From: Parvibaculum lavamentivorans DS-1 | GTDB taxonomy: Bacteria > Pseudomonadota > Alphaproteobacteria > Parvibaculales > Parvibaculaceae | DNA: 64,000 nt | Direction of reading: 5' to 3' | Assembly: GCF_000017565.1 (NCBI RefSeq) | Contig: NC_009719.1 | Coordinates: forward strand, 3,765,001-3,829,000 | Shown: piece by piece, positions 1 through 64,000 of the stretch | Position numbering within the stretch: the stretch's first letter is position 1 | Layout of the letters: each line of letters opens with the position of its first letter | Made by a program: the position numbers and the translations under genes | Notes under the pieces: generated by a model | Database searches by the model: none | Seen by the model: the letters and a program-made list of their open reading frames with translations, nothing else | What the model was told of the DNA's origin: nothing

Positions 1-2
1 TC

Positions 3-37
3 AAAGCGCCTCTGCCGCTCGGCCGAGGCGCTTTTTT
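3..37 (+). terminator. Rho-independent terminator
   Basis: A GCGCCTC/GAGGCGC stem (bases 6-12 and 25-31) is followed by six T residues, with AAA opposite the first three. It would end transcription of a gene lying to the left of the window and separates it from the strawberry-notch gene. Confidence 0.75.
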
Positions 38-154
38 CATGTCGGCAGCGACGTGTTGGAGAGTGAGAGGGCCGCCGGGACGGGTTTGAGTCCGTGCGGT
101 CGAGAGAGAGCGCCGTCCGGGCTTCCCGTTCCCGCTCTCCCGAGGTTCTGATCC

Positions 155-3100
155 ATGAACATCATGTCCCCCGTAGCCGGTCCGGCTGCGCCCGTTGCCC
201 GCGCGTCCGCCATCATCGCCGCCGCCCATCAGCTTCTCACCCTGCTCGAACGCGGCCAGCGGATGGACAACGCCGATCTCCGCATCGCCATGGAAACGGC
301 CTTCGAGGCTTCCGACACGAGCGGCGCTTGGGACTGGAAGACGGCCTACGAAGCCTGTGAAGGCGCGACCGTCCTGTTCCTGCGCAAATACGGACGTGCG
401 CTTTTCCGTAAAGCCGGCACTCCGGCTGCACGGCTTTCCGCTTTGTCGAAAATCACCGGCCTTCTGCCGACGCACACCCGTCGCTCCGAGGAAGCCCAGG
501 CGCTTCAGCAATTCTCGACGCCGGTCCCGCTCGGCCTCGCCGCTATCGCGGCCGCCGCGATCACAACGCACGACATTGTGCTGGAGCCGTCGGCAGGCAC
601 GGGTCTTCTCGCCATCCTCGCCGAGATCAGCGGCGGCTCGCTGCTTCTCAACGAACTGGCGGAAACCCGCGCCGATCTACTTGGCCAGCTCTTTCCCGCC
701 CTTGCCGTCACGCGATGCGACGCCGCCCAGATCGACGACCACCTTCCGGCGTGCGCCGTCCCTTCCGTCATCGTGATGAACCCGCCCTTCTCGGTGATGG
801 AGCACGTCTCCGGCCGGGTCGCCGACGCCGCTGCGCGTCATGTTGCTTCGGCCCTGGCGCGGCTTGCCGATGGTGGGCGTCTGGTGACGATCACCGGCGC
901 AAACTTCGGCCCCGAGCAACCGGCCTGGCGCGACACCTTCGCCCGGCTTCAGGTGCGTGGCCGCGTCGTCTTCACCGCGGCGATCCACGGCTCGGTCTAT
1001 GCCAAGCATGGCACGAGCATCGAAACGCGGCTGACCGTCATCGACAAGCTGCCGGCCGAAGACCCGGCCACGTTCCCTGCGTCCGCTGGCGTTGCGCCCG
1101 ACGTCGCCACGCTGCTCGCATGGATCGAAGCGCGGATTCCACCGCGCCTGCCGGTCGCACTGCCCGACATCGCGCCGCCCGTGTCGGGTTCGGCACCCCG
1201 CACCGTGCGGGGTTATCTCGCGCGCACCGCCACAGAGCGTCCGGCCGCACGCTCCACCATGGATCCGCAGGGCGTTGAACTCGCCTACGACACGATGGAC
1301 TGGACGCCGCCGGAAGGCGCCCACCTCACGGATGCGATCTATGAAGAATACGGATTGCAGTCGATCCGTATTGCCAGTTCTCAGGCGCACCCCACCAAGC
1401 TCGTGCAGTCGGCGGCCATGGCGAGCGTTGCACCGCCCAAGCCCGCCTATCGGCCGATGCTGCCCGCGAACATCACCGATCTCCTGTCGGACGCCCAGCT
1501 CGAAACCGTCATCTATGCCGGCGAAGCCCATTCGGACTTCCTCACCGGCTCCTGGACCGTCGATGCGACCTGCGATCTCGTGCAGGCGGCCAAGCCCGAT
1601 GCCGAAAACGCCGTGCGCTTCCGGCGCGGCTTTATGCTCGGCGACGGCACCGGAGCCGGCAAAGGCCGTCAATCTGCCGGCATCATCCTCGACAACTGGC
1701 TGCGCGGTCGCCGCAAGGCGGTCTGGATCTCCAAATCCGACAAGCTGATCGAGGACGCGCAGCGCGATTGGTCAGCGCTCGGCATGGAGCGCCTGCTGGT
1801 CACGCCGCTGTCGCGCTTCGCGCAAGGGCGGCCGATCACGCTGTCGGAAGGCGTCCTGTTTGCAACCTATGCCACGCTACGGTCCGACGACCGTGGTGAG
1901 AAGGTTTCCCGCGTCCGGCAGATCGTCGAATGGTTGGGCTCCGATTTCGATGGAGTGATCATTTTCGACGAGAGCCACGCCATGGCCAATGCCGCAGGCG
2001 GCAAGGGAGAACGCGGCGACGTTTCCGCCTCACAGCAGGGACGCGCGGGCCTTCGGCTTCAGCACGCCCTGGCCAACGCGCGCGTCGTCTATGTGTCGGC
2101 TACCGGCGCGACCACCGTCCACAATCTCGCCTATGCCCAGCGGCTCGGCCTGTGGGGCGGTGAGGATTTCCCCTTCGCCACCCGCGCCGAATTTGTCGAG
2201 GCGATCGAGGACGGCGGTGTCGCGGCCATGGAAGTGCTCGCCCGCGATCTGCGTGCACTGGGCCTCTATACCGCCCGATCGCTCTCCTACGATGGCGTCG
2301 AATACGAGCTGATCGAGCACGACCTGACCGACGAGCAGCGGCGTATCTACGATGCCTACGCCAGCGCCTTCGCCGTCATCCACAATCATCTCGACGCCGC
2401 GATGCAGGCGGCCAACATCACCGGCAACCCAGATAGCGGGGGAGCCACACTGAACCGCCAGGCCAAGTCCGCCGCCCGCTCGGCCTTCGAGTCCGCCAAG
2501 CAGCGTTTCTTCGGCCATCTGCTCACGTCGATGAAAACGCCCACGCTGATCCGGTCCATCGAACGCGACCTGGATGATGGCCACGCCGCTGTCGTCCAGA
2601 TCGTCTCGACCGGCGAAGCGCTGATGGAGCGCCGGCTGGCGGAAGTCCCGACCAAGGAATGGAACGATATTCGTGTCGACATCACACCCCGCGAATATGT
2701 TCTGGACTATCTGGCCCATTCCTTTCCGGTCCAACTCTACGAGCCGTTCACGGATGGCGAGGGCAATCTGTCCTCGCGCCCGGTCTATCGCGATGGCCAC
2801 CCCGTCGAGAGCCGCGAAGCTGTCGCGCGCCGGGACGAGCTGATCGAACGTCTTGCGTCTTTACCACCCGTTCCGGGGGCGCTCGACCAGATCGTACAGC
2901 GCTTCGGCACAGATATGGTCTCCGAGGTGACGGGCCGCTCCCGGCGCATCGTCCGCAAGGGGGAACGCTTCGCCGTCGAAAACCGCGCGCCATCCGCCAA
3001 CCTTGCCGAGACGGCCGCGTTCATGGACGATCTGAAGCGCGTTCTCGTGTTCAGCGACGCCGGCGGCACCGGCCGCAGCTATCACGCAGAACTGTCGGCG

Positions 3101-4474
3101 AAGAACCGGCGTCTGCGCGTGCATTATCTGCTCGAACCCGGATGGAAGGCCGACGCCGCCATCCAGGGTCTGGGCCGCACCAATCGCACCAACCAGGCGC
3201 AGCCGCCGCTGTTCCGCCCGATCGCCACGAACGTCAAAGCCGAGAAACGCTTCCTGTCCACGATCGCGCGCCGGCTCGATACGCTGGGCGCGATCACGCG
3301 CGGTCAGCGCCAGACCGGCGGCCAAGGCCTGTTCCGGCCCGAGGACAATCTGGAATCGAGCTACGCCCGCGATGCGCTGCGGCAGCTCTATCTCCTGATC
3401 GTGCGCGGCAAGGTCGAGGGTTGCTCGCTGGGTCGCTTCGAGTCCGCGACCGGCCTGAAATTGACCGATGACAACGGCATCAAGGACGAGTTGCCGCCGA
3501 TCACCACGTTCCTCAACCGCCTGCTGGCGCTGACCATCGAGCTTCAGGGCATCCTCTTCACCGCCTTCGAGCAATTGCTCGACGCCAAGGTGGCCGGAGC
3601 CATCGCCAGCGGCGTTTATGATGTCGGGCTGGAAACGCTGACGGCGGAGAGTTTCGTCGTCGCTGAGCGCACGACCATCTACACCCATCCGGCAACGGGC
3701 GCACAGACGCGGCTGCTCACGATCACCGAGCGCCGCCGAAACCAGCCAACCACGCTCGATACGGCGCTCGACTGGCTCGACGATCCGCATGCCCGGCTGC
3801 TCATCAACGCGCGGTCGGGACGCGCTGCTGTCCAGGTGCCGGCGCCGTCCATCATGCTCGACGACGGCGAGATCGAACGTCGCGTCCGCCTGATCCGGCC
3901 GATGGAACAGCACCACGCAAGCCTCGCCATGATGGAAGACAGCTATTGGCAGGAAGCCGCTCGCGACAGCTTTGCAGCGGTCTGGCAACGGGAAGTCGCC
4001 GAAGTGCCGGCCTATACCGATGGCGCCATCCACATGGTCAGCGGTTTGCTCCTGCCGGTGTGGAAGCGCCTGCCGAACGAGTCGACGCGCGTCTATCGGC
4101 TCCAGACCGACGATGGCGAACGCATCATCGGGCGGCGGGTTTCGTCCGCCTGGGCCCTGAATGCCGCCTCGACGGGAACGGCCAACCTCAGCAGCGATGA
4201 TGCCTATGCCGCTCTGGTGGATGGTCGCACCATCCTCGACCTGGCCAGCGGACTCCAGCTTCGCCGCGCGCGCGTCATGGGCGCGAACCGGATCGAACTG
4301 TCCGGCTTCACCGACACCATGCGGGATCGCCTGCGCGCCTATGGCCTCTTCAGCGAGATCATCTCGTGGAAGCTGCGCTTCTTCGTCCCGGTCGATGCCT
4401 CTGGTCCCGCCATCATCGGCAAGCTGCTCGCCACCTATCCGGTCGAGCGGATCAGCGAGCGTGAGGCAGCGTGA
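155..4474 (+). CDS. Strawberry-notch-family helicase with N-terminal methyltransferase fold
   Basis: A 1439-residue protein with two recognisable parts. Residues about 130-215 have a Rossmann methyltransferase signature (LEPSAGTG at 143-150, NPPF at 209-212), typical of N6-adenine methylases. Residues about 440-1100 are a superfamily 2 helicase of the strawberry-notch type: Walker A GDGTGAGKG at 496-504, DESH box at 605-608, and the GLGRTNR arginine motif at 1005-1011. Large proteins of this kind are common core genes of alphaproteobacterial ICEs and plasmids; their role is unproven, with DNA processing or evasion of host defence as the usual guesses. The ATG has only a weak GAGG upstream. 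It overlaps the next gene by one base (TGATG), so the two are probably co-translated. Family assignment is firm, function is inferred. Confidence 0.85.
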   Translation: MNIMSPVAGPAAPVARASAIIAAAHQLLTLLERGQRMDNADLRIAMETAFEASDTSGAWDWKTAYEACEGATVLFLRKYGRALFRKAGTPAARLSALSKITGLLPTHTRRSEEAQALQQFSTPVPLGLAAIAAAAITTHDIVLEPSAGTGLLAILAEISGGSLLLNELAETRADLLGQLFPALAVTRCDAAQIDDHLPACAVPSVIVMNPPFSVMEHVSGRVADAAARHVASALARLADGGRLVTITGANFGPEQPAWRDTFARLQVRGRVVFTAAIHGSVYAKHGTSIETRLTVIDKLPAEDPATFPASAGVAPDVATLLAWIEARIPPRLPVALPDIAPPVSGSAPRTVRGYLARTATERPAARSTMDPQGVELAYDTMDWTPPEGAHLTDAIYEEYGLQSIRIASSQAHPTKLVQSAAMASVAPPKPAYRPMLPANITDLLSDAQLETVIYAGEAHSDFLTGSWTVDATCDLVQAAKPDAENAVRFRRGFMLGDGTGAGKGRQSAGIILDNWLRGRRKAVWISKSDKLIEDAQRDWSALGMERLLVTPLSRFAQGRPITLSEGVLFATYATLRSDDRGEKVSRVRQIVEWLGSDFDGVIIFDESHAMANAAGGKGERGDVSASQQGRAGLRLQHALANARVVYVSATGATTVHNLAYAQRLGLWGGEDFPFATRAEFVEAIEDGGVAAMEVLARDLRALGLYTARSLSYDGVEYELIEHDLTDEQRRIYDAYASAFAVIHNHLDAAMQAANITGNPDSGGATLNRQAKSAARSAFESAKQRFFGHLLTSMKTPTLIRSIERDLDDGHAAVVQIVSTGEALMERRLAEVPTKEWNDIRVDITPREYVLDYLAHSFPVQLYEPFTDGEGNLSSRPVYRDGHPVESREAVARRDELIERLASLPPVPGALDQIVQRFGTDMVSEVTGRSRRIVRKGERFAVENRAPSANLAETAAFMDDLKRVLVFSDAGGTGRSYHAELSAKNRRLRVHYLLEPGWKADAAIQGLGRTNRTNQAQPPLFRPIATNVKAEKRFLSTIARRLDTLGAITRGQRQTGGQGLFRPEDNLESSYARDALRQLYLLIVRGKVEGCSLGRFESATGLKLTDDNGIKDELPPITTFLNRLLALTIELQGILFTAFEQLLDAKVAGAIASGVYDVGLETLTAESFVVAERTTIYTHPATGAQTRLLTITERRRNQPTTLDTALDWLDDPHARLLINARSGRAAVQVPAPSIMLDDGEIERRVRLIRPMEQHHASLAMMEDSYWQEAARDSFAAVWQREVAEVPAYTDGAIHMVSGLLLPVWKRLPNESTRVYRLQTDDGERIIGRRVSSAWALNAASTGTANLSSDDAYAALVDGRTILDLASGLQLRRARVMGANRIELSGFTDTMRDRLRAYGLFSEIISWKLRFFVPVDASGPAIIGKLLATYPVERISEREAA

Positions 4475-5508
4475 TGGCTCGGCAGGACGCTTCGGAATTG
4501 GAACACCGCCTCGGCCGACAGGCCGAGGCGGTGTGCCGTCACTATCTCTCCAACGGCGACCGGCAGGGCAACTACTGGCAGGTTGGCGATGCTCGCAATG
4601 CCGCAGGTCGCTCCATGTTCGTGCGCCTGCGCGACACCCCGAAGGGACCAGCGGGCAAATGGACCGACGCCGCCACCGGCGAACATGGCGACCTTCTCGA
4701 CATCATCCGGGAATCGCTCGGCCTCATCGACTTCGCAGACGTTGCTCAAGAGGCGCGTACCTTCCTCAGCCTGCCGCATCCCGAACCCGAGCCGGCATCA
4801 CGCCGTGGACTGGCGCCAGCGCCATCGGGGTCGCCCGAGGCGGCACGCCGTCTCATCGCCATGACGCTGCCGATCACCGGGACCATTGTGCAGACCTACC
4901 TGCGCAGACGCGGCATTGCGCTTTTGCACGGAACCGGAAACCTGCGCTTCCACCCCCGCTGCTACTACAAGCCCGACGATGGCCCGACCGAGACCTGGCC
5001 CGCCATGATCGCCGCCGTCACCGACCTCGCTGGCAAGATCACCGGCGCGCACCGCACCTGGCTCGCGCCGGACGGCTCCGACAAAGCCCCCATCGACATA
5101 CCGCGCAAGGCGATGGGCGATCTCCTCGGCAATGCCGTCCGCATCGGTGTGCCCGGCAGCGTGATGGCGGCAGGCGAAGGTATCGAGACCATGCTGTCGC
5201 TCCGGCAGGTCCTGCCCGATATGGCGATGGCGCCGGCGCTTTCGGCAGCACATCTGGCCGCCATCCTGTTCCCGGCGACTTTGCGGCGGCTCTATATCGT
5301 CCGAGACGACGATCCGGCCGGTGACGGCGCGCGGGACATGCTGATCGAACGGGCGAACGCCGAGGGAATCGAGGCCATCCCATTGTCGCCGGCATTCGGG
5401 GACTTCAACGAGGATCTCCGGCGGCTCGGGATCGATGCGCTTCGGGCAGGCGTTCGCGTGCAGCTCGCTCCAGACGACGTCGCACGCTTCATGAACCTGG
5501 CCGCTTAG
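4474..5508 (+). CDS. Toprim-domain protein (primase-like, ICE/plasmid type)
   Basis: A protein of 344 residues. The C-terminal half has a Toprim domain: the acidic motif AGEGIETMLS and, about 60 residues later, the RDDDPAGD metal-binding motif. The N-terminal half looks like the degenerate primase N-terminus found in phage and plasmid Toprim proteins, but I see no zinc-finger cysteine cluster. Likely role: priming or single-strand DNA handling during transfer or replication of the element. The ATG is taken because it overlaps the stop of the preceding helicase gene as TGATG; a GTG three bases upstream (4471) is the alternative. Confidence 0.85.
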   Translation: MARQDASELEHRLGRQAEAVCRHYLSNGDRQGNYWQVGDARNAAGRSMFVRLRDTPKGPAGKWTDAATGEHGDLLDIIRESLGLIDFADVAQEARTFLSLPHPEPEPASRRGLAPAPSGSPEAARRLIAMTLPITGTIVQTYLRRRGIALLHGTGNLRFHPRCYYKPDDGPTETWPAMIAAVTDLAGKITGAHRTWLAPDGSDKAPIDIPRKAMGDLLGNAVRIGVPGSVMAAGEGIETMLSLRQVLPDMAMAPALSAAHLAAILFPATLRRLYIVRDDDPAGDGARDMLIERANAEGIEAIPLSPAFGDFNEDLRRLGIDALRAGVRVQLAPDDVARFMNLAA

Positions 5509-5859
5509 CCGGAAAGGATTGGGGAGCGGCGTACAGCCGCCATGCCCGCAACGATGCGCCAGTGACGGCAAAAGGACCGCGCCTCGGCCTTCGAGAGGGC
5601 GATCGGCCATCAGCCGGGCCGGACAAGGCAATGGCTGCGGCCGACGATTTTCCGGCGGCGCATGTCCACCCCACGCGGCAGGCCGCGCGGGGACCCCGAA
5701 CCGGCGCCTTTCCATCGCGAAACAAAATCGCCGGCCTTCGCCATCCTCCGCTGACGCTTCGGCCCTTCGGCTCACGCTCAGGGTGCAGGTCCGTCCCGCC
5801 CGACGGCTTCGTCGCCATGAAGGCCGCGACGGTCGCGGTCCTTGCCGACGGAGCATCCC
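5509..5859. other. Intergenic region without a recognisable gene
   Basis: About 350 bases between the Toprim gene and the DUF2493 gene. Open frames exist, but their proteins are Pro/Arg/Ala-rich strings typical of frame shadows in GC-rich DNA. The only structure seen is a segment at about 5715-5752 that recurs at about 9003-9042 in another intergenic region of the element. Confidence 0.6.
5714..5752 (+). repeat. Intergenic repeat, copy 1
   Basis: The segment starting TCGCGAAACAAAATCGCC and ending CGCCATCCTCCGCT closely matches a second segment at 9003-9042, with a small gap between the conserved ends. Both copies lie shortly upstream of an ICE gene (DUF2493 here, DUF736 there). Function unknown. 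Confidence 0.5.
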
Positions 5860-6786
5860 ATGAGCGAACACGACGACTACGAACCACACCACGAGTCATC
5901 CCCGACCGACCATCTTATCCAGGACTTGCAGCTCCATGGCTACCGTCCCTCCGAAGACGAGTTGGACCAGCGCCCGCCACCGGAAGACCGCATCATCGAA
6001 GGCACCGTCGCCGATATCTTCGACGCCCTGGTCGCCACGATCACCGACACCAGCCTCGACTTCGATCTCCCCGATCTCCTCTGGTCCACCGTCAATATGT
6101 TCCACCGCGCCGTGGACCGCATCGAACAGAAGCTCGACGACAACGAGCAGGCGCAAAGGCAGCTTCAGCGCGAACAGGATGGCTCCGAGGTGAAGTCCCT
6201 CCAGCTCGAGCGCCTCATAGACATCGGCATGAACCTGATCGACCGCCGCGACGGCATGGAAACCTTCCGCGAAGCCGCCGCTGGCCGCTACCTCGTCGCC
6301 ACCGGCTCACCCTGGTCGCAACGCACCGGATCACGGGTCAACCATCGCCACCTCACCGCGTCGCTGATCGACAGCCGGGATTTCCTCGCCGCCAGGAGGC
6401 GTGCGGATACCGATGTACTCGTACCCGCCGGCCCGAAGATCGCCTTCTCGGGCGGCGACACCGCCGACCACAAGCAGATCTGGGCCAAGCTCGATCAGAT
6501 CCATACCAAGCACCCCGACATGGTGCTGCTGCATGGCGGCTCGCCGAAAGGCGCCGAAAAGATCGCTTCCCGCTGGGCCGACAGCCGCAAGGTGCCGCAG
6601 GTCGCCTTCAAGCCGGACTGGACGAAGCACGCCAAGGCCGCACCGTTCAAACGCAATGACCAGATGCTCAGCATCGTGCCGATCGGGGTCGTGATCTTCC
6701 CCGGCACGGGCATTCAGGACAACCTGGCCGACAAGGCCCGCAAGATGGGCATCCCGGTCTATCGGTTCGGCTCGGGCGGCGCGTAA
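5860..6786 (+). CDS. DUF2493 (SLOG-superfamily, YpsA-like) protein
   Basis: A 308-residue protein. The C-terminal half, from about residue 185, carries the DUF2493 signature: a beta-strand start (KIAFSGGDTADHKQIWAKLD), the glycine-rich HGGSPKGAEKIA nucleotide-binding-like loop, then VAFKPDWTKHAKAAPFKRNDQML. The N-terminal half is acidic and helical. DUF2493 belongs to the SLOG superfamily, which binds nucleotides or nucleotide-derived ligands; its role on ICEs is unknown. The ATG preceded by CGGAG is chosen; a TTG 18 bases upstream is in frame but lacks a good ribosome site. Confidence 0.85.
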   Translation: MSEHDDYEPHHESSPTDHLIQDLQLHGYRPSEDELDQRPPPEDRIIEGTVADIFDALVATITDTSLDFDLPDLLWSTVNMFHRAVDRIEQKLDDNEQAQRQLQREQDGSEVKSLQLERLIDIGMNLIDRRDGMETFREAAAGRYLVATGSPWSQRTGSRVNHRHLTASLIDSRDFLAARRRADTDVLVPAGPKIAFSGGDTADHKQIWAKLDQIHTKHPDMVLLHGGSPKGAEKIASRWADSRKVPQVAFKPDWTKHAKAAPFKRNDQMLSIVPIGVVIFPGTGIQDNLADKARKMGIPVYRFGSGGA

Positions 6787-6815
6787 GCGCCGCCGGGACC
6801 CGCCGCCTTGAAAAA

Positions 6816-6843
6816 TGATAGCAATTTTTGTATTATGCTATCA
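6816..6843. promoter_or_regulatory. Inverted-repeat operator upstream of the fitAB-like pair
   Basis: Perfect 8-bp arms TGATAGCA and TGCTATCA separated by an AT-rich 12-base spacer, 30 bases upstream of the antitoxin start. FitA-type ribbon-helix-helix antitoxins repress their own promoter by binding such inverted repeats, so this is the probable autoregulatory site. The local AT-richness also suits a promoter. Confidence 0.65.
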
Positions 6844-6872
6844 CCGCCATCAAACTTGCAGGAGGCGCTATC

Positions 6873-7127
6873 ATGCCCGCAGTTACGATCAGGAATCTGT
6901 CCGACGCGACGCATCGCGCCCTCAAGGTGCGGGCGGCGCAGCACGGCCGCAGCGCCGAAGCGGAAATGCGCGACATCCTCGAAATGGCTGTCCGCCCCGA
7001 TACGCGCCTCCGGCTCGGCACGGCGCTCGCGGAACGCAGCCGCCGCCTCGGCTTGACCAATGAGGATGTCGAGGCCCTCGACCAGGCTCGTGACAAGGCG
7101 CCCGCCAAGCCGATGAGCTTCGAATGA
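6873..7127 (+). CDS. fitA: FitA-like ribbon-helix-helix antitoxin
   Basis: An 84-residue protein. The N-terminus (MPAVTIRNLSDATHRALKVRAAQHGRSAEAEMRDIL) is the classic ribbon-helix-helix fold of FitA antitoxins: the strand VTIRNL makes the DNA-binding ribbon and the following helices dimerise. The tail should occupy the toxin's active site. A strong AGGAGG lies seven bases before the ATG. The stop overlaps the start of the toxin gene as ATGA, the usual translational coupling of a toxin-antitoxin pair. It probably helps keep the element in its host. Confidence 0.9.
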   Translation: MPAVTIRNLSDATHRALKVRAAQHGRSAEAEMRDILEMAVRPDTRLRLGTALAERSRRLGLTNEDVEALDQARDKAPAKPMSFE

Positions 7128-7546
7128 TCCTCCTCGACACCAATGTCGTATCGGAGGCGATGAAGCCCGCTCCCGACGAGGCCGTGCGCGCATGGCTCGA
7201 CGAGCAGGCGGCGGAAACACTCTTTCTCTCCAGCGTCACCATCGCCGAACTGATGTTCGGCATCGGCGCGCTCCCCGACGGCAAGCGCAAGGAGCGTCTC
7301 ACCGAAGCCCTGGATGGGGTGATGGAACTGTTCGCAGACCGCGTCCTCCCGTTCGATGTCGATGCTGCGCGCCGCTATGCGGATCTCGCCGTCAAAGCCC
7401 GAGCGGCCGGGAAAGGCTTCCCTACTCCCGACGGCTACATCGCGGCGATTGCAGCCGCCAAGGGGTTTGCCGTCGCCACGCGCGACAGCAGCGCATTCGA
7501 GGCCGCGAATGTCACGGTGATCGATCCCTGGAAGGCCGGGCGCTGA
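7124..7546 (+). CDS. fitB: FitB/VapC-like PIN-domain toxin
   Basis: A 140-residue PIN-domain ribonuclease. The conserved acidic residues are present: D5 in MILLDTNVVSE, E42 in TIAELMFG, D103 in TPDGYIAAIA and D121 in ATRDSSAF. These bind the metal ions that cut RNA. The pair with the upstream RHH antitoxin, the overlap of start and stop, and the operator upstream make a complete type II toxin-antitoxin module. Likely role: stabilisation of the ICE during its excised phase. Confidence 0.92.
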   Translation: MILLDTNVVSEAMKPAPDEAVRAWLDEQAAETLFLSSVTIAELMFGIGALPDGKRKERLTEALDGVMELFADRVLPFDVDAARRYADLAVKARAAGKGFPTPDGYIAAIAAAKGFAVATRDSSAFEAANVTVIDPWKAGR

Positions 7547-7827
7547 CATCCGGCCACCGGCAGCGCAGGAGAGGTCAGCCGAGCCGGCGGCAACAGTTCT
7601 CGCGGCATGCAGACAATCCGGTCTCCTGATCGGACGACCACCCCCGCTTCAAGACGCTGATCCTTGGGTTCAGCCGATGGCCTGACGCCATCAACCCGTA
7701 AAGGGTCGGACTACGCATAGCGTGCCGCCGCTCCGGCTTCGCCTACGCGGTGATTGCGGCCACCGGCCGAACTCTTCGGGCGCCTGTCAGCGGGGGATGG
7801 ACCTCCGCTCAAACAGGAGCCAGGTCG

Positions 7828-7995
7828 ATGTCCTTCCAAACCGCTCACGCCTTCGCCTTCAGCCTCGCTACCACCCTGATGGCGGCCATCGTCATCTATC
7901 GCGCCGGAGACGGCACGCTCTCCGTCACCCCGGCCTCGGAATATGATGGCGATGAAAACGCCATCGTCGGCGAAATCGACCCCTTCGCCTCATGA
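7828..7995 (+). CDS. Small one-helix membrane protein, unknown function
   Basis: A 55-residue protein with one hydrophobic segment (AFAFSLATTLMAAIVIYRA, residues about 8-26) and an acidic tail. AGGAG lies 11 bases before the ATG. I do not know its function. The coding assignment rests on the ribosome site, the plausible signal-anchor composition and its place among other small ICE genes. Confidence 0.5.
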   Translation: MSFQTAHAFAFSLATTLMAAIVIYRAGDGTLSVTPASEYDGDENAIVGEIDPFAS

Positions 7996-8129
7996 GGCGA
8001 ACCGGGTCGCGCCGTCGGCGGACGCTTCACGCTTCTGCTCCCCCCGCGGCTCGAATTCTGCTAATCTCGCATGTGCGCCGTGGTGGTGGTGGAGGCGCGT
8101 CCGTCTGACATTTGACGAAAGACACCACC

Positions 8130-8570
8130 ATGATCTTCATCGGCATTTTCCTCAGCATCGCCGCCATCGGCTTCCTCTGCTGGCTCCTCTTCACGCTTGC
8201 GGTGTTCGCTCTTCCGTTCTTCGCGGGCGTGACTGCCGGCACATGGGCCTATGGCACCGGCGCGGGCTGGCTCGGCGCGATTGTCGTCGGCTTTGTCGCC
8301 GCCGGCCTGACCTTCGGCTTCGGCCAATTCCTGCTCGCCACCGTCCGTCCGACCTGGGCACGGCTGCTCATCGCAGCGGCCTTCGTCGCCCCGGCCGTCG
8401 TCGCCGGTTTCCATGCCACCCATGGCATCGTGAAACACACCATGCCATCGGAGACATGGCAGACCGTGTTCTCGGTCATCGGAGCGATCGCGGTCGGCAT
8501 CGTCGCCTTCGCGCGCATCACCGGGATGGCGGCCTCCGGCCCATCTGCCGGGCATGTGTCCCACGCCTAA
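8130..8570 (+). CDS. Four-helix membrane protein, unknown function
   Basis: A 146-residue hydrophobic protein. Four membrane segments can be read: MIFIGIFLSIAAIGFLCWLLF, the following LAVFALPFFAGV, LGAIVVGFVAAGLTFGFGQFLL plus the LLIAAAFVAPAVVAGF region, and TVFSVIGAIAVGIVAFA near the end. I recognise no family motif. The ATG is chosen over a TTG 18 bases upstream because the hydrophobic stretch begins there. Its role in the element is unknown. Confidence 0.65.
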   Translation: MIFIGIFLSIAAIGFLCWLLFTLAVFALPFFAGVTAGTWAYGTGAGWLGAIVVGFVAAGLTFGFGQFLLATVRPTWARLLIAAAFVAPAVVAGFHATHGIVKHTMPSETWQTVFSVIGAIAVGIVAFARITGMAASGPSAGHVSHA

Positions 8571-9142
8571 ACCCGCAGCGCCCATCGCGGCGGGATCCAG
8601 AAGCACATGCCTTTGTCCCCCACGCCATCTGGTCGCCCAATGGGGAAGCGGCATCGCGAAGCATCGGCTGCGCCCACCTGTCACGGAACGATGGAGCGCG
8701 TCGGGGCGGTAACGACATCGGGGCCGGCAGACCCTCAGCGTCGAGGCGTTCCGTCAGAGCTGGCGGAATGGCGAAATGCGCAGCGCAGGCCTGTTCGAGG
8801 GAGGTTTACGCCTGTGATCGCCGGTCGGACTTCCCGGGCCAATGCGAAGGTCGCCGCCGTCTCCGCCGTCGATCCGTCCAGCCGCCGCTCCAAAACGGCC
8901 TCTTCAATGGCCTGATCTGGCCGAAGGACGGCTTTGCCTCGAGCGCCTAAGCCACAACGGCTGGTCCCGACTTTCTTCCCCTGCCGGCTGCGCCGTCATT
9001 CCTCGCGAAACAACAAAGTCGCGCCTGCGCCATCCTCCGCTTTGCTACGGTCGCAAGCGATGTGTCGTCGCTCGCCTCCGTCCGGTCGATCGCCATCGAG
9101 GCCGCAATGGTGCGGGCTCGAAACGGAAAACGGAGACTTACA
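8571..9142. other. Long intergenic region without a recognisable gene
   Basis: About 570 bases with no convincing coding frame on either strand; the frames that are open give Arg/Ala/Pro-rich, low-complexity proteins and none is preceded by a good ribosome site. It contains the second copy of the intergenic repeat near 9003-9042 and presumably the promoter of the DUF736 gene. Confidence 0.55.
9003..9042 (+). repeat. Intergenic repeat, copy 2
   Basis: Begins TCGCGAAACAACAAAGTCGC and ends CGCCATCCTCCGCT. It matches the copy at 5714-5752 except for a few substitutions and a three-base insertion. It lies about 100 bases upstream of a DUF736 gene. Confidence 0.5.
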
Positions 9143-9469
9143 ATGGCGACCATCGGCACCTTCAAGAAGACCGGCTCGAACGAATTCGGCGGCGAAATCG
9201 TCACCCTCAGCGTCCAGGCCAAAGGCGTGCGCATCGTCCCCGACCTGCGCGCCAGTGGCGAGAACGCCCCCAGCCACCGGGTCCTGGTCGGCCGCGCCGA
9301 GATCGGCGCCGCCTGGTCCAAACGCTCCAACGAGGGCCGCGACTATCTGGGCCTCAAGCTCGACGATCCGAGCTTCAACGCTCCGATCTACGCCAACCTC
9401 TTCGATGACGAGGACGGCGAAGGTTACTCGCTGATCTGGTCCCGCCCCAACGGCCGCCGCGCAGACTGA
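9143..9469 (+). CDS. DUF736 family protein
   Basis: A 108-residue protein of the DUF736 family, seen from the start MATIGTFKKTGSNEFGGEIVTLSVQAKGVRIVPD and the C-terminal APIYANLFDDEDGEGYSLIWSRP. DUF736 genes are nearly universal on alphaproteobacterial conjugative plasmids and ICEs; the function is not known. CGGAG precedes the ATG. A second, diverged paralogue is at 14916-15263, so the element carries two. Confidence 0.92.
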   Translation: MATIGTFKKTGSNEFGGEIVTLSVQAKGVRIVPDLRASGENAPSHRVLVGRAEIGAAWSKRSNEGRDYLGLKLDDPSFNAPIYANLFDDEDGEGYSLIWSRPNGRRAD

Positions 9470-9482
9470 GGCGGCGTCACGA

Positions 9483-9506
9483 GGCCCCGGCCGAAAGGTC
9501 GGGGCC
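9483..9506 (+). terminator. Hairpin terminator candidate after the DUF736 gene
   Basis: A 10-bp GC-rich stem with one G-T pair closes on a GAAA tetraloop, just 13 bases after the DUF736 stop. There is no T-run after it, so it is either a weak terminator or an mRNA-stabilising hairpin. Confidence 0.5.
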
Positions 9507-9716
9507 GCCTTCCTGCTCAAATCGCACCGAAACGCAGATGCGTGTTCCAAATAGTCGGGTCACACCGAAGGCGCGCTCTTCCAGCTTTACTGCAAAAGCC
9601 AGCCCGCAGACCCTTCGCTTCACTGACGACAACGCCTCGATTGCCCGAATCAGCAAATCGGCGCCAGCACAACACGGCCCTTCGGCAACCTCTTTGAGCT
9701 GGCAGAAAAGGGCCAA

Positions 9717-9735
9717 TACGACTAAAATAGCCGTA
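9717..9735. promoter_or_regulatory. Imperfect palindrome upstream of the XRE gene
   Basis: Arms TACGACTA and TAGCCGTA, complementary at 7 of 8 positions, around an AAA spacer, 42 bases before the XRE start. Size and symmetry suit a dimeric XRE repressor such as QseC. Confidence 0.5.
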
Positions 9736-9765
9736 GTTCTGGAACGCGCGCCGGTTGCGATGGGA

Positions 9766-9785
9766 GGTGATCATGCATGATCACC
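9766..9785. promoter_or_regulatory. Perfect 20-bp palindrome over the ribosome site and start codon
   Basis: The sequence GGTGATCATG followed by its exact reverse complement CATGATCACC begins within the Shine-Dalgarno GGGAGGTGA and runs past the ATG of the XRE gene. It could be the autoregulatory operator of this repressor, or an mRNA hairpin hiding the start codon. Confidence 0.65.
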
Positions 9786-10043
9786 GCCCGACAATCACGG
9801 GCCGCACGCGCGTTGCTGGGTTGGACACAGGAGACGCTCGCTGACAAGGCCCGCCTATCGCTGACCGCGCTCAAGCGCCTCGAATCCGAAAGCGGGCTCG
9901 ATGTGTACGAGACGACGCGCGATCAGGCACGCAGGGCCTTGGAAGCTGCCGGAATCGTCTTCCTGTCGACCGACCGAGGGCAAGGAGTGCTGCTGGTCGA
10001 TGATCGCGGAAACAAGCAGAACCGATCTACAGGCTTACGCTGA
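9777..10043 (+). CDS. XRE-family helix-turn-helix regulator (QseC-like)
   Basis: An 88-residue protein. Residues about 4-60 form a compact XRE helix-turn-helix (ARQSRAARALLGWTQETLADKARLSLTALKRLE), followed by the AGIVFLSTDRGQGVLL motif seen in small alphaproteobacterial XRE regulators. The gene stands directly before a small DUF2285-like gene, a frameshifted DUF6499/DUF2285 gene and an excisionase-like gene, which is the order of the QseC-QseM-FseA-RdfS switch in the Mesorhizobium ICE. By that analogy it would control the antiactivator gene and itself. Start chosen for the 9-base spacing from a strong GGGAGG; another ATG four bases earlier is out of frame. Confidence 0.8.
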   Translation: MITARQSRAARALLGWTQETLADKARLSLTALKRLESESGLDVYETTRDQARRALEAAGIVFLSTDRGQGVLLVDDRGNKQNRSTGLR

Positions 10044-10139
10044 CCTGTGGGCAGCCAGGCTCCTCATCATTCGCACTGCCTCTATTTCGGATCAAACTTG
10101 GACAATAGACGGGCACCGAATATTCGCCGAGTCTGCACC

Positions 10140-10400
10140 ATGACCGCACCATTCCAGGACCTCGCGCCATCGGGGCAAGATCTCACCGATTACGACATTT
10201 CGCATGCCAAACTATACATGCGCTTGCTGGATGCGGCCGCTGACGGCGCGCATTGGGAGGAAGCCGTGCGGGTGCTGTTCGACCTCGATCCCGCCCGTGA
10301 ACCCGAACGCTGCCGACGCATCCATGACAGCCATCTCGAACGCGCCCGCTGGATGACCCACACCGGCTATCGGCATCTCCTGCGACCGGCTCACCGCTGA
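10140..10400 (+). CDS. Small DUF2285-like protein (QseM-type antiactivator candidate)
   Basis: An 86-residue acidic protein; the readable core is DLTDYDISHAKLYMRLLDAAADGAHWEEAVRVLFDLDP, then ERCRRIHDSHLERARWMTHTGYRHLL. Short proteins of this type next to an XRE gene are usually annotated DUF2285, and in ICEMlSymR7A the corresponding QseM binds and blocks the transfer activators TraR and FseA. The assignment as QseM-like rests on size, sequence style and position between the XRE and FseA-like genes. No strong ribosome site is visible before the ATG. Confidence 0.6.
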   Translation: MTAPFQDLAPSGQDLTDYDISHAKLYMRLLDAAADGAHWEEAVRVLFDLDPAREPERCRRIHDSHLERARWMTHTGYRHLLRPAHR

Positions 10401-10529
10401 GAGGCTTGCGAACCTGCGTGATGCCCTTTCGACATCACGCAATGCCCTCCTCCGGGCTTCCAACACCCTCATCGCGCCCCGAAAAATCACACGCTCGACT
10501 TACGCGCACCACGCGGGAGAGTTGATGCG

Positions 10530-11292
10530 ATGAGGCCCGATACATCGAACTGGCGAGACGACCGCAGCTACGATTTCTTCGATACCCTGCCGATCGAAGG
10601 TCTCGCCTGGGAGTGTCTTCGCAGATACCGCCCTTATCAGGACGATTACGCCAGTCTGGTCGATGCTGGCGCCGAGACTCAGCCGCTGCCTGACGACAGG
10701 CAGCGGCGCTGGGGGTTGCGATTTCCCCGCAAGACCAGGTCGTTCTGCCCTACAGCAACAGGTGGTGTGGTCGCCGCAGAGCGATCCCGCCGTCCTCTTT
10801 CTGACAGCGCGGCCGAACTTTCTGCCGTCCAGCTCAAACAGCCTCGCCGACAGGTTCGCTGCGGGACGTGATGGCCCTGAAGGAGCCTATGCTGGTCTTC
10901 CGGAGCACGACCTCCAGCTACTCTTCCTACCCGGCATATCCGCACACGACCAGCTTGCAGCGGTCGTCCCCATCGATGACGACATCCTCGATCGCATTGA
11001 TGCGCTGACACGCCTCGCGCGCGCCTGGCTCCAACGTCCGCCGTTGCGCGACACGCGCATGACCGCCGAGCAGCGCCGCCGCTTTCGCCTCAAACTTCGT
11101 GCTGCTGACGGCCGCATGAACGGCGCGACCTATCGCGACATCGCCATCGCAATCTATGGCGCGGCGCGCATCGATACCGACCCTTGGAAGACCTCGCCGC
11201 TACGGGATGCCGTGATCGCCCTCGCCGAAGCCGGATTGGCCCTCATCGATGGCGGCTATCTACACCTGCTTCGGCATCGTCGGCGCACCTAG
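10530..11292 (+). CDS. fseA: FseA-like DUF6499/DUF2285 excision activator, read through a +1 frameshift
   Basis: Two overlapping frames make one family protein. The first (from the ATG at 10530) starts with the DUF6499 signature NWRDDRSYDFFDTLPIEGLAWECLRRYRPYQDDY and runs to RRWGLRF. The continuation VVWSPQSDPAVLFLTARPNF and the DUF2285 part (FRLKLRAADGRMNGATYRDIAIAIYG to GGYLHLL) lies in the +1 frame. Joining them at TTT CCC C (10722-10728) gives about 253 residues; without the shift translation stops at 10871. In ICEMlSymR7A the equivalent FseA is made by programmed +1 frameshifting and activates excision, so this may be functional rather than broken. A sequencing error or a plain pseudogene remains possible. 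Confidence 0.72.
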
Positions 11293-11428
11293 CCTGCTCC
11301 AACAAGAGGGGTGGGGAATTTAGCCATCCCAAGTCCCCCATCCATCCCGCCGGAGGTTCTCCGCCACCGTTGTCGCTGACAGCCGCTGATCGCCAGCGGC
11401 CCCCAGCACCCCCACGGAGGCCCGCCCA

Positions 11429-11710
11429 ATGCGACCCGATACCGCCGCGCTCCCGCCACGCTACCTGCGGACCAAGGAAGCCGCTGAATTTCTCAGCCTG
11501 TCCGCGCGCACCCTGGAAAAGCATCGCACCTACGGCACTGGTCCGGCCTATCACAAACTCGGCGGGCGCGTCGTCTATTCGGTCGACGATCTGGAGACCT
11601 GGGCCGAGCGCGGCGCCGTGACCTCGACGTCCGATCCGCGCGGCTCCGTGCTTCCCGCAAAGCGCCAGACGCTACCGACCGGCCAGATCGCCGGCCGATA
11701 CGCACGCTGA
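11429..11710 (+). CDS. Helix-turn-helix excisionase-like protein (RdfS-like)
   Basis: A 93-residue protein with a MerR/excisionase-type helix-turn-helix at residues 11-55: LRTKEAAEFLSLSARTLEKHRTYGTGPAYHKLGGRVVYSVDDLETWAERG. This layout (two helices, a wing with GGRVVYS, and a final helix) is that of recombination directionality factors. It follows the FseA-like gene and precedes repA-parA-traF, as rdfS does in ICEMlSymR7A, where it directs excision. GGAGG is placed well before the ATG. It could equally be a simple transcription regulator. Confidence 0.75.
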   Translation: MRPDTAALPPRYLRTKEAAEFLSLSARTLEKHRTYGTGPAYHKLGGRVVYSVDDLETWAERGAVTSTSDPRGSVLPAKRQTLPTGQIAGRYAR

Positions 11711-11728
11711 TCGTGGCTGGTCCCTTTC

Positions 11729-12889
11729 ATGGTGGTGCGTCGTCGTGACCCTTCGGAGCGTGGGCAGCTCGACCTGTTTCGCGCGCTTCCCGGCGACTTC
11801 GCGCCACGAGACGCGCAGGATCTCATGGCCTATCCCTTCTTCTCCCTCTCGAAATCGCACCGCATAGCGCCGATCGACTTTTCGGCCGGCGGTGTCTCCA
11901 TCCGGGTAGAGGCCGTTCCCGATCATGGCATGGCCACGATCTGGGACGCCGACATCCTGATCTGGGCCGCCAGCCAGATCGTCGAGGCCCGCGACGCGGG
12001 CCTGCGCACCTCGCGTCTGATGGCGGCGACACCCTATGAGATCCTCACCTATGTCGGGCGCGGCACATCCATGCGCGACTATCAGCGCCTCAAGGCCGCG
12101 CTCGACCGGCTGCAATCGACCACCATCTCGACGTCGATCCGCCAGCCCGCCGAAGGCCGCCGTCACCGCTTCTCGTGGATAAACGAGTGGCAGGAGCGCA
12201 CGGATCACCAAGGACGACCCGATGGCATCGAGCTGATCGTCCCCGACTGGTTCTACAAGGCCGTCCTCGATGACGCGCTCATCCTCACCATCGATCCGGC
12301 CTATTTCGATCTCACCGGCGGCCTCGATCGCTGGCTCTACCGCATCGTGCGCAAACACGGAGGCCGTCAGCGCGGCGGCTGGCGTTTCGACCTACGCCAC
12401 CTCCACCTCAAATCCGGCAGCCTGTCGCCGTTCAAGCGCTTCGCCTTCGAACTGCGCGACATCGTGCGACGCCAACCACTGCCCGGCTACCTCCTGTCGC
12501 TCGAAGTGGAAATCGGCGGGCGCACGCTGCTGGCTTTCGAGCCACTAGCCGCCTGTGGAAAACCTGTGGACGGCCTCGTGCTATCGGGAACCCGACCTAT
12601 CGTGCCATCGGGAACCCGAGGCTCGTGCCATCGGGAACCCAAGCCGGCCTTAACGTCTGGAAATCGTGGGCGGATTCGCGCCCTTAACTTAGAGTCTAAC
12701 CAAGAATCTAACTTTGAAGAGCGCGCGCGCGATGTGGAAAACCTCATCCGCACCGCCGCAGCGAGCCTCCGCGCCGCCGGCAAATCACCGCGCAAGGGTG
12801 CTCCAGCCGCTCAGACGGGCCGGAAAGAGAGCGAACCGGCTTCCCCCGATCAGCTTCCGCTCCTCGATCGGCCTGGAGGTGCGCGATGA
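11729..12889 (+). CDS. repA: Replication initiator protein A family (RepA)
   Basis: A 386-residue protein of the RPA replication-initiator family, seen from AYPFFSLSKSHRIAPIDF, VPDHGMATIWDADILIWAASQI, TPYEILTYVGRGTSMRDYQRLKAALDRL, and DPAYFDLTGGLDRWLYRIVRKH followed by SGSLSPFKRFAFELRDIV. These proteins bind iterons and start plasmid replication; on ICEs they allow the excised circle to copy itself. The last 110 residues are poorly conserved and coincide with iteron-like repeats in the DNA. The ATG has no obvious ribosome site and sits 18 bases after the excisionase-like gene, so coupling is likely. It overlaps parA as ATGA. Confidence 0.88.
   Translation: MVVRRRDPSERGQLDLFRALPGDFAPRDAQDLMAYPFFSLSKSHRIAPIDFSAGGVSIRVEAVPDHGMATIWDADILIWAASQIVEARDAGLRTSRLMAATPYEILTYVGRGTSMRDYQRLKAALDRLQSTTISTSIRQPAEGRRHRFSWINEWQERTDHQGRPDGIELIVPDWFYKAVLDDALILTIDPAYFDLTGGLDRWLYRIVRKHGGRQRGGWRFDLRHLHLKSGSLSPFKRFAFELRDIVRRQPLPGYLLSLEVEIGGRTLLAFEPLAACGKPVDGLVLSGTRPIVPSGTRGSCHREPKPALTSGNRGRIRALNLESNQESNFEERARDVENLIRTAAASLRAAGKSPRKGAPAAQTGRKESEPASPDQLPLLDRPGGAR
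12552..12744. other. Putative vegetative origin inside the 3' end of repA
   Basis: Three direct repeats of CGTGCCATCGGGAACCC type start at 12577, 12601 and 12624. They are flanked by two copies of TGTGGAAAACCT (12554-12565 and 12733-12744), each starting with an 8-of-9 match to the DnaA box TGTGGATAA. Between them is an AT-rich stretch (about 12688-12716) in otherwise very GC-rich DNA. Repeat spacing of 24 and 23 bases puts the third copy in a different reading frame, so the repetition is conserved as DNA and not as protein. Confidence 0.6.
12577..12642 (+). repeat. Iteron-like direct repeats (three copies)
   Basis: Copies of the 19-base unit CGTGCYATCGGGAACCCRA start at 12577, 12601 and 12624. 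They differ at one or two positions. They lie within the repA coding sequence, a known location for iterons in small replicons. Confidence 0.75.
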
Positions 12890-13539
12890 TCGTCGCGTTC
12901 CTCAACCAGAAAGGCGGTGTCGGCAAGACGACGCTGGCGCTCAACCTCGCGGGCGAACTCGCTGGGCGCGGTCAGCGCGTCACCCTGATCGATGCGGACC
13001 CACAGGGATCGGCCCTCGACTGGTCTGAGCAGCGCAGCCATGAGGGCCTGCCGCGCCGGTTCGGCGTCGTCGGCCTGGCGCGCGACACGCTCCACCGCGA
13101 AGCGCCGGCGCTGGCCCGCGATGTCGACCACGTCGTCATCGACGGCCCGCCGCGTGTCGCAGCGCTCATGCGCTCGGCGCTGCTCGCCGCCGACCTCGTG
13201 CTGATCCCGGTGCAGCCGTCGCCGCTCGACGGCTGGGCATCGGCCGAGATGCTGGCGCTGCTCCGCGAAGCCCGCGTCTATCGCCCGGAACTGGTCGCCC
13301 GCTTCGTGCTCAATCGTTGCGGTGCGCGCACCATCCTGGCCCGCGAGACAGCCGAGACCCTGGCCGATCACGATCCACCGTTGCTCGCCACCACCATCGG
13401 CCAACGTATCGCCTTCGCCGCCGCCGCGCAGACCGGCCGCCTGGTCGCCGAACTCGCCGATGCGACATCGGCCGCGCGCGAGATCGCGGCCTTCGCCGAT
13501 GAACTCCTGCGTCTGCGGATCGACGGGGGCGCACAATGA
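12886..13539 (+). CDS. parA: ParA-family partition ATPase
   Basis: A 217-residue ParA/MinD-type ATPase. The deviant Walker A motif KGGVGKTT is at residues 9-16, the DADPQGSALDW motif at 36-46, and the VVIDGPP switch at about 84-90. The small size and lack of an N-terminal HTH fit ParA of the type found next to repA on ICEs and broad-host-range plasmids. It overlaps repA and the next gene by four bases each, so it is in a tight operon. Its likely job is segregation of the replicating circular form, with the downstream RHH protein as partner. Confidence 0.92.
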   Translation: MIVAFLNQKGGVGKTTLALNLAGELAGRGQRVTLIDADPQGSALDWSEQRSHEGLPRRFGVVGLARDTLHREAPALARDVDHVVIDGPPRVAALMRSALLAADLVLIPVQPSPLDGWASAEMLALLREARVYRPELVARFVLNRCGARTILARETAETLADHDPPLLATTIGQRIAFAAAAQTGRLVAELADATSAAREIAAFADELLRLRIDGGAQ

Positions 13540-13787
13540 ACGAACGATCCCCCCGTCGCGGCTTCGCCGCACGCCCCTCCGATCCCGACCAATGGATCAA
13601 GGCTGCGGACAACGCACCACGCGCCGCTGACGTCGCTGCGTTCACCGCCAGGCTCACCATCGATGTGACGCCCGAACTGCGCGGCCGGATCAAGATCGCC
13701 GCCTTCGGGCGCGGCGTCACCGTCGCCGACATGCTGCGCGAGCTGCTCGCGCGTGAATTCCCCTCGACACCAGGAGACACCACATGA
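13536..13787 (+). CDS. Small ribbon-helix-helix-like partner of ParA
   Basis: An 83-residue protein. The C-terminal half, FTARLTIDVTPELRGRIKIAAFGRGVTVADMLRELLAREF, has the strand-helix-helix pattern of ribbon-helix-helix DNA-binding proteins. Located immediately after parA with ATGA overlaps on both sides, it most likely acts as the centromere-binding partner in partition. The N-terminal arginine-rich segment could contact DNA or stimulate the ATPase. Confidence 0.75.
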   Translation: MNERSPRRGFAARPSDPDQWIKAADNAPRAADVAAFTARLTIDVTPELRGRIKIAAFGRGVTVADMLRELLAREFPSTPGDTT

Positions 13788-14305
13788 CCGGCACTGCGGC
13801 TCCCCGCATGCGCGGCGGCCCTCTGCCGTCAGCGCTCCCCCATGACACCATTACCCACGTCGAACTGACGTGGGTCGAGAAGAAGATCGAATACTGGATC
13901 AGGTTCGGCCGTGAGGCGCATGAACAGATCCTCGACCGCCGCCGGCGTGTCGTCTCCTTCCGTCCGAACACCGTATTCGCGTTCGTGCGATGGGCGGCCA
14001 ACGACTTCGGCACGATTATCTCGCGCATCGACATCGTACGCGCAGTCGAGCCCGGAGAGCCCTACCAGACGCTGCCTTTCGTCCGGCCGGGCGGTGAAAT
14101 CCTGCTCAGGATCGACGGATGGCCAAAGGTCGAAGACGTGCTGCGCCACGTCGATGCAATTGAAGCGGTCGGCATCGAGGCGGACGCCGTTTCGCCGGAA
14201 CACTGGCGTCACGTCCACAACCGGATGGCGGCTGGACATCAGCCGCGCACCTATACGCTCGACCAGCATCGCGCCGTCCTCCTGCGCCGGAGGACGTGGT
14301 CGTGA
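13784..14305 (+). CDS. DUF2840 family protein
   Basis: A 173-residue protein of the DUF2840 family, recognisable from LTWVEKKIEYWIRFGREAHEQILDRRRRVVSFRPNTVFAFVRWAANDFGTIISRIDIVRAV. This family is found almost only in conjugative elements between parA and traF. Its function is unknown; I see no catalytic motif and no membrane segment. Four-base overlaps join it to its neighbours on both sides. Confidence 0.88.
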   Translation: MTGTAAPRMRGGPLPSALPHDTITHVELTWVEKKIEYWIRFGREAHEQILDRRRRVVSFRPNTVFAFVRWAANDFGTIISRIDIVRAVEPGEPYQTLPFVRPGGEILLRIDGWPKVEDVLRHVDAIEAVGIEADAVSPEHWRHVHNRMAAGHQPRTYTLDQHRAVLLRRRTWS

Positions 14306-14847
14306 CGCGCGCCGGTCTCTTCCTCGTCATGGCTCTCGCGACCACGGGGATCAGCTATCCGGCGCTCACCCCGTTGCCGATCAAGCTCCTGTGGAACGCA
14401 TCGGCGAGCGCCCCCATCGGCTTCTACACGATCGACGTCGATGGCCCGTTCGACGTCACCGATCTCGTTGCGGTCGATGCGCCCGAGCCGCTCGCGACCT
14501 TCATGGCCGAACGCGGCTATCTTCCCAAAGGCGTCCCACTGCTGAAGCGCATTCTCGGCGTTTCCGGGCAGACCGTTTGCCGCTCGAACCTCTCCGTCAC
14601 GATCGACGGCGTCGACATGGGCGATGCGCTACCGCGTGATCGCGCCGCGCGCGACCTCCCGGTCTGGCAGGGCTGCCGCCGTATCCCGACCGGCGCAGTC
14701 TTCCTCATGAACTGGCAGGTCCGCGACAGCCTGGACGGTCGCTATTTCGGCCTGACCTCCACTGACCAGATCATCGGCCGCGCCGTCCCCCTGTGGACAG
14801 ACGAGGACGGAACGGGCCGCTTCGAATGGCGCGCACCGACGCGATGA
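14302..14847 (+). CDS. traF: TraF-type S26 signal peptidase
   Basis: A 181-residue serine peptidase of the S26C (TraF) family, which in RP4 matures and cyclises the TrbC pilin. One N-terminal membrane anchor (LFLVMALATTGISY) precedes the catalytic motif SAPIGFY with Ser36; the general-base lysine is probably Lys82 in PLLKRILGV. The GTG overlapping the DUF2840 stop (GTGA) is chosen because GGAGG lies 8 bases upstream; a GTG six bases earlier is too close to it. TrbC encoded at 21650-21982 is the expected substrate. Confidence 0.92.
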   Translation: MTRAGLFLVMALATTGISYPALTPLPIKLLWNASASAPIGFYTIDVDGPFDVTDLVAVDAPEPLATFMAERGYLPKGVPLLKRILGVSGQTVCRSNLSVTIDGVDMGDALPRDRAARDLPVWQGCRRIPTGAVFLMNWQVRDSLDGRYFGLTSTDQIIGRAVPLWTDEDGTGRFEWRAPTR

Positions 14848-14915
14848 ACACCTCGCCATCGGCGGGGGCGGCGCCCACCGATGGCTTTCCCAACGCCGCC
14901 GCAAAGGAAGTCATC

Positions 14916-15263
14916 ATGCCTCAGATTGGTCAATTCACGCGCCAGGACACGGGCTTCGCCGGCAAGCTGGAGACGTTCACGCTCTTCCGCGATGTCGTCA
15001 TCGTGCCGGCAGAGCCCTCCGATGCCGAGAATGCGCCGGATTACCGCGTTCACGCCAGCGACGATGGCAAAGCCGAAGCCGGTCCGGAAATCGGCGCGGG
15101 CTGGAAACGCACCGGCGAGCGCGCGGGCGAATACGTTGCCGTACTGATCGACGACCCTGCGCTGCCGCAGCCGATCCGCGCCAATCTGTTCTGCGACGAT
15201 GACGCCGGGAACGCCTGGTCGCTGCACTGGTCGCGCCCGCGCGACCGCGCCGGGAAGGACTGA
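14916..15263 (+). CDS. DUF736 family protein, second copy
   Basis: A 115-residue DUF736 protein (MPQIGQFTRQDTGFAGKLETFTLFRDVVIVPAE to PIRANLFCDDDAGNAWSLHWSRP). It is more diverged than the copy at 9143 and sits in the traF-transglycosylase segment. Start chosen at the MPQIGQF methionine with AAGGAAG upstream; the frame is open further up, but that part is unlike the family. Function unknown. Confidence 0.9.
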   Translation: MPQIGQFTRQDTGFAGKLETFTLFRDVVIVPAEPSDAENAPDYRVHASDDGKAEAGPEIGAGWKRTGERAGEYVAVLIDDPALPQPIRANLFCDDDAGNAWSLHWSRPRDRAGKD

Positions 15264-15266
15264 CCG

Positions 15267-16046
15267 ATGTCCGGTCCACGTCCAGCGATAAGCCATCGGG
15301 ATGCGGGCGGGCGGCATCACGCCGTCCGGCGCATGGCCTTCCTTCTCCTTTCCGGCCTGGCCCTCGCAGCGGGCGCAACGGACGCCGCTCTTGCCCAGTC
15401 CGTGTCGGCTGCGCGCACGGTCGCTGGCGATCCACACGCCGCCTTCGTCACCGAAGCCTCGCAGCGCTTCGGCATTCCCGAACACTGGATCGTCGCCGTC
15501 AAACGCGCCGAAAGCGCCGGCGATGTGCGCGCCATATCGTCGGCCGGCGCGCTCGGGTTGATGCAGGTCATGCCCGATACCTGGGCCGCGCTTCGCGTTC
15601 GCTATGGGCTCGGGCGTGCCCCCTACGACCCGCGCGACAACATCCTCGCAGGCGCTGCCTACCTGCGTGAAATGTTCGACCGCTATCGCACGATCCCCGC
15701 AATGCTCGGCGCCTACAATGCGGGGCCTGGCCGCTACGACGAATACGTCCAGACCGGCCGCGCCCTGCCCGCCGAAACGCGGGCCTACATCGCGCTGCTG
15801 GCTCCGCAGCTAGGCGCACCATCGCCGTCGAGCGCGCCACCGGTTGCGCCGCCACCGCCGCCGGATTGGCGGGAAGCGCCGCTCTTCGTCGTGCGTTCCG
15901 CCGACGATCGTTCGGCGACATCGCCATCGGAAAACGCGCGGTCAAACGACAGCCGCTCCTCCGTCGCGGCGCGCACTCCCGATACCGCCGAAGACTCGAA
16001 CGCCCCGATCGTGGTCGCTCGCTCTGACGGGGGGACGCCCCGATGA
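15267..16046 (+). CDS. Conjugation lytic transglycosylase (VirB1-like)
   Basis: A 259-residue exported muramidase. An N-terminal signal peptide is visible (hydrophobic FLLLSGLALAAGATDAALA, cleavage near residue 43). The SLT domain follows: catalytic Glu82 in KRAESAGD, GLMQVMP at 97-103 and AYNAGPGRY at 149-157. The C-terminal 80 residues are Pro/Ser-rich and disordered. It opens the peptidoglycan so that the Trb channel can cross the cell wall. Placed just upstream of the likely oriT. Confidence 0.92.
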   Translation: MSGPRPAISHRDAGGRHHAVRRMAFLLLSGLALAAGATDAALAQSVSAARTVAGDPHAAFVTEASQRFGIPEHWIVAVKRAESAGDVRAISSAGALGLMQVMPDTWAALRVRYGLGRAPYDPRDNILAGAAYLREMFDRYRTIPAMLGAYNAGPGRYDEYVQTGRALPAETRAYIALLAPQLGAPSPSSAPPVAPPPPPDWREAPLFVVRSADDRSATSPSENARSNDSRSSVAARTPDTAEDSNAPIVVARSDGGTPR

Positions 16047-16140
16047 ACTGCGGAAGTATCCTTCGCACTCTGTCGCATTCCGGCGTGACATGGAGGGCAC
16101 AAGGGGGAGAGGCAGGCACAACAACCGCACGATGGCAGGA

Positions 16141-16289
16141 TAAAAGGCCGCACATTGCGCGGCGGTCGGGCGGTTGTTTTTGCAAGAGGTTTTGGCGCGC
16201 TCCGCACATTGCCGTGCTCATCGGCAATGTGCGCCTGACGCCCAATTGCCTGTATCAGCGCGATTTTTCGCACATTGCGGCCTTGCGTC
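16141..16289. other. Candidate origin of transfer (oriT)
   Basis: The 243-base gap before the relaxase gene contains the 9-mer GCACATTGC at 16150, 16204 and 16270 and once inverted at 16224. The second direct copy and the inverted copy form an exact 11-bp hairpin (16204-16214 with 16222-16232, loop TGCTCAT). Repeats plus a hairpin immediately upstream of a relaxase gene are the usual form of an oriT. The nick site cannot be placed by eye. Confidence 0.6.
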
Positions 16290-18029
16290 ATGGCCGATGA
16301 CCACGAGTTTCGTGTTCGGCCTGGGCGCATCCGGTCAACCCGTGCGCAGTCGGCTCGGCCCTTCATCGCGCAGGCGCTGGCCGCCGCGAAGAAGGCGGGC
16401 GGCGGCGTCTCGCGCTCCGGGCGCGTCGTTGCCGCCAATCGCTCGCGCTTCGGCCGAGGCCAGCGCGCCAGCATCCAAGCGAACCGCCTCATCACAGCGC
16501 GCACGCGCGGCGCTGTCATCAAGGCCCGCGTCGTGCGGCGCTCCGGCCGCACCGCGCCGCTCGGCACGCATCTCGATTATCTCCGCCGCGACGGCGTGAC
16601 CCGTGATGGAGAAAAGGCCCGACTGTTCGGGCCGGGAACGGAGGAAGCTGATGGCCGCGCCTTCTCCGGGCGATGCGAAGATGATCGCCATCATTTCCGC
16701 TTCATCGTCTCACCGGACGACGCCGTGGAGATGTCGGACCTCAAGTCCTTCACCCGCGATCTTGTCGGCCAGATGGAAAGGGATCTGGACACGCGGCTCG
16801 ATTGGGTTGCGGTCGATCACTGGAACACCGAGCATCCTCACGTCCATCTAATCGTGCGCGGCGTCCGCGACGACGGCCAGGACCTCGTGATCTCGCGCGA
16901 CTACATCAAGGAGGGCATGCGCGATCGCGCGCGTGACCTCATCACACAAGAGCTTGGCCCGCGCACGGATCTCGATATTCGCCGCACGCTCGAACGCCAG
17001 ATCGAGGCGGAGCGCTGGACGCAACTCGATCGGCAGCTTGTCCGCGACGCGGGAAAGACCGGCGTCATCGATGTCGCCCCGCAGGTCGGTCGCCAGCCCG
17101 ACGCCTACGCCGTCGAGAAGGTCGGCCGCCTGCGCAAACTCGCAGCCCTCGGCCTCGCCAGTGAAGTCGGACCTGGCCAGTGGATGATCGACGATCAGGC
17201 TGAGGTGACGCTGCGCCAGCTCGGCGAACGCGGCGACATCATCAAGCGCATGCACCGCGCGCTCACCGAACGCGGTATAGACCGCGGCTCGGGCAACTAC
17301 GTCCTGGCAGGGGAAAGCCTCGATGTGCCGGTCATCGGCCGTCTGGTCGAGCGCGGCCTCGATGACGAGCTGAAGGGAACGGCCTACGCCGTGGTCGACG
17401 GCGTCGATGGTCGGACCCACCACATCCGCTTGCCGCATCTCGATGCGGCGGGGGACAGCGCGCCGGGCTCGATCGTCGAGCTGCGCACCTTCGAAGATGC
17501 TCGCGGCGAACGCCGCGTCGCGCTCGCCGTCCGCTCCGATCTCGATCTCAAGCATCAGGTGAACGCCTCGGGCGCGACCTGGCTCGACCGGCAATCCATC
17601 GCCCGCGAACCCCTCGCCATGTCGGAGGGCGGCTTCGGCGCCGAGGTGCGGCAGGCGATGCGACAACGGGCGGAGCATCTGGTCCACGAAGGTCTCGCCG
17701 AGCAGCAAGGCCGCCGCGTCATCTTCAGCCGCAACCTGATCGAGACGCTTCGGCGCCGTGAGGTCGACGCCGTTGCCGACCGGCTCGCGAAGGAGACAGG
17801 CCAGCCGTTCAAAGCGGCCGGCAATGGCGAATATGTCGCCGGCACCTATCGCCAGCGCATGACGCTCGCATCCGGCCGCTTCGCGATGATCGATAACGGC
17901 CTCGGCTTCCAGCTCGTGCCTTGGTCGCCGTCCCTCGAAAGCCAGCTCGGCAAACACGTCTCCGGGGTCGCCCGCGGAGACGGCGGTGTCGACTGGAGCT
18001 TCGGCCGCAAGCGGGGGCTCGGCCTCTAA
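16290..18029 (+). CDS. Relaxase/mobilisation protein with DUF3363 C-terminus (VirD2/RlxS-like)
   Basis: A 579-residue relaxase. The N-terminal domain carries HLDYLRRDG (Tyr97, a candidate for DNA attack) and the metal-binding histidine motif HPHVH (His182, 184, 186) preceded by FRFIVSPDDAVEM. The rest, from about residue 230, matches the DUF3363 region typical of relaxases on alphaproteobacterial ICEs such as RlxS of ICEMlSymR7A. It nicks one strand at oriT and pilots it through TraG and the Trb channel. The ATG is chosen over an upstream TTG. A very basic N-terminal 80 residues probably bind DNA. Confidence 0.9.
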   Translation: MADDHEFRVRPGRIRSTRAQSARPFIAQALAAAKKAGGGVSRSGRVVAANRSRFGRGQRASIQANRLITARTRGAVIKARVVRRSGRTAPLGTHLDYLRRDGVTRDGEKARLFGPGTEEADGRAFSGRCEDDRHHFRFIVSPDDAVEMSDLKSFTRDLVGQMERDLDTRLDWVAVDHWNTEHPHVHLIVRGVRDDGQDLVISRDYIKEGMRDRARDLITQELGPRTDLDIRRTLERQIEAERWTQLDRQLVRDAGKTGVIDVAPQVGRQPDAYAVEKVGRLRKLAALGLASEVGPGQWMIDDQAEVTLRQLGERGDIIKRMHRALTERGIDRGSGNYVLAGESLDVPVIGRLVERGLDDELKGTAYAVVDGVDGRTHHIRLPHLDAAGDSAPGSIVELRTFEDARGERRVALAVRSDLDLKHQVNASGATWLDRQSIAREPLAMSEGGFGAEVRQAMRQRAEHLVHEGLAEQQGRRVIFSRNLIETLRRREVDAVADRLAKETGQPFKAAGNGEYVAGTYRQRMTLASGRFAMIDNGLGFQLVPWSPSLESQLGKHVSGVARGDGGVDWSFGRKRGLGL

Positions 18030-18055
18030 TCACCTAAGAAGAAAGGACCGCAGCA

Positions 18056-20047
18056 ATGTCCGCGACCAAAATCCTGTGGGGCCAGATCGCCGTCGTCTTC
18101 CTCATCGTGCTGCTCACCACCTGGGCGGCGACGCAATATGTCGCATGGAGCCTCGGCTTTCAGGCGCAGCTCGGCACGCCCTGGTTTTCCCTGTTCGGCC
18201 TACCGATCTACTATCCGCCAGCGTTCTTCTGGTGGTGGTATTTCTACGACGCCTACGCGCCGGAGGTCTTCGCCAAGGGCGGGATGATCTCGGCGTCGGG
18301 CGGCTTCATCGCCATAGCCGTCGCCATCGGCATGTCGGTCTGGCGCGCCCGCGAAGCAAAAAGCGCGGCGACCTACGGCTCCGCCCGCTGGGCGGGAAAG
18401 GACGAAGTGAAAGCCGCGGGCCTGCTCAGTCCCGACGGTGTCGTGCTCGGCCGCTATGATCGCGACTATCTCCGTCATGACGGCCCCGAGCATGTGCTTT
18501 GCTTCGCCCCGACCCGATCGGGCAAGGGCGTCGGCCTGGTCGTGCCGTCCCTGTTGACCTGGCCGGGCTCGGCCATCGTCCACGACATCAAAGGGGAAAA
18601 CTGGCAGCTCACCGCCGGTTTCCGCGCCCGGCATGGCCGCGTTCTGCTGTTCGACCCGACCAACCCCAAATCGTCGGCCTACAATCCGCTGCTCGAGGTG
18701 CGCCGCGGCGAATGGGAAGTCCGCGACGTTCAGAACATCGCTGACATCCTGGTCGATCCCGAAGGCTCGCTCGAAAAGCGGAACCATTGGGAGAAGACCA
18801 GTCATGCCCTGCTGGTCGGCGCCATCCTGCATGTCCTCTACGCCGAAGACGACAAGACATTGGCCGGCGTCGCCGCCTTCCTGTCCGATCCGAAGCGCCC
18901 GATCGAGTCGACGCTTGCCGCGATGATGAAGACCAGCCACCTCGGCGAAGCCGGGCCGCATCTCGTCATCGCCAGCGCCGCACGCGAGCTGCTCAACAAA
19001 TCGGACAACGAACGCTCGGGCGTGCTCTCCACCGCCATGTCGTTTCTCGGCCTCTACCGCGATCCTGTCGTCGCCGAGGTGACGCGGCGCTGCGACTGGC
19101 GGATCAGCGACATGGTGGGCGGCAAGCTCCCGACCACACTCTACCTTGTCGTGCCGCCGTCCGACATCAACCGCACCAAGCCGCTGATACGCCTGATCCT
19201 CAATCAGGTCGGTCGCCGTCTCACCGAGGATCTGCAAGCAAAGGTCGGGCGGCATCGCCTGCTGCTCATGCTCGACGAGTTTCCCGCCCTCGGCCGCCTC
19301 GATTTCTTCGAGTCCGCGCTGGCTTTCATGGCGGGCTACGGCCTCAAGAGCTTTCTGATCGCGCAATCGCTGAACCAGATCGAGAAGGCTTACGGCCCGA
19401 ACAATTCGATCCTCGACAACTGCCATGTGCGCGTTTCCTTTGCGACGAACGACGAAAGGACCGCGAAGCGGGTCAGCGACGCGCTCGGAACCGCGACCGA
19501 GATGAAGGCGATGAAGAATTACGCCGGGCATCGGCTCTCGCCCTGGCTCGGCCATTTGATGGTGTCGCGCTCGGAGACCGCGCGTCAGCTCCTGACACCA
19601 GGCGAAATCATGCAGCTCCCGCCGACCGACGAGATCGTCATGGTCGCCGGGACGCCGCCGATCCGGGCGAAGAAGGCGCGCTACTATGAAGATGCCCGCT
19701 TCAAGGAACGCATCATGTCACCGCCGGGGCTGGCGCGGCCTGCTGAAGGTCGGCCCGACGATTGGAGCAAGCTGCCGATCCCCGCGCGCCCGGACATGAC
19801 CGAAAACGCTGCGCCAACGACGAGCGGTGACAACGAAGAGGATTCCACCGAGTCCGAACGTCGGCATCAGCCCGAACTCAACCGGGTGAACCCCATCGAA
19901 AAGAAGGCGCCGATCGACAATGAGTTTGAGATCGATTTGCCTGACGACACAGAGGACGCCGCCGCGCGCAACCAGCGGCTGACCCGCGTCATGCGCGGCG
20001 TTGCCCGCCAGGTCTCGCTCGATCCCAATGACGGCATGGAGCTGTAG
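18056..20047 (+). CDS. traG: Type IV coupling protein TraG/VirD4
   Basis: A 663-residue membrane ATPase that hands the relaxase-DNA complex to the mating pore. Two or three N-terminal membrane segments lie in residues 1-105 (KILWGQIAVVFLIVLLTTWAA, YYPPAFFWWWYFY, GGFIAIAVAIGMSVW). Walker A is PTRSGKG at 152-158; Walker B is LLLMLDEFPALGRL at about residue 402. The C-terminal 70 residues are acidic and disordered. Family typical in length. The relaxase gene ends 26 bases upstream, and a CopG-like gene follows by 4 bases, a common ICE order. Confidence 0.95.
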   Translation: MSATKILWGQIAVVFLIVLLTTWAATQYVAWSLGFQAQLGTPWFSLFGLPIYYPPAFFWWWYFYDAYAPEVFAKGGMISASGGFIAIAVAIGMSVWRAREAKSAATYGSARWAGKDEVKAAGLLSPDGVVLGRYDRDYLRHDGPEHVLCFAPTRSGKGVGLVVPSLLTWPGSAIVHDIKGENWQLTAGFRARHGRVLLFDPTNPKSSAYNPLLEVRRGEWEVRDVQNIADILVDPEGSLEKRNHWEKTSHALLVGAILHVLYAEDDKTLAGVAAFLSDPKRPIESTLAAMMKTSHLGEAGPHLVIASAARELLNKSDNERSGVLSTAMSFLGLYRDPVVAEVTRRCDWRISDMVGGKLPTTLYLVVPPSDINRTKPLIRLILNQVGRRLTEDLQAKVGRHRLLLMLDEFPALGRLDFFESALAFMAGYGLKSFLIAQSLNQIEKAYGPNNSILDNCHVRVSFATNDERTAKRVSDALGTATEMKAMKNYAGHRLSPWLGHLMVSRSETARQLLTPGEIMQLPPTDEIVMVAGTPPIRAKKARYYEDARFKERIMSPPGLARPAEGRPDDWSKLPIPARPDMTENAAPTTSGDNEEDSTESERRHQPELNRVNPIEKKAPIDNEFEIDLPDDTEDAAARNQRLTRVMRGVARQVSLDPNDGMEL

Positions 20048-20051
20048 CACC

Positions 20052-20501
20052 ATGACCGGACGCAAGAAGAAGGTGCCGATTTCCGTATATCTCGACCCCG
20101 ACATCATGGCGACACTATCGGACTATGCAGGCCGACGCGAACAACCGCTCTCCCTGATCGCAGAGGCCGCCATCGCGTCCTTCCTGTCGCCGGACGACGC
20201 TGAGCGGCGTGAAGCCGTGGTCGCCAAACGCCTCGATCAGATCGATCGCCGTCTCAACCGCATGGAGCGCGACATCGGGATCTCCGTCGAGACCATGGCC
20301 GTATTCATCCGGTTCTGGCTCAACACGACGCCGGCGCTGCCCGAGCCCGCAGCCCAGGCAGCGCGCGCCATGGTCGGGAAGCGCTACGAGGCGTTCATCG
20401 CGGCCCTTGGACGGCGCTTGGCCCAGGGACCGAAACTTCGGCAGGAGATCGTTGAAGATGTCGGCGAGTCGCCGTCCAGCCCGACAGAGAGCGATCCATA
20501 G
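20052..20501 (+). CDS. CopG/ribbon-helix-helix family protein
   Basis: A 149-residue protein. The first 50 residues (KKKVPISVYLDPDIMATLSDYAGRREQPLSLIAEAAIASFLSPD) form a ribbon-helix-helix DNA-binding domain; residues about 55-80 (AVVAKRLDQIDRRLNRMERDIG) are a coiled coil. This CopG-type gene regularly sits between traG and trbB in this class of ICE and probably binds DNA as an accessory relaxosome or regulatory factor. Four bases separate it from traG. Confidence 0.85.
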   Translation: MTGRKKKVPISVYLDPDIMATLSDYAGRREQPLSLIAEAAIASFLSPDDAERREAVVAKRLDQIDRRLNRMERDIGISVETMAVFIRFWLNTTPALPEPAAQAARAMVGKRYEAFIAALGRRLAQGPKLRQEIVEDVGESPSSPTESDP

Positions 20502-20587
20502 GCTTCGGCGCGCGTGGATCAATAGCATCGCCCAACCGCCGTTCTCCTGTATTTGCACGCCACGCTACTACGACGACCGATACTTGT

Positions 20588-20604
20588 TGAATCAGCCTGA
20601 TTCA
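20588..20604. promoter_or_regulatory. Palindromic operator candidate upstream of the trb operon
   Basis: Perfect 7-bp arms TGAATCA and TGATTCA around GCC, in the only sizeable gap (168 bases) before the trb genes. The surrounding DNA is AT-richer than average, so a promoter here is likely. The binding protein is unknown; it does not look like a typical TraR box. Confidence 0.5.
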
Positions 20605-20645
20605 CGGCTCTTTTAATCACCCCGATCCGGGGACCCTCTTTTCCA

Positions 20646-20665
20646 GCCCCGTCAGGAAGCGGGGC
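20646..20665 (+). promoter_or_regulatory. Hairpin with the trbB ribosome site in its loop
   Basis: GCCCCG and CGGGGC can pair around an 8-base loop, TCAGGAAG, which holds the AGGA that is best placed (12 bases) before the trbB ATG. Presenting the ribosome site in a loop may set the translation rate of the operon's first gene. Confidence 0.4.
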
Positions 20666-20669
20666 AGGA

Positions 20670-21653
20670 ATGACCAATATCAGCCAGAAGCCGGAGGCGT
20701 TCGCGCGCGGTGCGCGCATGCTTCGCACCGCGCTCGGCTCGACCATCACCCATTTTCTCGAAGACCCGGCCGTGGTCGAAATCATGCTGAACCCGGACGG
20801 CCGTCTCTGGGTAGATCGCCTCTCCGAAGGGCTGGCCGATACGGGTGAGACGCTGTCGCCTGCCGATGGCGAGCGCATCGTGCGGCTGGTCGCTCACCAT
20901 GTCGGCGTCGAGGTGCATCCGCGCAGCCCGCGAGTCTCCGCCGAGCTTCCTGAGACGGGAGAGCGGTTCGAGGGCTTGCTGCCGCCCGTTGTCGCCGCAC
21001 CGGCCTTCGCCATCCGCAAGCCCGCCGTAGCGATCTTCACGCTCGACGATTATGTGGCCGCCGGAATCATGTTCGCCGACCAGGCGGCGACGCTACGCGC
21101 AGCCGTGATGGCGCGCGCCAATATCCTTGTCGCAGGCGGCACTTCCACCGGCAAAACCACGCTGACCAATGCGCTTCTGGCCGAGGTCGCCAAGACGGCG
21201 GATCGCGTCGTCATCATCGAGGATACCCGCGAGCTTCAGTGCGCCGCGCCCAATCTTGTCGCCATGCGGACCAAGGATGGAGTGGCCACGCTCTCGGAGC
21301 TGGTTCGCTCTTCGCTACGCCTGCGCCCCGATCGCATTCCCATCGGCGAGGTGCGCGGCTCTGAAGCTCTCGATCTCCTGAAAGCATGGGGAACCGGCCA
21401 CCCCGGCGGCATCGGCACGATCCACGCCGGGAGCGGCATCGGCGCGCTGCGCCGCCTTGAACAACTCATCCAGGAGGCCGTCGTCACGGTCCCGCGCGCC
21501 CTGATCGCCGAGACCATCGATCTTGTTGCCGTCCTCTCCGGCCGCGGCTCCGCGCGCCGGCTCGCCGAACTCGCCCGCGTCGATGGGCTCGGTCCGGACG
21601 GCGACTACGCCATCACCCCCGCAACCCTTGACCGTACAGGAGCGCCATCATGA
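20670..21653 (+). CDS. trbB: TrbB, conjugal transfer ATPase (VirB11 family)
   Basis: A 327-residue VirB11-type hexameric ATPase that drives pilus assembly and substrate transfer at the inner membrane. Visible: N-terminal domain [23 protein letters not shown], Walker [10 protein letters not shown] at 156-164, the Asp box [11 protein letters not shown], Walker B-like [20 protein letters not shown], and the His box [13 protein letters not shown]. It is the first gene of the trb operon and overlaps trbC as ATGA. Confidence 0.95.
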
Positions 21654-21982
21654 TCCGCACCACCATGCGCGTTCGCCGCTATGCCGCGACGGCCGCCGCC
21701 TTCATCTACATCAATCTCGTCCTCGTTCCCGCCGCCCATGCCTCCGGCTCGTCCATGCCGTGGGAAGCACCGCTCCAGAAAATTCTCGAATCCATCGAAG
21801 GGCCGGTCGCCAAGATCGTCGCCGTCATCATCATCATCGCCACCGGCCTGGCGCTGGCGTTCGGTGACACGTCCGGCGGCTTCCGGAAGCTGATCCAGAT
21901 CGTCTTCGGTCTCAGCATCGCGTTTGCGGCGTCGAGCTTCTTCCTGTCGTTCTTCTCATTCGGCGGCGGGGCGCTCATCTGA
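21650..21982 (+). CDS. trbC: TrbC, pilin precursor
   Basis: A 110-residue VirB2/TrbC-type pilin precursor. A signal peptide ends near LVPAAHASG, followed by two hydrophobic segments (IVAVIIIIATGLALAFG and IVFGLSIAFAASSFFLSFFSF) separated by a short polar loop. In RP4 the TrbC pilin is trimmed and made circular by TraF, encoded here at 14302-14847. Overlaps trbB and trbD. Confidence 0.93.
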   Translation: MIRTTMRVRRYAATAAAFIYINLVLVPAAHASGSSMPWEAPLQKILESIEGPVAKIVAVIIIIATGLALAFGDTSGGFRKLIQIVFGLSIAFAASSFFLSFFSFGGGALI

Positions 21983-22263
21983 TGGCGGCGGCGTTCGAAC
22001 AACTCGACGCGGTGCCGGGTTTCACCGTCCCGGTTCACCGGGCGCTGACCGAGCACATTCTGCTCGGCGGCGCACCGCGCGCACTCGCCATCCTGAACGG
22101 CACGCTGGCCGGAGCCGTGGGCCTTGGCCTGCGCCTCTGGCTCGTCGGTCTGCTGATCTGGGCCATTGGCCATATCGCAGCCGTATGGGCTGCAAAGCGC
22201 GATCCCCTCTTCGTCGAGGTCGGTCGCCGTCACCTGCGCATCCCCGCTCATCTGTCCGTCTGA
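21982..22263 (+). CDS. trbD: TrbD, VirB3-like inner-membrane protein
   Basis: A 93-residue VirB3-family protein. After the short polar start (FEQLDAVPGFTVPVHRALTEHILLGGAPR, a conserved TrbD opening) there are two membrane segments around ALAILNGTLAGAVGLGL and WLVGLLIWAIGHIAAVWAAKRDPLFVEV. It recruits the pilin and works with the ATPase TrbE. Overlaps trbC by one base (TGATG). Confidence 0.92.
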   Translation: MAAAFEQLDAVPGFTVPVHRALTEHILLGGAPRALAILNGTLAGAVGLGLRLWLVGLLIWAIGHIAAVWAAKRDPLFVEVGRRHLRIPAHLSV

Positions 22264-22277
22264 GGAAGCGCATCGCC

Positions 22278-24728
22278 ATGATGAATCTTGCCGAATATCG
22301 CCGCACCGCAACCCGCCTCGCTGACTATCTGCCCTGGGCCGCGCTCGTCGCCGAGGGCGTCGTGCTCAACAAGGACGGCAGCTTTCAGCGCACGGCGCGG
22401 TTCCGCGGCCCTGATCTGGACTCCGCGGTCGCCGCCGAACTGGTCGCCGTCGCCGGGCGGCTCAACAACGCATTCCGTCGTCTCGGATCGGGTTGGGCCA
22501 TCTTCGTCGAGGCGCAGCGGCACGAGGCGTCGATCTATCCAGCGGACCTGTTTCCCGACGCCGCCGCAGCGCTTCTCGATGCCGAGCGCAAAGCCGATTT
22601 CGAGGAGGCCGGCGCGCATTACGTCTCCGGCTACTATCTCACCATCACCTATCTGCCGCCGGCCGAGGATGCCGCGCGCACCGAAGCCTGGCTCTATGAG
22701 GGCCGCGAACGTGCTGGCATCGATCCGAAGGAAATCCTGAACACCTTTGTCGACCGCACCGATCGCGTGCTGGCGCTGCTCGACGGCTTCATGCCGGAAT
22801 GCCAGTGGCTCGATAGCAGCGAGACGCTGACATATCTCCATTCGACCGTCTCGACCAAACGGCACCGCGTCCGTGTGCCCGAAACGCCGGTCTATCTCGA
22901 CGCGCTGCTCGCCGACCAACCGCTCACCGGCGGCCTGGAGCCGCGTCTCGGAACCGCGCATCTGCGCGTTCTCACCATTGTCGGTTTCCCGACCGCGACC
23001 ACGCCCGGCATCCTCGACGATCTCAATCGGCTCGCCTTTCCCTATCGCTGGTCGACGCGCGCCATCCTGCTCGACAAGACCGACGCGACCAAGCTGCTGA
23101 CCAAAATCCGCCGCCAATGGTTCGCGAAGCGCAAAAGCATCGCCGCGATCCTGAAAGAGGTGCTGACCAACGAGGCGTCCGCGCTGGTCGATACCGACGC
23201 CTCGAACAAGGCGGCGGACGCCGATCTCGCCCTCCAGGAACTCGGCGCTGACTACGCCGGCCAATCCTATGTCACCGCGACGATCGCGGTATGGGACAAC
23301 GATCCCCGAGTTGCCGACGAGAAGCTTCGCCTCGCCGAGAAAGTCATCCAGGGCCGCGACTTCACGGCCATGACTGAAACGATCAATGCCGTCGATGCCT
23401 GGCTGGGCTCATTGCCGGGGCATGTTTACGCCAACGTGCGCCAGCCCCCGATTTCGACGCTGAATCTCGCCCACATGATCCCGCTCTCGGCGGTGTGGGC
23501 GGGGCCGGAACGGGACGAGCATTTGGGTAGCTCCCCCTTGCTGTTCGGCAAGACCGAAGGCTCGACCCCGTTCCGGTTTTCTCTCCATGTCGGCGACGTC
23601 GGTCACACGCTCGTCGTCGGCCCGACCGGCGCCGGCAAATCGGTGCTCCTCGCCATCATGGCCTTGCAGTTCCGGCGCTATGCCGGTGCCCAGGTCTTCG
23701 CCTTCGACTTCGGCGGTTCGATCCGCACCGCCGCGCTCGCCATGGGCGGTGATTGGCACGATCTCGGCGGCGATCTCACCGAGGGCGTGGACTCCTCGGT
23801 CTCGCTGCAACCGCTCGCGCGCATTCACGACACGCCCGAACGCGCCTGGGCGGCCGACTGGATCGTCGCCATCCTGATCCGCGAGGGCATCGCAATCACC
23901 CCCGAGGTGAAGGAGCACCTCTGGTCGGCGCTGACCTCGCTGGCGTCGGCGCCGGTCGAGGAACGCACGATCACCGGCCTCACGGTGTTGCTCCAATCGA
24001 ACGACCTGAAGCAGGCTCTGCGACCGTATTGCGTGGGCGGCCCCTATGGGCGGCTACTCGACGCCGAGGCCGAACATCTCGGCTCGGCATCGGTGCAGGC
24101 GTTCGAGATCGAGGGACTGGTCGGGACTGGCGCGGCACCCGCCGTCCTCGCCTATCTCTTCCATCGCATCGGCGACCGTCTCGACGGCTCGCCGACGCTG
24201 CTCATCATCGACGAGGGCTGGCTCGCACTCGATGACGATGCCTTCTCCGGGCAATTGCGCGAATGGCTGAAGACGCTGCGCAAGAAAAACGCCAGCGTCA
24301 TCTTCGCCACGCAGTCGCTGTCCGACATCGACAACAGCAACATCGCCCCGGCCATCATCGAGAGCTGCCCGACAAGGCTGCTCCTGCCGAACGAACGCGC
24401 GATCGAGCCGCAGATCACGGAGATCTATCGGCGCTTCGGTCTCAACGACCGCCAGATCGAAATCCTCGCGCGGGCCACGCCCAAGCGCGACTATTACTGC
24501 CAGTCGCGGCGCGGCAATCGCCTGTTCGAGCTGGGCCTCTCCGAAGTCGGTCTCGCGCTCGCCGCCACCTCCTCCAAGACCGACCAGTCCGAGATCGCGC
24601 GCACCGTCGCCGAGCATGGCCGCGAGGGCTTTCTCGCCGCCTGGCTGCGCCTGCGCGGCGCCGAGTGGGCCGCAGACCTCATCCCTGACCTCACGAACCT
24701 CACCCCCCAGCAGTCCGAGAAGGAGTAA
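22278..24728 (+). CDS. trbE: TrbE, conjugal transfer ATPase (VirB4 family)
   Basis: An 816-residue VirB4/CagE-type ATPase, the largest motor of the mating pore. N-terminal CagE_TrbE_VirB domain (residues about 180-390), Walker A GPTGAGKS at 448-455, Walker B LLIIDEGWLALDD at about residue 639. Two adjacent ATG codons are possible starts; the first is used. Length matches the family. Overlaps trbJ by one base. Confidence 0.95.
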   Translation: MMNLAEYRRTATRLADYLPWAALVAEGVVLNKDGSFQRTARFRGPDLDSAVAAELVAVAGRLNNAFRRLGSGWAIFVEAQRHEASIYPADLFPDAAAALLDAERKADFEEAGAHYVSGYYLTITYLPPAEDAARTEAWLYEGRERAGIDPKEILNTFVDRTDRVLALLDGFMPECQWLDSSETLTYLHSTVSTKRHRVRVPETPVYLDALLADQPLTGGLEPRLGTAHLRVLTIVGFPTATTPGILDDLNRLAFPYRWSTRAILLDKTDATKLLTKIRRQWFAKRKSIAAILKEVLTNEASALVDTDASNKAADADLALQELGADYAGQSYVTATIAVWDNDPRVADEKLRLAEKVIQGRDFTAMTETINAVDAWLGSLPGHVYANVRQPPISTLNLAHMIPLSAVWAGPERDEHLGSSPLLFGKTEGSTPFRFSLHVGDVGHTLVVGPTGAGKSVLLAIMALQFRRYAGAQVFAFDFGGSIRTAALAMGGDWHDLGGDLTEGVDSSVSLQPLARIHDTPERAWAADWIVAILIREGIAITPEVKEHLWSALTSLASAPVEERTITGLTVLLQSNDLKQALRPYCVGGPYGRLLDAEAEHLGSASVQAFEIEGLVGTGAAPAVLAYLFHRIGDRLDGSPTLLIIDEGWLALDDDAFSGQLREWLKTLRKKNASVIFATQSLSDIDNSNIAPAIIESCPTRLLLPNERAIEPQITEIYRRFGLNDRQIEILARATPKRDYYCQSRRGNRLFELGLSEVGLALAATSSKTDQSEIARTVAEHGREGFLAAWLRLRGAEWAADLIPDLTNLTPQQSEKE

Positions 24729-25513
24729 TGACCATGAATACGCTTCGTTCACGCCCGCGCGCGATGTCGCTCGCGGCCTTCATCCTGGCGATACCGCTCG
24801 CCGCATCGCCGGTGCTGACCGCGCCAGCGCACGCGCAATTCGGCTTCGGCGGTATCGTCTATGACCCTACCAACTACGCCCAGAACGTCCTGACGGCGGC
24901 GCGGTCCCTCGAGCAGATCAACAACCAGATCCGCTCGCTTCAAAACGAGGCGCAGAGCCTCATCAACCAAGCCAAGAATCTGGCGAACCTGCCGTACTCG
25001 GCGCTCCAGCAGATTCAACAGAACGTCCAACGCACCCAGCAGCTCCTCGGCCAGGCGGAGAACATCTCTTTCGACGTCCAGAACGTCGATCGGATGTTCC
25101 AGCAGCAATATGGCAGCGTCTCACTGTCGTCGTCGGACGCCAAGCTCATCACCGACGCTCGCTCGCGCTGGCAGAACACCGTCGGCGGCTTGCAGGACGC
25201 CATGCGCATTCAGGCCGGTGTCGTCGGCAATATCGACAGCAATCGCACGCAGATGTCGAACCTCGTCAGCCAGAGTCAAGGCGCGCAGGGTGCGTTGCAG
25301 GCGACACAGGCCGGCAATCAGCTTCTCGCGCTGCAATCGCAGCAGCTCTCCGACCTGATCGCGCTGATCTCCGCCAACGGCCGGGCCACGGCGCTGACTG
25401 ACGCGGAGCGCGCGGCGGCGGCTGATCAGGGCCGGGAGCAGCGCCGCCGCTTCCTCACGCCGGGCGCGGGCTATCAGCCCGGCAACGCGCAGATGTTCGG
25501 CAACGGCAACTGA
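24728..25513 (+). CDS. trbJ: TrbJ, VirB5-like transfer protein
   Basis: A 261-residue periplasmic protein of the TrbJ/VirB5 family. The signal peptide (AMSLAAFILAIPLAASPVLTAPAHAQ) should be cut after AHA. The mature part begins FGFGGIVYDPTNYAQNVLTAARSLEQINNQIRSLQNEAQSLINQAKNLANLP, the characteristic TrbJ helical region, and is Gln/Asn-rich. VirB5-type proteins sit at the pilus tip. The stop of trbE and the ATG overlap (TAATG). Confidence 0.93.
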   Translation: MTMNTLRSRPRAMSLAAFILAIPLAASPVLTAPAHAQFGFGGIVYDPTNYAQNVLTAARSLEQINNQIRSLQNEAQSLINQAKNLANLPYSALQQIQQNVQRTQQLLGQAENISFDVQNVDRMFQQQYGSVSLSSSDAKLITDARSRWQNTVGGLQDAMRIQAGVVGNIDSNRTQMSNLVSQSQGAQGALQATQAGNQLLALQSQQLSDLIALISANGRATALTDAERAAAADQGREQRRRFLTPGAGYQPGNAQMFGNGN

Positions 25514-25523
25514 GGTCGCGGCC

Positions 25524-25808
25524 ATGGACGGCAAGATGCTGGCCCGGCTGGGCGCCATCGTTTTCGTATCGTTCGCCATCACGGCGACGGCGATCGAGAT
25601 GACCCGGAAGGACGCGGCCCCTGAAATGGAGCGCGTCCACGCTGTCGAACCCAAGCGCGATGCGCTCCGCGAAGGGCAGCGCCGGTGCCAGCAGCTTGGC
25701 CAGGCAGCGGCGAGCGATACCGACTGCATGCGCATCTGGGCCGAGAGCCGCGATCGCTTCCTCGGCCGCCCCCCGGCGCCTGCCGTCCCGACAACAGAAG
25801 GACGGTGA
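25524..25808 (+). CDS. trbK: TrbK-like entry-exclusion protein
   Basis: A 94-residue protein with an N-terminal membrane anchor (LGAIVFVSFAITATAIEM) and a charged periplasmic part with two cysteines (RRCQQLG and DTDCMRIW). Sequence and position between trbJ and trbL identify it as the alternative TrbK family, thought to block entry of a second copy of the element. It lacks the lipobox of RP4 TrbK. Confidence 0.85.
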   Translation: MDGKMLARLGAIVFVSFAITATAIEMTRKDAAPEMERVHAVEPKRDALREGQRRCQQLGQAAASDTDCMRIWAESRDRFLGRPPAPAVPTTEGR

Positions 25809-25811
25809 ACC

Positions 25812-27173
25812 ATGGGCGGCGCAGGTGTCATCGACAATTTCCTCGGGGTCTTCACCTCCTACATCAACAGCGGGTTCGGACTGCTCGGCGGCGAGGTCGC
25901 GTTCATCGCCACAACGCTGATCGTCATCGATGTGACGCTTGCCGCCCTGTTCTGGAGCTGGGGCGCGGAAGACGACATCATCGCCCGGCTGGTGAAAAAG
26001 ACGCTCTTCGTCGGCGTCTTCGCCTATCTCATCGGCAACTGGAACAACCTCGCCAAGATCGTCTTCGACTCGTTCGCGGGCCTCGGCCTCAAGGCTTCCG
26101 GCACCAGCTTCACCGCGCAGGATCTGATGCGACCCGGCAAGGTCGCGCAGACCGGGCTCGACGCCGCGCGCCCCTTGCTCGAATCCATCTCCGACCTGAT
26201 GGGCTGGATCGCGTTCTTCGAGAACTTCATCCAGATCGCCTGCCTGCTGTTCGCCTGGGCGCTGGTGCTGCTCGCCTTCTTCATCCTCGCGATCCAGCTC
26301 TTCGTTACCCTGATCGAATTCAAGTTGACGACGCTGGCGGGCTTCGTCCTCATCCCGTTCGGCCTGTTCGGCAAGACCGCCTTCATGGCCGAGCGCGTGC
26401 TGGGCAATGTCGTCTCATCCGGCATCAAGGTGCTGGTGCTCGCCGTCATCATCGGCATCGGCTCAACGCTGTTCAGCCAGTTTACGGCCGGCTTCGGCGG
26501 CGCAACGCCCACAATCGACGACGCCATGGCGATTGTTCTTGCCGCGCTATCGCTGCTCGGGCTCGGCATCTTCGGCCCCGGCATTGCTGCCGGTCTGGTC
26601 AGCGGCGGACCACAACTCGGCGCCGGTGCGGCGGTTGGCACCGGGCTTGCCGTCGGCGGTGCCGCGCTCGCAGCTGGTGGCGCGGCAGGCCTTGCCATAA
26701 AGGGAGGAGCGGCTGCGATGTCCGGCGGTGCTGCTGCCGTGCGGGGCGGTGCGGCAGCGGCAGGCGGAGCCGCCGCGGCCTACAGTGTCGGCTCGCTCGG
26801 CCAGTCCGGCGCAGCCGGTGTCGCCTCTGGTCTTGGCGGTGTCGCCCGCGCGGCCGGAGCAGCCGCCGTGTCGCCCCTGAGACGCGCGACGGCGCGCGTC
26901 GCCGAAGGCGTCAAGTCCAGCTTCTCCGAAGGTGCGAAGGCAGGCTTCGGCGCAACGGGCGGTTCCTCGACCATGAGCACGATACCCGGCTCAGGCTCCG
27001 CAGGCGAAGCCGCCGCCGCAGCGCCCGGCGACGGTCCGCCCGACTGGGCCAAGCGCATGAAGCGCCATCAGTCCCTCAGCCACGGAGCCACCCTCGCAGC
27101 GCACGCCGTCAAATCCGGCGACAGCCATGGCGGCGGCTCTTCCGTCAATCTCTCCGAAAGTAACCGCTCATGA
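25812..27173 (+). CDS. trbL: TrbL, VirB6-like channel protein
   Basis: A 453-residue polytopic inner-membrane protein. Five to six membrane segments lie in residues about 15-280. They include IATTLIVIDVTLAALFWSW, FVGVFAYLIGNW, IACLLFAWALVLLAFFILAIQLFV, VLVLAVIIGIGSTLF and AIVLAALSLLGLGIFGPGIAAGL. The remaining third is Ala/Gly-rich with low complexity and ends in a charged tail. VirB6-family proteins line the inner-membrane channel. Overlaps trbF as ATGA. Confidence 0.93.
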   Translation: MGGAGVIDNFLGVFTSYINSGFGLLGGEVAFIATTLIVIDVTLAALFWSWGAEDDIIARLVKKTLFVGVFAYLIGNWNNLAKIVFDSFAGLGLKASGTSFTAQDLMRPGKVAQTGLDAARPLLESISDLMGWIAFFENFIQIACLLFAWALVLLAFFILAIQLFVTLIEFKLTTLAGFVLIPFGLFGKTAFMAERVLGNVVSSGIKVLVLAVIIGIGSTLFSQFTAGFGGATPTIDDAMAIVLAALSLLGLGIFGPGIAAGLVSGGPQLGAGAAVGTGLAVGGAALAAGGAAGLAIKGGAAAMSGGAAAVRGGAAAAGGAAAAYSVGSLGQSGAAGVASGLGGVARAAGAAAVSPLRRATARVAEGVKSSFSEGAKAGFGATGGSSTMSTIPGSGSAGEAAAAAPGDGPPDWAKRMKRHQSLSHGATLAAHAVKSGDSHGGGSSVNLSESNRS

Positions 27174-27859
27174 GCCTCTTCAAACGACCCGCCGCCCACT
27201 ATGGGAAATCGCCCGAACCCGAAACACCCTATCAGCGCGCCGCGCAGGTCTGGGACGATCGCATGGGTTCGGCCCGCGTCCAGGCCAGGAACTGGCGCAT
27301 CATGGCATTCGGCTCACTTTTCCTGTCGGCCGGCTTCGCCGCCGCGCTGGTCTGGCAGTCGGCGCGCGGCACCGTCGTTCCCTGGGTGGTGCAGGTCGAT
27401 CGGCTCGGTCAGGCGCAGTCCGTAGCACCGGCGTCGGCCGACTACCGGCCGACCGATCCGCAGGTGGCCTGGCATCTTGCCCGCTTCATCGAGCAAGTCA
27501 GAAGCATCCCGGCCGATCCGATCATCGTGCGCCAGAACTGGCTGCGCGCCTATGACTGGACCACGGATCGCGGCGCCGGCGCGCTCAACGACTATGCCCG
27601 CACCAACGATCCCTTCACCAAGGTCGGCAAACAGCAGATCGCCGTCGAGGTTTCGAGCGTCATCCGCGCATCGGCGGATTCCTTCCGCGTGGCCTGGACC
27701 GAGAAACGGTACGAGAATGGCCAGCTCGCGGGCACGGAGCGATGGACCGCGATCCTCACCATCGTCATCCAGACGCCGCGCGACGCCGACCGGCTGCGCG
27801 CCAATCCGCTCGGCATCTACATCAACGCTATCAACTGGTCGCGGGAGATGTCCCAATGA
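27170..27859 (+). CDS. trbF: TrbF, VirB8-like assembly protein
   Basis: A 229-residue VirB8-family protein: a short cytoplasmic start (SLFKRPAAHYGKSPEPETPYQRAAQVWDDRMG), one membrane segment (IMAFGSLFLSAGFAAALVW), and a periplasmic domain ending NPLGIYINAINWSREM, which is the conserved TrbF finish. It nucleates assembly of the transfer channel. Overlaps trbG as ATGA. Confidence 0.95.
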   Translation: MSLFKRPAAHYGKSPEPETPYQRAAQVWDDRMGSARVQARNWRIMAFGSLFLSAGFAAALVWQSARGTVVPWVVQVDRLGQAQSVAPASADYRPTDPQVAWHLARFIEQVRSIPADPIIVRQNWLRAYDWTTDRGAGALNDYARTNDPFTKVGKQQIAVEVSSVIRASADSFRVAWTEKRYENGQLAGTERWTAILTIVIQTPRDADRLRANPLGIYINAINWSREMSQ

Positions 27860-28836
27860 GCACATCTCTGCGCATGTCCGGCTCTCCGGCTTTCCGTAAA
27901 TCCGCTTTGGCGATGATGCTGCTCTCGGCAACGATGCTGGCGGGCTGCGCAACCTTCAAACCACCCACCATCAGCTACGACAATGACGTGCCGCCGCTCC
28001 CAGCCGTGCCGACGCCGGTCACGGAACAGCCGCCGCGTCCGCTGCACACGCCTCCCGCCTGGACGGTCGCGCATGGTGGAACCACCGCGAATACACCGAG
28101 CGGCCGCGTGGAAAACGCCAATGCTGCGGCGCGTGTCGAACCGCGACGCGAGGGCTATTATAACGCCATCCAGATCTATCCCTGGAGCGAAGGCGCGCTT
28201 TACCAAGTCTATGCCGCGCCCGGCCAGATCACCAACATCGCGCTCGAACCGGGCGAAAGTCTGACCGGCGCAGGTCCAATCGCCGCCGGTGACACCGCCC
28301 GCTGGATCATCGGTGACACCGAAAGCGGTTCCAGCCTCTCGCGCCGCGTCCACATCCTCGTCAAACCGACCCGCCCCGACATCACCACGAACCTGGTCAT
28401 CACGACCGACCGCCGCATCTACATGCTCGAGCTGAGGGCGGAGGCGAAACCCTATATGCCGGCCGTTGCCTGGGCTTATCCCGCGCTACCGGCATCGCAA
28501 CGTGGAACGGTCTCGGCGACGCCTATCATTCCCGCTGCCGGCGCACGTCACTACCGCTACGGCCTCACCGGCGACACGCCGCCCTGGCGGCCGGTCGCCG
28601 TCTATGACGACGGCAGGCGTGTGTATGTCGAATTTCCACGCGGCATCGTTCAAGGCGAAATGCCGCCGATCTTCGTCCTCGGCACCGATGGCGAGCCGCA
28701 GCTCGTCAACAGCCGCATCCACCAGAACATCCTGATCGTGGACCGCATCTTCGGCGCCGCCGAACTGCGCCTCGGCAGCGGCAAGCAGCAGCAGACCGTC
28801 AGGATCGTGCGAACCGATGGGAAACCTGCATCATGA
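27856..28836 (+). CDS. trbG: TrbG, VirB9-like outer-membrane lipoprotein
   Basis: A 326-residue VirB9-family protein. A signal peptide with lipobox LAGC (cysteine near residue 31) anchors it to the outer membrane. The VirB9 core runs from EGALYQVYAAPGQITNIALEPGESL through TTNLVITTDRRIYMLELRA to PVAVYDDGRRVYVEFP. It forms the outer ring of the core complex with TrbI. The start overlapping the trbF stop is chosen. Confidence 0.95.
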   Translation: MSTSLRMSGSPAFRKSALAMMLLSATMLAGCATFKPPTISYDNDVPPLPAVPTPVTEQPPRPLHTPPAWTVAHGGTTANTPSGRVENANAAARVEPRREGYYNAIQIYPWSEGALYQVYAAPGQITNIALEPGESLTGAGPIAAGDTARWIIGDTESGSSLSRRVHILVKPTRPDITTNLVITTDRRIYMLELRAEAKPYMPAVAWAYPALPASQRGTVSATPIIPAAGARHYRYGLTGDTPPWRPVAVYDDGRRVYVEFPRGIVQGEMPPIFVLGTDGEPQLVNSRIHQNILIVDRIFGAAELRLGSGKQQQTVRIVRTDGKPAS

Positions 28837-30017
28837 GCGACATTGACCACGACAACGCCGAACGGCTGGACCAATCAACGCCCGCCGTCGATGCATCATC
28901 GTCCATGCGCCTGCGGGCAGAACCTCCGCGCGTCACCCGGCTGTCGCGCAAAGTGCTCGCCGGCGTCGCTGCGGTTGCACTCGTCAGCATCGGCGGCTCT
29001 CTCATCTACGCGCTCCAGACCCGCGATCCCGGCAAGAGCGCCGACGAACTCTATTCAACCGACAACCGCACCACGGCCGACGGCCTGGCCGGCCTGCCAC
29101 GCGATTACACCGGCCCGGTCCTCGGCCCGGCGCTGCCTGGAGACCTCGGCCGCCCGATCGTCAGCGCGCAAAATCAGGGGCATCCTGTCGTGCCGCCCGC
29201 CATGGCGGCGCCGGGGCCTGATCCCGAGGAGCAACGTCGCCTAGCCGAATTGGAGGCCGCCCGCACCAGCCGCGTGTTTTTCCAGGCCGGTCCGGCCGCA
29301 ACGTCGGCGACCGCCGGCACGAATGTCCCGGGATTTCCCAGCGTGGGAACCGGCACACAACCTGGTGCCGAGACCGCTCAAGATCGACAACTCGCGTTCC
29401 TCAATGCTCCCGTCGACCGCCGTACCATTGCGGCCGACCGCATCATGGCACCAGCATCGCCCTATGTTCTCCAGGCGGGCGCGGTCATCTCCGCCGCCCT
29501 CATCACCGGCATCCGCTCCGATCTGCCTGGACAAATCACCGCGCAGGTGACGGAGAACATCTACGATAGTCCGACGGGGCGCATCCTCGTCATCCCACAG
29601 GGCACGCGGATCATCGGCCAGTACGACAATAGCGTCCAATACGGGCAGAGCCGCGTGCTTCTCGTCTGGAACAGGCTCATTCTCCCGAACGGCCGGTCCA
29701 TTGTGCTCGAACGACAACCCGGAGCCGATACCCAGGGCTATGCCGGTCTGGAAGACGGCGTCGATTACCATTGGTGGGATCTCGCCAAAGCGGCGGGGCT
29801 CTCGACGCTCCTGTCAGTCGGGTCCGAGCTTGCCATCGATGATCAGGACCGGCTCCTGCGCGCCATCCGCAATGGGGGCCAGGACACGATCAATGATGCC
29901 GGTCAGCAGATCGTTCGGCGCCAGCTCAACGTCGCGCCGACACTGACGATCCGGCCCGGCTTCCCTGTCCGCGTGATCGTCACCCGCGATCTCGTCCTCG
30001 AACCTTACGGAGGCTGA
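28833..30017 (+). CDS. trbI: TrbI, VirB10-like core complex protein
   Basis: A 394-residue VirB10-family protein. One membrane segment (VLAGVAAVALVSIGGSLIYAL, about residues 45-65), a proline-containing periplasmic linker, and the TrbI C-terminal domain beginning PYVLQAGAVISAALITGIRSDLPGQITAQVTENIYDS, with the antenna region in LLSVGSELA and the finish RPGFPVRVIVTRDLVL. It spans both membranes and senses ATPase activity. Overlaps trbG as ATGA. Confidence 0.95.
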   Translation: MSDIDHDNAERLDQSTPAVDASSSMRLRAEPPRVTRLSRKVLAGVAAVALVSIGGSLIYALQTRDPGKSADELYSTDNRTTADGLAGLPRDYTGPVLGPALPGDLGRPIVSAQNQGHPVVPPAMAAPGPDPEEQRRLAELEAARTSRVFFQAGPAATSATAGTNVPGFPSVGTGTQPGAETAQDRQLAFLNAPVDRRTIAADRIMAPASPYVLQAGAVISAALITGIRSDLPGQITAQVTENIYDSPTGRILVIPQGTRIIGQYDNSVQYGQSRVLLVWNRLILPNGRSIVLERQPGADTQGYAGLEDGVDYHWWDLAKAAGLSTLLSVGSELAIDDQDRLLRAIRNGGQDTINDAGQQIVRRQLNVAPTLTIRPGFPVRVIVTRDLVLEPYGG

Positions 30018-30018
30018 C

Positions 30019-30258
30019 ATGACGAAATTGAAGCTCGGCCCGATCACCGAGGAAAAGCCGGTGAAGGCGACGCTGGAACTGCCCGCATCGCTTCACCGGG
30101 ATCTCGCGGCATATGCCGAGCTGCTGGGAAGGCAGACCGGCCAGCCTGTGCGCGATCCCGTGAAGCTGATCGTACCGATGCTGGAGCGCTTCATCGCCAC
30201 CGATCGCGGGTTCGCCAAGGCCCGACGCGCGAAGCCCGCGGGCGATGCCAGTTCATAA
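30019..30258 (+). CDS. DUF2274 family protein
   Basis: A 79-residue protein of the DUF2274 family (KLGPITEEKPVKATLELPASLHRDLAAYAELLGRQTGQPVRDPVKLIVPMLERFIATDRGFAKARR). It closes the trb operon in nearly all elements of this type, one base after trbI. The strand-helix-helix pattern suggests a ribbon-helix-helix-like DNA-binding protein; function not established. Its end overlaps the convergent LysR gene by six bases. Confidence 0.88.
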   Translation: MTKLKLGPITEEKPVKATLELPASLHRDLAAYAELLGRQTGQPVRDPVKLIVPMLERFIATDRGFAKARRAKPAGDASS

Positions 30259-31146
30259 ATCCACGCCCTGACGACGCGCCATCGTCTTCGCCATGCTGAC
30301 AAAGCGCCTGAGCGCCGGATTGTCGTTCTTTGGCGACCACACGCCGTTGAAGGGAAGGACCTCACCGATGATCGGCCGATAGCAGATGCCCGGCACATGG
30401 GCCGCTGTCGTCGCCTCGCTCGTGACCGTTAGCCCGCTGCCGATCGCGACGAGCGTCAACAGATTGTCGCGCCCAACAAACTGCGCCTGAATCTTCGGGT
30501 GATGGCCGAGATCGGCGACCCGCTGAACCAGATAGTCATGGACTTCCTGGCCCGGCGGCACATCGCTGACGATGAAGGTCTCGTGCGCCAGATCATGCCA
30601 CTTCACCTCCTCCTTGCGGGCAAGGGCGTGTGCTTCCGGCAGCACCACAAAAACACGTTCCGACCAGAGGTAGGTGGTCTCGCATCGGGGCCACTCCAAC
30701 GTCCCCGTCAGAAAGGCGATGTCCAACCGGAACTGCCGGATCGCGGCGACATGCTCTGCGGGATTGCCATCGGCAACCTCGACATGCACGCCAGGGTGCT
30801 CTGCCGCGAAGGTCCGGAGAAGATCTTGCAGGAACCCCGATGCCAGGGACGAGAAGATGCCGACGCGCAATTGACCTTCCGTGCCGCGCCCCACCGCGTC
30901 CACGATCTCCGCGCCTTCATTGATGTATCGAAGAACCTTTTGGGCTTTCGACAAAAGCCGCTGTCCGGCAACGGTCAGACATACACCGCCGCTGTGACGG
31001 TGAAACAGTGCCGAGCCGAGCCCGTCTTCCAGGTCGCGAATCCGGCGACTGATGGTGGACTCCTGGACGCCCAGCGCGGCGCCCGCCTTGCGGAAGCTCC
31101 CATGCTCGGAAGCCGCAACGAAATAACGCAGATGTCGAAAGTTCAT
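30253..31146 (-). CDS. LysR-family transcriptional regulator
   Basis: A 297-residue LysR regulator: N-terminal winged helix-turn-helix (MNFRHLRYFVAASEHGSFRKAGAALGVQESTISRRIRDLEDGLG) and a periplasmic-binding-protein-like effector domain from GQLRVGIFSSLASGFLQDLL. The start is at the MNFRHLRYF methionine; the frame is open further upstream, but that part does not belong to the family. LysR genes are frequent at the end of trb operons in these ICEs. Target genes and ligand are unknown. It faces away from the BREX operon, with a shared 258-base intergenic region. Confidence 0.9.
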   Translation of the reverse strand: MNFRHLRYFVAASEHGSFRKAGAALGVQESTISRRIRDLEDGLGSALFHRHSGGVCLTVAGQRLLSKAQKVLRYINEGAEIVDAVGRGTEGQLRVGIFSSLASGFLQDLLRTFAAEHPGVHVEVADGNPAEHVAAIRQFRLDIAFLTGTLEWPRCETTYLWSERVFVVLPEAHALARKEEVKWHDLAHETFIVSDVPPGQEVHDYLVQRVADLGHHPKIQAQFVGRDNLLTLVAIGSGLTVTSEATTAAHVPGICYRPIIGEVLPFNGVWSPKNDNPALRRFVSMAKTMARRQGVDL

Positions 31147-31404
31147 ACTCCCACCTGGACAATTTCCGGGCAGCCCGGCTTCGCCTCGGGTACACGAAGG
31201 CGGACTGGTCCTGATCAGCCATAGGCTGTCACCCAGGGCATGATGAGCGTATCCGGCGCCTCCATGCGCCATTACGCTCGCCTGAGCGGATCAACCGCTA
31301 TTGGCGATGACGAAAACCATCATCTTATCGCCTTTCTAGCTTGCCGATTCTTGCCAACTTATGCCAGTGTAACACAAAATAACTACCAACAAGCCGGCAA
31401 TCCC
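31147..31404. promoter_or_regulatory. Divergent LysR/BREX intergenic region with promoter and repeats
   Basis: The last 100 bases turn AT-rich. A plausible sigma-70-like promoter for the BREX operon is -35 TTGCCA (31351-31356) and -10 CAAAAT (31375-31380) with an 18-base spacer. TTGCC recurs at 31341 and 31351, and ATGCC follows at 31361, giving a 10-base, one-helical-turn period over the -35 box. This suits binding of a regulator to one face of the DNA, possibly the HTH protein encoded next. Confidence 0.4.
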
Positions 31405-31623
31405 ATGATCGAGCAGTCCGATGAAATCCTCACCATCGAGGAAGTCGCCACCTACCTGAAAGCAGGTCGGCGCACGGTCTATCGCCTTGCGGCCAATGGC
31501 CAGCTTCCGGCGTTCAAGCTAGGCGGTGTGTGGCGCTTCCGCCGCGCCGAGCTGGAACGATGGATCGCCGCACGCATCGGTGAGCAGGATGAAAAGCCCA
31601 AGCCGGACGAGGGGAGGCAATGA
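31405..31623 (+). CDS. Small helix-turn-helix (excisionase-family) regulator at head of BREX operon
   Basis: A 72-residue protein made almost only of one MerR/excisionase-type winged helix: ILTIEEVATYLKAGRRTVYRLAANGQLPAFKLGGVWRFRRAELERWIAAR. Its stop overlaps brxF as ATGA. Such a protein is too small to be an enzyme; it most likely binds the repeats in its own promoter and tunes the operon. It could alternatively serve as an excision factor of a formerly separate island, but no integrase is adjacent. Confidence 0.8.
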   Translation: MIEQSDEILTIEEVATYLKAGRRTVYRLAANGQLPAFKLGGVWRFRRAELERWIAARIGEQDEKPKPDEGRQ

Positions 31624-32117
31624 CCCATGCGTTCGCACTATCGGCAGAGGTGGCCAAGCTCCCTGCGCTTGAACGGCTCATCGAGGAAATCAACGATCTC
31701 CAGAGCAAGCTGATCCTGCTCGTCGGCAGCAGCGGCAAAACGCGCCTTCTGCGCGCTTTGGCGCGCCGGTTGAACGCCAAGCCTCTCAATGTCGGCGTGA
31801 CGCTCGGACGTCGCTTAGCGGTCACGCCCGTCTCTGATCGCGGTTTCTCGACGAACGAACTGCTCCGCGAAATCACTGATGGCGTGAGCGGTGACGCTCC
31901 GCTGCTGCTCGACAACCTCGAAGTGCTCTTTGAGCCTAGTCTGAAGGTCAATCCACTCAACGTCATCAAACTGCTGGCGCACTCACGTCCGGTCATCGCG
32001 GTATGGCCAGGTGAAATACACAACGATCGGCTGATTTACACCGGCATGGGACATCCCGAGCACCGCGACTACAGCCGCGACGGCGTCGTCGTCTTTGAAA
32101 CGGCGCAACGTCAATAA
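31620..32117 (+). CDS. brxF: BrxF, small P-loop ATPase of type 3 BREX
   Basis: A 165-residue protein with a P-loop GSSGKT at residues 36-41 and a Walker B-like strand APLLLDNLEVLF near residue 93. Its size, position directly before brxC, and the sequence ALERLIEEINDLQSKLILLVGSSGKTRLLRALA fit BrxF, the gene that distinguishes type 3 BREX from the others. Exact biochemical role unknown; probably a regulatory ATPase for the methylation or defence complex. Start overlaps the HTH gene. Confidence 0.82.
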   Translation: MTHAFALSAEVAKLPALERLIEEINDLQSKLILLVGSSGKTRLLRALARRLNAKPLNVGVTLGRRLAVTPVSDRGFSTNELLREITDGVSGDAPLLLDNLEVLFEPSLKVNPLNVIKLLAHSRPVIAVWPGEIHNDRLIYTGMGHPEHRDYSRDGVVVFETAQRQ

Positions 32118-32138
32118 GGGGACTCGAAGGTCAGGAAT

Positions 32139-35100
32139 ATGAAGTACAAAGATCTTATTCAATTCGAGCAAATCGAGTCGGTCGTTCAACTGCTCGACGC
32201 CGACCGTCCCAACGAAGCCAAGAAGCTCGTCTCGACGTTTGTCATCTCCGATGACATGGCCGAGCGCATTGCCAAGCTCATGGTGCCGCAGCTCGGCTTC
32301 GACGAATCTGTCGATCACAAGGGTGTGCTCATCGTCGGCAACTACGGCACCGGTAAATCGCACCTGATGTCGGTGCTATCGCTGGTGGCCGAAGACGCCG
32401 CCTATGCGCCGATGATCCGACACCCCAAAGTGGTGGATGCGGTCGCGTCCATCGCGGGGCGCTTCAAGGTGCTGCGCATCGAGGTCGGCGGTCTTGAAAT
32501 GCCGTTGCGCCAGATCATCACCCAGCAGATCGAACGATTCCTCAAGAAACTCGGCGTCGATTTCACGTTCCCAAGCGCTGATCAGGAACTGAACAACAAG
32601 GACTCCTTCGAGGAGATGATGGCTGCGTTCGGCGAGAAGTTCCCGGATCAGGGGCTTTTGCTCGTAGTGGACGAGTTCCTCGAATATCTGCAATCGCGTC
32701 GCGATCACGAACTGGTGCTCGACCTAGCCATCCTGCGTCAGATCGGCGAAGTCGCCAAGCATTTGAAATTCCGCTTCGTTGCGGGTGTGCAGGAAGCCAT
32801 CTTCGATAGCGGAAGGTTCCAGCACGTGGCCGACAGCATACGCCGCGTCAATGAACGCTTCACGCAAATCCTGATCGACCGCCAGGACGTGAGCTTCGTC
32901 GTATCCGCGCGTCTGCTCAAGAAGTCTGCCGACCAGCAGAATAAAATTCGCGAATATCTGAAGCCATTCGCCAAGTTCTACGGATCGATGAACGAGCGTA
33001 TGGACGAGTATGTCCGGCTATTTCCGGTCCACCCAGACTATCTCAAGACCTTCGAGCAGATTCACTTCACCGAAAAACGTGGCGCACTCAAGACCATCGA
33101 AGCCGCAATGCAGGCCATTCTCGATCAGGATGTACCAACTGATCGGCCACAACTCATCGCCTACGAAAGCTTCTGGAATACGGTCAAGAGCAACCAGGTG
33201 CTGCGCGCCGATCCCAACATCAAGGAGGTCTTGCGCGTCTCTGAAGTGCTGGAATCTCGCATCCAGCAGGCATTCACGCGGCCGACCTACAAACCGATGG
33301 CGCTGCGCGTCGTCAACGGCCTGGCTGTGCATCGCCTGACCACCGGCGGCGACATCCACATCCCGATTGGTCCTACCGCCGCAGAGCTTCGCGATTCCCT
33401 GTGCCTGTTCCAACCTGGTGTCGGGGATATGCCCGGCGAACCGGCCGAGAACCTGCTGTCGATGGTTCAGACCGTGATGCGCGAGGTGCTGAAGACCGTC
33501 AACGGCCAGTTCATCTCCAAGGCCGCCGACACCGAGCAGTATTACCTCGATCTCAAAAAAGACGTCGACTACGACGCCCAGATCGATAAGCGCGCCGAAG
33601 CATTGTCAGACGACGCTCTGGACCGCGCCTACTATAGCGCCGTCAAGACGTTGATGGAGTGCAGCGACGATCTTCGCTACCCCGGCTTCCAGATCTGGCA
33701 ATACCAGATCGAATGGCAGGAACACCGCGTCGAACGCCTGGGCTATTTGTTCTTCGGAGGCCCAAACGACCGTCCCACCGCGCAGCCCGAGCGTGATTTC
33801 TACATCTACTTCATTCAGCCCTTCGACAAGGGACAGCGCACCTACTCGCAGCAGCCGGATGAAGTGTTCTTTCGCTTGAAAGCGCTTGACGAGGGCTACA
33901 GGCGCCATCTGTCCCAATACGCTGCCTCGCTCGACCTGGGCTCCACTGCCAGTGGCGGTGCGAAGGCGGTCTATCAGTCCAAGGCGCAGGACGCCCTGCG
34001 CGCCATGAGCAAGTGGCTGCAAGAAAAGCAGCTGACCGCGTTTGAAGTCACCTATCAGGGCAAGGCCAAGACGCTGCAAGACTGGGCCAAAGGTGTCTCA
34101 CTGCGCGACCGCGCGCGCCTGGGGCCTGAGGAGAGGATCAACTTCCGCGACATTGTGAACATCGTCTCGGGCCTGGTTTTGTCCCAGCACTTCGCCGACA
34201 TCGCGCCCGAATATCCCAAGTTCCCGGTGCTCGTCACCGAGGCTAACCGCAAATCCCTGATTGCCAGTACGCTGCGCGCGCTGGCGGGCGGCACGCGCAC
34301 CAAGGACGCTACCGCGGTCCTCGATGCCTTGGAAATGCTCGACGGCGAACGTATCGACCCGGCGAGCTCCCGCTACGCTCAGGAAGTGTTGAACCGTCTC
34401 AAGGCCAAGGGCCATGGGCAGGTGCTCAACCGCAACGAACTCGTCGCCGGTGCGACCGATGTGGAGTATTTCTCCCCGGCCAAGCACCGGCTTGAGCCCG
34501 ATCTGCTGGTCGTTGTGCTGGGCGCACTGGCCTATTCCGGCGACATCGTGCTCGCGATCACCGGCGACAAGATCGACTCCGGCAAGCTCTCCTTGCTGGC
34601 AGAACGCTCGCTCGATGAACTCAAGCAGTTCAAGCACATCGAGGCGCCCAAGGAAATCAACCTCGCGGTGCTGCGTGCGCTGTTCGAGTTGCTCGATCTG
34701 CCATCTGGCCTGGCCCAGAAGGCCAGCCAAGGCGACACCGAACCGGTCATCGCATTGCAGGAAAAGATCAGCGCCCTGGTGCCGCGTGTGCTCAGGGCGG
34801 GCTCCGATCTCCAGCAGGGCAAGCTCGCCTTCTGGGGCCAGAACCTGCTGCGCGAGGAAGAAGCCAAGGATTGGTACGCGCGGCTGGATGCGCTCAAGAA
34901 ATTTACAGAATCCCTGTCTCCCTACAACACCGTCGGCAAGCTCAAAAACCTGCGCACCACGCAGGAAGACATCGACATCCAGAAGAAAAATCTGGACGTG
35001 CTCGCCGGCGTCGAGCGTTTGTTGGAACTGATCGGAGAATTGGGGGGCGCCGCATCCTATCTGTCGCAGGCGGAGATGATCTTGCAGCCCGGCCACGACT

Positions 35101-35879
35101 GGGTGAAGCAGGCCGAAGCCGCGCGCAAAGCCCTGTTCGATAAGCTGGCGGAGGATCGCACAGCGGAACGCGCCGCCGCCATCCTCGGCGAAGGCCGTCA
35201 GACTCTCGCCGGGCTCAAGAAGGATTACGTCACCGCCTATATCGCCAGCCACAGCAAAGCGCGGCTCGGCGTCGCCGAAGAGAAGACACGCAATGCACTG
35301 CGCCGCGACGACCGCTTGTTATCGTTGCGCGTGCTGGCAGGCGTCTCGCTGATGCCCACCAGTCAGCTCACCGGCTTCGAGGACGCGCTCAACGGCCTGA
35401 AAAGCTGCTCCGCGCTGGACGAGCCGACGCTGCTCAGAACGCCGGTATGCCCCCACTGCCAGTTCCGGCCATCCGCCGAACAACTGGAACTGCTGCCTGC
35501 CGCCAGTCGCCTGAACAAGCTGGACGACGATCTGGACCAGTTGCAGGCCAACTGGCAGCAGACATTGCTGGAGAATCTGGAAGACCCGTTCACGCAGGAC
35601 AGCCTGGGCCTGCTGCCGGCCGCATCGAAGGCTCTGATCGATGCCTTCCTCGCCGCGCGCAAGCTGCCGGAGCCTGTCACCACCGATTTCGCCAACGCCG
35701 TGCAGGAAGCACTGTCCGGGCTGGAGAAGATCACGGTCAAAGCAGACGAACTGCGTCAAGCCCTGCTGCAAGGAGGCTCGCCCGCCACGCCGGATGAACT
35801 GCGCAAGCGGTTCGACGCGCTCATCAGCGAGCGGGGCAAGGGCAAGGACGCAACCAAACTCCGGTTCGTGATCGAGTGA
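32139..35879 (+). CDS. brxC: BrxC/PglY, large BREX ATPase
   Basis: A 1246-residue AAA-type ATPase. Walker A GNYGTGKSHL is at residues 67-76 and Walker B VVDEFLEYL begins near residue 176. The long C-terminal part is helical with coiled coils and carries a CPHC motif near residue 1107. Length and the start KYKDLIQFEQIESVVQLLDAD fit the BrxC/PglY family, present in every BREX type and needed for both methylation and phage exclusion. A 21-base gap follows brxF; four bases separate it from the AlbA_2 gene. Confidence 0.9.
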   Translation: MKYKDLIQFEQIESVVQLLDADRPNEAKKLVSTFVISDDMAERIAKLMVPQLGFDESVDHKGVLIVGNYGTGKSHLMSVLSLVAEDAAYAPMIRHPKVVDAVASIAGRFKVLRIEVGGLEMPLRQIITQQIERFLKKLGVDFTFPSADQELNNKDSFEEMMAAFGEKFPDQGLLLVVDEFLEYLQSRRDHELVLDLAILRQIGEVAKHLKFRFVAGVQEAIFDSGRFQHVADSIRRVNERFTQILIDRQDVSFVVSARLLKKSADQQNKIREYLKPFAKFYGSMNERMDEYVRLFPVHPDYLKTFEQIHFTEKRGALKTIEAAMQAILDQDVPTDRPQLIAYESFWNTVKSNQVLRADPNIKEVLRVSEVLESRIQQAFTRPTYKPMALRVVNGLAVHRLTTGGDIHIPIGPTAAELRDSLCLFQPGVGDMPGEPAENLLSMVQTVMREVLKTVNGQFISKAADTEQYYLDLKKDVDYDAQIDKRAEALSDDALDRAYYSAVKTLMECSDDLRYPGFQIWQYQIEWQEHRVERLGYLFFGGPNDRPTAQPERDFYIYFIQPFDKGQRTYSQQPDEVFFRLKALDEGYRRHLSQYAASLDLGSTASGGAKAVYQSKAQDALRAMSKWLQEKQLTAFEVTYQGKAKTLQDWAKGVSLRDRARLGPEERINFRDIVNIVSGLVLSQHFADIAPEYPKFPVLVTEANRKSLIASTLRALAGGTRTKDATAVLDALEMLDGERIDPASSRYAQEVLNRLKAKGHGQVLNRNELVAGATDVEYFSPAKHRLEPDLLVVVLGALAYSGDIVLAITGDKIDSGKLSLLAERSLDELKQFKHIEAPKEINLAVLRALFELLDLPSGLAQKASQGDTEPVIALQEKISALVPRVLRAGSDLQQGKLAFWGQNLLREEEAKDWYARLDALKKFTESLSPYNTVGKLKNLRTTQEDIDIQKKNLDVLAGVERLLELIGELGGAASYLSQAEMILQPGHDWVKQAEAARKALFDKLAEDRTAERAAAILGEGRQTLAGLKKDYVTAYIASHSKARLGVAEEKTRNALRRDDRLLSLRVLAGVSLMPTSQLTGFEDALNGLKSCSALDEPTLLRTPVCPHCQFRPSAEQLELLPAASRLNKLDDDLDQLQANWQQTLLENLEDPFTQDSLGLLPAASKALIDAFLAARKLPEPVTTDFANAVQEALSGLEKITVKADELRQALLQGGSPATPDELRKRFDALISERGKGKDATKLRFVIE

Positions 35880-35883
35880 CGCC

Positions 35884-37746
35884 ATGACCAGAGACGACCT
35901 CGTCGCCGCGCTCCAATCCATCGAATGGAACGACATCGAATTCAAGGAAGCAGCCTGGGCTGTGCCCAAGGACGCGCTTTCGACTGTCAGCGCCTTCGCC
36001 AACACGGAAGGCGGGCACCTGGTGTTCGGCGTCAAGCAGGCCAACGGCACATTTACCGTCACCGGCGTGACCGATGCTGATAAAATACAAAACGACTTTC
36101 TGGGCCAAGTTCGAGATTCAAACAAAGTCAGCGTATTTTTGCCCATAGGCGGCACGGTTCACGACTTGGCCGAAGGCACAGTTCTGGCCTTTTATATCCC
36201 CGAAGCCGAGCGGCATCAGAAACCGGTCTATCTCGACGGCAATCCGAAAAAAGCTCACATTCGTCGTGGTGGGCGCGATGACACCTGCACAGGCGATGAG
36301 TTGCTGCGCTTCATTCGTGATGCGTCGAATATCCGCTACGACGCCGAAACGCTCGATGTGGATATTGGCCGGTGTTTCGACGAAGCCTCTGTGCGTTGGT
36401 ATCGTGCGCGCTTTGCCGCCAGCAACCCCGGCAAAGACACCGCTGCTGACGACATCACATTCCTGCGGAACTGGGGCTTTCTGGTCGAGCAAGGCGGCGT
36501 GCTGCGCCCTAGCCGCGCCGCCATTCTGGTGCTGGGCAGCGGTGAATATGTCCGGCAGGTACTGCCGCGCATGGTCACGGACGTACAACTCTACCGCAAT
36601 GCCAGCACTGAATATGATTCCACCGTCCGCTGGGCCGACCGCCTCTCGGTGGAGGACAACCTTATCAAGGCTTGGCAGGCCATTGTGGAGTTCTACTACC
36701 GCCACAGCGAGCGCCCCTTTGCCGTCGACGCGACCACCATGCGGCGTGACGACGACCCGCCCGACTACATCTCCTTCCGCGAAGCCGCGATCAATCTGCT
36801 GATCCATCAGGATTTCGGCGACACCACCCGTGTGCCGGTCATCCGCTTCTTCCGTGACCAGACCGAGTTCTTCAATCCTGGCGACGCCTTTGCCTCACGC
36901 GAGCAACTGCTCGATCCGGGCGATAAGGAGGTTCGCAACCCCAGCATCGTCAGCGCCTTCCGCCGCATCGGGCTGTCCGATCAGGGCGGCACCGGCGTGC
37001 GCGCCATCTTCGACGGCTGGCGCAAACTGGGCTACCTGCCGCCTGAGATCGAGAACCGCAGGGCCGAAAAAAGCTTCCGCCTGCGCTTGTGCAAGGTAAA
37101 GCTCATTACTGAAGCTCAGCTTCTTGCGCAGGCAAGCCTTGGCGCACACCTGTCCGAGCACGAGGCGGCGGTGTTTGCCTTCCTGCTGCGCAGCGGCCAG
37201 GTCGATGTAGCGGACATCAAGGCGCTGACTGGTCTTACTGGCGCGCAGGCGCTGGATCTGGCGCAGCGCCTGACTGTGCAAGTGCTGACGGAACCGCTCG
37301 GCGAGGCGGCCCACACATGGCGGCTGGTCCCTCACTTGCGCACCCGCTTCGCCGCCGAAACGGCTGAAGATACCACGGATCAACCGACTGGCGCGGAAAC
37401 GGTGGTGGCAGGCGCTACCGATCAAGTCACCGAACAAGTTGCACAGGAACAGCCCGGACTTGATCGGTCACTTGATCGGTTGACGGAGGTGCAGTGGCAT
37501 ATCGTCGGCTACGCCGATGTCCCGCGCTCGCTGGCCGAACTGATGGCTCACGCCGGCTATCGCCAACGACCGCACTTCGTTGCCACGCATATGGAGCCGC
37601 TCCTAGCCGGCGGCGTACTGCGCCCAACTATCCCGGACAAGCCGCGCTCGTCGCGGCAACGCTACGTGCTCACAGAAGCGGGCATCCAACTCAAGCTGCT
37701 GCACGAACAGGTCGCGGCCAAGCCGGACGAAGAAAATGGATATTGA
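35884..37746 (+). CDS. AlbA_2 (Schlafen-like) ATP-binding protein with HTH tail, BREX accessory
   Basis: A 620-residue protein. Residues 10-130 are an AlbA_2/Schlafen-type domain (IEFKEA with Glu19-x-Lys21, SAFANTEGGHLVFGVK at 36-51, then YIPEAERHQKPVYLDGNPKKAHIRRGGRD). Residues about 295-400 match the GHKL-like ATP-binding part of RecG-related regulators (SFREAAINLLIHQDF with Glu300 and Asn304, then PSIVSAFRRIGLSDQGGTGVRAIF). The C-terminus (about 420-600) has winged-helix-like repeats. Such proteins are often regulators or defence components; Schlafen domains can cut RNA. It is not part of the standard type 3 BREX set, and overlaps the next gene by 11 bases, so the two probably act together. 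Confidence 0.82.
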   Translation: MTRDDLVAALQSIEWNDIEFKEAAWAVPKDALSTVSAFANTEGGHLVFGVKQANGTFTVTGVTDADKIQNDFLGQVRDSNKVSVFLPIGGTVHDLAEGTVLAFYIPEAERHQKPVYLDGNPKKAHIRRGGRDDTCTGDELLRFIRDASNIRYDAETLDVDIGRCFDEASVRWYRARFAASNPGKDTAADDITFLRNWGFLVEQGGVLRPSRAAILVLGSGEYVRQVLPRMVTDVQLYRNASTEYDSTVRWADRLSVEDNLIKAWQAIVEFYYRHSERPFAVDATTMRRDDDPPDYISFREAAINLLIHQDFGDTTRVPVIRFFRDQTEFFNPGDAFASREQLLDPGDKEVRNPSIVSAFRRIGLSDQGGTGVRAIFDGWRKLGYLPPEIENRRAEKSFRLRLCKVKLITEAQLLAQASLGAHLSEHEAAVFAFLLRSGQVDVADIKALTGLTGAQALDLAQRLTVQVLTEPLGEAAHTWRLVPHLRTRFAAETAEDTTDQPTGAETVVAGATDQVTEQVAQEQPGLDRSLDRLTEVQWHIVGYADVPRSLAELMAHAGYRQRPHFVATHMEPLLAGGVLRPTIPDKPRSSRQRYVLTEAGIQLKLLHEQVAAKPDEENGY

Positions 37747-39625
37747 AACCTCCGGGGCGATCAGGCTGTTTTTCCCCAACCCGTCGTTGACCCTCGTCTA
37801 TTTTGAAGCGCTGGCCAATGCGCTGGATGCGGGCGCGACCGACGTGTCGATCGATATCGACGTTCAAGCTTTCGACAAGCCAGACACGTTGAAAATTACC
37901 GTTTCGGACAACGGCGATGGCTTCACCGACGAGAATTTTGAGCGGTTCCGGAAACTGCTGCGGCCAAGAGATAAATTCCACAAGGGCATCGGCCGCCTCG
38001 TCTTCCTCAACTATTTCGCTCGTGTGGATGTTGATAGCGCTCGCGAAAAATGGCGGAGAACCTTCACCTTCAAGGACGGCTTCGACGGCAATGCGCCGCT
38101 GCAGGCCGTTGCAGATCAACAGGAAGCGAAAACTTCGCTGATTTTCAGCGGCTTCGCCAAAGAGCGTGTTAAGTCATACGACGACCTGAAGCCGGATGCA
38201 CTTAAGCCGCTTCTGATTGAGCAATTTCTGCCAACGCTTGACGCGCGCAAGCGCGAAGGCAAGGCATTCAAGATCTCTATAAATCTGACGACTAACGAAA
38301 GTAACGCGCAAAAGGAGTTCTTCCCTCAGGCAGCCGAAATAACACCGGCTGATTTGCCGGCAATGACCAAGATTACCATCCAGGATGATACACTTGATGC
38401 CATCTCGACCATTGACATGCACTATCATATTGCCCCCGTATCGGGGAAAGGAAGTTCCCTCGTCGCCTTCAGCATCGACGGCCGAACGATACCGGCAAAC
38501 CTGATTCCCCCTTCGTCGTTTCCGCCGGGCTATCTCTGCGTCTTTCTCTTCGAGTCCGAACTCTTCCACTCGAATGCGGACAGCTCCCGGCAAAGGCTTG
38601 TTCTGCCCGAGGGAACGCCCGAGGCTCATCTTTTTCGCGTTCTGCGCCGCGAACTGGGCAAGGTTTTGGCGGAGAATATCCCGCAGATCACCGAGCGGAA
38701 TGAAAAAACCAAAGAAACATTTGAAGAGCAATTCCCGCATTTGCTCGGATTTTTTGAGGCCGACACCGTTGGCCTGATCGACCGGGACGATGCGCTGTCG
38801 ATCGCGCAACAGCGATTTTTCAAAGAACAGAAGGCAATACTTCAGTCCGAAAAACTGAGCGACGCCTCATATGAAAAATCATTGGAGATGTCTTCCCGAA
38901 CGCTGACCGAATATATCCTGTATCGGGATAAAATCATTCGGCGAATGAAGGAGATGACGGGCGGAAACGCGGAATCCGAAATACACAATCTGATCGTTCC
39001 CCGCTTCAAGGAGTATTCGCAAAGCTCCATGCCGTCGGAAGTTTACCAGAACAATGCCTGGTTGCTCGATGACAAGTTCATGGTTTTCAGGACCATTCTG
39101 AGCGAGAAGAGCATGGATGCCGTCATCAATGCCATACGCTTGGATGACGAAATCGTAGGAGACACAGGCCGGCCGGATATTGCGATGATCTTCTCGGCAG
39201 ACCCCAACGACACGACGCCGGTCGATGTCGTTGTAGTTGAGATCAAAAAGAAGACGGATGACGAGAAAGACAATTCCTACGCTGTAAATCAGCTTCTGGA
39301 CCGCGCCGGCAAGCTCGTTGCGCATTGTCCGAACATTCAGCGCGTTTGGTACTACGCGATTATGAACGTCAACGACACAATGGCCTTTCGCTTAAGGCAA
39401 CTTAAGTGGACGCCCTTTTTCTCGAAGGGCAGGGTTTATTATCAGGAATTCGAGACGCCACATCCTGATGGCCGCGTCATCCCGACACCGACCTTCGTGG
39501 TCTCTTTCGATGCGATCATCGCTGATGCCGAAGGCAGGAACCACACCTTCCTCGAAATCCTGCGGGAAGGCATGAAAAAATACGCTGACGAAAATGGTGA
39601 CAGCAAATCGTCTGGCGACGAATAA
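37736..39625 (+). CDS. GHKL (Hsp90/MORC-like) ATPase fused to PD-(D/E)XK-like nuclease, BREX accessory
   Basis: A 629-residue protein. The N-terminus is a GHKL ATPase: N-box EALANALD (Glu24, Asn28, Asp31), G1 box DNGDG (Asp58, Gly60, Gly62) and HKGIGRLVF at 82-90. The C-terminus has the pattern of a PD-(D/E)XK nuclease: RPDIAMIF (Asp481) and, 21 residues later, VVVVEIKKK (Glu502, Lys504), followed by a helix with QLL. The middle is helical. An ATP-gated clamp coupled to a nuclease would suit cutting of foreign DNA. Visibly less GC-rich than its neighbours. No name known to me; function is inferred from the motifs and its place between brxC and pglXI. Confidence 0.78.
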   Translation: MDIETSGAIRLFFPNPSLTLVYFEALANALDAGATDVSIDIDVQAFDKPDTLKITVSDNGDGFTDENFERFRKLLRPRDKFHKGIGRLVFLNYFARVDVDSAREKWRRTFTFKDGFDGNAPLQAVADQQEAKTSLIFSGFAKERVKSYDDLKPDALKPLLIEQFLPTLDARKREGKAFKISINLTTNESNAQKEFFPQAAEITPADLPAMTKITIQDDTLDAISTIDMHYHIAPVSGKGSSLVAFSIDGRTIPANLIPPSSFPPGYLCVFLFESELFHSNADSSRQRLVLPEGTPEAHLFRVLRRELGKVLAENIPQITERNEKTKETFEEQFPHLLGFFEADTVGLIDRDDALSIAQQRFFKEQKAILQSEKLSDASYEKSLEMSSRTLTEYILYRDKIIRRMKEMTGGNAESEIHNLIVPRFKEYSQSSMPSEVYQNNAWLLDDKFMVFRTILSEKSMDAVINAIRLDDEIVGDTGRPDIAMIFSADPNDTTPVDVVVVEIKKKTDDEKDNSYAVNQLLDRAGKLVAHCPNIQRVWYYAIMNVNDTMAFRLRQLKWTPFFSKGRVYYQEFETPHPDGRVIPTPTFVVSFDAIIADAEGRNHTFLEILREGMKKYADENGDSKSSGDE

Positions 39626-39642
39626 AGAAAAGATGGGCTGAT

Positions 39643-42405
39643 ATGAACGACCTACTGCAAAATCATCACAGCGGAACAAGTGGCCCGGTCGAATGCCTCG
39701 GCCAGACATTTGCCAGCGACGATGCGCGGCGCGCGCACTTCCTAACGCTGCTGGCCGAGAAGCTGCAAGACCCGACCTTCCGCAAGCAGGAGGGGTTTCC
39801 GAAGGGATCGGACGCGGCCATCCTCGCCATGTCCGACCCGCCATACTACACCGCTTGCCCGAACCCGTGGCTGGCGGAGTTCGTAGCGCATTACGGCAAG
39901 CCCTACGACCCGGCGGTGAAATACAGCCGCGAGCCGCTGGCGATCGACGTGAGCGTTGGCAAGACCGATGCCATCTATAAAGCGCACAGCTACCACACCA
40001 AGGTGCCGCACCTGGCCATCGTGCCGTCGATCCTGCACTACACCCAGCCGGGCGATGTGGTGCTGGACGGTTTTGCCGGTTCGGGCATGACCGGCGTGGC
40101 CGCGCAATGGTGCGGCACGGCCCCGGCCAGTTACCGGCACGACTTGGAGCTGACGTGGAAGAAGGAAGGCCGCACTGCCCCCAAATGGGGCGCTCGCCGC
40201 GCCGTGCTGAACGATCTTTCGCCTGCCGCTACTTTCATCGCCACCAACAACAATCAACCATTTGATGTCATTGGCTTTGCAAAAGCAGCGGAGACGTTGC
40301 TGCATGACGCAGAACGCGAAATCGGCTGGATGTATAAGACAAAGCACACAGACGGCACAGAAGCTCATATTGCATATGTCGTCTGGAGCGAAGTCTTCAT
40401 CTGCCGATCCTGCTCGGGAGAGACCGTATTCTTCAATGCAGCTTACGATCCAGTAGCAAACAAGGTCCGGGATAAAGTGACATGTTCTCATTGTGGGGCT
40501 GAATCCTCCAAAGAGAACATGGATTTGAAATTCGAGTCTTTTATGGATGCGCCGCATAATCGGGTAGATAAACGGCCGGAACGTGTTCCGGTCTTAATCA
40601 AGTATTCTATCGGACGATCTTCGTTCACCAAAACTCCAGATCAGAATGATCTGGCAATTCTTGACAAGATCTACAAGCTCAGCATCCCTCAAAATCTGCC
40701 GACCGTTGAGCTGCCCGATTGTCAGATGACGCGCGTTGGGCGAATGCGGACGACAAATACGGGCAGCATTCACCATATGTATTTGCCTAGGGCCGGTTAC
40801 GCTTTGTCCTATCTCTGGGAAAAAGCGAATAACTTGACCGACGGACGTTTGCGTAACGAAATCAAATATTGGCTAGACAGTCAGTTCACCAATTTGTCTA
40901 TACTTAATAGATACAGGCCAGAAGTTTCCTTCCCATACAATCCTCTCTCTGGTGTTTTTTACGTCCCCTCCTTAATTTCGGAGGCCGATCCATTCACGGC
41001 ATATAAAAACAAAATAAAGAGATTGACCTCAGCGTTTTCCGTGAGCCGTGCACAGGAAAATATGAGCATGACCTCGTGCGGGAGCACAACGAAATTGCCT
41101 CTCAATAACGAGAGCATTGACTATATTTTTACGGACCCACCGTTTGGAGAGAATATCTACTACGCCGACTTAAATATCCTTGTCGAATCTTGGCATCGCG
41201 TTCTTACTGATGCGAGCCCCGAGGCGATTGTTGATCGAGTGAGAGAAAAGGGAATCCCTGAGTATCAACATCTCATGCGCGCGTGCTTTTCCGAATACCA
41301 CCGTGTACTGAAGCCTGGCCGTTGGATGACGGTTGTTTTCTCAAACAGTCGCGCGTCGGTATGGAACGCTATTCAAGTAGCATTACAGCAGGTTGGATTT
41401 GTGGTTGCAGAGGTGACCGCCCTCGACAAAGTGCAGGGTAGTTTTCAGCAGGTCACTTCGCCAAATGTCGTGAAGCAGGACTTGGTGATTTCCGCCTACA
41501 AGCCCAATGGCGGGCTGGAAGATCGTTTCGTGAAGAGCGGTGCGACGGTAGATTCAGCGTGGGATTTTGTGCAGACCCATCTGCGGCATCTCTCCGTCAC
41601 GAAGGTTAAAGACGCCGAGCTGGAGTTCATCGTCGAGCGCGACCCGCGCCGCATCTACGACCGGCTGGTGGCCTGGTTCGTGCGCCATGACGCGCCCGTG
41701 CCGCTGTCCAGCGACGAGTTTCTTTCCGGCCTTCGCAACCGCTTCCCCGAACGCGACGGCATGGTCTTCCTGCCGGAGCAAGTGACGGAGTACGACAAGA
41801 AGCGTGCACAGACCGCGCAGGCGCCGCAGATGGAACTGTTCGTCTCCGACGAGCGCAGCGCTATCGACTGGGTGGCGGACTTCCTGAGAGCCCGGCCGTC
41901 CACCTATCAGGACATCCACCCGGAGTTCATCAGGCAACTGGGCGCCGGTTGGAAAAAGCACGAAACTCGACCGGAACTCTCGGCGCTTCTGGAAGCCAAC
42001 TTCCTGCGCTTCGACGGCGCGGGCGAGGTACCGAGCCAGATTCACCGCTATCTCTCGACCAACTACCACGACCTGCGCGGCCTGGAGAAAATCGATCCGC
42101 GCCTCAACGCCCGCGCGCAGGACCGCTGGTATGTGCCCGATCCGAACAAGGCGCAGGACCTGGAGAAGAAGCGCGAAAAGGCGCTGCTCAAGGAGTTCGA
42201 GACCTACAAGGCGTTCACCGGCCGCAAGATCAAGGAATCGCGGCTGGAAGTGCTGCGGGCAGGTTTTAACGCGGCGTGGGCGGTAAAGGATTACGCCACC
42301 ATCCTCGGCATCGCCCACAAGCTGCCGGAAGCAACCCTGCAAGAGGATGAGCGGCTGCTCACCCTCTATGACATGGCGCTGACGCGCACCGAAGACGGGG
42401 CGTAA
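39643..42405 (+). CDS. pglXI: PglXI, DUF1156-type adenine-specific DNA methyltransferase of type 3 BREX
   Basis: A 920-residue methylase. Motif IV-like DPPY is at residues 65-68, the SAM-binding motif I DGFAGSGMTG at 142-151, and a second DPPF at 498-501. A zinc ribbon (Cys254, Cys257, Cys281, Cys284) lies between them, in the part that should recognise the DNA target. The C-terminal 300 residues are helical and charged. The N-terminal and C-terminal parts are GC-rich like the neighbours, while roughly 40,240-41,500 is markedly more AT-rich, as if the recognition region had been exchanged. It should methylate an asymmetric motif in host DNA and mark it as self. Starts 17 bases after the GHKL gene. 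Confidence 0.88.
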   Translation: MNDLLQNHHSGTSGPVECLGQTFASDDARRAHFLTLLAEKLQDPTFRKQEGFPKGSDAAILAMSDPPYYTACPNPWLAEFVAHYGKPYDPAVKYSREPLAIDVSVGKTDAIYKAHSYHTKVPHLAIVPSILHYTQPGDVVLDGFAGSGMTGVAAQWCGTAPASYRHDLELTWKKEGRTAPKWGARRAVLNDLSPAATFIATNNNQPFDVIGFAKAAETLLHDAEREIGWMYKTKHTDGTEAHIAYVVWSEVFICRSCSGETVFFNAAYDPVANKVRDKVTCSHCGAESSKENMDLKFESFMDAPHNRVDKRPERVPVLIKYSIGRSSFTKTPDQNDLAILDKIYKLSIPQNLPTVELPDCQMTRVGRMRTTNTGSIHHMYLPRAGYALSYLWEKANNLTDGRLRNEIKYWLDSQFTNLSILNRYRPEVSFPYNPLSGVFYVPSLISEADPFTAYKNKIKRLTSAFSVSRAQENMSMTSCGSTTKLPLNNESIDYIFTDPPFGENIYYADLNILVESWHRVLTDASPEAIVDRVREKGIPEYQHLMRACFSEYHRVLKPGRWMTVVFSNSRASVWNAIQVALQQVGFVVAEVTALDKVQGSFQQVTSPNVVKQDLVISAYKPNGGLEDRFVKSGATVDSAWDFVQTHLRHLSVTKVKDAELEFIVERDPRRIYDRLVAWFVRHDAPVPLSSDEFLSGLRNRFPERDGMVFLPEQVTEYDKKRAQTAQAPQMELFVSDERSAIDWVADFLRARPSTYQDIHPEFIRQLGAGWKKHETRPELSALLEANFLRFDGAGEVPSQIHRYLSTNYHDLRGLEKIDPRLNARAQDRWYVPDPNKAQDLEKKREKALLKEFETYKAFTGRKIKESRLEVLRAGFNAAWAVKDYATILGIAHKLPEATLQEDERLLTLYDMALTRTEDGA

Positions 42406-42408
42406 TCC

Positions 42409-45234
42409 GTGACGGGGGGCGGCTTCGACATCGGCGATTGGTGCTGGCACACGCGGCAGGCTACGCCTTGCCGCGTGGTCGAGCGACTGGCGCTATGGGG
42501 TGAAGCGGCCTACCGTGTGTGGCTGCCCTCGAAAGACGCCGTGCTCCGCGCACGGGCGACGGAACTGGCGGTGCTTTCCAGCGTGCGGCCCACGGTGGGG
42601 CAGATTCTGCACGCCACGGCGGCGGCAAAATTGCAGGACGCGCTCGAAGACAACCTCCTGCTGGCGCCCATCCAATCCAGCGTCATTCCGTTGCCTCACC
42701 AGCTCTACGCGCTGAACCGTGCCGTCGGGCAGGACCGCATCCGCTACCTGCTCGCCGACGAAGTGGGTCTGGGCAAGACCATCGAGGCGGGCCTAGTGCT
42801 GCGCGAACTGAAACTGCGCGGTCGCGTCAAGCGCATCCTGGTGGTCGCACCCAAAGGCTTGGTGCGGCAATGGCAGGCGGAAATGCGCCAGCATTTCGGC
42901 GAGCCGCTCCACTTCGTAGATCCTTCATCGCTTGCGGCCTTGCGGCAATGGCGCGGGGACAGCGCGGAAGACAATGCGTGGCGGATGCACGACCAGGTAA
43001 TCTGCGCGCTGGATTCGGTGAAGCCGCTGGAATCGCGGCGTGGCTGGAGCCTGGACCAGATCCAGACCTACAACCGCGAACGCTTCGAGGATCTCGTGTC
43101 GGCGGCCTGGGATCTGGTCATCATCGACGAAGCACACCGCATGGGCGGCAGCACCGAACAGGTGGCGCGCTACAAGCTGGGCGCAGCGCTGGCGGAAGCC
43201 TCGCCCTATTTGTTGCTGCTGTCGGCCACGCCGCACCAGGGCAAGACCGACCAGTTCATGCGCCTCATGCAGTTGCTGGACCGGGACGCCTTCCCCGATG
43301 AAGGCAGCGTCAGCCACGAGCGCGTGCAGCCCTTTGTGATCCGCACCGAAAAGCGCGCTGCGATCAATGCCGAAGGCCAGCCGCTGTTCCGACCCCGGCT
43401 CACGCGCTTGCACGCGGTCGCCTGGCAGGCTCGGCACGCGGCGCAGCAGCAGTTGTACGAAGCCGTCACCGACTATGTGCGCCATGGCTACAACCAGGCT
43501 CTGGCGGCCAAGCAGCGCCATGTCGGCTTTCTGATGATCCTGATGCAGCGACTGGTGACATCCAGCACCGCCGCAATCCGCGCCACGCTGGAAAAGCGCC
43601 AGGCGGTGCTGGACACGCCGCAGACCCAAGCGCGCCTGTTCGACACGCTCAGCCCGGACGAATGGGCCGATCTCGACGGCGAAGCGCAGGTAGACCTGGC
43701 GCTGCAAGCCAATGGTCTGGAGCTGGAGAAGTCGGAGGTTGAGACGCTACTGGCGCTGGCGCGCTCCACCGAGGCCGCCGGGACGGACGCCAAGGCCGAA
43801 AGCCTGCTGGAGCTGATCTACAAGCTGCAACAGGAAGAAGGCGACCCGGCGCTGAAGGTGCTGGTGTTCACCGAGTTTGTGCCCACGCAGGCCATGCTGG
43901 CGGACTATCTGGAAAGCCGGGGCTTCACGGTCGCCACGCTCAACGGCGGCATGGACATGGAAGCCCGCACCCGGACTTTGCAGACTTTCGCAGGGGACGC
44001 TCGCGTGCTGATTTCCACCGACGCGGGCGGCGAAGGTCTGAACCTTCAATTCTGCCACGTCATCGTCAATTTCGACATGCCGTGGAACCCGATGCGCATT
44101 GAGCAGCGCATCGGCCGCGTGGATCGTATCGGTCAGAAGCATGTCGTGCGGGCGTTGAATTTCGTGCTGGAAGACACGGTGGAACACCGTGTCCGGCAGG
44201 TACTGGAGGAGAAGCTCGCCGTCATCGCCGAGGAGTTCGGCGTGGACAAGGCCGCGGACGTCATGGACTCGGCGGAAGTGGAGCCGGTGTTCGATGAACT
44301 GTTCGTGCAGAGCCTCCAGCATCCCGAAGCCATCGAGCGCGAATGCGACAGCGTGGTCTCCCAGTTGCGGACCACGCTGGCGGAATCGAACCGGAACAGC
44401 GATCTGCTGGCCGTGCCGCACGATCTCGATGCGGACCAGGCCCGCAAGTGGCGTGACCACCCGGCTCAATTCTGGCTGGAACGCGCCGTCGTCAACGGGC
44501 TGGCAGTACGCGGCGGATCGGCGACCCAAGATGGCAGCCTCTGGCACGTGCGCTGGGCTGATGGTGCCGAGACGCCACAGGCCTGCTTCGACGCTCGCGC
44601 GGCAGGCGAAAACCCGGCGGCTGAATGGCTGACGATGGAAGATCCGCGCGCGCGGGCGATCATCGGCGACGTGCCGCGCTTCGTTGCGGGCCAGCCTCTG
44701 CCGGTGATCCGGGTGACGGGCCTGCCCGACTCGGTCAACGGTATCTGGTCGCTGTGGGAGATCGGGCTGGCGGCGCCGGGTGCGAACCGCAAGCGCTTCC
44801 TGCCAGTCTTCATAAATGACGAAGGCCGCCCCTTTGTGCCTACCGCCAAGCGGGTTTGGGATTTGCTGCTGACGGAAACCGTATCCGTGCAGTCGGTGGC
44901 GGACGCGGAGGCTTCGGTGGGCTGGTTCAAGGCATCGTTCGCGGTGGCCGGCGCGCAGGGTGAAGCCCTGTTCGCGGCGCTGGCGGACGAACATCGCGCC
45001 CGTATCAAGGAAGAGCGAGATCGCGCCACCTACGCCTTCGACGTTCGCAATCAGGCCATTGGACGCATCGGTCTACCGGCCGTGCGCCAGTTCCGCCGCC
45101 GCCGTCTGCAATCCGAGCACGAGGCACGTCTGGCCGCGCTGGACGATATGCAATCCAGCGTGCCGGAGCTGAATGCCGTGGCGATGGTGCGGATTGACGC
45201 CGCAGCCGGCAAAACCAGCGAGCGTGCGTCATGA
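42409..45234 (+). CDS. brxHII: BrxHII, SNF2/DEAD-type helicase of type 3 BREX
   Basis: A 941-residue superfamily 2 helicase. Walker A is GLGKT at 120-124 within LADEVGLGKTIEAG, DEAH box at 240-243, the SATPHQGK motif III, and the C-terminal helicase motifs STDAGGEGLNLQ and RIGRVDR at 567-573. Position between the DUF1156 methylase and pglZ identifies it as the type 3 BREX helicase. The GTG start 4 bases after the methylase stop is the only reasonable one; coupling by re-initiation is likely because no clear ribosome site is visible. Overlaps pglZ as ATGA. Confidence 0.9.
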   Translation: MTGGGFDIGDWCWHTRQATPCRVVERLALWGEAAYRVWLPSKDAVLRARATELAVLSSVRPTVGQILHATAAAKLQDALEDNLLLAPIQSSVIPLPHQLYALNRAVGQDRIRYLLADEVGLGKTIEAGLVLRELKLRGRVKRILVVAPKGLVRQWQAEMRQHFGEPLHFVDPSSLAALRQWRGDSAEDNAWRMHDQVICALDSVKPLESRRGWSLDQIQTYNRERFEDLVSAAWDLVIIDEAHRMGGSTEQVARYKLGAALAEASPYLLLLSATPHQGKTDQFMRLMQLLDRDAFPDEGSVSHERVQPFVIRTEKRAAINAEGQPLFRPRLTRLHAVAWQARHAAQQQLYEAVTDYVRHGYNQALAAKQRHVGFLMILMQRLVTSSTAAIRATLEKRQAVLDTPQTQARLFDTLSPDEWADLDGEAQVDLALQANGLELEKSEVETLLALARSTEAAGTDAKAESLLELIYKLQQEEGDPALKVLVFTEFVPTQAMLADYLESRGFTVATLNGGMDMEARTRTLQTFAGDARVLISTDAGGEGLNLQFCHVIVNFDMPWNPMRIEQRIGRVDRIGQKHVVRALNFVLEDTVEHRVRQVLEEKLAVIAEEFGVDKAADVMDSAEVEPVFDELFVQSLQHPEAIERECDSVVSQLRTTLAESNRNSDLLAVPHDLDADQARKWRDHPAQFWLERAVVNGLAVRGGSATQDGSLWHVRWADGAETPQACFDARAAGENPAAEWLTMEDPRARAIIGDVPRFVAGQPLPVIRVTGLPDSVNGIWSLWEIGLAAPGANRKRFLPVFINDEGRPFVPTAKRVWDLLLTETVSVQSVADAEASVGWFKASFAVAGAQGEALFAALADEHRARIKEERDRATYAFDVRNQAIGRIGLPAVRQFRRRRLQSEHEARLAALDDMQSSVPELNAVAMVRIDAAAGKTSERAS

Positions 45235-47267
45235 GCCAATGGCATCAGCGCATTCTTGGCTCTTTCACGGCCGATCTTTCCCGGCTGTGGGTGGCCTGCG
45301 ATCCAGACGGCGTGCTGCTGGACGAGAAGCTGCTGGCCGAACTGCGCGCCCGTGGCTTCGAGGTGATGGGATACGACGATCCGTTCGGATTCCGCGCGGA
45401 GTACGAGGAACGGTATCGCGCAGCGTGGGATGGCAACGAGCAGCCGCCATCTCCGGCGCTAATCGTACATCTGCGGCACGACAACGCGAACGATCTGCCG
45501 TGGGACATCGTGCATAACGCCCGCCCTGCGGTACGGCTCAATCTTGCCGAATTGTTCCCCAAGCTGGCCTATAGCGCGGTCCGGCAGGTGGAACCGGAAC
45601 GATTGGAAATCCTGTTCGACGCCCATCAGACCGAGTTGCAGTCGGCGCGCGGTGAAAGCGAGTCGAAGGACTTCATTCTCGAACACGTCTATCAGTTGAC
45701 GCCGCGATCTATCCGCGCGCCCGTGGACTTCTGGCGCGAAGTGCTGCGACTGCACTTTGCCGGTCGCGCTTTGCCGGAGCCGTTCGCCGAGCATGTGGCG
45801 GCCATCCTGCGCGGCAGAGGTTTACTCGTCGGCCACGCGGTTGCGGAGTGGCTGTCATCCAGGAGCGCGCTTCTGCGCGTGGTGCAGGACGCCTGGTATC
45901 TCTATCTGGAAAAGCTGAAACTGGAAGGCAGGCGTATGTCCGACCCCGATCCGCCGCCCTTTGGCGTAGGCGAGATCGGCACAGCGATTGAGATTCCCTT
46001 CGATCACACCGACGTGCGCACCATCGTAGACTCGTTGTTCCTCGACGGTAGCTTGCATCCGCTGGCGGTATCCGACGTTCCCACCGCCGTGCCTGGCTGG
46101 ATCAAAGCAGGCATCGTCGAGGATGTTTGGTCGCAATTCGCGCTGGCGGAAAAAGGCATCGAGGCGCTTGCCACAGCGGTGCCGGAAGCGGACGCCCCGC
46201 ACAAGTTCTGGGGCGACTTCGCAAGACGCTATGGCGAGATGCTGAGCCGGGTTCATGAATTGCCCGGCAAGGATGCCGGTGAAAGGATGGTCGCGATCCG
46301 GGAGCGCTTCAAGGCGATCCAGGCGCTGACCGACGAACGGTTGCAGGCGTGGATTGCCGCCGGCCACTACGCCGACCTGATCCTGCAACCGACGATCAAA
46401 GGCCCGGTGATGGTGCATCACGTTCCGCGTTTCCTGCGGCAGCGCCGTAGTGCGGGCGAAGCCAAGGTGGCGCTGCTAGTGTTCGACGGGTTGGCCTTCG
46501 ATCAATGGGTACAGATCAGGGAACACCTGATCGCCAACCAGCAGCCTTTGGCATTCGACGAGAGCACGGCTTTCGCGTGGTTGCCCACGGTGACGTCGGT
46601 ATCCCGTCAGGCGCTGTTCTCGGGCCTCCGGCCACGCGAGTTTGACGATTCGATAGACCACACCAACAAGGAAGAAGCCTTGTGGAAGGCGTTTTGGCAA
46701 AACGAAGGCGGTATTGCGTCCAGCGAGGTGATATACCAGCGCGCACTGCATCAGGTCGAGCAACTGGACGCCCTGGAAGCCGACATTGCGAGCCGCAAGC
46801 CCAAAGTCTTGGGGCTGGTAATCGATGAGGTGGATGAACGGCTACACAAAGAGCGCTCCAAGGAAGATGTAGCGCTGTGGATCGGGCGCTGGCTCGGCTC
46901 CGGTTTTGTCGAGCGCCTGTTTTCTTTCCTGCTGAGCGAAGGTTTCAGCATCTACGTCACCGCGGATCACGGCAATGTCGATGCTGTCGGCATAGGCCGG
47001 CCCAATCAGGGAGTGATCGCGGAAACACGTGGCGAGCGGGTGCGGGTTTATCGTAGCGATCCGTTGCGCGCCGAGTCCGCGATGGCCTACCCGGGCACGG
47101 TCGCCTTGGACATCGCCGGGTTGCCAGCGAACTTCAAACCTCTCTTCGCTGGCGGGCGCACTGCCTTCGTTCCGAACGGTGATCAGGTGGTCGTCCACGG
47201 CGGCGTGTCGGTCGAGGAACTGGTCGTCCCCTTCGTGAGGGTCTCAGATGTGAATGGAGCTGGGTGA
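45231..47267 (+). CDS. pglZ: PglZ, alkaline-phosphatase-superfamily BREX protein
   Basis: A 678-residue protein. The C-terminal PglZ domain shows the metal-binding layout of the alkaline phosphatase superfamily: LLVFDGLAFDQW (Asp419), TVTSVSRQALFSG about 50 residues on, and the late YVTADHGNVD (Asp579, His580). The N-terminal half is helical and less conserved. PglZ is a core part of all BREX types; its substrate is unsettled. Overlaps the helicase gene by four bases and is followed by brxA after seven. Confidence 0.92.
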   Translation: MSQWHQRILGSFTADLSRLWVACDPDGVLLDEKLLAELRARGFEVMGYDDPFGFRAEYEERYRAAWDGNEQPPSPALIVHLRHDNANDLPWDIVHNARPAVRLNLAELFPKLAYSAVRQVEPERLEILFDAHQTELQSARGESESKDFILEHVYQLTPRSIRAPVDFWREVLRLHFAGRALPEPFAEHVAAILRGRGLLVGHAVAEWLSSRSALLRVVQDAWYLYLEKLKLEGRRMSDPDPPPFGVGEIGTAIEIPFDHTDVRTIVDSLFLDGSLHPLAVSDVPTAVPGWIKAGIVEDVWSQFALAEKGIEALATAVPEADAPHKFWGDFARRYGEMLSRVHELPGKDAGERMVAIRERFKAIQALTDERLQAWIAAGHYADLILQPTIKGPVMVHHVPRFLRQRRSAGEAKVALLVFDGLAFDQWVQIREHLIANQQPLAFDESTAFAWLPTVTSVSRQALFSGLRPREFDDSIDHTNKEEALWKAFWQNEGGIASSEVIYQRALHQVEQLDALEADIASRKPKVLGLVIDEVDERLHKERSKEDVALWIGRWLGSGFVERLFSFLLSEGFSIYVTADHGNVDAVGIGRPNQGVIAETRGERVRVYRSDPLRAESAMAYPGTVALDIAGLPANFKPLFAGGRTAFVPNGDQVVVHGGVSVEELVVPFVRVSDVNGAG

Positions 47268-47274
47268 GTTTTGA

Positions 47275-47997
47275 ATGATGACGTTGGCTCCACGAATAGG
47301 CTTTGATCGGTTCATCGCCCTCGAATGGGCAACGACCGCGCTGAAAGTTCGCGCCGGTACAGCCAAGCTCGAAGATCTGGAGTCATTGCTGGATGCCGCC
47401 GGTTTGGGGGCCGCCGCGCGAACGAAGACACGCACGGTGTTGAAACGCCTGTGGCTGGACCCGCGCGTTGAGTTGGTGGACTTTGCGGATCGCGGTGCGG
47501 CGATCTTCAAGGCGCACCCGGATGTGCCCGTCACAGCAATGCACTGGGGCATGGCCGTTGCCACCTATCCCTTCTTCGGCAAGGTTGCCGAACTGATCGG
47601 GCGCTTGTCCGCCCTCCAGGGTGATTGCGCGTCAGCCGAAATCCATCGGCGCATGAGCGAAGCCTACGGGGAGCGCGAAGGCACCTACCGAATGACCAAT
47701 ATGGTCATCCAAAGTCAGGCCGGCTGGGGTGCCGTGGAGCGGATTGAAAAGGGCAAACGTGTCCTCCGTCTTGCCCCCGCCGTTGTGGAGAACGACGAAC
47801 TTACGGTATGGCTGATCGAAGCGGCCGTGCGGAATGCGGGCAGGCCGTTGGCAATTCCAAGTCTGCAATCACTACCCGTGCTTTTCCCGTTCAGCCTGAC
47901 ACGTCCGTTGGCCTACCTCGTGTCCAACAACGACTACATGGCTGTCAGAAGTGATGGGCCGAACAGTCAATATGTCGCCTTGCCCGACAGGATTTGA
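47275..47997 (+). CDS. brxA: BrxA (DUF1819-like) protein
   Basis: A 240-residue helical protein. MHWGMAVATYPFFGKVAELIGRLSALQG and the following EGTYRMTNMVIQSQAGWGAVERIEKG fit the BrxA family (DUF1819 group), which adopts a NusB-like fold and binds DNA. It is the last gene of type 3 BREX, as here. The start is taken at the first ATG, seven bases after pglZ. No terminator is evident after its stop. Confidence 0.82.
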   Translation: MMTLAPRIGFDRFIALEWATTALKVRAGTAKLEDLESLLDAAGLGAAARTKTRTVLKRLWLDPRVELVDFADRGAAIFKAHPDVPVTAMHWGMAVATYPFFGKVAELIGRLSALQGDCASAEIHRRMSEAYGEREGTYRMTNMVIQSQAGWGAVERIEKGKRVLRLAPAVVENDELTVWLIEAAVRNAGRPLAIPSLQSLPVLFPFSLTRPLAYLVSNNDYMAVRSDGPNSQYVALPDRI

Positions 47998-48108
47998 GGA
48001 CAGGTCGTTCCAAAATCAGCATGTATCGGTCGTGCTGCGCCTCCGTTTGTCCGATTTGCACGCCACAACACGCCGCAGTTCTACGCCCATCAATTCGAGC
48101 TTTTATCA

Positions 48109-48167
48109 GCGCCATCTATCGCCTTCATTCATCCAAGCAGAACTGATGAAGGATTTTCAGATGGCGC
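48109..48167 (+). promoter_or_regulatory. Nested inverted repeats around the AlpA start
   Basis: Outer arms GCGCCATCT and AGATGGCGC (9 of 9 paired; 48109-48117 and 48159-48167) enclose inner arms CCTTCAT and ATGAAGG (48122-48128 and 48146-48152). The ATG at 48161 and its AAGGA ribosome site lie inside the arms. It may be an mRNA structure restricting translation, or a site bound by AlpA itself or by the integrase. Confidence 0.5.
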
Positions 48168-48445
48168 AGCCAGCCCGAGCAATCGCGAAACGTACGATCC
48201 GACGGCATGAACTTCGGGAAATCGTACCTCTCGCCGACACAACGATCTATGACATGGAACAGCGCGGCGAATTTCCTCAGCGCTTCTACCTCACCTCCCG
48301 CTGCGTGGTTTGGGATCTTGGAGAGGTCGAAGCCTGGCTCGATGACCGGCGCCGGGCTTCACGAGCCAAGGCCGTGAAGCGTGCACCTGTTCCCGACGTA
48401 CAGCTCCGCAAGACGCGGCCTGTCAGGCATCAAACTCGGGCGTAA
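48161..48445 (+). CDS. alpA: AlpA-family regulator/excisionase
   Basis: A 94-residue protein with the AlpA/Phage_AlpA helix-turn-helix: IRRHELREIVPLADTTIYDMEQRGEFPQRFYLTSRCVVWDLGEVEAWLDDRRRAS. Proteins of this family act as activators of integrase genes or as excisionases. It is convergent with the integrase, with 23 bases of tail-to-tail overlap. The ATG at 48161 has AAGGA eight bases upstream and is preferred over the in-frame ATG at 48146, which lacks a ribosome site. Confidence 0.85.
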   Translation: MAQPARAIAKRTIRRHELREIVPLADTTIYDMEQRGEFPQRFYLTSRCVVWDLGEVEAWLDDRRRASRAKAVKRAPVPDVQLRKTRPVRHQTRA

Positions 48446-49679
48446 GCAGGTCCATCCTCGGCGGATAAAGGGTCGGCGTGTATTTCTGACCAGCGACCCA
48501 CGCATCCACCAGATTGGACCATTCCTGCATCATATGCCGGCGCTGGTGTTCATATTCGGCCTTGTTGTAGATGCCCCGCGAGGACCGTCCATCCTCATGC
48601 GCCAGACACTTCTCGATCCAGTCGCTGTTGAAGCCCACCTCATTCAGCAAGGTTGAGCCGGTTCGCCGGAGATCATGGATCGTAAATGCCTCCAGCGGCA
48701 AGCCTTCCTTCTTGGCGCGCTCCACCACGGCCACCGTGATCCGGTTGAACGTCGCCCGCGACATCGGGGCGTCGGCGTCGTAACGTGACGGCAGAACGTA
48801 TTTCGAGTTTCCCGCGCAGGTTTTGAGAGCGATGAAAATGTCGAGCATCTGCTGCGAGAGATAGACGTTGTGAGCCTTCGAGCGCTTCATCCGCTCCTTC
48901 GGGATCGACCAAACCGCGTTCTCGAAATCGACTTCGTCCCACACGGCATCCTGTAATTCGCTCTTTCGCACCATCGATAGCAGGAACAGTTTCATTCCGA
49001 GGCGTATCGTCGGCAAAGTCGCGACATGCTCGAGCTGGGTGAGCATGATGCGTATTTCCGAGGGGGATAGCGATCGATCCTTCGGCACGAAGGTTGCGAT
49101 CGAGGATGGGCCAACCTCGTCGGCTGGGTTGGAAACCTTCTCGCCGTGCAAGATCGCGAAGGCAAAGATCAGCTTCACGATGTCCCGGACATGGACCGCC
49201 GTCGCCGGTGCGCCTCTCGCCTTCACCTTCTCGCACATCGCTCGCAGGTCCTCAGGCAGAATCTCGTGCAGGAGCCGGTTCCGGAATGTCGGCAGAATAT
49301 CGCGCTCGAAGATGGTGCGGCGCATGGCGCGGGTGCTATCGGCCATTCGCGCGTCTTGCAGCCAGCGCTCGCCAAATTCGCCGAAACTCTTGGCTTCCTT
49401 GATCCGGCGCTTCTCGCGTCGCTTTTCGAACGCAGGCGAGACGCCGTCCTGAATCATCAGTTTGGCCTCGATCAGCTTCTCGCGGGCGCGCGCAAGCGAA
49501 ACGCCCGTTGGGCCGTACCTGCCAATAATCACCGTTTCCCGGCGCCCGTTCAAACGGTAGTCGAAGCGGAAGGTCAACGCGCCGGTCGGTGAGACCAACA
49601 CGTACATCCCGTCACGGTCCGTCACTTTGTACATTTTATCGCGTGGTCTCAAAGCCTTAATGGCAGCGTCCGTGAGCAT
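48423..49679 (-). CDS. int: Tyrosine integrase (P4 type, DUF4102 arm-binding domain)
   Basis: A 418-residue integrase. The N-terminal arm-binding domain (MLTDAAIKALRPRDKMYKVTDRDGMYVLVSPTGALTFRFDYRLNGRRETVIIGRYG) is DUF4102. The catalytic domain has the first Arg in SMVRKSELQD, the HDLRRT box, LAHEDG and the nucleophile Tyr in IYNKAEY. The start is set at this methionine because GGAGGG lies just before it; the frame is open 24 codons further up. P4-type integrases usually insert at tRNA or tmRNA 3' ends, but no such gene was recognised beside it. Confidence 0.93.
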   Translation of the reverse strand: MLTDAAIKALRPRDKMYKVTDRDGMYVLVSPTGALTFRFDYRLNGRRETVIIGRYGPTGVSLARAREKLIEAKLMIQDGVSPAFEKRREKRRIKEAKSFGEFGERWLQDARMADSTRAMRRTIFERDILPTFRNRLLHEILPEDLRAMCEKVKARGAPATAVHVRDIVKLIFAFAILHGEKVSNPADEVGPSSIATFVPKDRSLSPSEIRIMLTQLEHVATLPTIRLGMKLFLLSMVRKSELQDAVWDEVDFENAVWSIPKERMKRSKAHNVYLSQQMLDIFIALKTCAGNSKYVLPSRYDADAPMSRATFNRITVAVVERAKKEGLPLEAFTIHDLRRTGSTLLNEVGFNSDWIEKCLAHEDGRSSRGIYNKAEYEHQRRHMMQEWSNLVDAWVAGQKYTPTLYPPRMDLLTPEFDA

Positions 49680-50128
49680 TCTTCCCTCCGAAACAGGATC
49701 GAAAGCGGAGAAAGCCACTGAAAAGTACGTCAGCCGTTTTTGGCCCATCATTTGGAAATTTTTATCTGAATTCCCAATGTGTTATGGCCAAAAAAAGTCC
49801 GTCAGCGGCTCTCATGCCCCTGACGGTACTTTCAAAAGATCAATTGAGCAAGTTTGTGAGGACCGCCAAAAAGTCCGTCACCTGTGACGCTTACCCGGCG
49901 ATAGACGCCGAAACATGTAGAAGAGTTTTTCGTTTTATATCATATACTTAACGGAAATCATGGCGTAGCATTGGATACCCTCGGATGGGCCTGAATCATT
50001 CCCGCTACGTCATATTTAAGCTCTGTCATGATCCTCTTGCTGGGTTGCGATGTCGGGAAGGGTGCGGGGCCGGAGTATAGGGAAATGGCCCCGGATGTCC
50101 AAAATCGCCCGCCCCCCCCCGCGCGGAA
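49680..50128. other. ICE/chromosome junction region without genes
   Basis: About 450 bases between the integrase and the first chromosomal gene. The integrase half is AT-rich and carries the arm-site-like repeats. The chromosomal half contains an imperfect inverted repeat (49960-49970 with 50003-50013, 9 of 11 paired), a GGGGCC/GGCCCC hairpin near 50070-50090 and a run of nine C at 50112-50120. No tRNA could be folded on either strand by eye. The right attachment site should lie somewhere here. Confidence 0.6.
49721..49880. repeat. Repeated integrase arm-site-like motif (three direct copies)
   Basis: The 12-mer AAAAGTMCGTCA occurs at 49721-49732, 49793-49804 and 49869-49880, all in the same direction, just outside the integrase start. 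A related inverted TGACGGTACTTT is at 49821. CCGTCAG (49799) can pair with CTGACGG (49820). Short repeats beside an integrase gene are typical arm-type binding sites in an attachment region. Confidence 0.6.
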
Positions 50129-50572
50129 TCAGATCCAGCGGCGCGTCTTCGCCCGGTACTCCGCATAAGCGGGGCCGAATGTCTCCGCCATCGTCCTCTC
50201 CTCGAAGCGGATGTACCAACGATCGGCGATCAGCACATAGAGAAGCGTGATGACGAGGCCGGAGACGCAGTTCATGGCTATCGCCGCGCCGGCAAGCGCG
50301 CCGGCGAAACCGAGATACATCGGATTGCGCGTCCAGCGGAACAGCCCGCTTGTCACGAGCGTATCGGGCTTCCGGAATGTGTGGATGTTGGTGCGGTGAC
50401 GGCGAAATTGCGCCGCGCCGATAAAGGCAAGCGCGAGAAAGACGGCGGCAAAGGCGAGACCCGCAAGGAGTTGCGTGTCGCCTGCCCAGCGCGGCTCGGG
50501 CTGCGCCACATGAAGTGCGATCATGGAGACAAGGGCGATCAGGAAGAGATGAGGCGGCAAAAGTTTTTGCAT
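50129..50572 (-). CDS. Isoprenylcysteine carboxyl methyltransferase-family membrane protein
   Basis: A 147-residue membrane protein with three to four hydrophobic segments. The C-terminal half has the PEMT/ICMT signature: TLVTSGLFRWTRNPMYLGF (the RNPMY SAM-binding core) and RFEERTMAETFGPAYAEYRAKTRRWI. Such proteins methylate lipids or prenylated groups; the bacterial substrate is not known. The start with GGAGAAATTCACC upstream is preferred over the longer frame. It shares direction with the MarR gene, which begins 550 bases upstream and ends close to it, so the two are probably one transcript. Confidence 0.88.
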   Translation of the reverse strand: MQKLLPPHLFLIALVSMIALHVAQPEPRWAGDTQLLAGLAFAAVFLALAFIGAAQFRRHRTNIHTFRKPDTLVTSGLFRWTRNPMYLGFAGALAGAAIAMNCVSGLVITLLYVLIADRWYIRFEERTMAETFGPAYAEYRAKTRRWI

Positions 50573-50625
50573 GGTGAATTTCTCCGTTGCGGCGGGATGC
50601 CGATAAACAGACAAGCCGGGCAAAT

Positions 50626-51123
50626 TCAGCGCTCGCCCGTGCGCTTCTCGTGAACCTCGATGACGTCAAGCAGTCCGTCCAGCGCCTCCGAAAAGAGGTC
50701 GAGCCTTTCCGTGAACGCCGTACCGAGCGCCGCTTTGAAGGATACGGCCATCTGCCGGTGAAATTTTTCGTGCTGGATATGGCCGCGTTTGCCGAGCGGT
50801 GTCAGGAGAAGCGACACCTCGCGTCCGCTCTTCGGATTGGCGCGCTTCTCGATCAGGCCTTTGCCGGCCAGGCGCGCCACCATTTGCGAGGCGGCGCCTT
50901 TTGTGACACCCAGCGCTGCGGCAAGCCCTGTCATGTTGATCTCCCCCGCCAGCCCCACCGCCTGCACCGTGTGTATCTCTGCGCGGCTAAGCGCCGCGCC
51001 GGTGCCGAACTCGCGCGGCCTTGCGTCAAACTCATGCGCGCGCACCATCAGCCGGTAGAGTTTTTCCACCACGGCGTCTGCATGTTTGCGCTCTGCGTCG
51101 CTGCATTCGATTTTCTTCGTCAT
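50626..51123 (-). CDS. MarR-family transcriptional regulator
   Basis: A 165-residue MarR-type winged-helix regulator: LSRAEIHTVQAVGLAGEINMTGLAAALGVTKGAASQMVARLAGKGLIEKRANPKSGREVSLLLTPLG is the DNA-binding core with its wing. It most likely controls itself and the downstream methyltransferase-like gene. The palindrome at 51154-51166, 30 bases upstream of the start, is a candidate operator. Confidence 0.92.
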   Translation of the reverse strand: MTKKIECSDAERKHADAVVEKLYRLMVRAHEFDARPREFGTGAALSRAEIHTVQAVGLAGEINMTGLAAALGVTKGAASQMVARLAGKGLIEKRANPKSGREVSLLLTPLGKRGHIQHEKFHRQMAVSFKAALGTAFTERLDLFSEALDGLLDVIEVHEKRTGER

Positions 51124-51153
51124 CCTTGTCAGATCGTATAGCAGCTAAACAGT

Positions 51154-51166
51154 CTCTCGTCGAGAG
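51154..51166. promoter_or_regulatory. Palindrome in the MarR promoter
   Basis: CTCTCG and CGAGAG around a single T, 31 bases upstream of the MarR start. Placement and symmetry fit autorepression by a MarR dimer. Confidence 0.4.
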
Positions 51167-51222
51167 TGAAAAGGAAGCTGGCAAAGTTTGTGATTAAGGC
51201 GGCCGGGCTCTAGTTTAGCCTT

Positions 51223-51933
51223 GTGTCACTAGTCCGGAGCTTTCAGAAAGCCATGCTGTCCGACGCAATACGCGCCCTGAGAGAAACATTCTCGCCGCCC
51301 TTCCGGCAAACCATGTGGCTTTCTCTCGGCCTCACCGTTTTCATCCTTGTGCTTTTCGGCGCGGGCCTTCAATGGGCGCTGACCGCCATTCCGGAGTTCG
51401 GGCCCGATCTTGCGGGCGGCTGGGTCGACACGATCCTGCAATTCATCGCCCGGTTTCTCGCGGTTATCGTGCTGATCCCGCTCGTCCATCCCGTGGTGAC
51501 ACTGGTTGCCGGTTTCTTTCTCGAAACGATTGCCGCGCGGGTCGAGGCGGAGGACTATCCCGCCGATCCGCCGGGCAACGACCAGCCTTTCCTGCAATCG
51601 CTCGTCGTCGCACTGCGATTCACGCTGGTCCTCATCGTCGTGAACCTGCTGGCGTTGCCGCTTTATCTTCTGCCCTTCGTCAATGTTGCGCTCTTCTGGG
51701 TGATCAACGGCTACCTGATCGGCCGGGAATATTTCGAGCTCGTCGCGCTTCGCCACGTATCGACGACGGAAGCCGAACTCCTGAGGAAACGCTACCGCGC
51801 ACGCATCTTCCTTGCGGGTGTCGTCATTGCTCTCTTCACGACCGTGCCGGTGCTCAATCTCTTTGCGCCCCTTTTCGCCACCGCCTTGATGGTCCATACC
51901 TACAAGCGCCTCGCCGCCGGAAGCCGGATATGA
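51223..51933 (+). CDS. EI24-domain (CysZ-like) membrane protein
   Basis: A 236-residue inner-membrane protein with about six hydrophobic segments, including LSLGLTVFILVLFGAGL, FLAVIVLIPLVHPVVTLVAGF, FTLVLIVVNLLALPLYLLP and IFLAGVVIALFTTVPVLNLFAPLFATALM. The LPFVNVALFWVINGYLIGREYFELVALRH block identifies the EI24 family, which includes the sulfate transporter CysZ; in alphaproteobacteria the substrate is unproven. Start: GTG here, or the ATG ten codons later (51253). Confidence 0.85.
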   Translation: MSLVRSFQKAMLSDAIRALRETFSPPFRQTMWLSLGLTVFILVLFGAGLQWALTAIPEFGPDLAGGWVDTILQFIARFLAVIVLIPLVHPVVTLVAGFFLETIAARVEAEDYPADPPGNDQPFLQSLVVALRFTLVLIVVNLLALPLYLLPFVNVALFWVINGYLIGREYFELVALRHVSTTEAELLRKRYRARIFLAGVVIALFTTVPVLNLFAPLFATALMVHTYKRLAAGSRI

Positions 51934-51940
51934 GCAAGAC

Positions 51941-52312
51941 ATGAAAAAGCGACATCTCATTGCATTGCTGGTGCCGTTTGCGCTTGCCGCCTGCGCGGCG
52001 CCGGGTACCGGGGGGACGGGCCCGAGCACCTCGCTTGCGCCGGGGCCTCTCAAATCCGCGAACCTTGTCGGCGTTGCGCCCTCCGCCATTTCCTCCCGTC
52101 TCGGCGCGCCGGATTTTCGTCGCACCGAGCCGCAGGCGGAGATATGGCAATATGCAGGCGGCGAGTGCAGCCTCTTCGTCTATTTTTACAAGACGGCGGG
52201 CGGCGCGCTCGGCGCCCGATATGTCGATGCGCGCAAGCTGGAAGGCGGCGCCGCCGACCGCGACGCATGCCTCGCATCGGTGATCGCGAAGCGCAACGCG
52301 CCGATTTCCTAG
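51941..52312 (+). CDS. Hypothetical lipoprotein
   Basis: A 123-residue protein with a lipoprotein signal (KKRHLIALLVPFALAACAAP; cysteine in LAAC near residue 18). The mature part, NLVGVAPSAISSRLGAPDFRRTEPQAEIWQYAGGECSLFVYFYK, resembles the SmpA/BamE-like fold used by small outer-membrane lipoproteins. It starts 7 bases after the EI24 gene and overlaps nth tail to tail by four bases. Specific function unknown. Confidence 0.8.
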   Translation: MKKRHLIALLVPFALAACAAPGTGGTGPSTSLAPGPLKSANLVGVAPSAISSRLGAPDFRRTEPQAEIWQYAGGECSLFVYFYKTAGGALGARYVDARKLEGGAADRDACLASVIAKRNAPIS

Positions 52313-52953
52313 GCAGGCACCGTCTTCGCCTTGAACTGGCAGAGATCGCTCACCGGGCAGGCCGGGCAGTCGGGCTTGCGCGCCTTGCAGACATAGCGTC
52401 CATGCAGGATCAACCAGTGATGTGCGTGAAGCCGGTAGGCGGCGGGCACGACCTTCTCGAGCTTCTGTTCGACGGCGACGACATCCTTTCCCGGCGCAAG
52501 CCCGGTCCGGTTCGAGACGCGGAAGATATGCGTGTCGACCGCGATGGTCGGTTCGCCGAAGGCGACGTTCAGCACCACATTGGCCGTCTTGCGGCCGACA
52601 CCCGGCAGCGCCTGCAAGGCATCGCGGTCATGCGGCACCTCACCGCCATGCTCCTCGATCAGCATCCTCGAAAGCGCGATGACGTTCTTCGCCTTGTTGC
52701 GATAAAGCCCGATGGTTTTGATGTGCTTCGTCAGTCCCGCCTCGCCCAGCTTCAGCATTTTCTGCGGCGTATCGACGGTCTTGAAAAGCTCCTTCGTCGC
52801 CTTGTTGACGCCGGTATCGGTCGCTTGCGCCGAAAGCACCACGGCGACCAGAAGCGTATAGACATTTCTGTATTCGAGTTCCGTCTTCGGCTCGGGCAAG
52901 GCCGCCGCGAGCCGCCGGAAAAACTCCTCGATGTCTGGCTTTTTCATCGGCAT
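52309..52953 (-). CDS. nth: Endonuclease III
   Basis: A 214-residue base-excision-repair glycosylase/AP lyase that removes oxidised pyrimidines. The helix-hairpin-helix LPGVGRKTA (116-124) holds the catalytic Lys122; Asp140 is the second catalytic residue (AVDTHIFRV). The iron-sulfur cluster cysteines are Cys189, 196, 199 and 205. All key residues are present and the length is normal. An ATG three codons in is an equally good start. Confidence 0.97.
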   Translation of the reverse strand: MPMKKPDIEEFFRRLAAALPEPKTELEYRNVYTLLVAVVLSAQATDTGVNKATKELFKTVDTPQKMLKLGEAGLTKHIKTIGLYRNKAKNVIALSRMLIEEHGGEVPHDRDALQALPGVGRKTANVVLNVAFGEPTIAVDTHIFRVSNRTGLAPGKDVVAVEQKLEKVVPAAYRLHAHHWLILHGRYVCKARKPDCPACPVSDLCQFKAKTVPA

Positions 52954-53033
52954 GGGGGGTGAACTTTGTACATAACCGGCCTGCGTCGCAAGGCCGTATT
53001 GCGGCCGGGGATTGGCCGCCCTACTCTTTCCCC

Positions 53034-53540
53034 ATGCAGGAACCCCTGACCGCCGCGCCCTTGGAGCCGCCGCTCCACTTCAATGCGCTCATCACGCCAC
53101 ATCGCTCGCTTTCGGCGCGCGACTTCGTGATCGTGATCGGCATTGTCGCGGCGGTGAATTTCACCGCCGGCATAGTCTTCATGCTGAAAGGCGCCTGGCC
53201 GGTCTTCGGTTTTTGCGGGCTCGAAGTGCTGCTCGTCTGGTGGGCTTTCCGCGCCAACTACAAGGCCGCACGGGCGCATGAAACGGTACAACTCACCGAC
53301 GATGAACTGCTTGTCCGCCGCGTCGATGCGAAAGGCCGGGCCCGCGCCTTTGCCTTCCAGCCCTATTGGGTGCGCCTCGCCCTCCGCAAGGAACCGGACG
53401 AGACGACCCATCTTCACCTCTTGAGCCATGGCCGCCAGCTTGAGGTTGCCGCCGCGCTCTCGCCGCCCGAGCGTGAAAGTTTCATGCATGCGCTTGAGGC
53501 AGCCCTGACGAAGCTCAGAGCGCCTGCCCTGCCTCAGTGA
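53034..53540 (+). CDS. DUF2244 family membrane protein
   Basis: A 168-residue protein of the DUF2244 family. Two membrane segments ([21 protein letters not shown] and [26 protein letters not shown]) are followed by a soluble domain ([33 protein letters not shown]). Function unknown; the soluble half resembles PH-like domains of integral membrane proteins. The MQEPLTAAP start is used; upstream residues are out of character. Divergent from nth, tail to tail with gpmA. Confidence 0.87.
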
Positions 53541-54166
53541 GCTTCGCGCTCGATCAGCATTTCCTTGCGCACTACGCCGCCCTTGTCGTCCAGCTCGTAA
53601 ACGATCGGTGCGCCGGTCGCGATGTTGAGCGCGAGGACTTGTTCCTGCGACAGCTTGTCGAGCTGCATCACGAGCGACCTGAGCGAGTTGCCATGCGCGG
53701 CGATCAGCACCCGTTCGCCCTTCAGCACACGCGGCAGAATCTCCTTTTCGAAATAGGGAAGCACTCGCTCCGCCGTCATCTTCAGGCTCTCGCCGCCAGG
53801 CGGCGGTATGTCATAGGAGCGGCGCCAGATATGAACCTGTTCCTCGCCCCACTTCTCCCGCGCATCATCCTTGTTGAGGCCCGACAGGTCGCCATAGTCG
53901 CGTTCGTTCAGCGCCTCGTTCTCGATGATCTCGATGTCGCCCTGCCCCAGTTCTTCCAGCACGATCCGGTTCGTTTCCTGCGCGCGTGACAGGGCGGACG
54001 TATAGGCGACGTCGAAGACAAGGCCTTTCGCCTTTATCGCCTGGCCCGCTTCACGCGCCTCTTCCATGCCTTGCTCGGTCAGGCCGGGATCGCGCCAGCC
54101 GGTGAAAAGGTTCTTCTTGTTCCATTCGCTTTGTCCGTGGCGGACAAGCACAAGCAGGTTCGGCAA
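53534..54166 (-). CDS. gpmA: 2,3-bisphosphoglycerate-dependent phosphoglycerate mutase
   Basis: A 210-residue enzyme interconverting 3- and 2-phosphoglycerate in glycolysis and gluconeogenesis. Phosphohistidine motif VRHGQSEWN with His10, Arg61 in ALSRAQET, Glu88 in NERDYGDL and the second histidine, His158, in AAHGNSLR are all in place. Length matches the short bacterial dPGM form. It lies 28 bases downstream of dapB, so both may be transcribed together. Confidence 0.97.
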
Positions 54167-54194
54167 GGCTCACTCCCGATATTATCCGTTACGC

Positions 54195-55010
54195 TTATTC
54201 GATGCCGAGAACATCGGCCATGCTGAAAAGGCCGGGGCCCTTGCCCTGGCCCCAGCGCGCGGCCTTGAGCGCGCCGCGCGCGAAGATCGACCGGTCTTCG
54301 GCGATATGGCCAAGCGTGATGCGCTCATGCTCTGTCGCGAAGACCACTGTGTGGTCGCCAACAACCGAGCCGCCGCGCAGGCTCGCAAAACCGATATCGC
54401 CCGCTTTCCGCGCGCCGGTAATCCCGTCGCGTCCCCGCGCCGATACATCTTCGAGGGCGACGCCGCGTCCCTCCGCCGCCGCTTCGCCGAGCAGAAGTGC
54501 GGTGCCGGAGGGGGCGTCCACCTTGTGGCGATGGTGCATTTCCACGATCTCGATGTCCCACTGGCCGTCAAGCGCCTTGGCGGCCTGGCGCACCAGCGCG
54601 GCGAGCAGGTTGACGCCGAGGCTCATATTGCCGGCCTTCACGATCGTTGCGTGCCGTGCCGCCGCCTTGATCTTTTCTTCGTCCACCACCTCAAAGCCCG
54701 TCGTGCCGATGACGTGCACGATCCGCGCCTGCGCCGCCAATGCGGCGAATTCGAGCGTCGCGGCAGGTACCGAAAAATCGATCAGCGCATCGGCATCCTT
54801 GATGAGCGTCAACGCATCGGCAGTGGCCGCGAGCCCTGTCGGCTGCGCGAGACCCGCCAGCGTGCCGAGGTCGGTGCCGAGATAAGGCGAGCCTTCGCCT
54901 TCGAGCCCGCCCGCAAGCGACAGCCCCTCGGTTTCGTGGATAAGCCGGATCAGCGTCCGGCCCATCCGGCCGGCAGCACCCGTCACGACGATTTTGATGT
55001 CAGCCGTCAT
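54195..55010 (-). CDS. dapB: 4-hydroxy-tetrahydrodipicolinate reductase
   Basis: A 271-residue enzyme of lysine and diaminopimelate synthesis. The NAD(P)H-binding motif GAAGRMGR is at residues 10-17. The catalytic and substrate-binding block [20 protein letters not shown] is near residue 157, with the His pair, the Lys and the SGTA loop. Complete and of normal length. gpmA follows on the same strand. Confidence 0.97.
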
Positions 55011-55052
55011 ATCGGTGTTCCCAAGGTTCGCAGGCGGTATAGCAGCCTGAAT

Positions 55053-55397
55053 TCACCCCCGGAAGATGAAATACGCCCCGAGCGCGATCAGCGTGAAGCC
55101 GATGGCCGTGTTCCATGTCGGCCCCTCGCCCAGATAAAAGGCCGAAAAGCCGACAAAGACCGTGAGTGTCACGACCTCCTGAATGGTCTTCAGCTGGGCC
55201 GCTGAATAGACGCCGTGGCCGATCCGGTTTGCCGGCACGGCCAGCATGTATTCCGCCAGCGCGATCCCCCAGCTGATCAGGATGACGGTCAGGATCGGCA
55301 TCGCTTTGAACTTCAGGTGCCAGTACCACGCCGTCGTCATGAAGATATTCGACAGGATGAGCAGCGCGACGGGAAGAATATAGGACTGGAGGGGCAT
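55053..55397 (-). CDS. DUF486 family (DMT-like) small membrane protein
   Basis: A 114-residue protein with four membrane segments covering most of its length (SYILPVALLILSNIFMTTAWYWHL, ILTVILISWGIALAEYML, IQEVVTLTVFVGFSAFYLG, NTAIGFTLIALGAYFIFR). The AWYWHLKF and SWGIALAEYMLAVPANRIGH blocks identify DUF486, a drug/metabolite-transporter relative of unknown substrate. Stands between dapB and dnaJ. Confidence 0.9.
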   Translation of the reverse strand: MPLQSYILPVALLILSNIFMTTAWYWHLKFKAMPILTVILISWGIALAEYMLAVPANRIGHGVYSAAQLKTIQEVVTLTVFVGFSAFYLGEGPTWNTAIGFTLIALGAYFIFRG

Positions 55398-55412
55398 GGC
55401 GCACCGGACATG

Positions 55413-55447
55413 AAAAAGGCCCGGCGGAAACTCTGCCGGGCCTTTTC
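55413..55447 (-). terminator. Rho-independent terminator after dnaJ
   Basis: A GGCCCGGC/GCCGGGCC stem with a 9-base loop, flanked by five A on one side and four T on the other, so it can end transcription in both directions. On the minus strand it lies 17 bases after the dnaJ stop and protects the DUF486 gene from read-through. Confidence 0.88.
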
Positions 55448-55463
55448 AGAATATCCCAAAGCC

Positions 55464-56621
55464 TCAGTTCTGGAAGCCGTCCCAGAACTCCTTCACCTTG
55501 GCGAAGAAGCCGGCGCTTTCCGGGTTGTTCCCCGGCGTGGATGCCTGCTCGAACTCCTTGAGCAGTTCCTTCTGTTTCTTCGTCAGGTTCACCGGGGTCT
55601 CCACGGTGATCTGGATATAGAGATCGCCCGTCTCGCGGGAATTGACGACAGGCATGCCCTTTCCACGCAGGCGGAACTGACGCCCGGTCTGCGCGCCTTC
55701 CGGCACCTTCACCTTGACCTTCTTGCCGCCCAGCGTCGGCACTTCGATTTCGCCGCCGAGTGTCGCCGTCACCATCGCGATGGGCACCCGGCAGAAAAGA
55801 TCGGCGCCGTCCCGTTCGAAGAGGCGATGCGGCTTGACCGAGAGGAAGATGTAAAGATCGCCCGCCGGGCCGCCCCGCATTCCGGCCTCGCCTTCGCCGG
55901 AAAGGCGAATGCGGGTGCCGTCCTCGACCCCCGCCGGAATATTGACGGAGAGCGTGCGCTCCTTCTCGACGCGGCCTGCGCCATGGCAATTGGTACAGGG
56001 CTTGTCGATCGTCTGGCCGCGGCCGTGACAGGTCGGGCAGGTCCTTTCGATCGTGAAGAAGCCTTGAGAGGCGCGGACCTTGCCATGCCCCTGACAGGTC
56101 GGGCAGGTAATCGGGCTCGATCCCGGCGCCGCGCCCGTACCGGTGCATACTTCGCATGCGACGGAGCCGGGAACGCGAACTTGCGCCTTCTTGCCCTCGA
56201 AGGCCTCCTCCAGGCTGATTTCCATATTGTAGCGGAGATCGTGGCCGCGCGTCTGGCCGCCATCGCCTCTCCGTCCGCCGCGGCCGCCTCGCCCGCCCAT
56301 GAATTCGCCGAAGAGATCGTCGAATATGTCGGACATCGAGGCGCCGGCGCCGAAGCCGCCCATGCCGCCCGGCCCGCCGCGCGCACCCATGCCGCCATCG
56401 AAGGCAGCGTGGCCGAACTGGTCGTAGGCCGCGCGGCTCTGCTCGTCCTTCAGCGCGTCATAGGCTTCGTTGAGCTCCTTGAAGCGCTGCTCGGCTTCCT
56501 TGTCGCCCTGGTTCTGGTCGGGGTGATATTTCTTGGCGAGGCTGCGGTAAGCCTTTTTCAGCTCGTCCGCGCTCGCGTTGCGGCTCACCCCGAGCACGTC
56601 ATAGAAATCGCGCTTCGACAT
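55464..56621 (-). CDS. dnaJ: Chaperone DnaJ
   Basis: A 385-residue class I J-protein. The J domain with the HPD motif (KKYHPDQNQ) covers residues 4-70, followed by a Gly-rich linker ([16 protein letters not shown]). Four zinc repeats [24 protein letters not shown] and CTNCHGAG occupy about residues 150-220. The substrate-binding C-terminal domain completes it. It stimulates DnaK ATPase and delivers unfolded clients. About 95 bases downstream of dnaK, presumably one heat-shock operon. Confidence 0.97.
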
Positions 56622-56718
56622 CGGGTTTCACCGTATACGGATGAATACCCCGGACGCGCTTTCGCGCGCCCGGCCGGCATTCATGTCTGGATTAAAGGGC
56701 ATCATGACGAGGCGCCGG

Positions 56719-58638
56719 TCAGGCGGACTTGTCCTGGTCTTTCTTGTCGTCGTCGACTTCCTCGAAGTCGGCATCGACGACATCGTCCCCGGACGCATCC
56801 GTGCCGCCAGCGGCCTCGCTTTCGGCTTCCGCCTGCGCGGACTTGTAGAGCGCCTCGCCCATCTTCATCGACGTCTGGGTGAGCGCTTCCATCTTCGCCT
56901 TGATGTCCTCGCTCGAACCTTCCTTCAACGCGGTCCGCAAGGCCTCAAGGGCCGCCTCGACATCCGCCTTCACGTCGCCGCCGATCTTGTCGGCATTTTC
57001 CTGAAGCGTCTTCTCGGTTGCGTTGGCGAGAGCTTCCGCGTGGTTTCGCGTCTCGACTTCCTCGCGCCGCTTCTTGTCTTCTTCGGCGTGCGCTTCTGCG
57101 TCCTTCACCATCTGCTCGATGTCGGCTTCGGAGAGCCCGCCCGAAGCCTCGATGCGGATGGTCTGCTCCTTGTTCGTCGCCTTGTCCTTCGCGGACACAT
57201 TGACGATGCCGTTCGCGTCGATATCGAACGCAACCTCGATCTGCGGCACGCCGCGCGGTGCCGCCGGAATGCCGACAAGGTCGAACTGGCCGAGCAGCTT
57301 GTTGTCGGCCGCCATTTCGCGCTCGCCCTGGAAGACGCGGATCGTCACGGCGGACTGGTTGTCTTCCGCCGTCGAGAAGGTCTGCGCCTTCTTGGTCGGG
57401 ATCGTCGTGTTGCGTTCGATGAGGCGTGTGAAGACGCCGCCCAGCGTTTCGATGCCGAGCGACAGCGGCGTCACGTCGAGCAGCAGCACGTCCTTCACGT
57501 CGCCCTGCAGCACGCCGGCCTGAATGGCGGCGCCCATGGCCACCACTTCGTCGGGGTTCACGCTCATGTTCGGCTCTTTGCCGAAGAACTGCTTCACCGC
57601 TTCGCGGATTTTCGGCATGCGCGACTGGCCGCCGACGAGAACGATCTCGTTGATCTGGCCGGCGGTCACGCCTGCATCCTTCAGCGCCGCCTTGCACGGG
57701 TCGATCGTCCGCTGGATGAGATCCGCCACCAGCGCCTCGAGTTTCGAGCGCGTGATCTTCATGGTGAGATGCTTCGGTCCCGAAGCATCCGCCGTGATGA
57801 AGGGCAGGTTCACTTCCGTCTGGCTGGCCGAGGAGAGTTCGATCTTCGCCTTTTCGGCGGCCTCCTTCAGCCGCTGCAGCGCCAGCTTGTCGCCGCGCAG
57901 GTCGATGCCGTTCTCTTTCTTGAACTCGTCGGCGAGATAATTGACGAGGCGCATGTCGAAATCTTCGCCGCCGAGGAACGTGTCGCCATTCGTCGACTTC
58001 ACTTCGAAGACGCCGTCGCCGATCTCGAGGATCGAAACGTCGAAGGTGCCGCCGCCAAGGTCGTAGACGGCGATCAGCTCGCCTTCCTTCTTGTCGAGGC
58101 CATAGGCAAGCGCTGCCGCCGTCGGCTCGTTGATGATGCGGAGCACTTCAAGACCGGCAATCTTGCCGGCGTCTTTCGTTGCCTGGCGCTGCGCGTCGTT
58201 GAAATAGGCGGGAACGGTGATGACGGCCTTCTCGACCTTTTCGCCGAGATAGCTTTCCGCCGTCTCCTTCATCTTCTGCAGGATGAAGGCTGAAATCTGC
58301 GACGGCGAATATTTCTCGCCATGCGCTTCCACCCAGGCGTCGCCATTCGGCGCCTTGACGATGTCGTAGGGCACCATGCCCTTGTCCTTCTGGGTGGTGG
58401 GGTCGTCATAGGAGCGGCCGATAAGGCGCTTGATCGCGAAGAGCGTATTGGTCGGGTTGGTGACGGCCTGCCGTTTGGCGGATTGGCCGACAAGACGTTC
58501 GCCATCCTGCGTGAAGGCCACCATCGACGGGGTGGTGCGCATGCCTTCGGAATTCTCGATGACTTTGGCGCTCGATCCTTCCATCACCGCGACACACGAA
58601 TTCGTCGTGCCGAGGTCGATACCGATTACTTTAGCCAT
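56719..58638 (-). CDS. dnaK: Chaperone DnaK (Hsp70)
   Basis: A 639-residue Hsp70. The N-terminal ATPase begins [21 protein letters not shown] and includes [36 protein letters not shown]; the substrate-binding domain begins near [14 protein letters not shown]. The acidic lid ends in [10 protein letters not shown]. The start at MAKVIG is used; the longer frame adds seven unlikely residues. A good heat-shock promoter lies about 160 bases upstream. Confidence 0.98.
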
Positions 58639-58797
58639 AGCGTGTTGGTCCTCTTTCACTTGCGGCGGGCCGGGCGGGCCTCATGGCACCCGCTGGCCGG
58701 GACGCGCCTTGCATGCGCGGGCCCGGTCGCACCGGCCCCCAGAAGGGGTCCTTGCCGGAAGACATCTCCCGGTTCGGGGGTTGAAACGTTGCGCTGT

Positions 58798-58826
58798 ATA
58801 TAGGTTTGGGTTTTACGGCCCGCAAG
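58798..58826 (-). promoter_or_regulatory. RpoH (sigma-32) promoter of dnaK
   Basis: On the minus strand CTTG (58826-58823) is followed after 18 bases by CCTATAT (58804-58798). This fits the alphaproteobacterial heat-shock consensus CTTG-N17/18-CYTATNT at every fixed position. It implies a dnaK leader of roughly 150 bases. Confidence 0.75.
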
Positions 58827-58892
58827 CGTTGATGCGGCAATATGGCCACATGGATAGCGACTTTTGGGACTCAGGGACCTGGCCTGAACGCC

Positions 58893-58924
58893 AAAGCCCC
58901 GGGTCCTCAAATGGAACCCGGGGC
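58893..58924 (-). terminator. Terminator after the Sel1-like lipoprotein gene
   Basis: A perfect 9-bp stem GCCCCGGGT/ACCCGGGGC with an 11-base loop, followed on the minus strand by only three T. It sits 29 bases after the lipoprotein gene and separates it from the dnaK promoter. Confidence 0.65.
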
Positions 58925-58952
58925 CTTGTGAAAGAACGATTGTCCGAAAAGG

Positions 58953-59504
58953 CTAGAGCTGGTTGTCGGGATAAACCGCGTTCCACTCGCAGGGCTGGGC
59001 CTGCCAGTTCTTCTGCCGCAGCGTCGCCTGGACGATCTCCGGCCCGGTCATGTCCTCGCGCAGGTCGGAAGCATCGTCGGCGGCATCCTCGACGCCCGCC
59101 GTCGCCGCGAGGTTGAGCCACATCAGCGCGAGGGGCTTGTTCTCGCGCTGCGTCGTCAGCATCGCGGCCGCCTTGGCCGGTGCGTTCATACCGCGCACCA
59201 GGTCGCCGGAATAGATCCGGCCCAGCTCATAAAAGGCCTTCGGCTCGTTCTGCCGTGCCGCCTTGCAATACCATTCGGTGGCTTTCTGGTTGTTGAGAAC
59301 GCCCGCGCTGCCCGCGATCGTGCAGCAATGGGCATCGCCCATCTTGAGCTGCGCGTTGACATCGCCGGCCGCCGCCGCATCTTCATTGCCCATGATGACG
59401 GCATTGTCCTTGGCCCGCGAGGCGCCCTGTATCGCGGCTGCCGCGCAGCCGGACAGCATCGACAAGGCCAGCGCCGCTGCCGTAAACCCTATTATCTTGT
59501 TCAT
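58953..59504 (-). CDS. Sel1-like-repeat lipoprotein
   Basis: A 183-residue protein with a lipoprotein signal (NKIIGFTAAALALSMLSGCAAA; Cys20). The mature part has helical-hairpin repeats of the Sel1/TPR type: DVNAQLKMGDAHCC, KATEWYCKAARQNEPKAFYELGRIYSGDLVRG, NKPLALMWLNLAATAGVEDA. Such proteins serve as protein-binding scaffolds in the envelope. Unrelated functionally to dnaK as far as can be seen. Confidence 0.82.
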   Translation of the reverse strand: MNKIIGFTAAALALSMLSGCAAAAIQGASRAKDNAVIMGNEDAAAAGDVNAQLKMGDAHCCTIAGSAGVLNNQKATEWYCKAARQNEPKAFYELGRIYSGDLVRGMNAPAKAAAMLTTQRENKPLALMWLNLAATAGVEDAADDASDLREDMTGPEIVQATLRQKNWQAQPCEWNAVYPDNQL

Positions 59505-59566
59505 GATCGTCCCCCTTGTCCGGGGCGGCCGCGCCGCCCGGTCCCGGTTTCACTCCGGAAATTAAT

Positions 59567-60232
59567 ATGACACACATAATGCCAAAACACGAGAGCCCTC
59601 TTGCCTCCAAACCGGTGGAAACGGGGTTCGACGGCATCGGGCTCTATCCGGGCTTTTTCGGTGAGACGGCTCAGAGGGCGCTTGTCGAGAGATTGCAGGC
59701 AGGTTTCGGCGCGGCGCCGCCCTACCGTCCGCGCATGCCGCGCACCGGCCGCCCCTGGTCGATCCTTCAGACGAATTTCGGCCAGCTCGGATGGGTCTCG
59801 CGCCCCGGCGGCTATGCCTATTCGCCGGTTAATGACGTTAGTAAAGCCCCTTGGCCGGCCATACCGGCGGCCCTACTCGCCCTTTGGGATGATTTGGCCG
59901 CCTATCCGGCGCCTCCGGAATGCTGCCTGGTCAATCTCTATGACGCCCCGAAGTCGCGCATGGGCCTTCATCGGGACGAGGACGAGGAGGCGCTCGATGC
60001 CCCTGTCCTGTCCCTATCGCTCGGCGACACCTGCATTTTCCGGGTCGGCGGATTCGCCCGTGGTGATAAATCGAAAAGCTTCAGACTCGCGAGCGGCGAC
60101 GTGCTCGTGCTCGGCGGCGCCTCCCGGCTGCGCTATCACGGCGTGGACCGGGTGATTTCCGGCTCCTCCCGCCTCATCCCTGGCGGCGGCAGGATCAACC
60201 TGACATTGCGCCGGGTGACCAGACCCGCCTAG
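59567..60232 (+). CDS. alkB: AlkB-like 2-oxoglutarate/Fe(II) dioxygenase
   Basis: A 221-residue enzyme that would remove alkyl damage (1-methyladenine, 3-methylcytosine) from DNA or RNA by oxidation. The iron ligands are His and Asp in GLHRDEDE and the distal His in RLRYHGVDRV; the 2-oxoglutarate arginines are in GGGRINLTLRRV. CCLVNLYD is the strand before the iron site. Family length and all key residues are normal. Tail-to-tail with the NnrU gene, sharing four bases. Confidence 0.92.
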   Translation: MTHIMPKHESPLASKPVETGFDGIGLYPGFFGETAQRALVERLQAGFGAAPPYRPRMPRTGRPWSILQTNFGQLGWVSRPGGYAYSPVNDVSKAPWPAIPAALLALWDDLAAYPAPPECCLVNLYDAPKSRMGLHRDEDEEALDAPVLSLSLGDTCIFRVGGFARGDKSKSFRLASGDVLVLGGASRLRYHGVDRVISGSSRLIPGGGRINLTLRRVTRPA

Positions 60233-60933
60233 TAGGGATGGAACCCCGGCACCGGCGACACGCCGAAAAGCCAGAGATGCGCGTAAAACAAGGCGCCGAA
60301 CACGATGAGTGCGGCGAGGATTCGCCACCAGCCAAGCTCGCCAAGCTTCAATTGATTGCGCCCGGCAAAGATCGCGGCAAAAGGCAGGTTCGACGTCCTG
60401 GCCGCGAAGGCGGTCCAGCTTTCGCCCATCCGCTTCCGTTTCTTGTCGTCGATGGAAAAGGTGCCGAGTATGGCCAGCAGCGCGAAGGTGCCGAAGAAGA
60501 TGATCGACGCCTTGTCGCCATTAACGAGAATGTGCCAGAGCGCCCAGATCGCCGCGCCCCAGAGAAAGGGATGCCGGGTGATGCGGAGCATGCCTTTGAC
60601 GGTATCGGGCTTGTCGGCCAGCGCGTCCGCCCCCACCGCCGTCGGGTTCGGCGTGGTGATGCCGACGACCACGAAAAAAGTGGCGACGAGAATGACCAGC
60701 GGCGAGAGATGCAGCGCCCAGAGCGGCGGCACCCAGTAGAGATGATTGGGCCCCGCCACCGCTTCATTGAAACTGTAGGCAAGCCAGGAGATGCCGGCGA
60801 TGGAGGCGAGCGAGAAGAGAGCGAGCCAGGCCCGCTCCCCGATCGTCGCCACGATCCGGCCTCGCGCGCCCGAACCGGCGATGACGAGGTGAATGCCGAG
60901 AAAAAAAGCCGCCGCGGCCCATAACTGAAGCAT
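60229..60933 (-). CDS. NnrU-family membrane protein
   Basis: A 234-residue inner-membrane protein with about six hydrophobic segments. The block LRITRHPFLWGAAIWALWHILVNGD is the NnrU signature and resembles the methyltransferase-related RHP motif. NnrU was named from a denitrification gene cluster, but many homologues, like this one, stand away from such genes; the function is unknown. A palindrome directly upstream may be its operator. Confidence 0.9.
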   Translation of the reverse strand: MLQLWAAAAFFLGIHLVIAGSGARGRIVATIGERAWLALFSLASIAGISWLAYSFNEAVAGPNHLYWVPPLWALHLSPLVILVATFFVVVGITTPNPTAVGADALADKPDTVKGMLRITRHPFLWGAAIWALWHILVNGDKASIIFFGTFALLAILGTFSIDDKKRKRMGESWTAFAARTSNLPFAAIFAGRNQLKLGELGWWRILAALIVFGALFYAHLWLFGVSPVPGFHPY

Positions 60934-60955
60934 GACCGTTCTCCTCCCTGTCCTC

Positions 60956-60970
60956 TATAACGGTGTTATA
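60956..60970. promoter_or_regulatory. Palindrome upstream of the NnrU-family gene
   Basis: TATAAC and GTTATA around GGT, 23 bases before the start codon, in AT-rich DNA that could also be the -10 region. Symmetry suggests a TetR- or MarR-type repressor site; the regulator is unknown. Confidence 0.4.
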
Positions 60971-61011
60971 AGAGATGGGAAGGGAGGGGACAAGCGCAAG
61001 GCCGAATTTTC

Positions 61012-61653
61012 TCAGGCGATCGTATCCACCTTGCCGCCCTTTGCCGCGCCGTCATCGGCCTTGGCCACGCCCACCCTAGCCGCCCGCAGCAGCCGGTCGC
61101 CGATCATGTAACCGGCGCCGAGCACATGCACGACCGTCCCGGCGGGCTGATCGGTGCCCGGCACCTCGAACATCGCCTCATGCAGATTGGGGTCGAACCG
61201 CTCGCCCGGCTGCGGCGTGATCTCGCGGATGCCATGGCGCTCGAAAATCGTCACGAGCTGCCTGTCGGTCATCTCCACGCCTTCGATCATTGCCTTCACG
61301 CTCTCGGCCGCTTCCGCCCGCTCGTCTTCTTTCAGCGTGGCGATGGCGCGCCGCAGATTGTCGGACACTTCCAGCATATCGCGGGCGAAATTGGCCGCCG
61401 CATATCGCTGTGCATCCTGCTTCTCGCGTTCGGCGCGCTTGCGGTTATTTTCCATATCTGCCGCCGCGCGCAGAAGCCGGTTGCGCAGATCGCTGATCTC
61501 GGCCTCCAACGCCGCCACATCGGGCCCGGCCGCCGCCGCATCCTCCGCCTCGCCTTGCGCCGCAGGTTCGCTCGCAAGCGTTTCCGCCAGTTTTTCTTCG
61601 CGCTTCTGGAGGGATTCGGAGGTTTCAGCCTCTGGTTTCTTCTCGTCGCTCAT
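61012..61653 (-). CDS. grpE: Nucleotide exchange factor GrpE
   Basis: A 213-residue protein. An acidic disordered start, a long coiled coil (AALEAEISDLRNRLLRAAADMENNRKRAEREKQD), then the beta-wing ending in EAMFEVPGTDQPAGTVVHVLGAGYMIGDRLLRAARVGVAK, the GrpE signature. It exchanges ADP on DnaK. It follows hrcA by 90 bases on the same strand, so the regulator and co-chaperone are probably co-transcribed. Confidence 0.97.
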   Translation of the reverse strand: MSDEKKPEAETSESLQKREEKLAETLASEPAAQGEAEDAAAAGPDVAALEAEISDLRNRLLRAAADMENNRKRAEREKQDAQRYAAANFARDMLEVSDNLRRAIATLKEDERAEAAESVKAMIEGVEMTDRQLVTIFERHGIREITPQPGERFDPNLHEAMFEVPGTDQPAGTVVHVLGAGYMIGDRLLRAARVGVAKADDGAAKGGKVDTIA

Positions 61654-61743
61654 CGTCTGTCCAGTTTTTGGGAAAACTCGGCTCTTGGCGTGTGGATGTG
61701 CGCGTCAGCGCCGCGCATGTCAACCCGCCCGCGCCGTCATGCC

Positions 61744-62808
61744 TCAGTTGATAAGCCGTCCCACCAGCTTTGCCGTGTAATCGACCATCGGGATCACGCG
61801 GGCATAATTGAGCCGTGTCGGGCCGATCACGCCGAGCACGCCGACCACGCGCTGCTGCGTGTCCATATAGGGGCTCACGATCAGCGAGGAGCCCGATAGT
61901 GAGAATAGCTTGTTCTCCGAGCCGATGAAAATGCGGACCCCGTCCGCCGCCTCAGCCAGCCCGAGCAGCTGCACGAGATCGCGCTTGTTCTCGAGTTCGT
62001 CGAACAGAAGCCGGATGCGTTCGAGGTCTTCGACCGCATGCACATCCTCCAGAAGCCGCGAGCGTCCCCGCACGATCAGCGACTTGCCCAGCGGATCATT
62101 GTTGGCGGCCGCCGAATTGGAACCCGACCAGGTGGCCAGCCCCGCTTCGATCACCTTGGCTGTGAGCTCGTTCAGCTCCGCCTTCTGCGTTTCCAGTTCG
62201 CGCGCCAGATGGGCCTTCGCCTCGTCCAGCGTCCGCCCGCGCAATTGCGCGTTGAGATAATTGGTCGCCTCGGCCAGCGCCGAAGGCGTCAGGCCCTTGG
62301 GGATTTCAATCACGCGATTTTCGACCGCGCCGCCTTCCGTCACGATCACCACGAGCGCCCGCTCCGCGTCGATCGGCACGAATTCGACGTGTTTGAGCGC
62401 CGCGTCATAGGTCGGCGCGACCACGAAACCAGCGCCATGGCTGAGGCCGGAGAGGAGTTTCGAGGCCTCGTCCAGCACATCCTCGATGCTCTTGTGGGAG
62501 CCCGAAACCTGCCGCTCGATCGCAATGCGCTCATCATCCGTGAGATCGCCGATTTCGAGCAACCCGTCCACGAACATGCGAAGGCCTGCCTCGGTCGGCA
62601 TCCGGCCGGCGCTGGTATGCGGTGCGAAAATAAGCCCGAGCCCCTCCAGATCCGACATGACGTTGCGGATCGAGGCGGCGGAGAGCGACAATGGCAATTG
62701 CCGGGACAGGAACCGCGAGCCCACCGGCTCCCCCGTCTCCAGATAGGTTTCGACCACGCGCCGCAGGATCTCGCGCGAACGCTCGTTGAGATCCATTACG
62801 CCAACCAT
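61744..62808 (-). CDS. hrcA: Heat-inducible transcription repressor HrcA
   Basis: A 354-residue HrcA. An N-terminal winged helix ([75 protein letters not shown]) is followed by the GAF-like domain ending [27 protein letters not shown]. HrcA represses groESL in many alphaproteobacteria by binding CIRCE. No CIRCE element was found in this window, so its targets are elsewhere. The first ATG has GGAGG 13 bases upstream; a second start four codons later is possible. Confidence 0.96.
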
Positions 62809-62850
62809 GCTCGCAACCCGCCTCCGCTTAAGCCTCTGAAACTCGGAAAC

Positions 62851-62881
62851 AATTTAGTGCGCTTTGACCCGGCATCAAAGC
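62851..62881 (-). promoter_or_regulatory. hrcA promoter candidate with an inverted repeat
   Basis: On the minus strand TTGATG (62878-62873) and TAAATT (62856-62851) with a 16-base spacer could be the hrcA promoter. A perfect 7-bp inverted repeat, GCTTTGA and TCAAAGC (62861-62867 and 62875-62881), covers the spacer and -35 box. It is not CIRCE. Confidence 0.35.
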
Positions 62882-62981
62882 CTTTCGAAGAAAATCGCGC
62901 CGCTTTACGCAGGCGCCCGCCCAAGGTAGTAAGGCGGCAATCGGAAAAGATCATCTTCAGAAGACAGAACTGGAACCTCTT

Positions 62982-63698
62982 ATGCGCCCTTCCGGACGCC
63001 AGCCGCAGGAAATGCGGACCGTCAGCTTCGAGCCCGGCGTTGCCAAACATGCCGAAGGCTCCTGCCTCGTCCGCTTCGGCGACACCCATGTGCTGTGCAC
63101 CGCCAGCCTTGAAGAGCGTGTCCCGCCCTTCCTGAAGGGCGGCGGCCAGGGCTGGGTCACGGCGGAATACGGCATGCTGCCGCGCTCCACCCATGAGCGC
63201 ATGCGCCGCGAGGCCGCGCAAGGCAAGCAATCCGGCCGCACCCAGGAAATCCAGCGTCTCGTCGGCCGCTCGCTGCGCTCGGTGGTCGATCTGAAGGCGC
63301 TTGGCGAACGCCAGATCAGCGTCGATTGCGACGTCCTTCAGGCCGATGGCGGCACGCGCACCGCCTCGATCACCGGCGCCTGGGTCGCGCTTCATCAATG
63401 TATCGAATGGATGCGCGCCCGCTCGATGATTTCGGCGCCTGTCCTGAAGGATCATGTCGCGGCAATTTCCTGTGGCATCTACCAAGGCGTTCCCGTGGTC
63501 GATCTCGACTATGCGGAGGATTCGACCGCCGACACCGACGCGAATTTCGTCATCACCGGCAAGGGCGGCATCTGCGAGATCCAGGGCACGGCCGAAGGCG
63601 AACCCTTCAGCGACGAGGAGTTCCTGTCGCTGCTGGCGCTGGCGAAAACCTCCATCGCAGATCTCGTGCGGCGCCAGAAGGAAGCGGTATCGGCATGA
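62982..63698 (+). CDS. rph: Ribonuclease PH
   Basis: A 238-residue phosphorolytic exoribonuclease that trims tRNA 3' ends. Family features: the start [41 protein letters not shown], the RNA-binding [29 protein letters not shown], and the phosphate-site segment [31 protein letters not shown]. Complete. Divergent from hrcA, the usual alphaproteobacterial arrangement, and overlaps rdgB as ATGA. Confidence 0.97.
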
Positions 63699-64000
63699 CC
63701 AGGCGTTTTGAAGGCGGCAAGCTCGTCGTTGCGAGCCACAATCCCGGCAAGGTCCGCGAGATTGCCGATCTTCTTGCGTCACTCAATGTCGAGATCCTCT
63801 CCGCCGCCGATCTCGGCCTTGCCGAACCGGACGAAACCGGTGAGACCTTCCGCGAGAATGCGGAACTGAAGGCGCTCGCCGCCGCGAAGACGGCGCAGCT
63901 TCCGGCTCTCTCCGATGACAGCGGCCTCTGCGTCGAGGCGCTCGGCGGCGCCCCCGGCATTTTCTCCGCGCGCTGGGCAGGACCGACGAAAGACTTCGCC
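63695..64000 (+). CDS. rdgB: RdgB/HAM1 non-canonical purine NTP pyrophosphatase (partial)
   Basis: The first 102 codons of the enzyme that removes dITP and XTP from the nucleotide pool. [17 protein letters not shown] is the family start with the nucleotide-binding [20 protein letters not shown] and [26 protein letters not shown] carry the metal and substrate residues. The window ends within the gene; about half the protein is missing. Confidence 0.96.

Follow-up and report, generated by a model that had tools for sequence, protein, structure and literature searches.

The junction between brxC and pglXI in type 3 BREX operons appears to be a recurrent insertion site, as comparison of its gene content across genomes indicates, and the two genes that occupy it in Parvibaculum lavamentivorans DS-1, here called A and B, appear to be exchangeable cargo. 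On balance we favor the view that B would act as a second-line, semi-autonomous DNA-cutting effector reinforcing BREX, a reading that draws on conserved motifs, a structural model, and analogy with a characterized nuclease. How BREX blocks phages, and which nuclease it uses, is a long-standing question, and one candidate for an add-on restriction arm is a rare GHKL nuclease that recurs in type 3 BREX and is otherwise found next to a type ISP enzyme or to Gabija.

We analyzed a window of 64,000 nucleotides of the DS-1 genome, and coordinates refer to this window unless stated otherwise. All six core type 3 BREX genes are present in one operon on the forward strand, the type 3 assignment being based on PADLOC, NCBIfam, and Pfam: brxF (31620–32117; NF033453 (BREX_3_BrxF), 150 bits, cut-off 50), brxC encoding a DUF6079 P-loop protein (32139–35879; PADLOC BrxC, 1876 bits; Pfam DUF6079, 1878 bits), pglXI encoding an adenine methyltransferase (39643–42405; PADLOC PglXI, 1392 bits), brxHII encoding a BrxHII-type SWI2/SNF2 helicase (42409–45234; PADLOC BrxHI/BrxHII, 1493 bits), a type 3 pglZ (45231–47267; NF033449 (BREX_PglZ_3), 773 bits, cut-off 250), and brxA (47275–47997; PADLOC BrxA, 292 bits). 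The operon is headed by a small HTH_17/excisionase-type regulator on the same strand (31240–31623; HTH_17, 1e-18), which is MAD1-like (NF047737 (MAD1), 76.2 bits, cut-off 80), and a regulator of this kind precedes brxF in most relatives as well. A and B, both intact ORFs on the forward strand, lie between brxC and pglXI with exactly the spacing given in the original prediction: A (35884–37746, 620 aa) starts 4 bases past the end of brxC (35879), it overlaps B (37736–39625, 629 aa) by 11 bases (ATGGATATTGA), and 17 bases separate the end of B from the start of pglXI (39643). We infer from the sequence that A, B, and the BREX genes are expressed jointly; a scan for promoter- or terminator-like signals returned no excess.

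The operon is carried by an integrative conjugative element of the Trb type, 61,265 bp long, which starts 11,258 bases before the window and occupies its positions 1–50006. The element has an integrase, a relaxase, a T4SS, defined ends, and signs of movement in the form of two copies. Its genes in the window include a tyrosine integrase near the right end (48423–49751, reverse strand; Phage_integrase and Arm-DNA-bind_3), a relaxase (16275–18029), TraG (18056–20047), a TrbB-type ATPase (20670–21653), VirB8/TrbF (27170–27859), and TrbI (28833–30017). The second copy (genome positions 1302562–1363826) differs from the first by one mismatch in 61,265 bases, at the att core (BLAST), and the 3′ end of guaA is the insertion point of one of the two.

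A search of 85,000 species genomes that used only B as its query recovered 18 close B loci, which rules out a random insertion confined to one genome. Among the 17 informative loci, 15 are type 3 BREX operons, one lies directly behind Gabija (L042), and one lies directly behind a type ISP restriction-modification enzyme (L040). The 15 BREX loci represent only about four brxC groups, and the recurrence of A and B in type 3 BREX spans Alpha-, Beta-, and Gammaproteobacteria. B is rare overall (among 387 genomes of the class, only one besides DS-1 has a close copy, and a set of 268 genomes has none), so its type 3 BREX neighborhood cannot be attributed to chance. No B was found in viral contigs and phage records, and plasmids yielded a single remote match (21% coverage).

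When 16 brxC–pglXI junctions were sampled independently, A-type genes were present in eight and B in one; BREX works without B, given that B is missing from the other 15. Elsewhere the same junction holds HEC-01/PARIS-like and ABC+PIN pairs. The original prediction took the standard type 3 set to go straight from brxC to pglXI, and this arrangement, direct or nearly so, does exist (L070, L073, L081, and L082), but interruption is common, so that direct succession is no strict criterion of type 3 BREX.

The GHKL part of B and the domain calls for A were confirmed by Pfam, B matching HATPase_c above the cut-off (2e-7). B has the N-box (ExxxNxxDA), the DxGxG motif, and the GxG motif of GHKL proteins, and residues E24/N28/D31, D58xG60xG62, K83G84xG86, D481, E502, and K504 are invariant in 18 homologs, down to 56% identity. 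The modeled N-terminal fold matches SMCHD1, GyrB/ParE, Hsp90, and MutL (E ~1e-10 to 1e-9), and a PDB sequence search with B gave weak MutL/PMS2 matches only. The putative PD-(D/E)xK part has no Pfam match; we assign it tentatively from the invariant motif RPD(481)...E502-x-K504, which aligns with RPD...EFK of distant homologs, from full-length homology (99.95% probability) between B and distant GHKL nucleases, some standalone and some linked to restriction-modification, and from a C-terminal model of modest confidence (mean pLDDT 63) whose best-aligned chains are McrC (Z 6.1) and Can2 (Z 5.9), both with Z < 8. Foldseek with the same model returned nothing at E < 0.001, and McrC and Can2 came first only in a second-look alignment. 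Taken with the analogy to known GHKL nucleases, these features make it most likely that B is an ATP-gated DNA nuclease and a semi-autonomous backup effector.

B would act as a homodimer with a GHKL ATPase-transducer like that of MutL, gyrase B, and VcSduA, in which ATP binding leads to closure and clamps phage DNA, whereupon the two C-terminal PD-(D/E)xK domains would meet the DNA and cut it. What sets B off is probably a DNA structure specific to infection, for example a nick, an end, or a stalled intermediate, and some of these structures would be made by the BREX machinery itself, through PglZ or the helicase.

The architecture of B, an N-terminal GHKL and a C-terminal nuclease-type domain, is that of Shedu type I-D, or paraMORC3. 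VcSduA, which belongs to this type, combines a GHKL ATPase, a middle transducer, and a C-terminal PD-(D/E)xK domain in a single-gene effector, a layout that B probably shares, and phage protection by VcSduA requires both its ATPase and its nuclease residues (PMC12137116). VcSduA acts on its own (PMC12137116), whereas B is mostly found within BREX. B could not be classified as Shedu by sequence, with no match to SduA_C/DUF4263 (PF14082) up to E 10 and no PADLOC match, and profile comparison of B with Shedu was weak. The paraMORC GHKL proteins (Iyer, Abhiman and Aravind 2008, PMC2292703) resemble B in that a GHKL and S5-type ATPase is linked or fused to nucleases, and they adjoin SFII helicases and restriction-modification genes; the portion of that paper available to us describes no link between this subfamily and type 3 BREX.

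Auxiliary or backup nucleases between core BREX genes are a general pattern (Rakesh and Krishnan 2026, PMC12839542), and the same study reports genes combining Schlafen, a minimal histidine kinase, and wHTH beside BREX in at least 1017 taxa, a type that A matches, as well as PARIS-like pairs within BREX. The proposal that A and B add an effector arm to BREX stands as the best reading, the genes being recurrent and selected in type 3 BREX, but they are neither a fixed pair nor the candidate undescribed system of the original prediction. Its picture of BREX as lacking a known nuclease is likewise outdated, PglZ nicking in type 1 BREX being cited in PMC12839542. The Schlafen gene and the BREX auxiliary nucleases have been known since 2026; the main text of PMC12839542 does not mention B by name, nor does it name a fusion with a GHKL/MutL/gyrase-type ATPase, and homologs of B may have been counted there under "REases with variable N-terminal sensory modules (Shedu)".

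B is under strong purifying selection, its median dN/dS of 0.043 being equal to or lower than that of the core BREX genes, with dS saturated in many pairs. It is 88% identical between loci at which brxC is 70% identical, and where pglXI identity is 70–76% that of B is 88–96%. The clade of the window copy with L043 is rejected by the B data (p-AU 0.004) and that of the window copy with L027 by the brxC data (p-AU 2e-5); topology tests that compared B with brxC over whole clades gave no significant result (p-AU 0.23 and 0.19), so that significance is confined to these narrower clades. The mutual rejection of clades and the excess of B over brxC identity both favor the idea that B is a fully independent single-gene defense, functionally unlinked to BREX and hitch-hiking in its transcript for expression and transfer, as do the copies behind Gabija and the type ISP enzyme and the fact that VcSduA-like proteins act alone (PMC12137116). 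We regard this as possible, if rather unlikely, because 15 of the 17 informative B loci fall in one defense type that only ~2% of genomes carry, and a free agent should show more solitary copies. It is improbable that B is instead the licensed restriction nuclease of these operons, cutting DNA without PglXI methylation in a true restriction-modification system. Such a role would suit the position of B directly 5′ of pglXI in most loci, the non-BREX copy behind a restriction-modification enzyme, a distant homolog that adjoins an MmeI-type methyltransferase and a helicase, and the GHKL nucleases described for restriction-modification operons (PMC2292703). Gabija, however, is a system without a methyltransferase, B is absent from the majority of type 3 BREX operons, and the identities of pglXI and B are a misfit for a matched methylase-nuclease pair.

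We consider it very improbable that A and B form one two-gene unit, toxin-antitoxin-like or sensor-effector, that was inserted as a whole. The 11-base overlap, present in the window and at most other loci with the A-B order, speaks for such a unit, but A is found without B in numerous type 3 BREX operons (L045, L050, L072, L079, and L080), B occurs without an adjacent A at three (L036, L040, and L042), and the gene order is reversed at three Pseudomonas/Zobellella loci (L037, L038, and L041). An obligate pair is largely refuted by this separate occurrence and reversed order. Our preferred reading remains that of B as a reinforcing effector: its recurrence in BREX operons and its place beside two other defense systems suggest a second line of defense that is portable. 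More tentatively, and unlikely in our estimate, B might be coupled to BREX, its ATP-driven clamp being activated by PglZ nicking or by a helicase-stalled complex on foreign DNA, while being pluggable into Gabija and type ISP systems; if this were true, such operons would give BREX a restriction arm of its own that cuts both DNA strands.

A contains an SLFN_AlbA_2 domain (PF04326; 4e-16, 60.0 bits, cut-off 25.3), HATPase_c_4 (8e-12), and a Fic-like_C winged helix (8e-11), and its profile matches the structures of SLFN5, SLFN11, and SLFN14. It would be an ATP-binding nucleic-acid sensor that either cleaves RNA and thereby aborts infection or senses and regulates the operon. Residues E14, E19, and K21 are invariant in 16 homologs, and residue 52 is Gln in the window copy; judged from spacing, we infer that Gln52 falls at the column of D248 in the rat SLFN13 triad (E205, E210, and D248). 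With the third triad acid apparently missing in the window copy, the RNA destruction originally suggested for A is doubtful, and a role in regulation or sensing has roughly the same probability as RNase activity. The chance is close to even that A mainly regulates transcription or assembly of the BREX operon rather than serving as an RNase, a matter that concerns A alone and does not compete with the explanations of B. The C-terminal winged helix and Gln52 agree with a regulator, whereas both essential (catalytic) Glu residues, E14 and E19, are invariant in all homologs and the acid at position 52 is kept, as Glu, in some of them.

The pglXI–brxHII junction appears to be a cargo site like brxC–pglXI, and both junctions could be mined for more defense genes.

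Gene A (620 aa, 35884-37746) starts 4 bases past the end of brxC, and gene B (629 aa, 37736-39625) overlaps it by 11 bases and ends 17 bases short of pglXI; the ORF coordinates thus bear out the placement in the original prediction. The gene order (HTH regulator, brxF, brxC, A, B, pglXI, BrxHII-type helicase, pglZ, brxA) is that of a complete type 3 BREX. A sequence scan across the whole operon found no promoter- or terminator-like excess, and we infer that the BREX genes are co-transcribed with A and B. The first gene (31240-31623) encodes an HTH_17/excisionase-type protein near MAD1 of the MADS defence system, slightly below the MAD1 family cut-off.

Using B alone as query against 85,000 species genomes, we found 18 loci with a homologue, 15 of them type 3 BREX operons (Rhizobiales, Acidocella, Zavarzinia, Achromobacter, Burkholderiaceae, Diaphorobacter, Pseudomonas, Zobellella, a Lysobacterales MAG and others). 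Of the other three, L040 places B 2 bases downstream of a type ISP restriction enzyme with Mrr_cat_2, ResIII, ISP_coupler and Type_ISP_C domains, L042 has it immediately after gajA-gajB, and L044 is truncated by a contig end. L040 also has, upstream of the type ISP enzyme, a 480-aa gene (3491-4933) with a weak match to PDC-M36A, a candidate defence family. With PglXI as query, the brxC-pglXI junction could be read in 16 independent type 3 BREX loci; a clear A homologue was present at six, and remote SLFN_AlbA_2 + HATPase_c_4 proteins at two more. At the remaining junctions brxC adjoins pglXI directly or other genes intervene, e.g., an ABC-type ATPase paired with a 217-aa protein. Frequent occurrence of the pair in type 3 BREX had been proposed as support for the original prediction: B does recur there, but A and B were found together at only one of the 16 junctions (Zavarzinia, among the six with clear A). 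B is rare in type 3 BREX overall, but in the genomes that carry it, it nearly always lies within a defence operon.

Most B loci have the order brxC-A-B-pglXI, which is reversed to brxC-B-A-pglXI in three (L037, L038, L041). In L036, B is flanked by a HEC-01/PARIS-like pair on one side and a PD-T7-3-like gene on the other, and A follows pglXI; a HEC-01/PARIS-like pair precedes A in L029 and L043, an ABC + PIN pair (PDC-M07) is present in L038, and in L027 an ABC + nuclease-like pair (HEC-02) separates pglXI from the helicase gene. B is 88% and brxC 70% identical between L034 and L037, the corresponding values for L029 and L043 being 85% and 95%. In topology tests, the brxC clade of the window's locus with L043 was rejected by B data (p-AU 0.004) and the B clade of the window's locus with L027 by brxC data (p-AU 2e-5); tests of broader clades were not significant.

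Type 3 BREX appears to have another insertion site at the pglXI-brxHII junction, whose cargo differs between loci and includes ABC/OLD-type ATPase genes plus partner genes (L027, L047, L048, L049, L051, L073, L074, L075, L076). The pglXI genes themselves (window 39643-42405 and relatives) share 70-77% identity, against about 95% for brxC and the helicase of the same loci, and between L037 and L038 pglXI is 72% and the other genes 98-99% identical; this divergence beside near-identical neighbours suggests that the target-recognition part of pglXI has been exchanged. One genome (L046/L047, contig C27) has a type 3 BREX with two pglXI genes, before and after brxC, and the Enterococcus faecium plasmid pP47-180 (L082) has one in which brxC is directly joined to pglXI, pglZ is shortened and the operon lacks a BrxHII helicase gene.

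Gene A combines SLFN_AlbA_2, HATPase_c_4 and winged-helix domains, and its profile matches mammalian Schlafen structures. Residues E14, E19 and K21 are conserved across 16 homologues; Schlafen13 requires E205, E210 and D248 (PMC5862951). HMM alignment with SLFN5, together with spacing, suggests that this Asp corresponds to Gln52 in the window's A (Glu in several homologues), which makes RNase activity of this copy uncertain. The system had been put forward as undescribed, a claim that does not hold for A or for the general idea: recruitment of auxiliary nucleases by BREX operons is published, and so is the association of Schlafen-kinase-wHTH genes of A's kind with BREX and related loci, across at least 1017 taxa (PMC12839542). 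The GHKL nuclease subfamily of B is not named as recurrent type 3 BREX cargo in the main text of that paper.

The N-terminal part of B is a GHKL ATPase whose structural model matches SMCHD1, GyrB/ParE, Hsp90 and MutL, and D481, E502 and K504 are invariant in the putative PD-(D/E)xK-type C-terminal domain. Modelled alone, this domain gave a moderate model whose best chains on realignment came from two nucleases, McrC and Can2 (Z about 6); no Shedu domain match was found in B. Selection on B is strongly purifying (median dN/dS 0.043, with dS saturated in half the pairs). Profile comparison aligned B from end to end with distant GHKL-nuclease proteins (probability 99.95%), one of which adjoins an MmeI-type methylase, a helicase and a T5orf172 protein, a setting like that of paraMORCs in restriction-modification operons (PMC2292703). 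The closest experimentally tested protein is VcSduA, a single-gene GHKL-PD-(D/E)xK defence in which both activities are needed (PMC12137116). That B is concentrated in type 3 BREX points to a functional link with BREX, and its presence beside Gabija and the type ISP enzyme argues that it is semi-autonomous. On balance we favour B as a nuclease that would clamp DNA under ATP gating before acting on it, serving as a backup effector to BREX, with A as a nucleic-acid-sensing accessory that may be an RNase or a regulator.

A second, identical copy of B exists in DS-1 because a 61,265-base element occurs twice in the genome, in opposite orientation (3753742-3815006, covering window 1-50006, and 1302562-1363826), so the cell has two full BREX operons, one per element. 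The copies differ by one mismatch, in the attachment core. One terminates at a reverse-strand flank encoding TSKPPGTIEWE-stop, which we take to be the 3′ end of guaA; the copy in the window looks like an insertion at a secondary site. A tyrosine integrase, relaxase, TraG, TrbB-type ATPase, VirB8/TrbF and TrbI identify the element as Trb-type conjugative. Integrases 87-88% identical to its own were found at two loci with the same BREX, one of which has trbG/trbI upstream.
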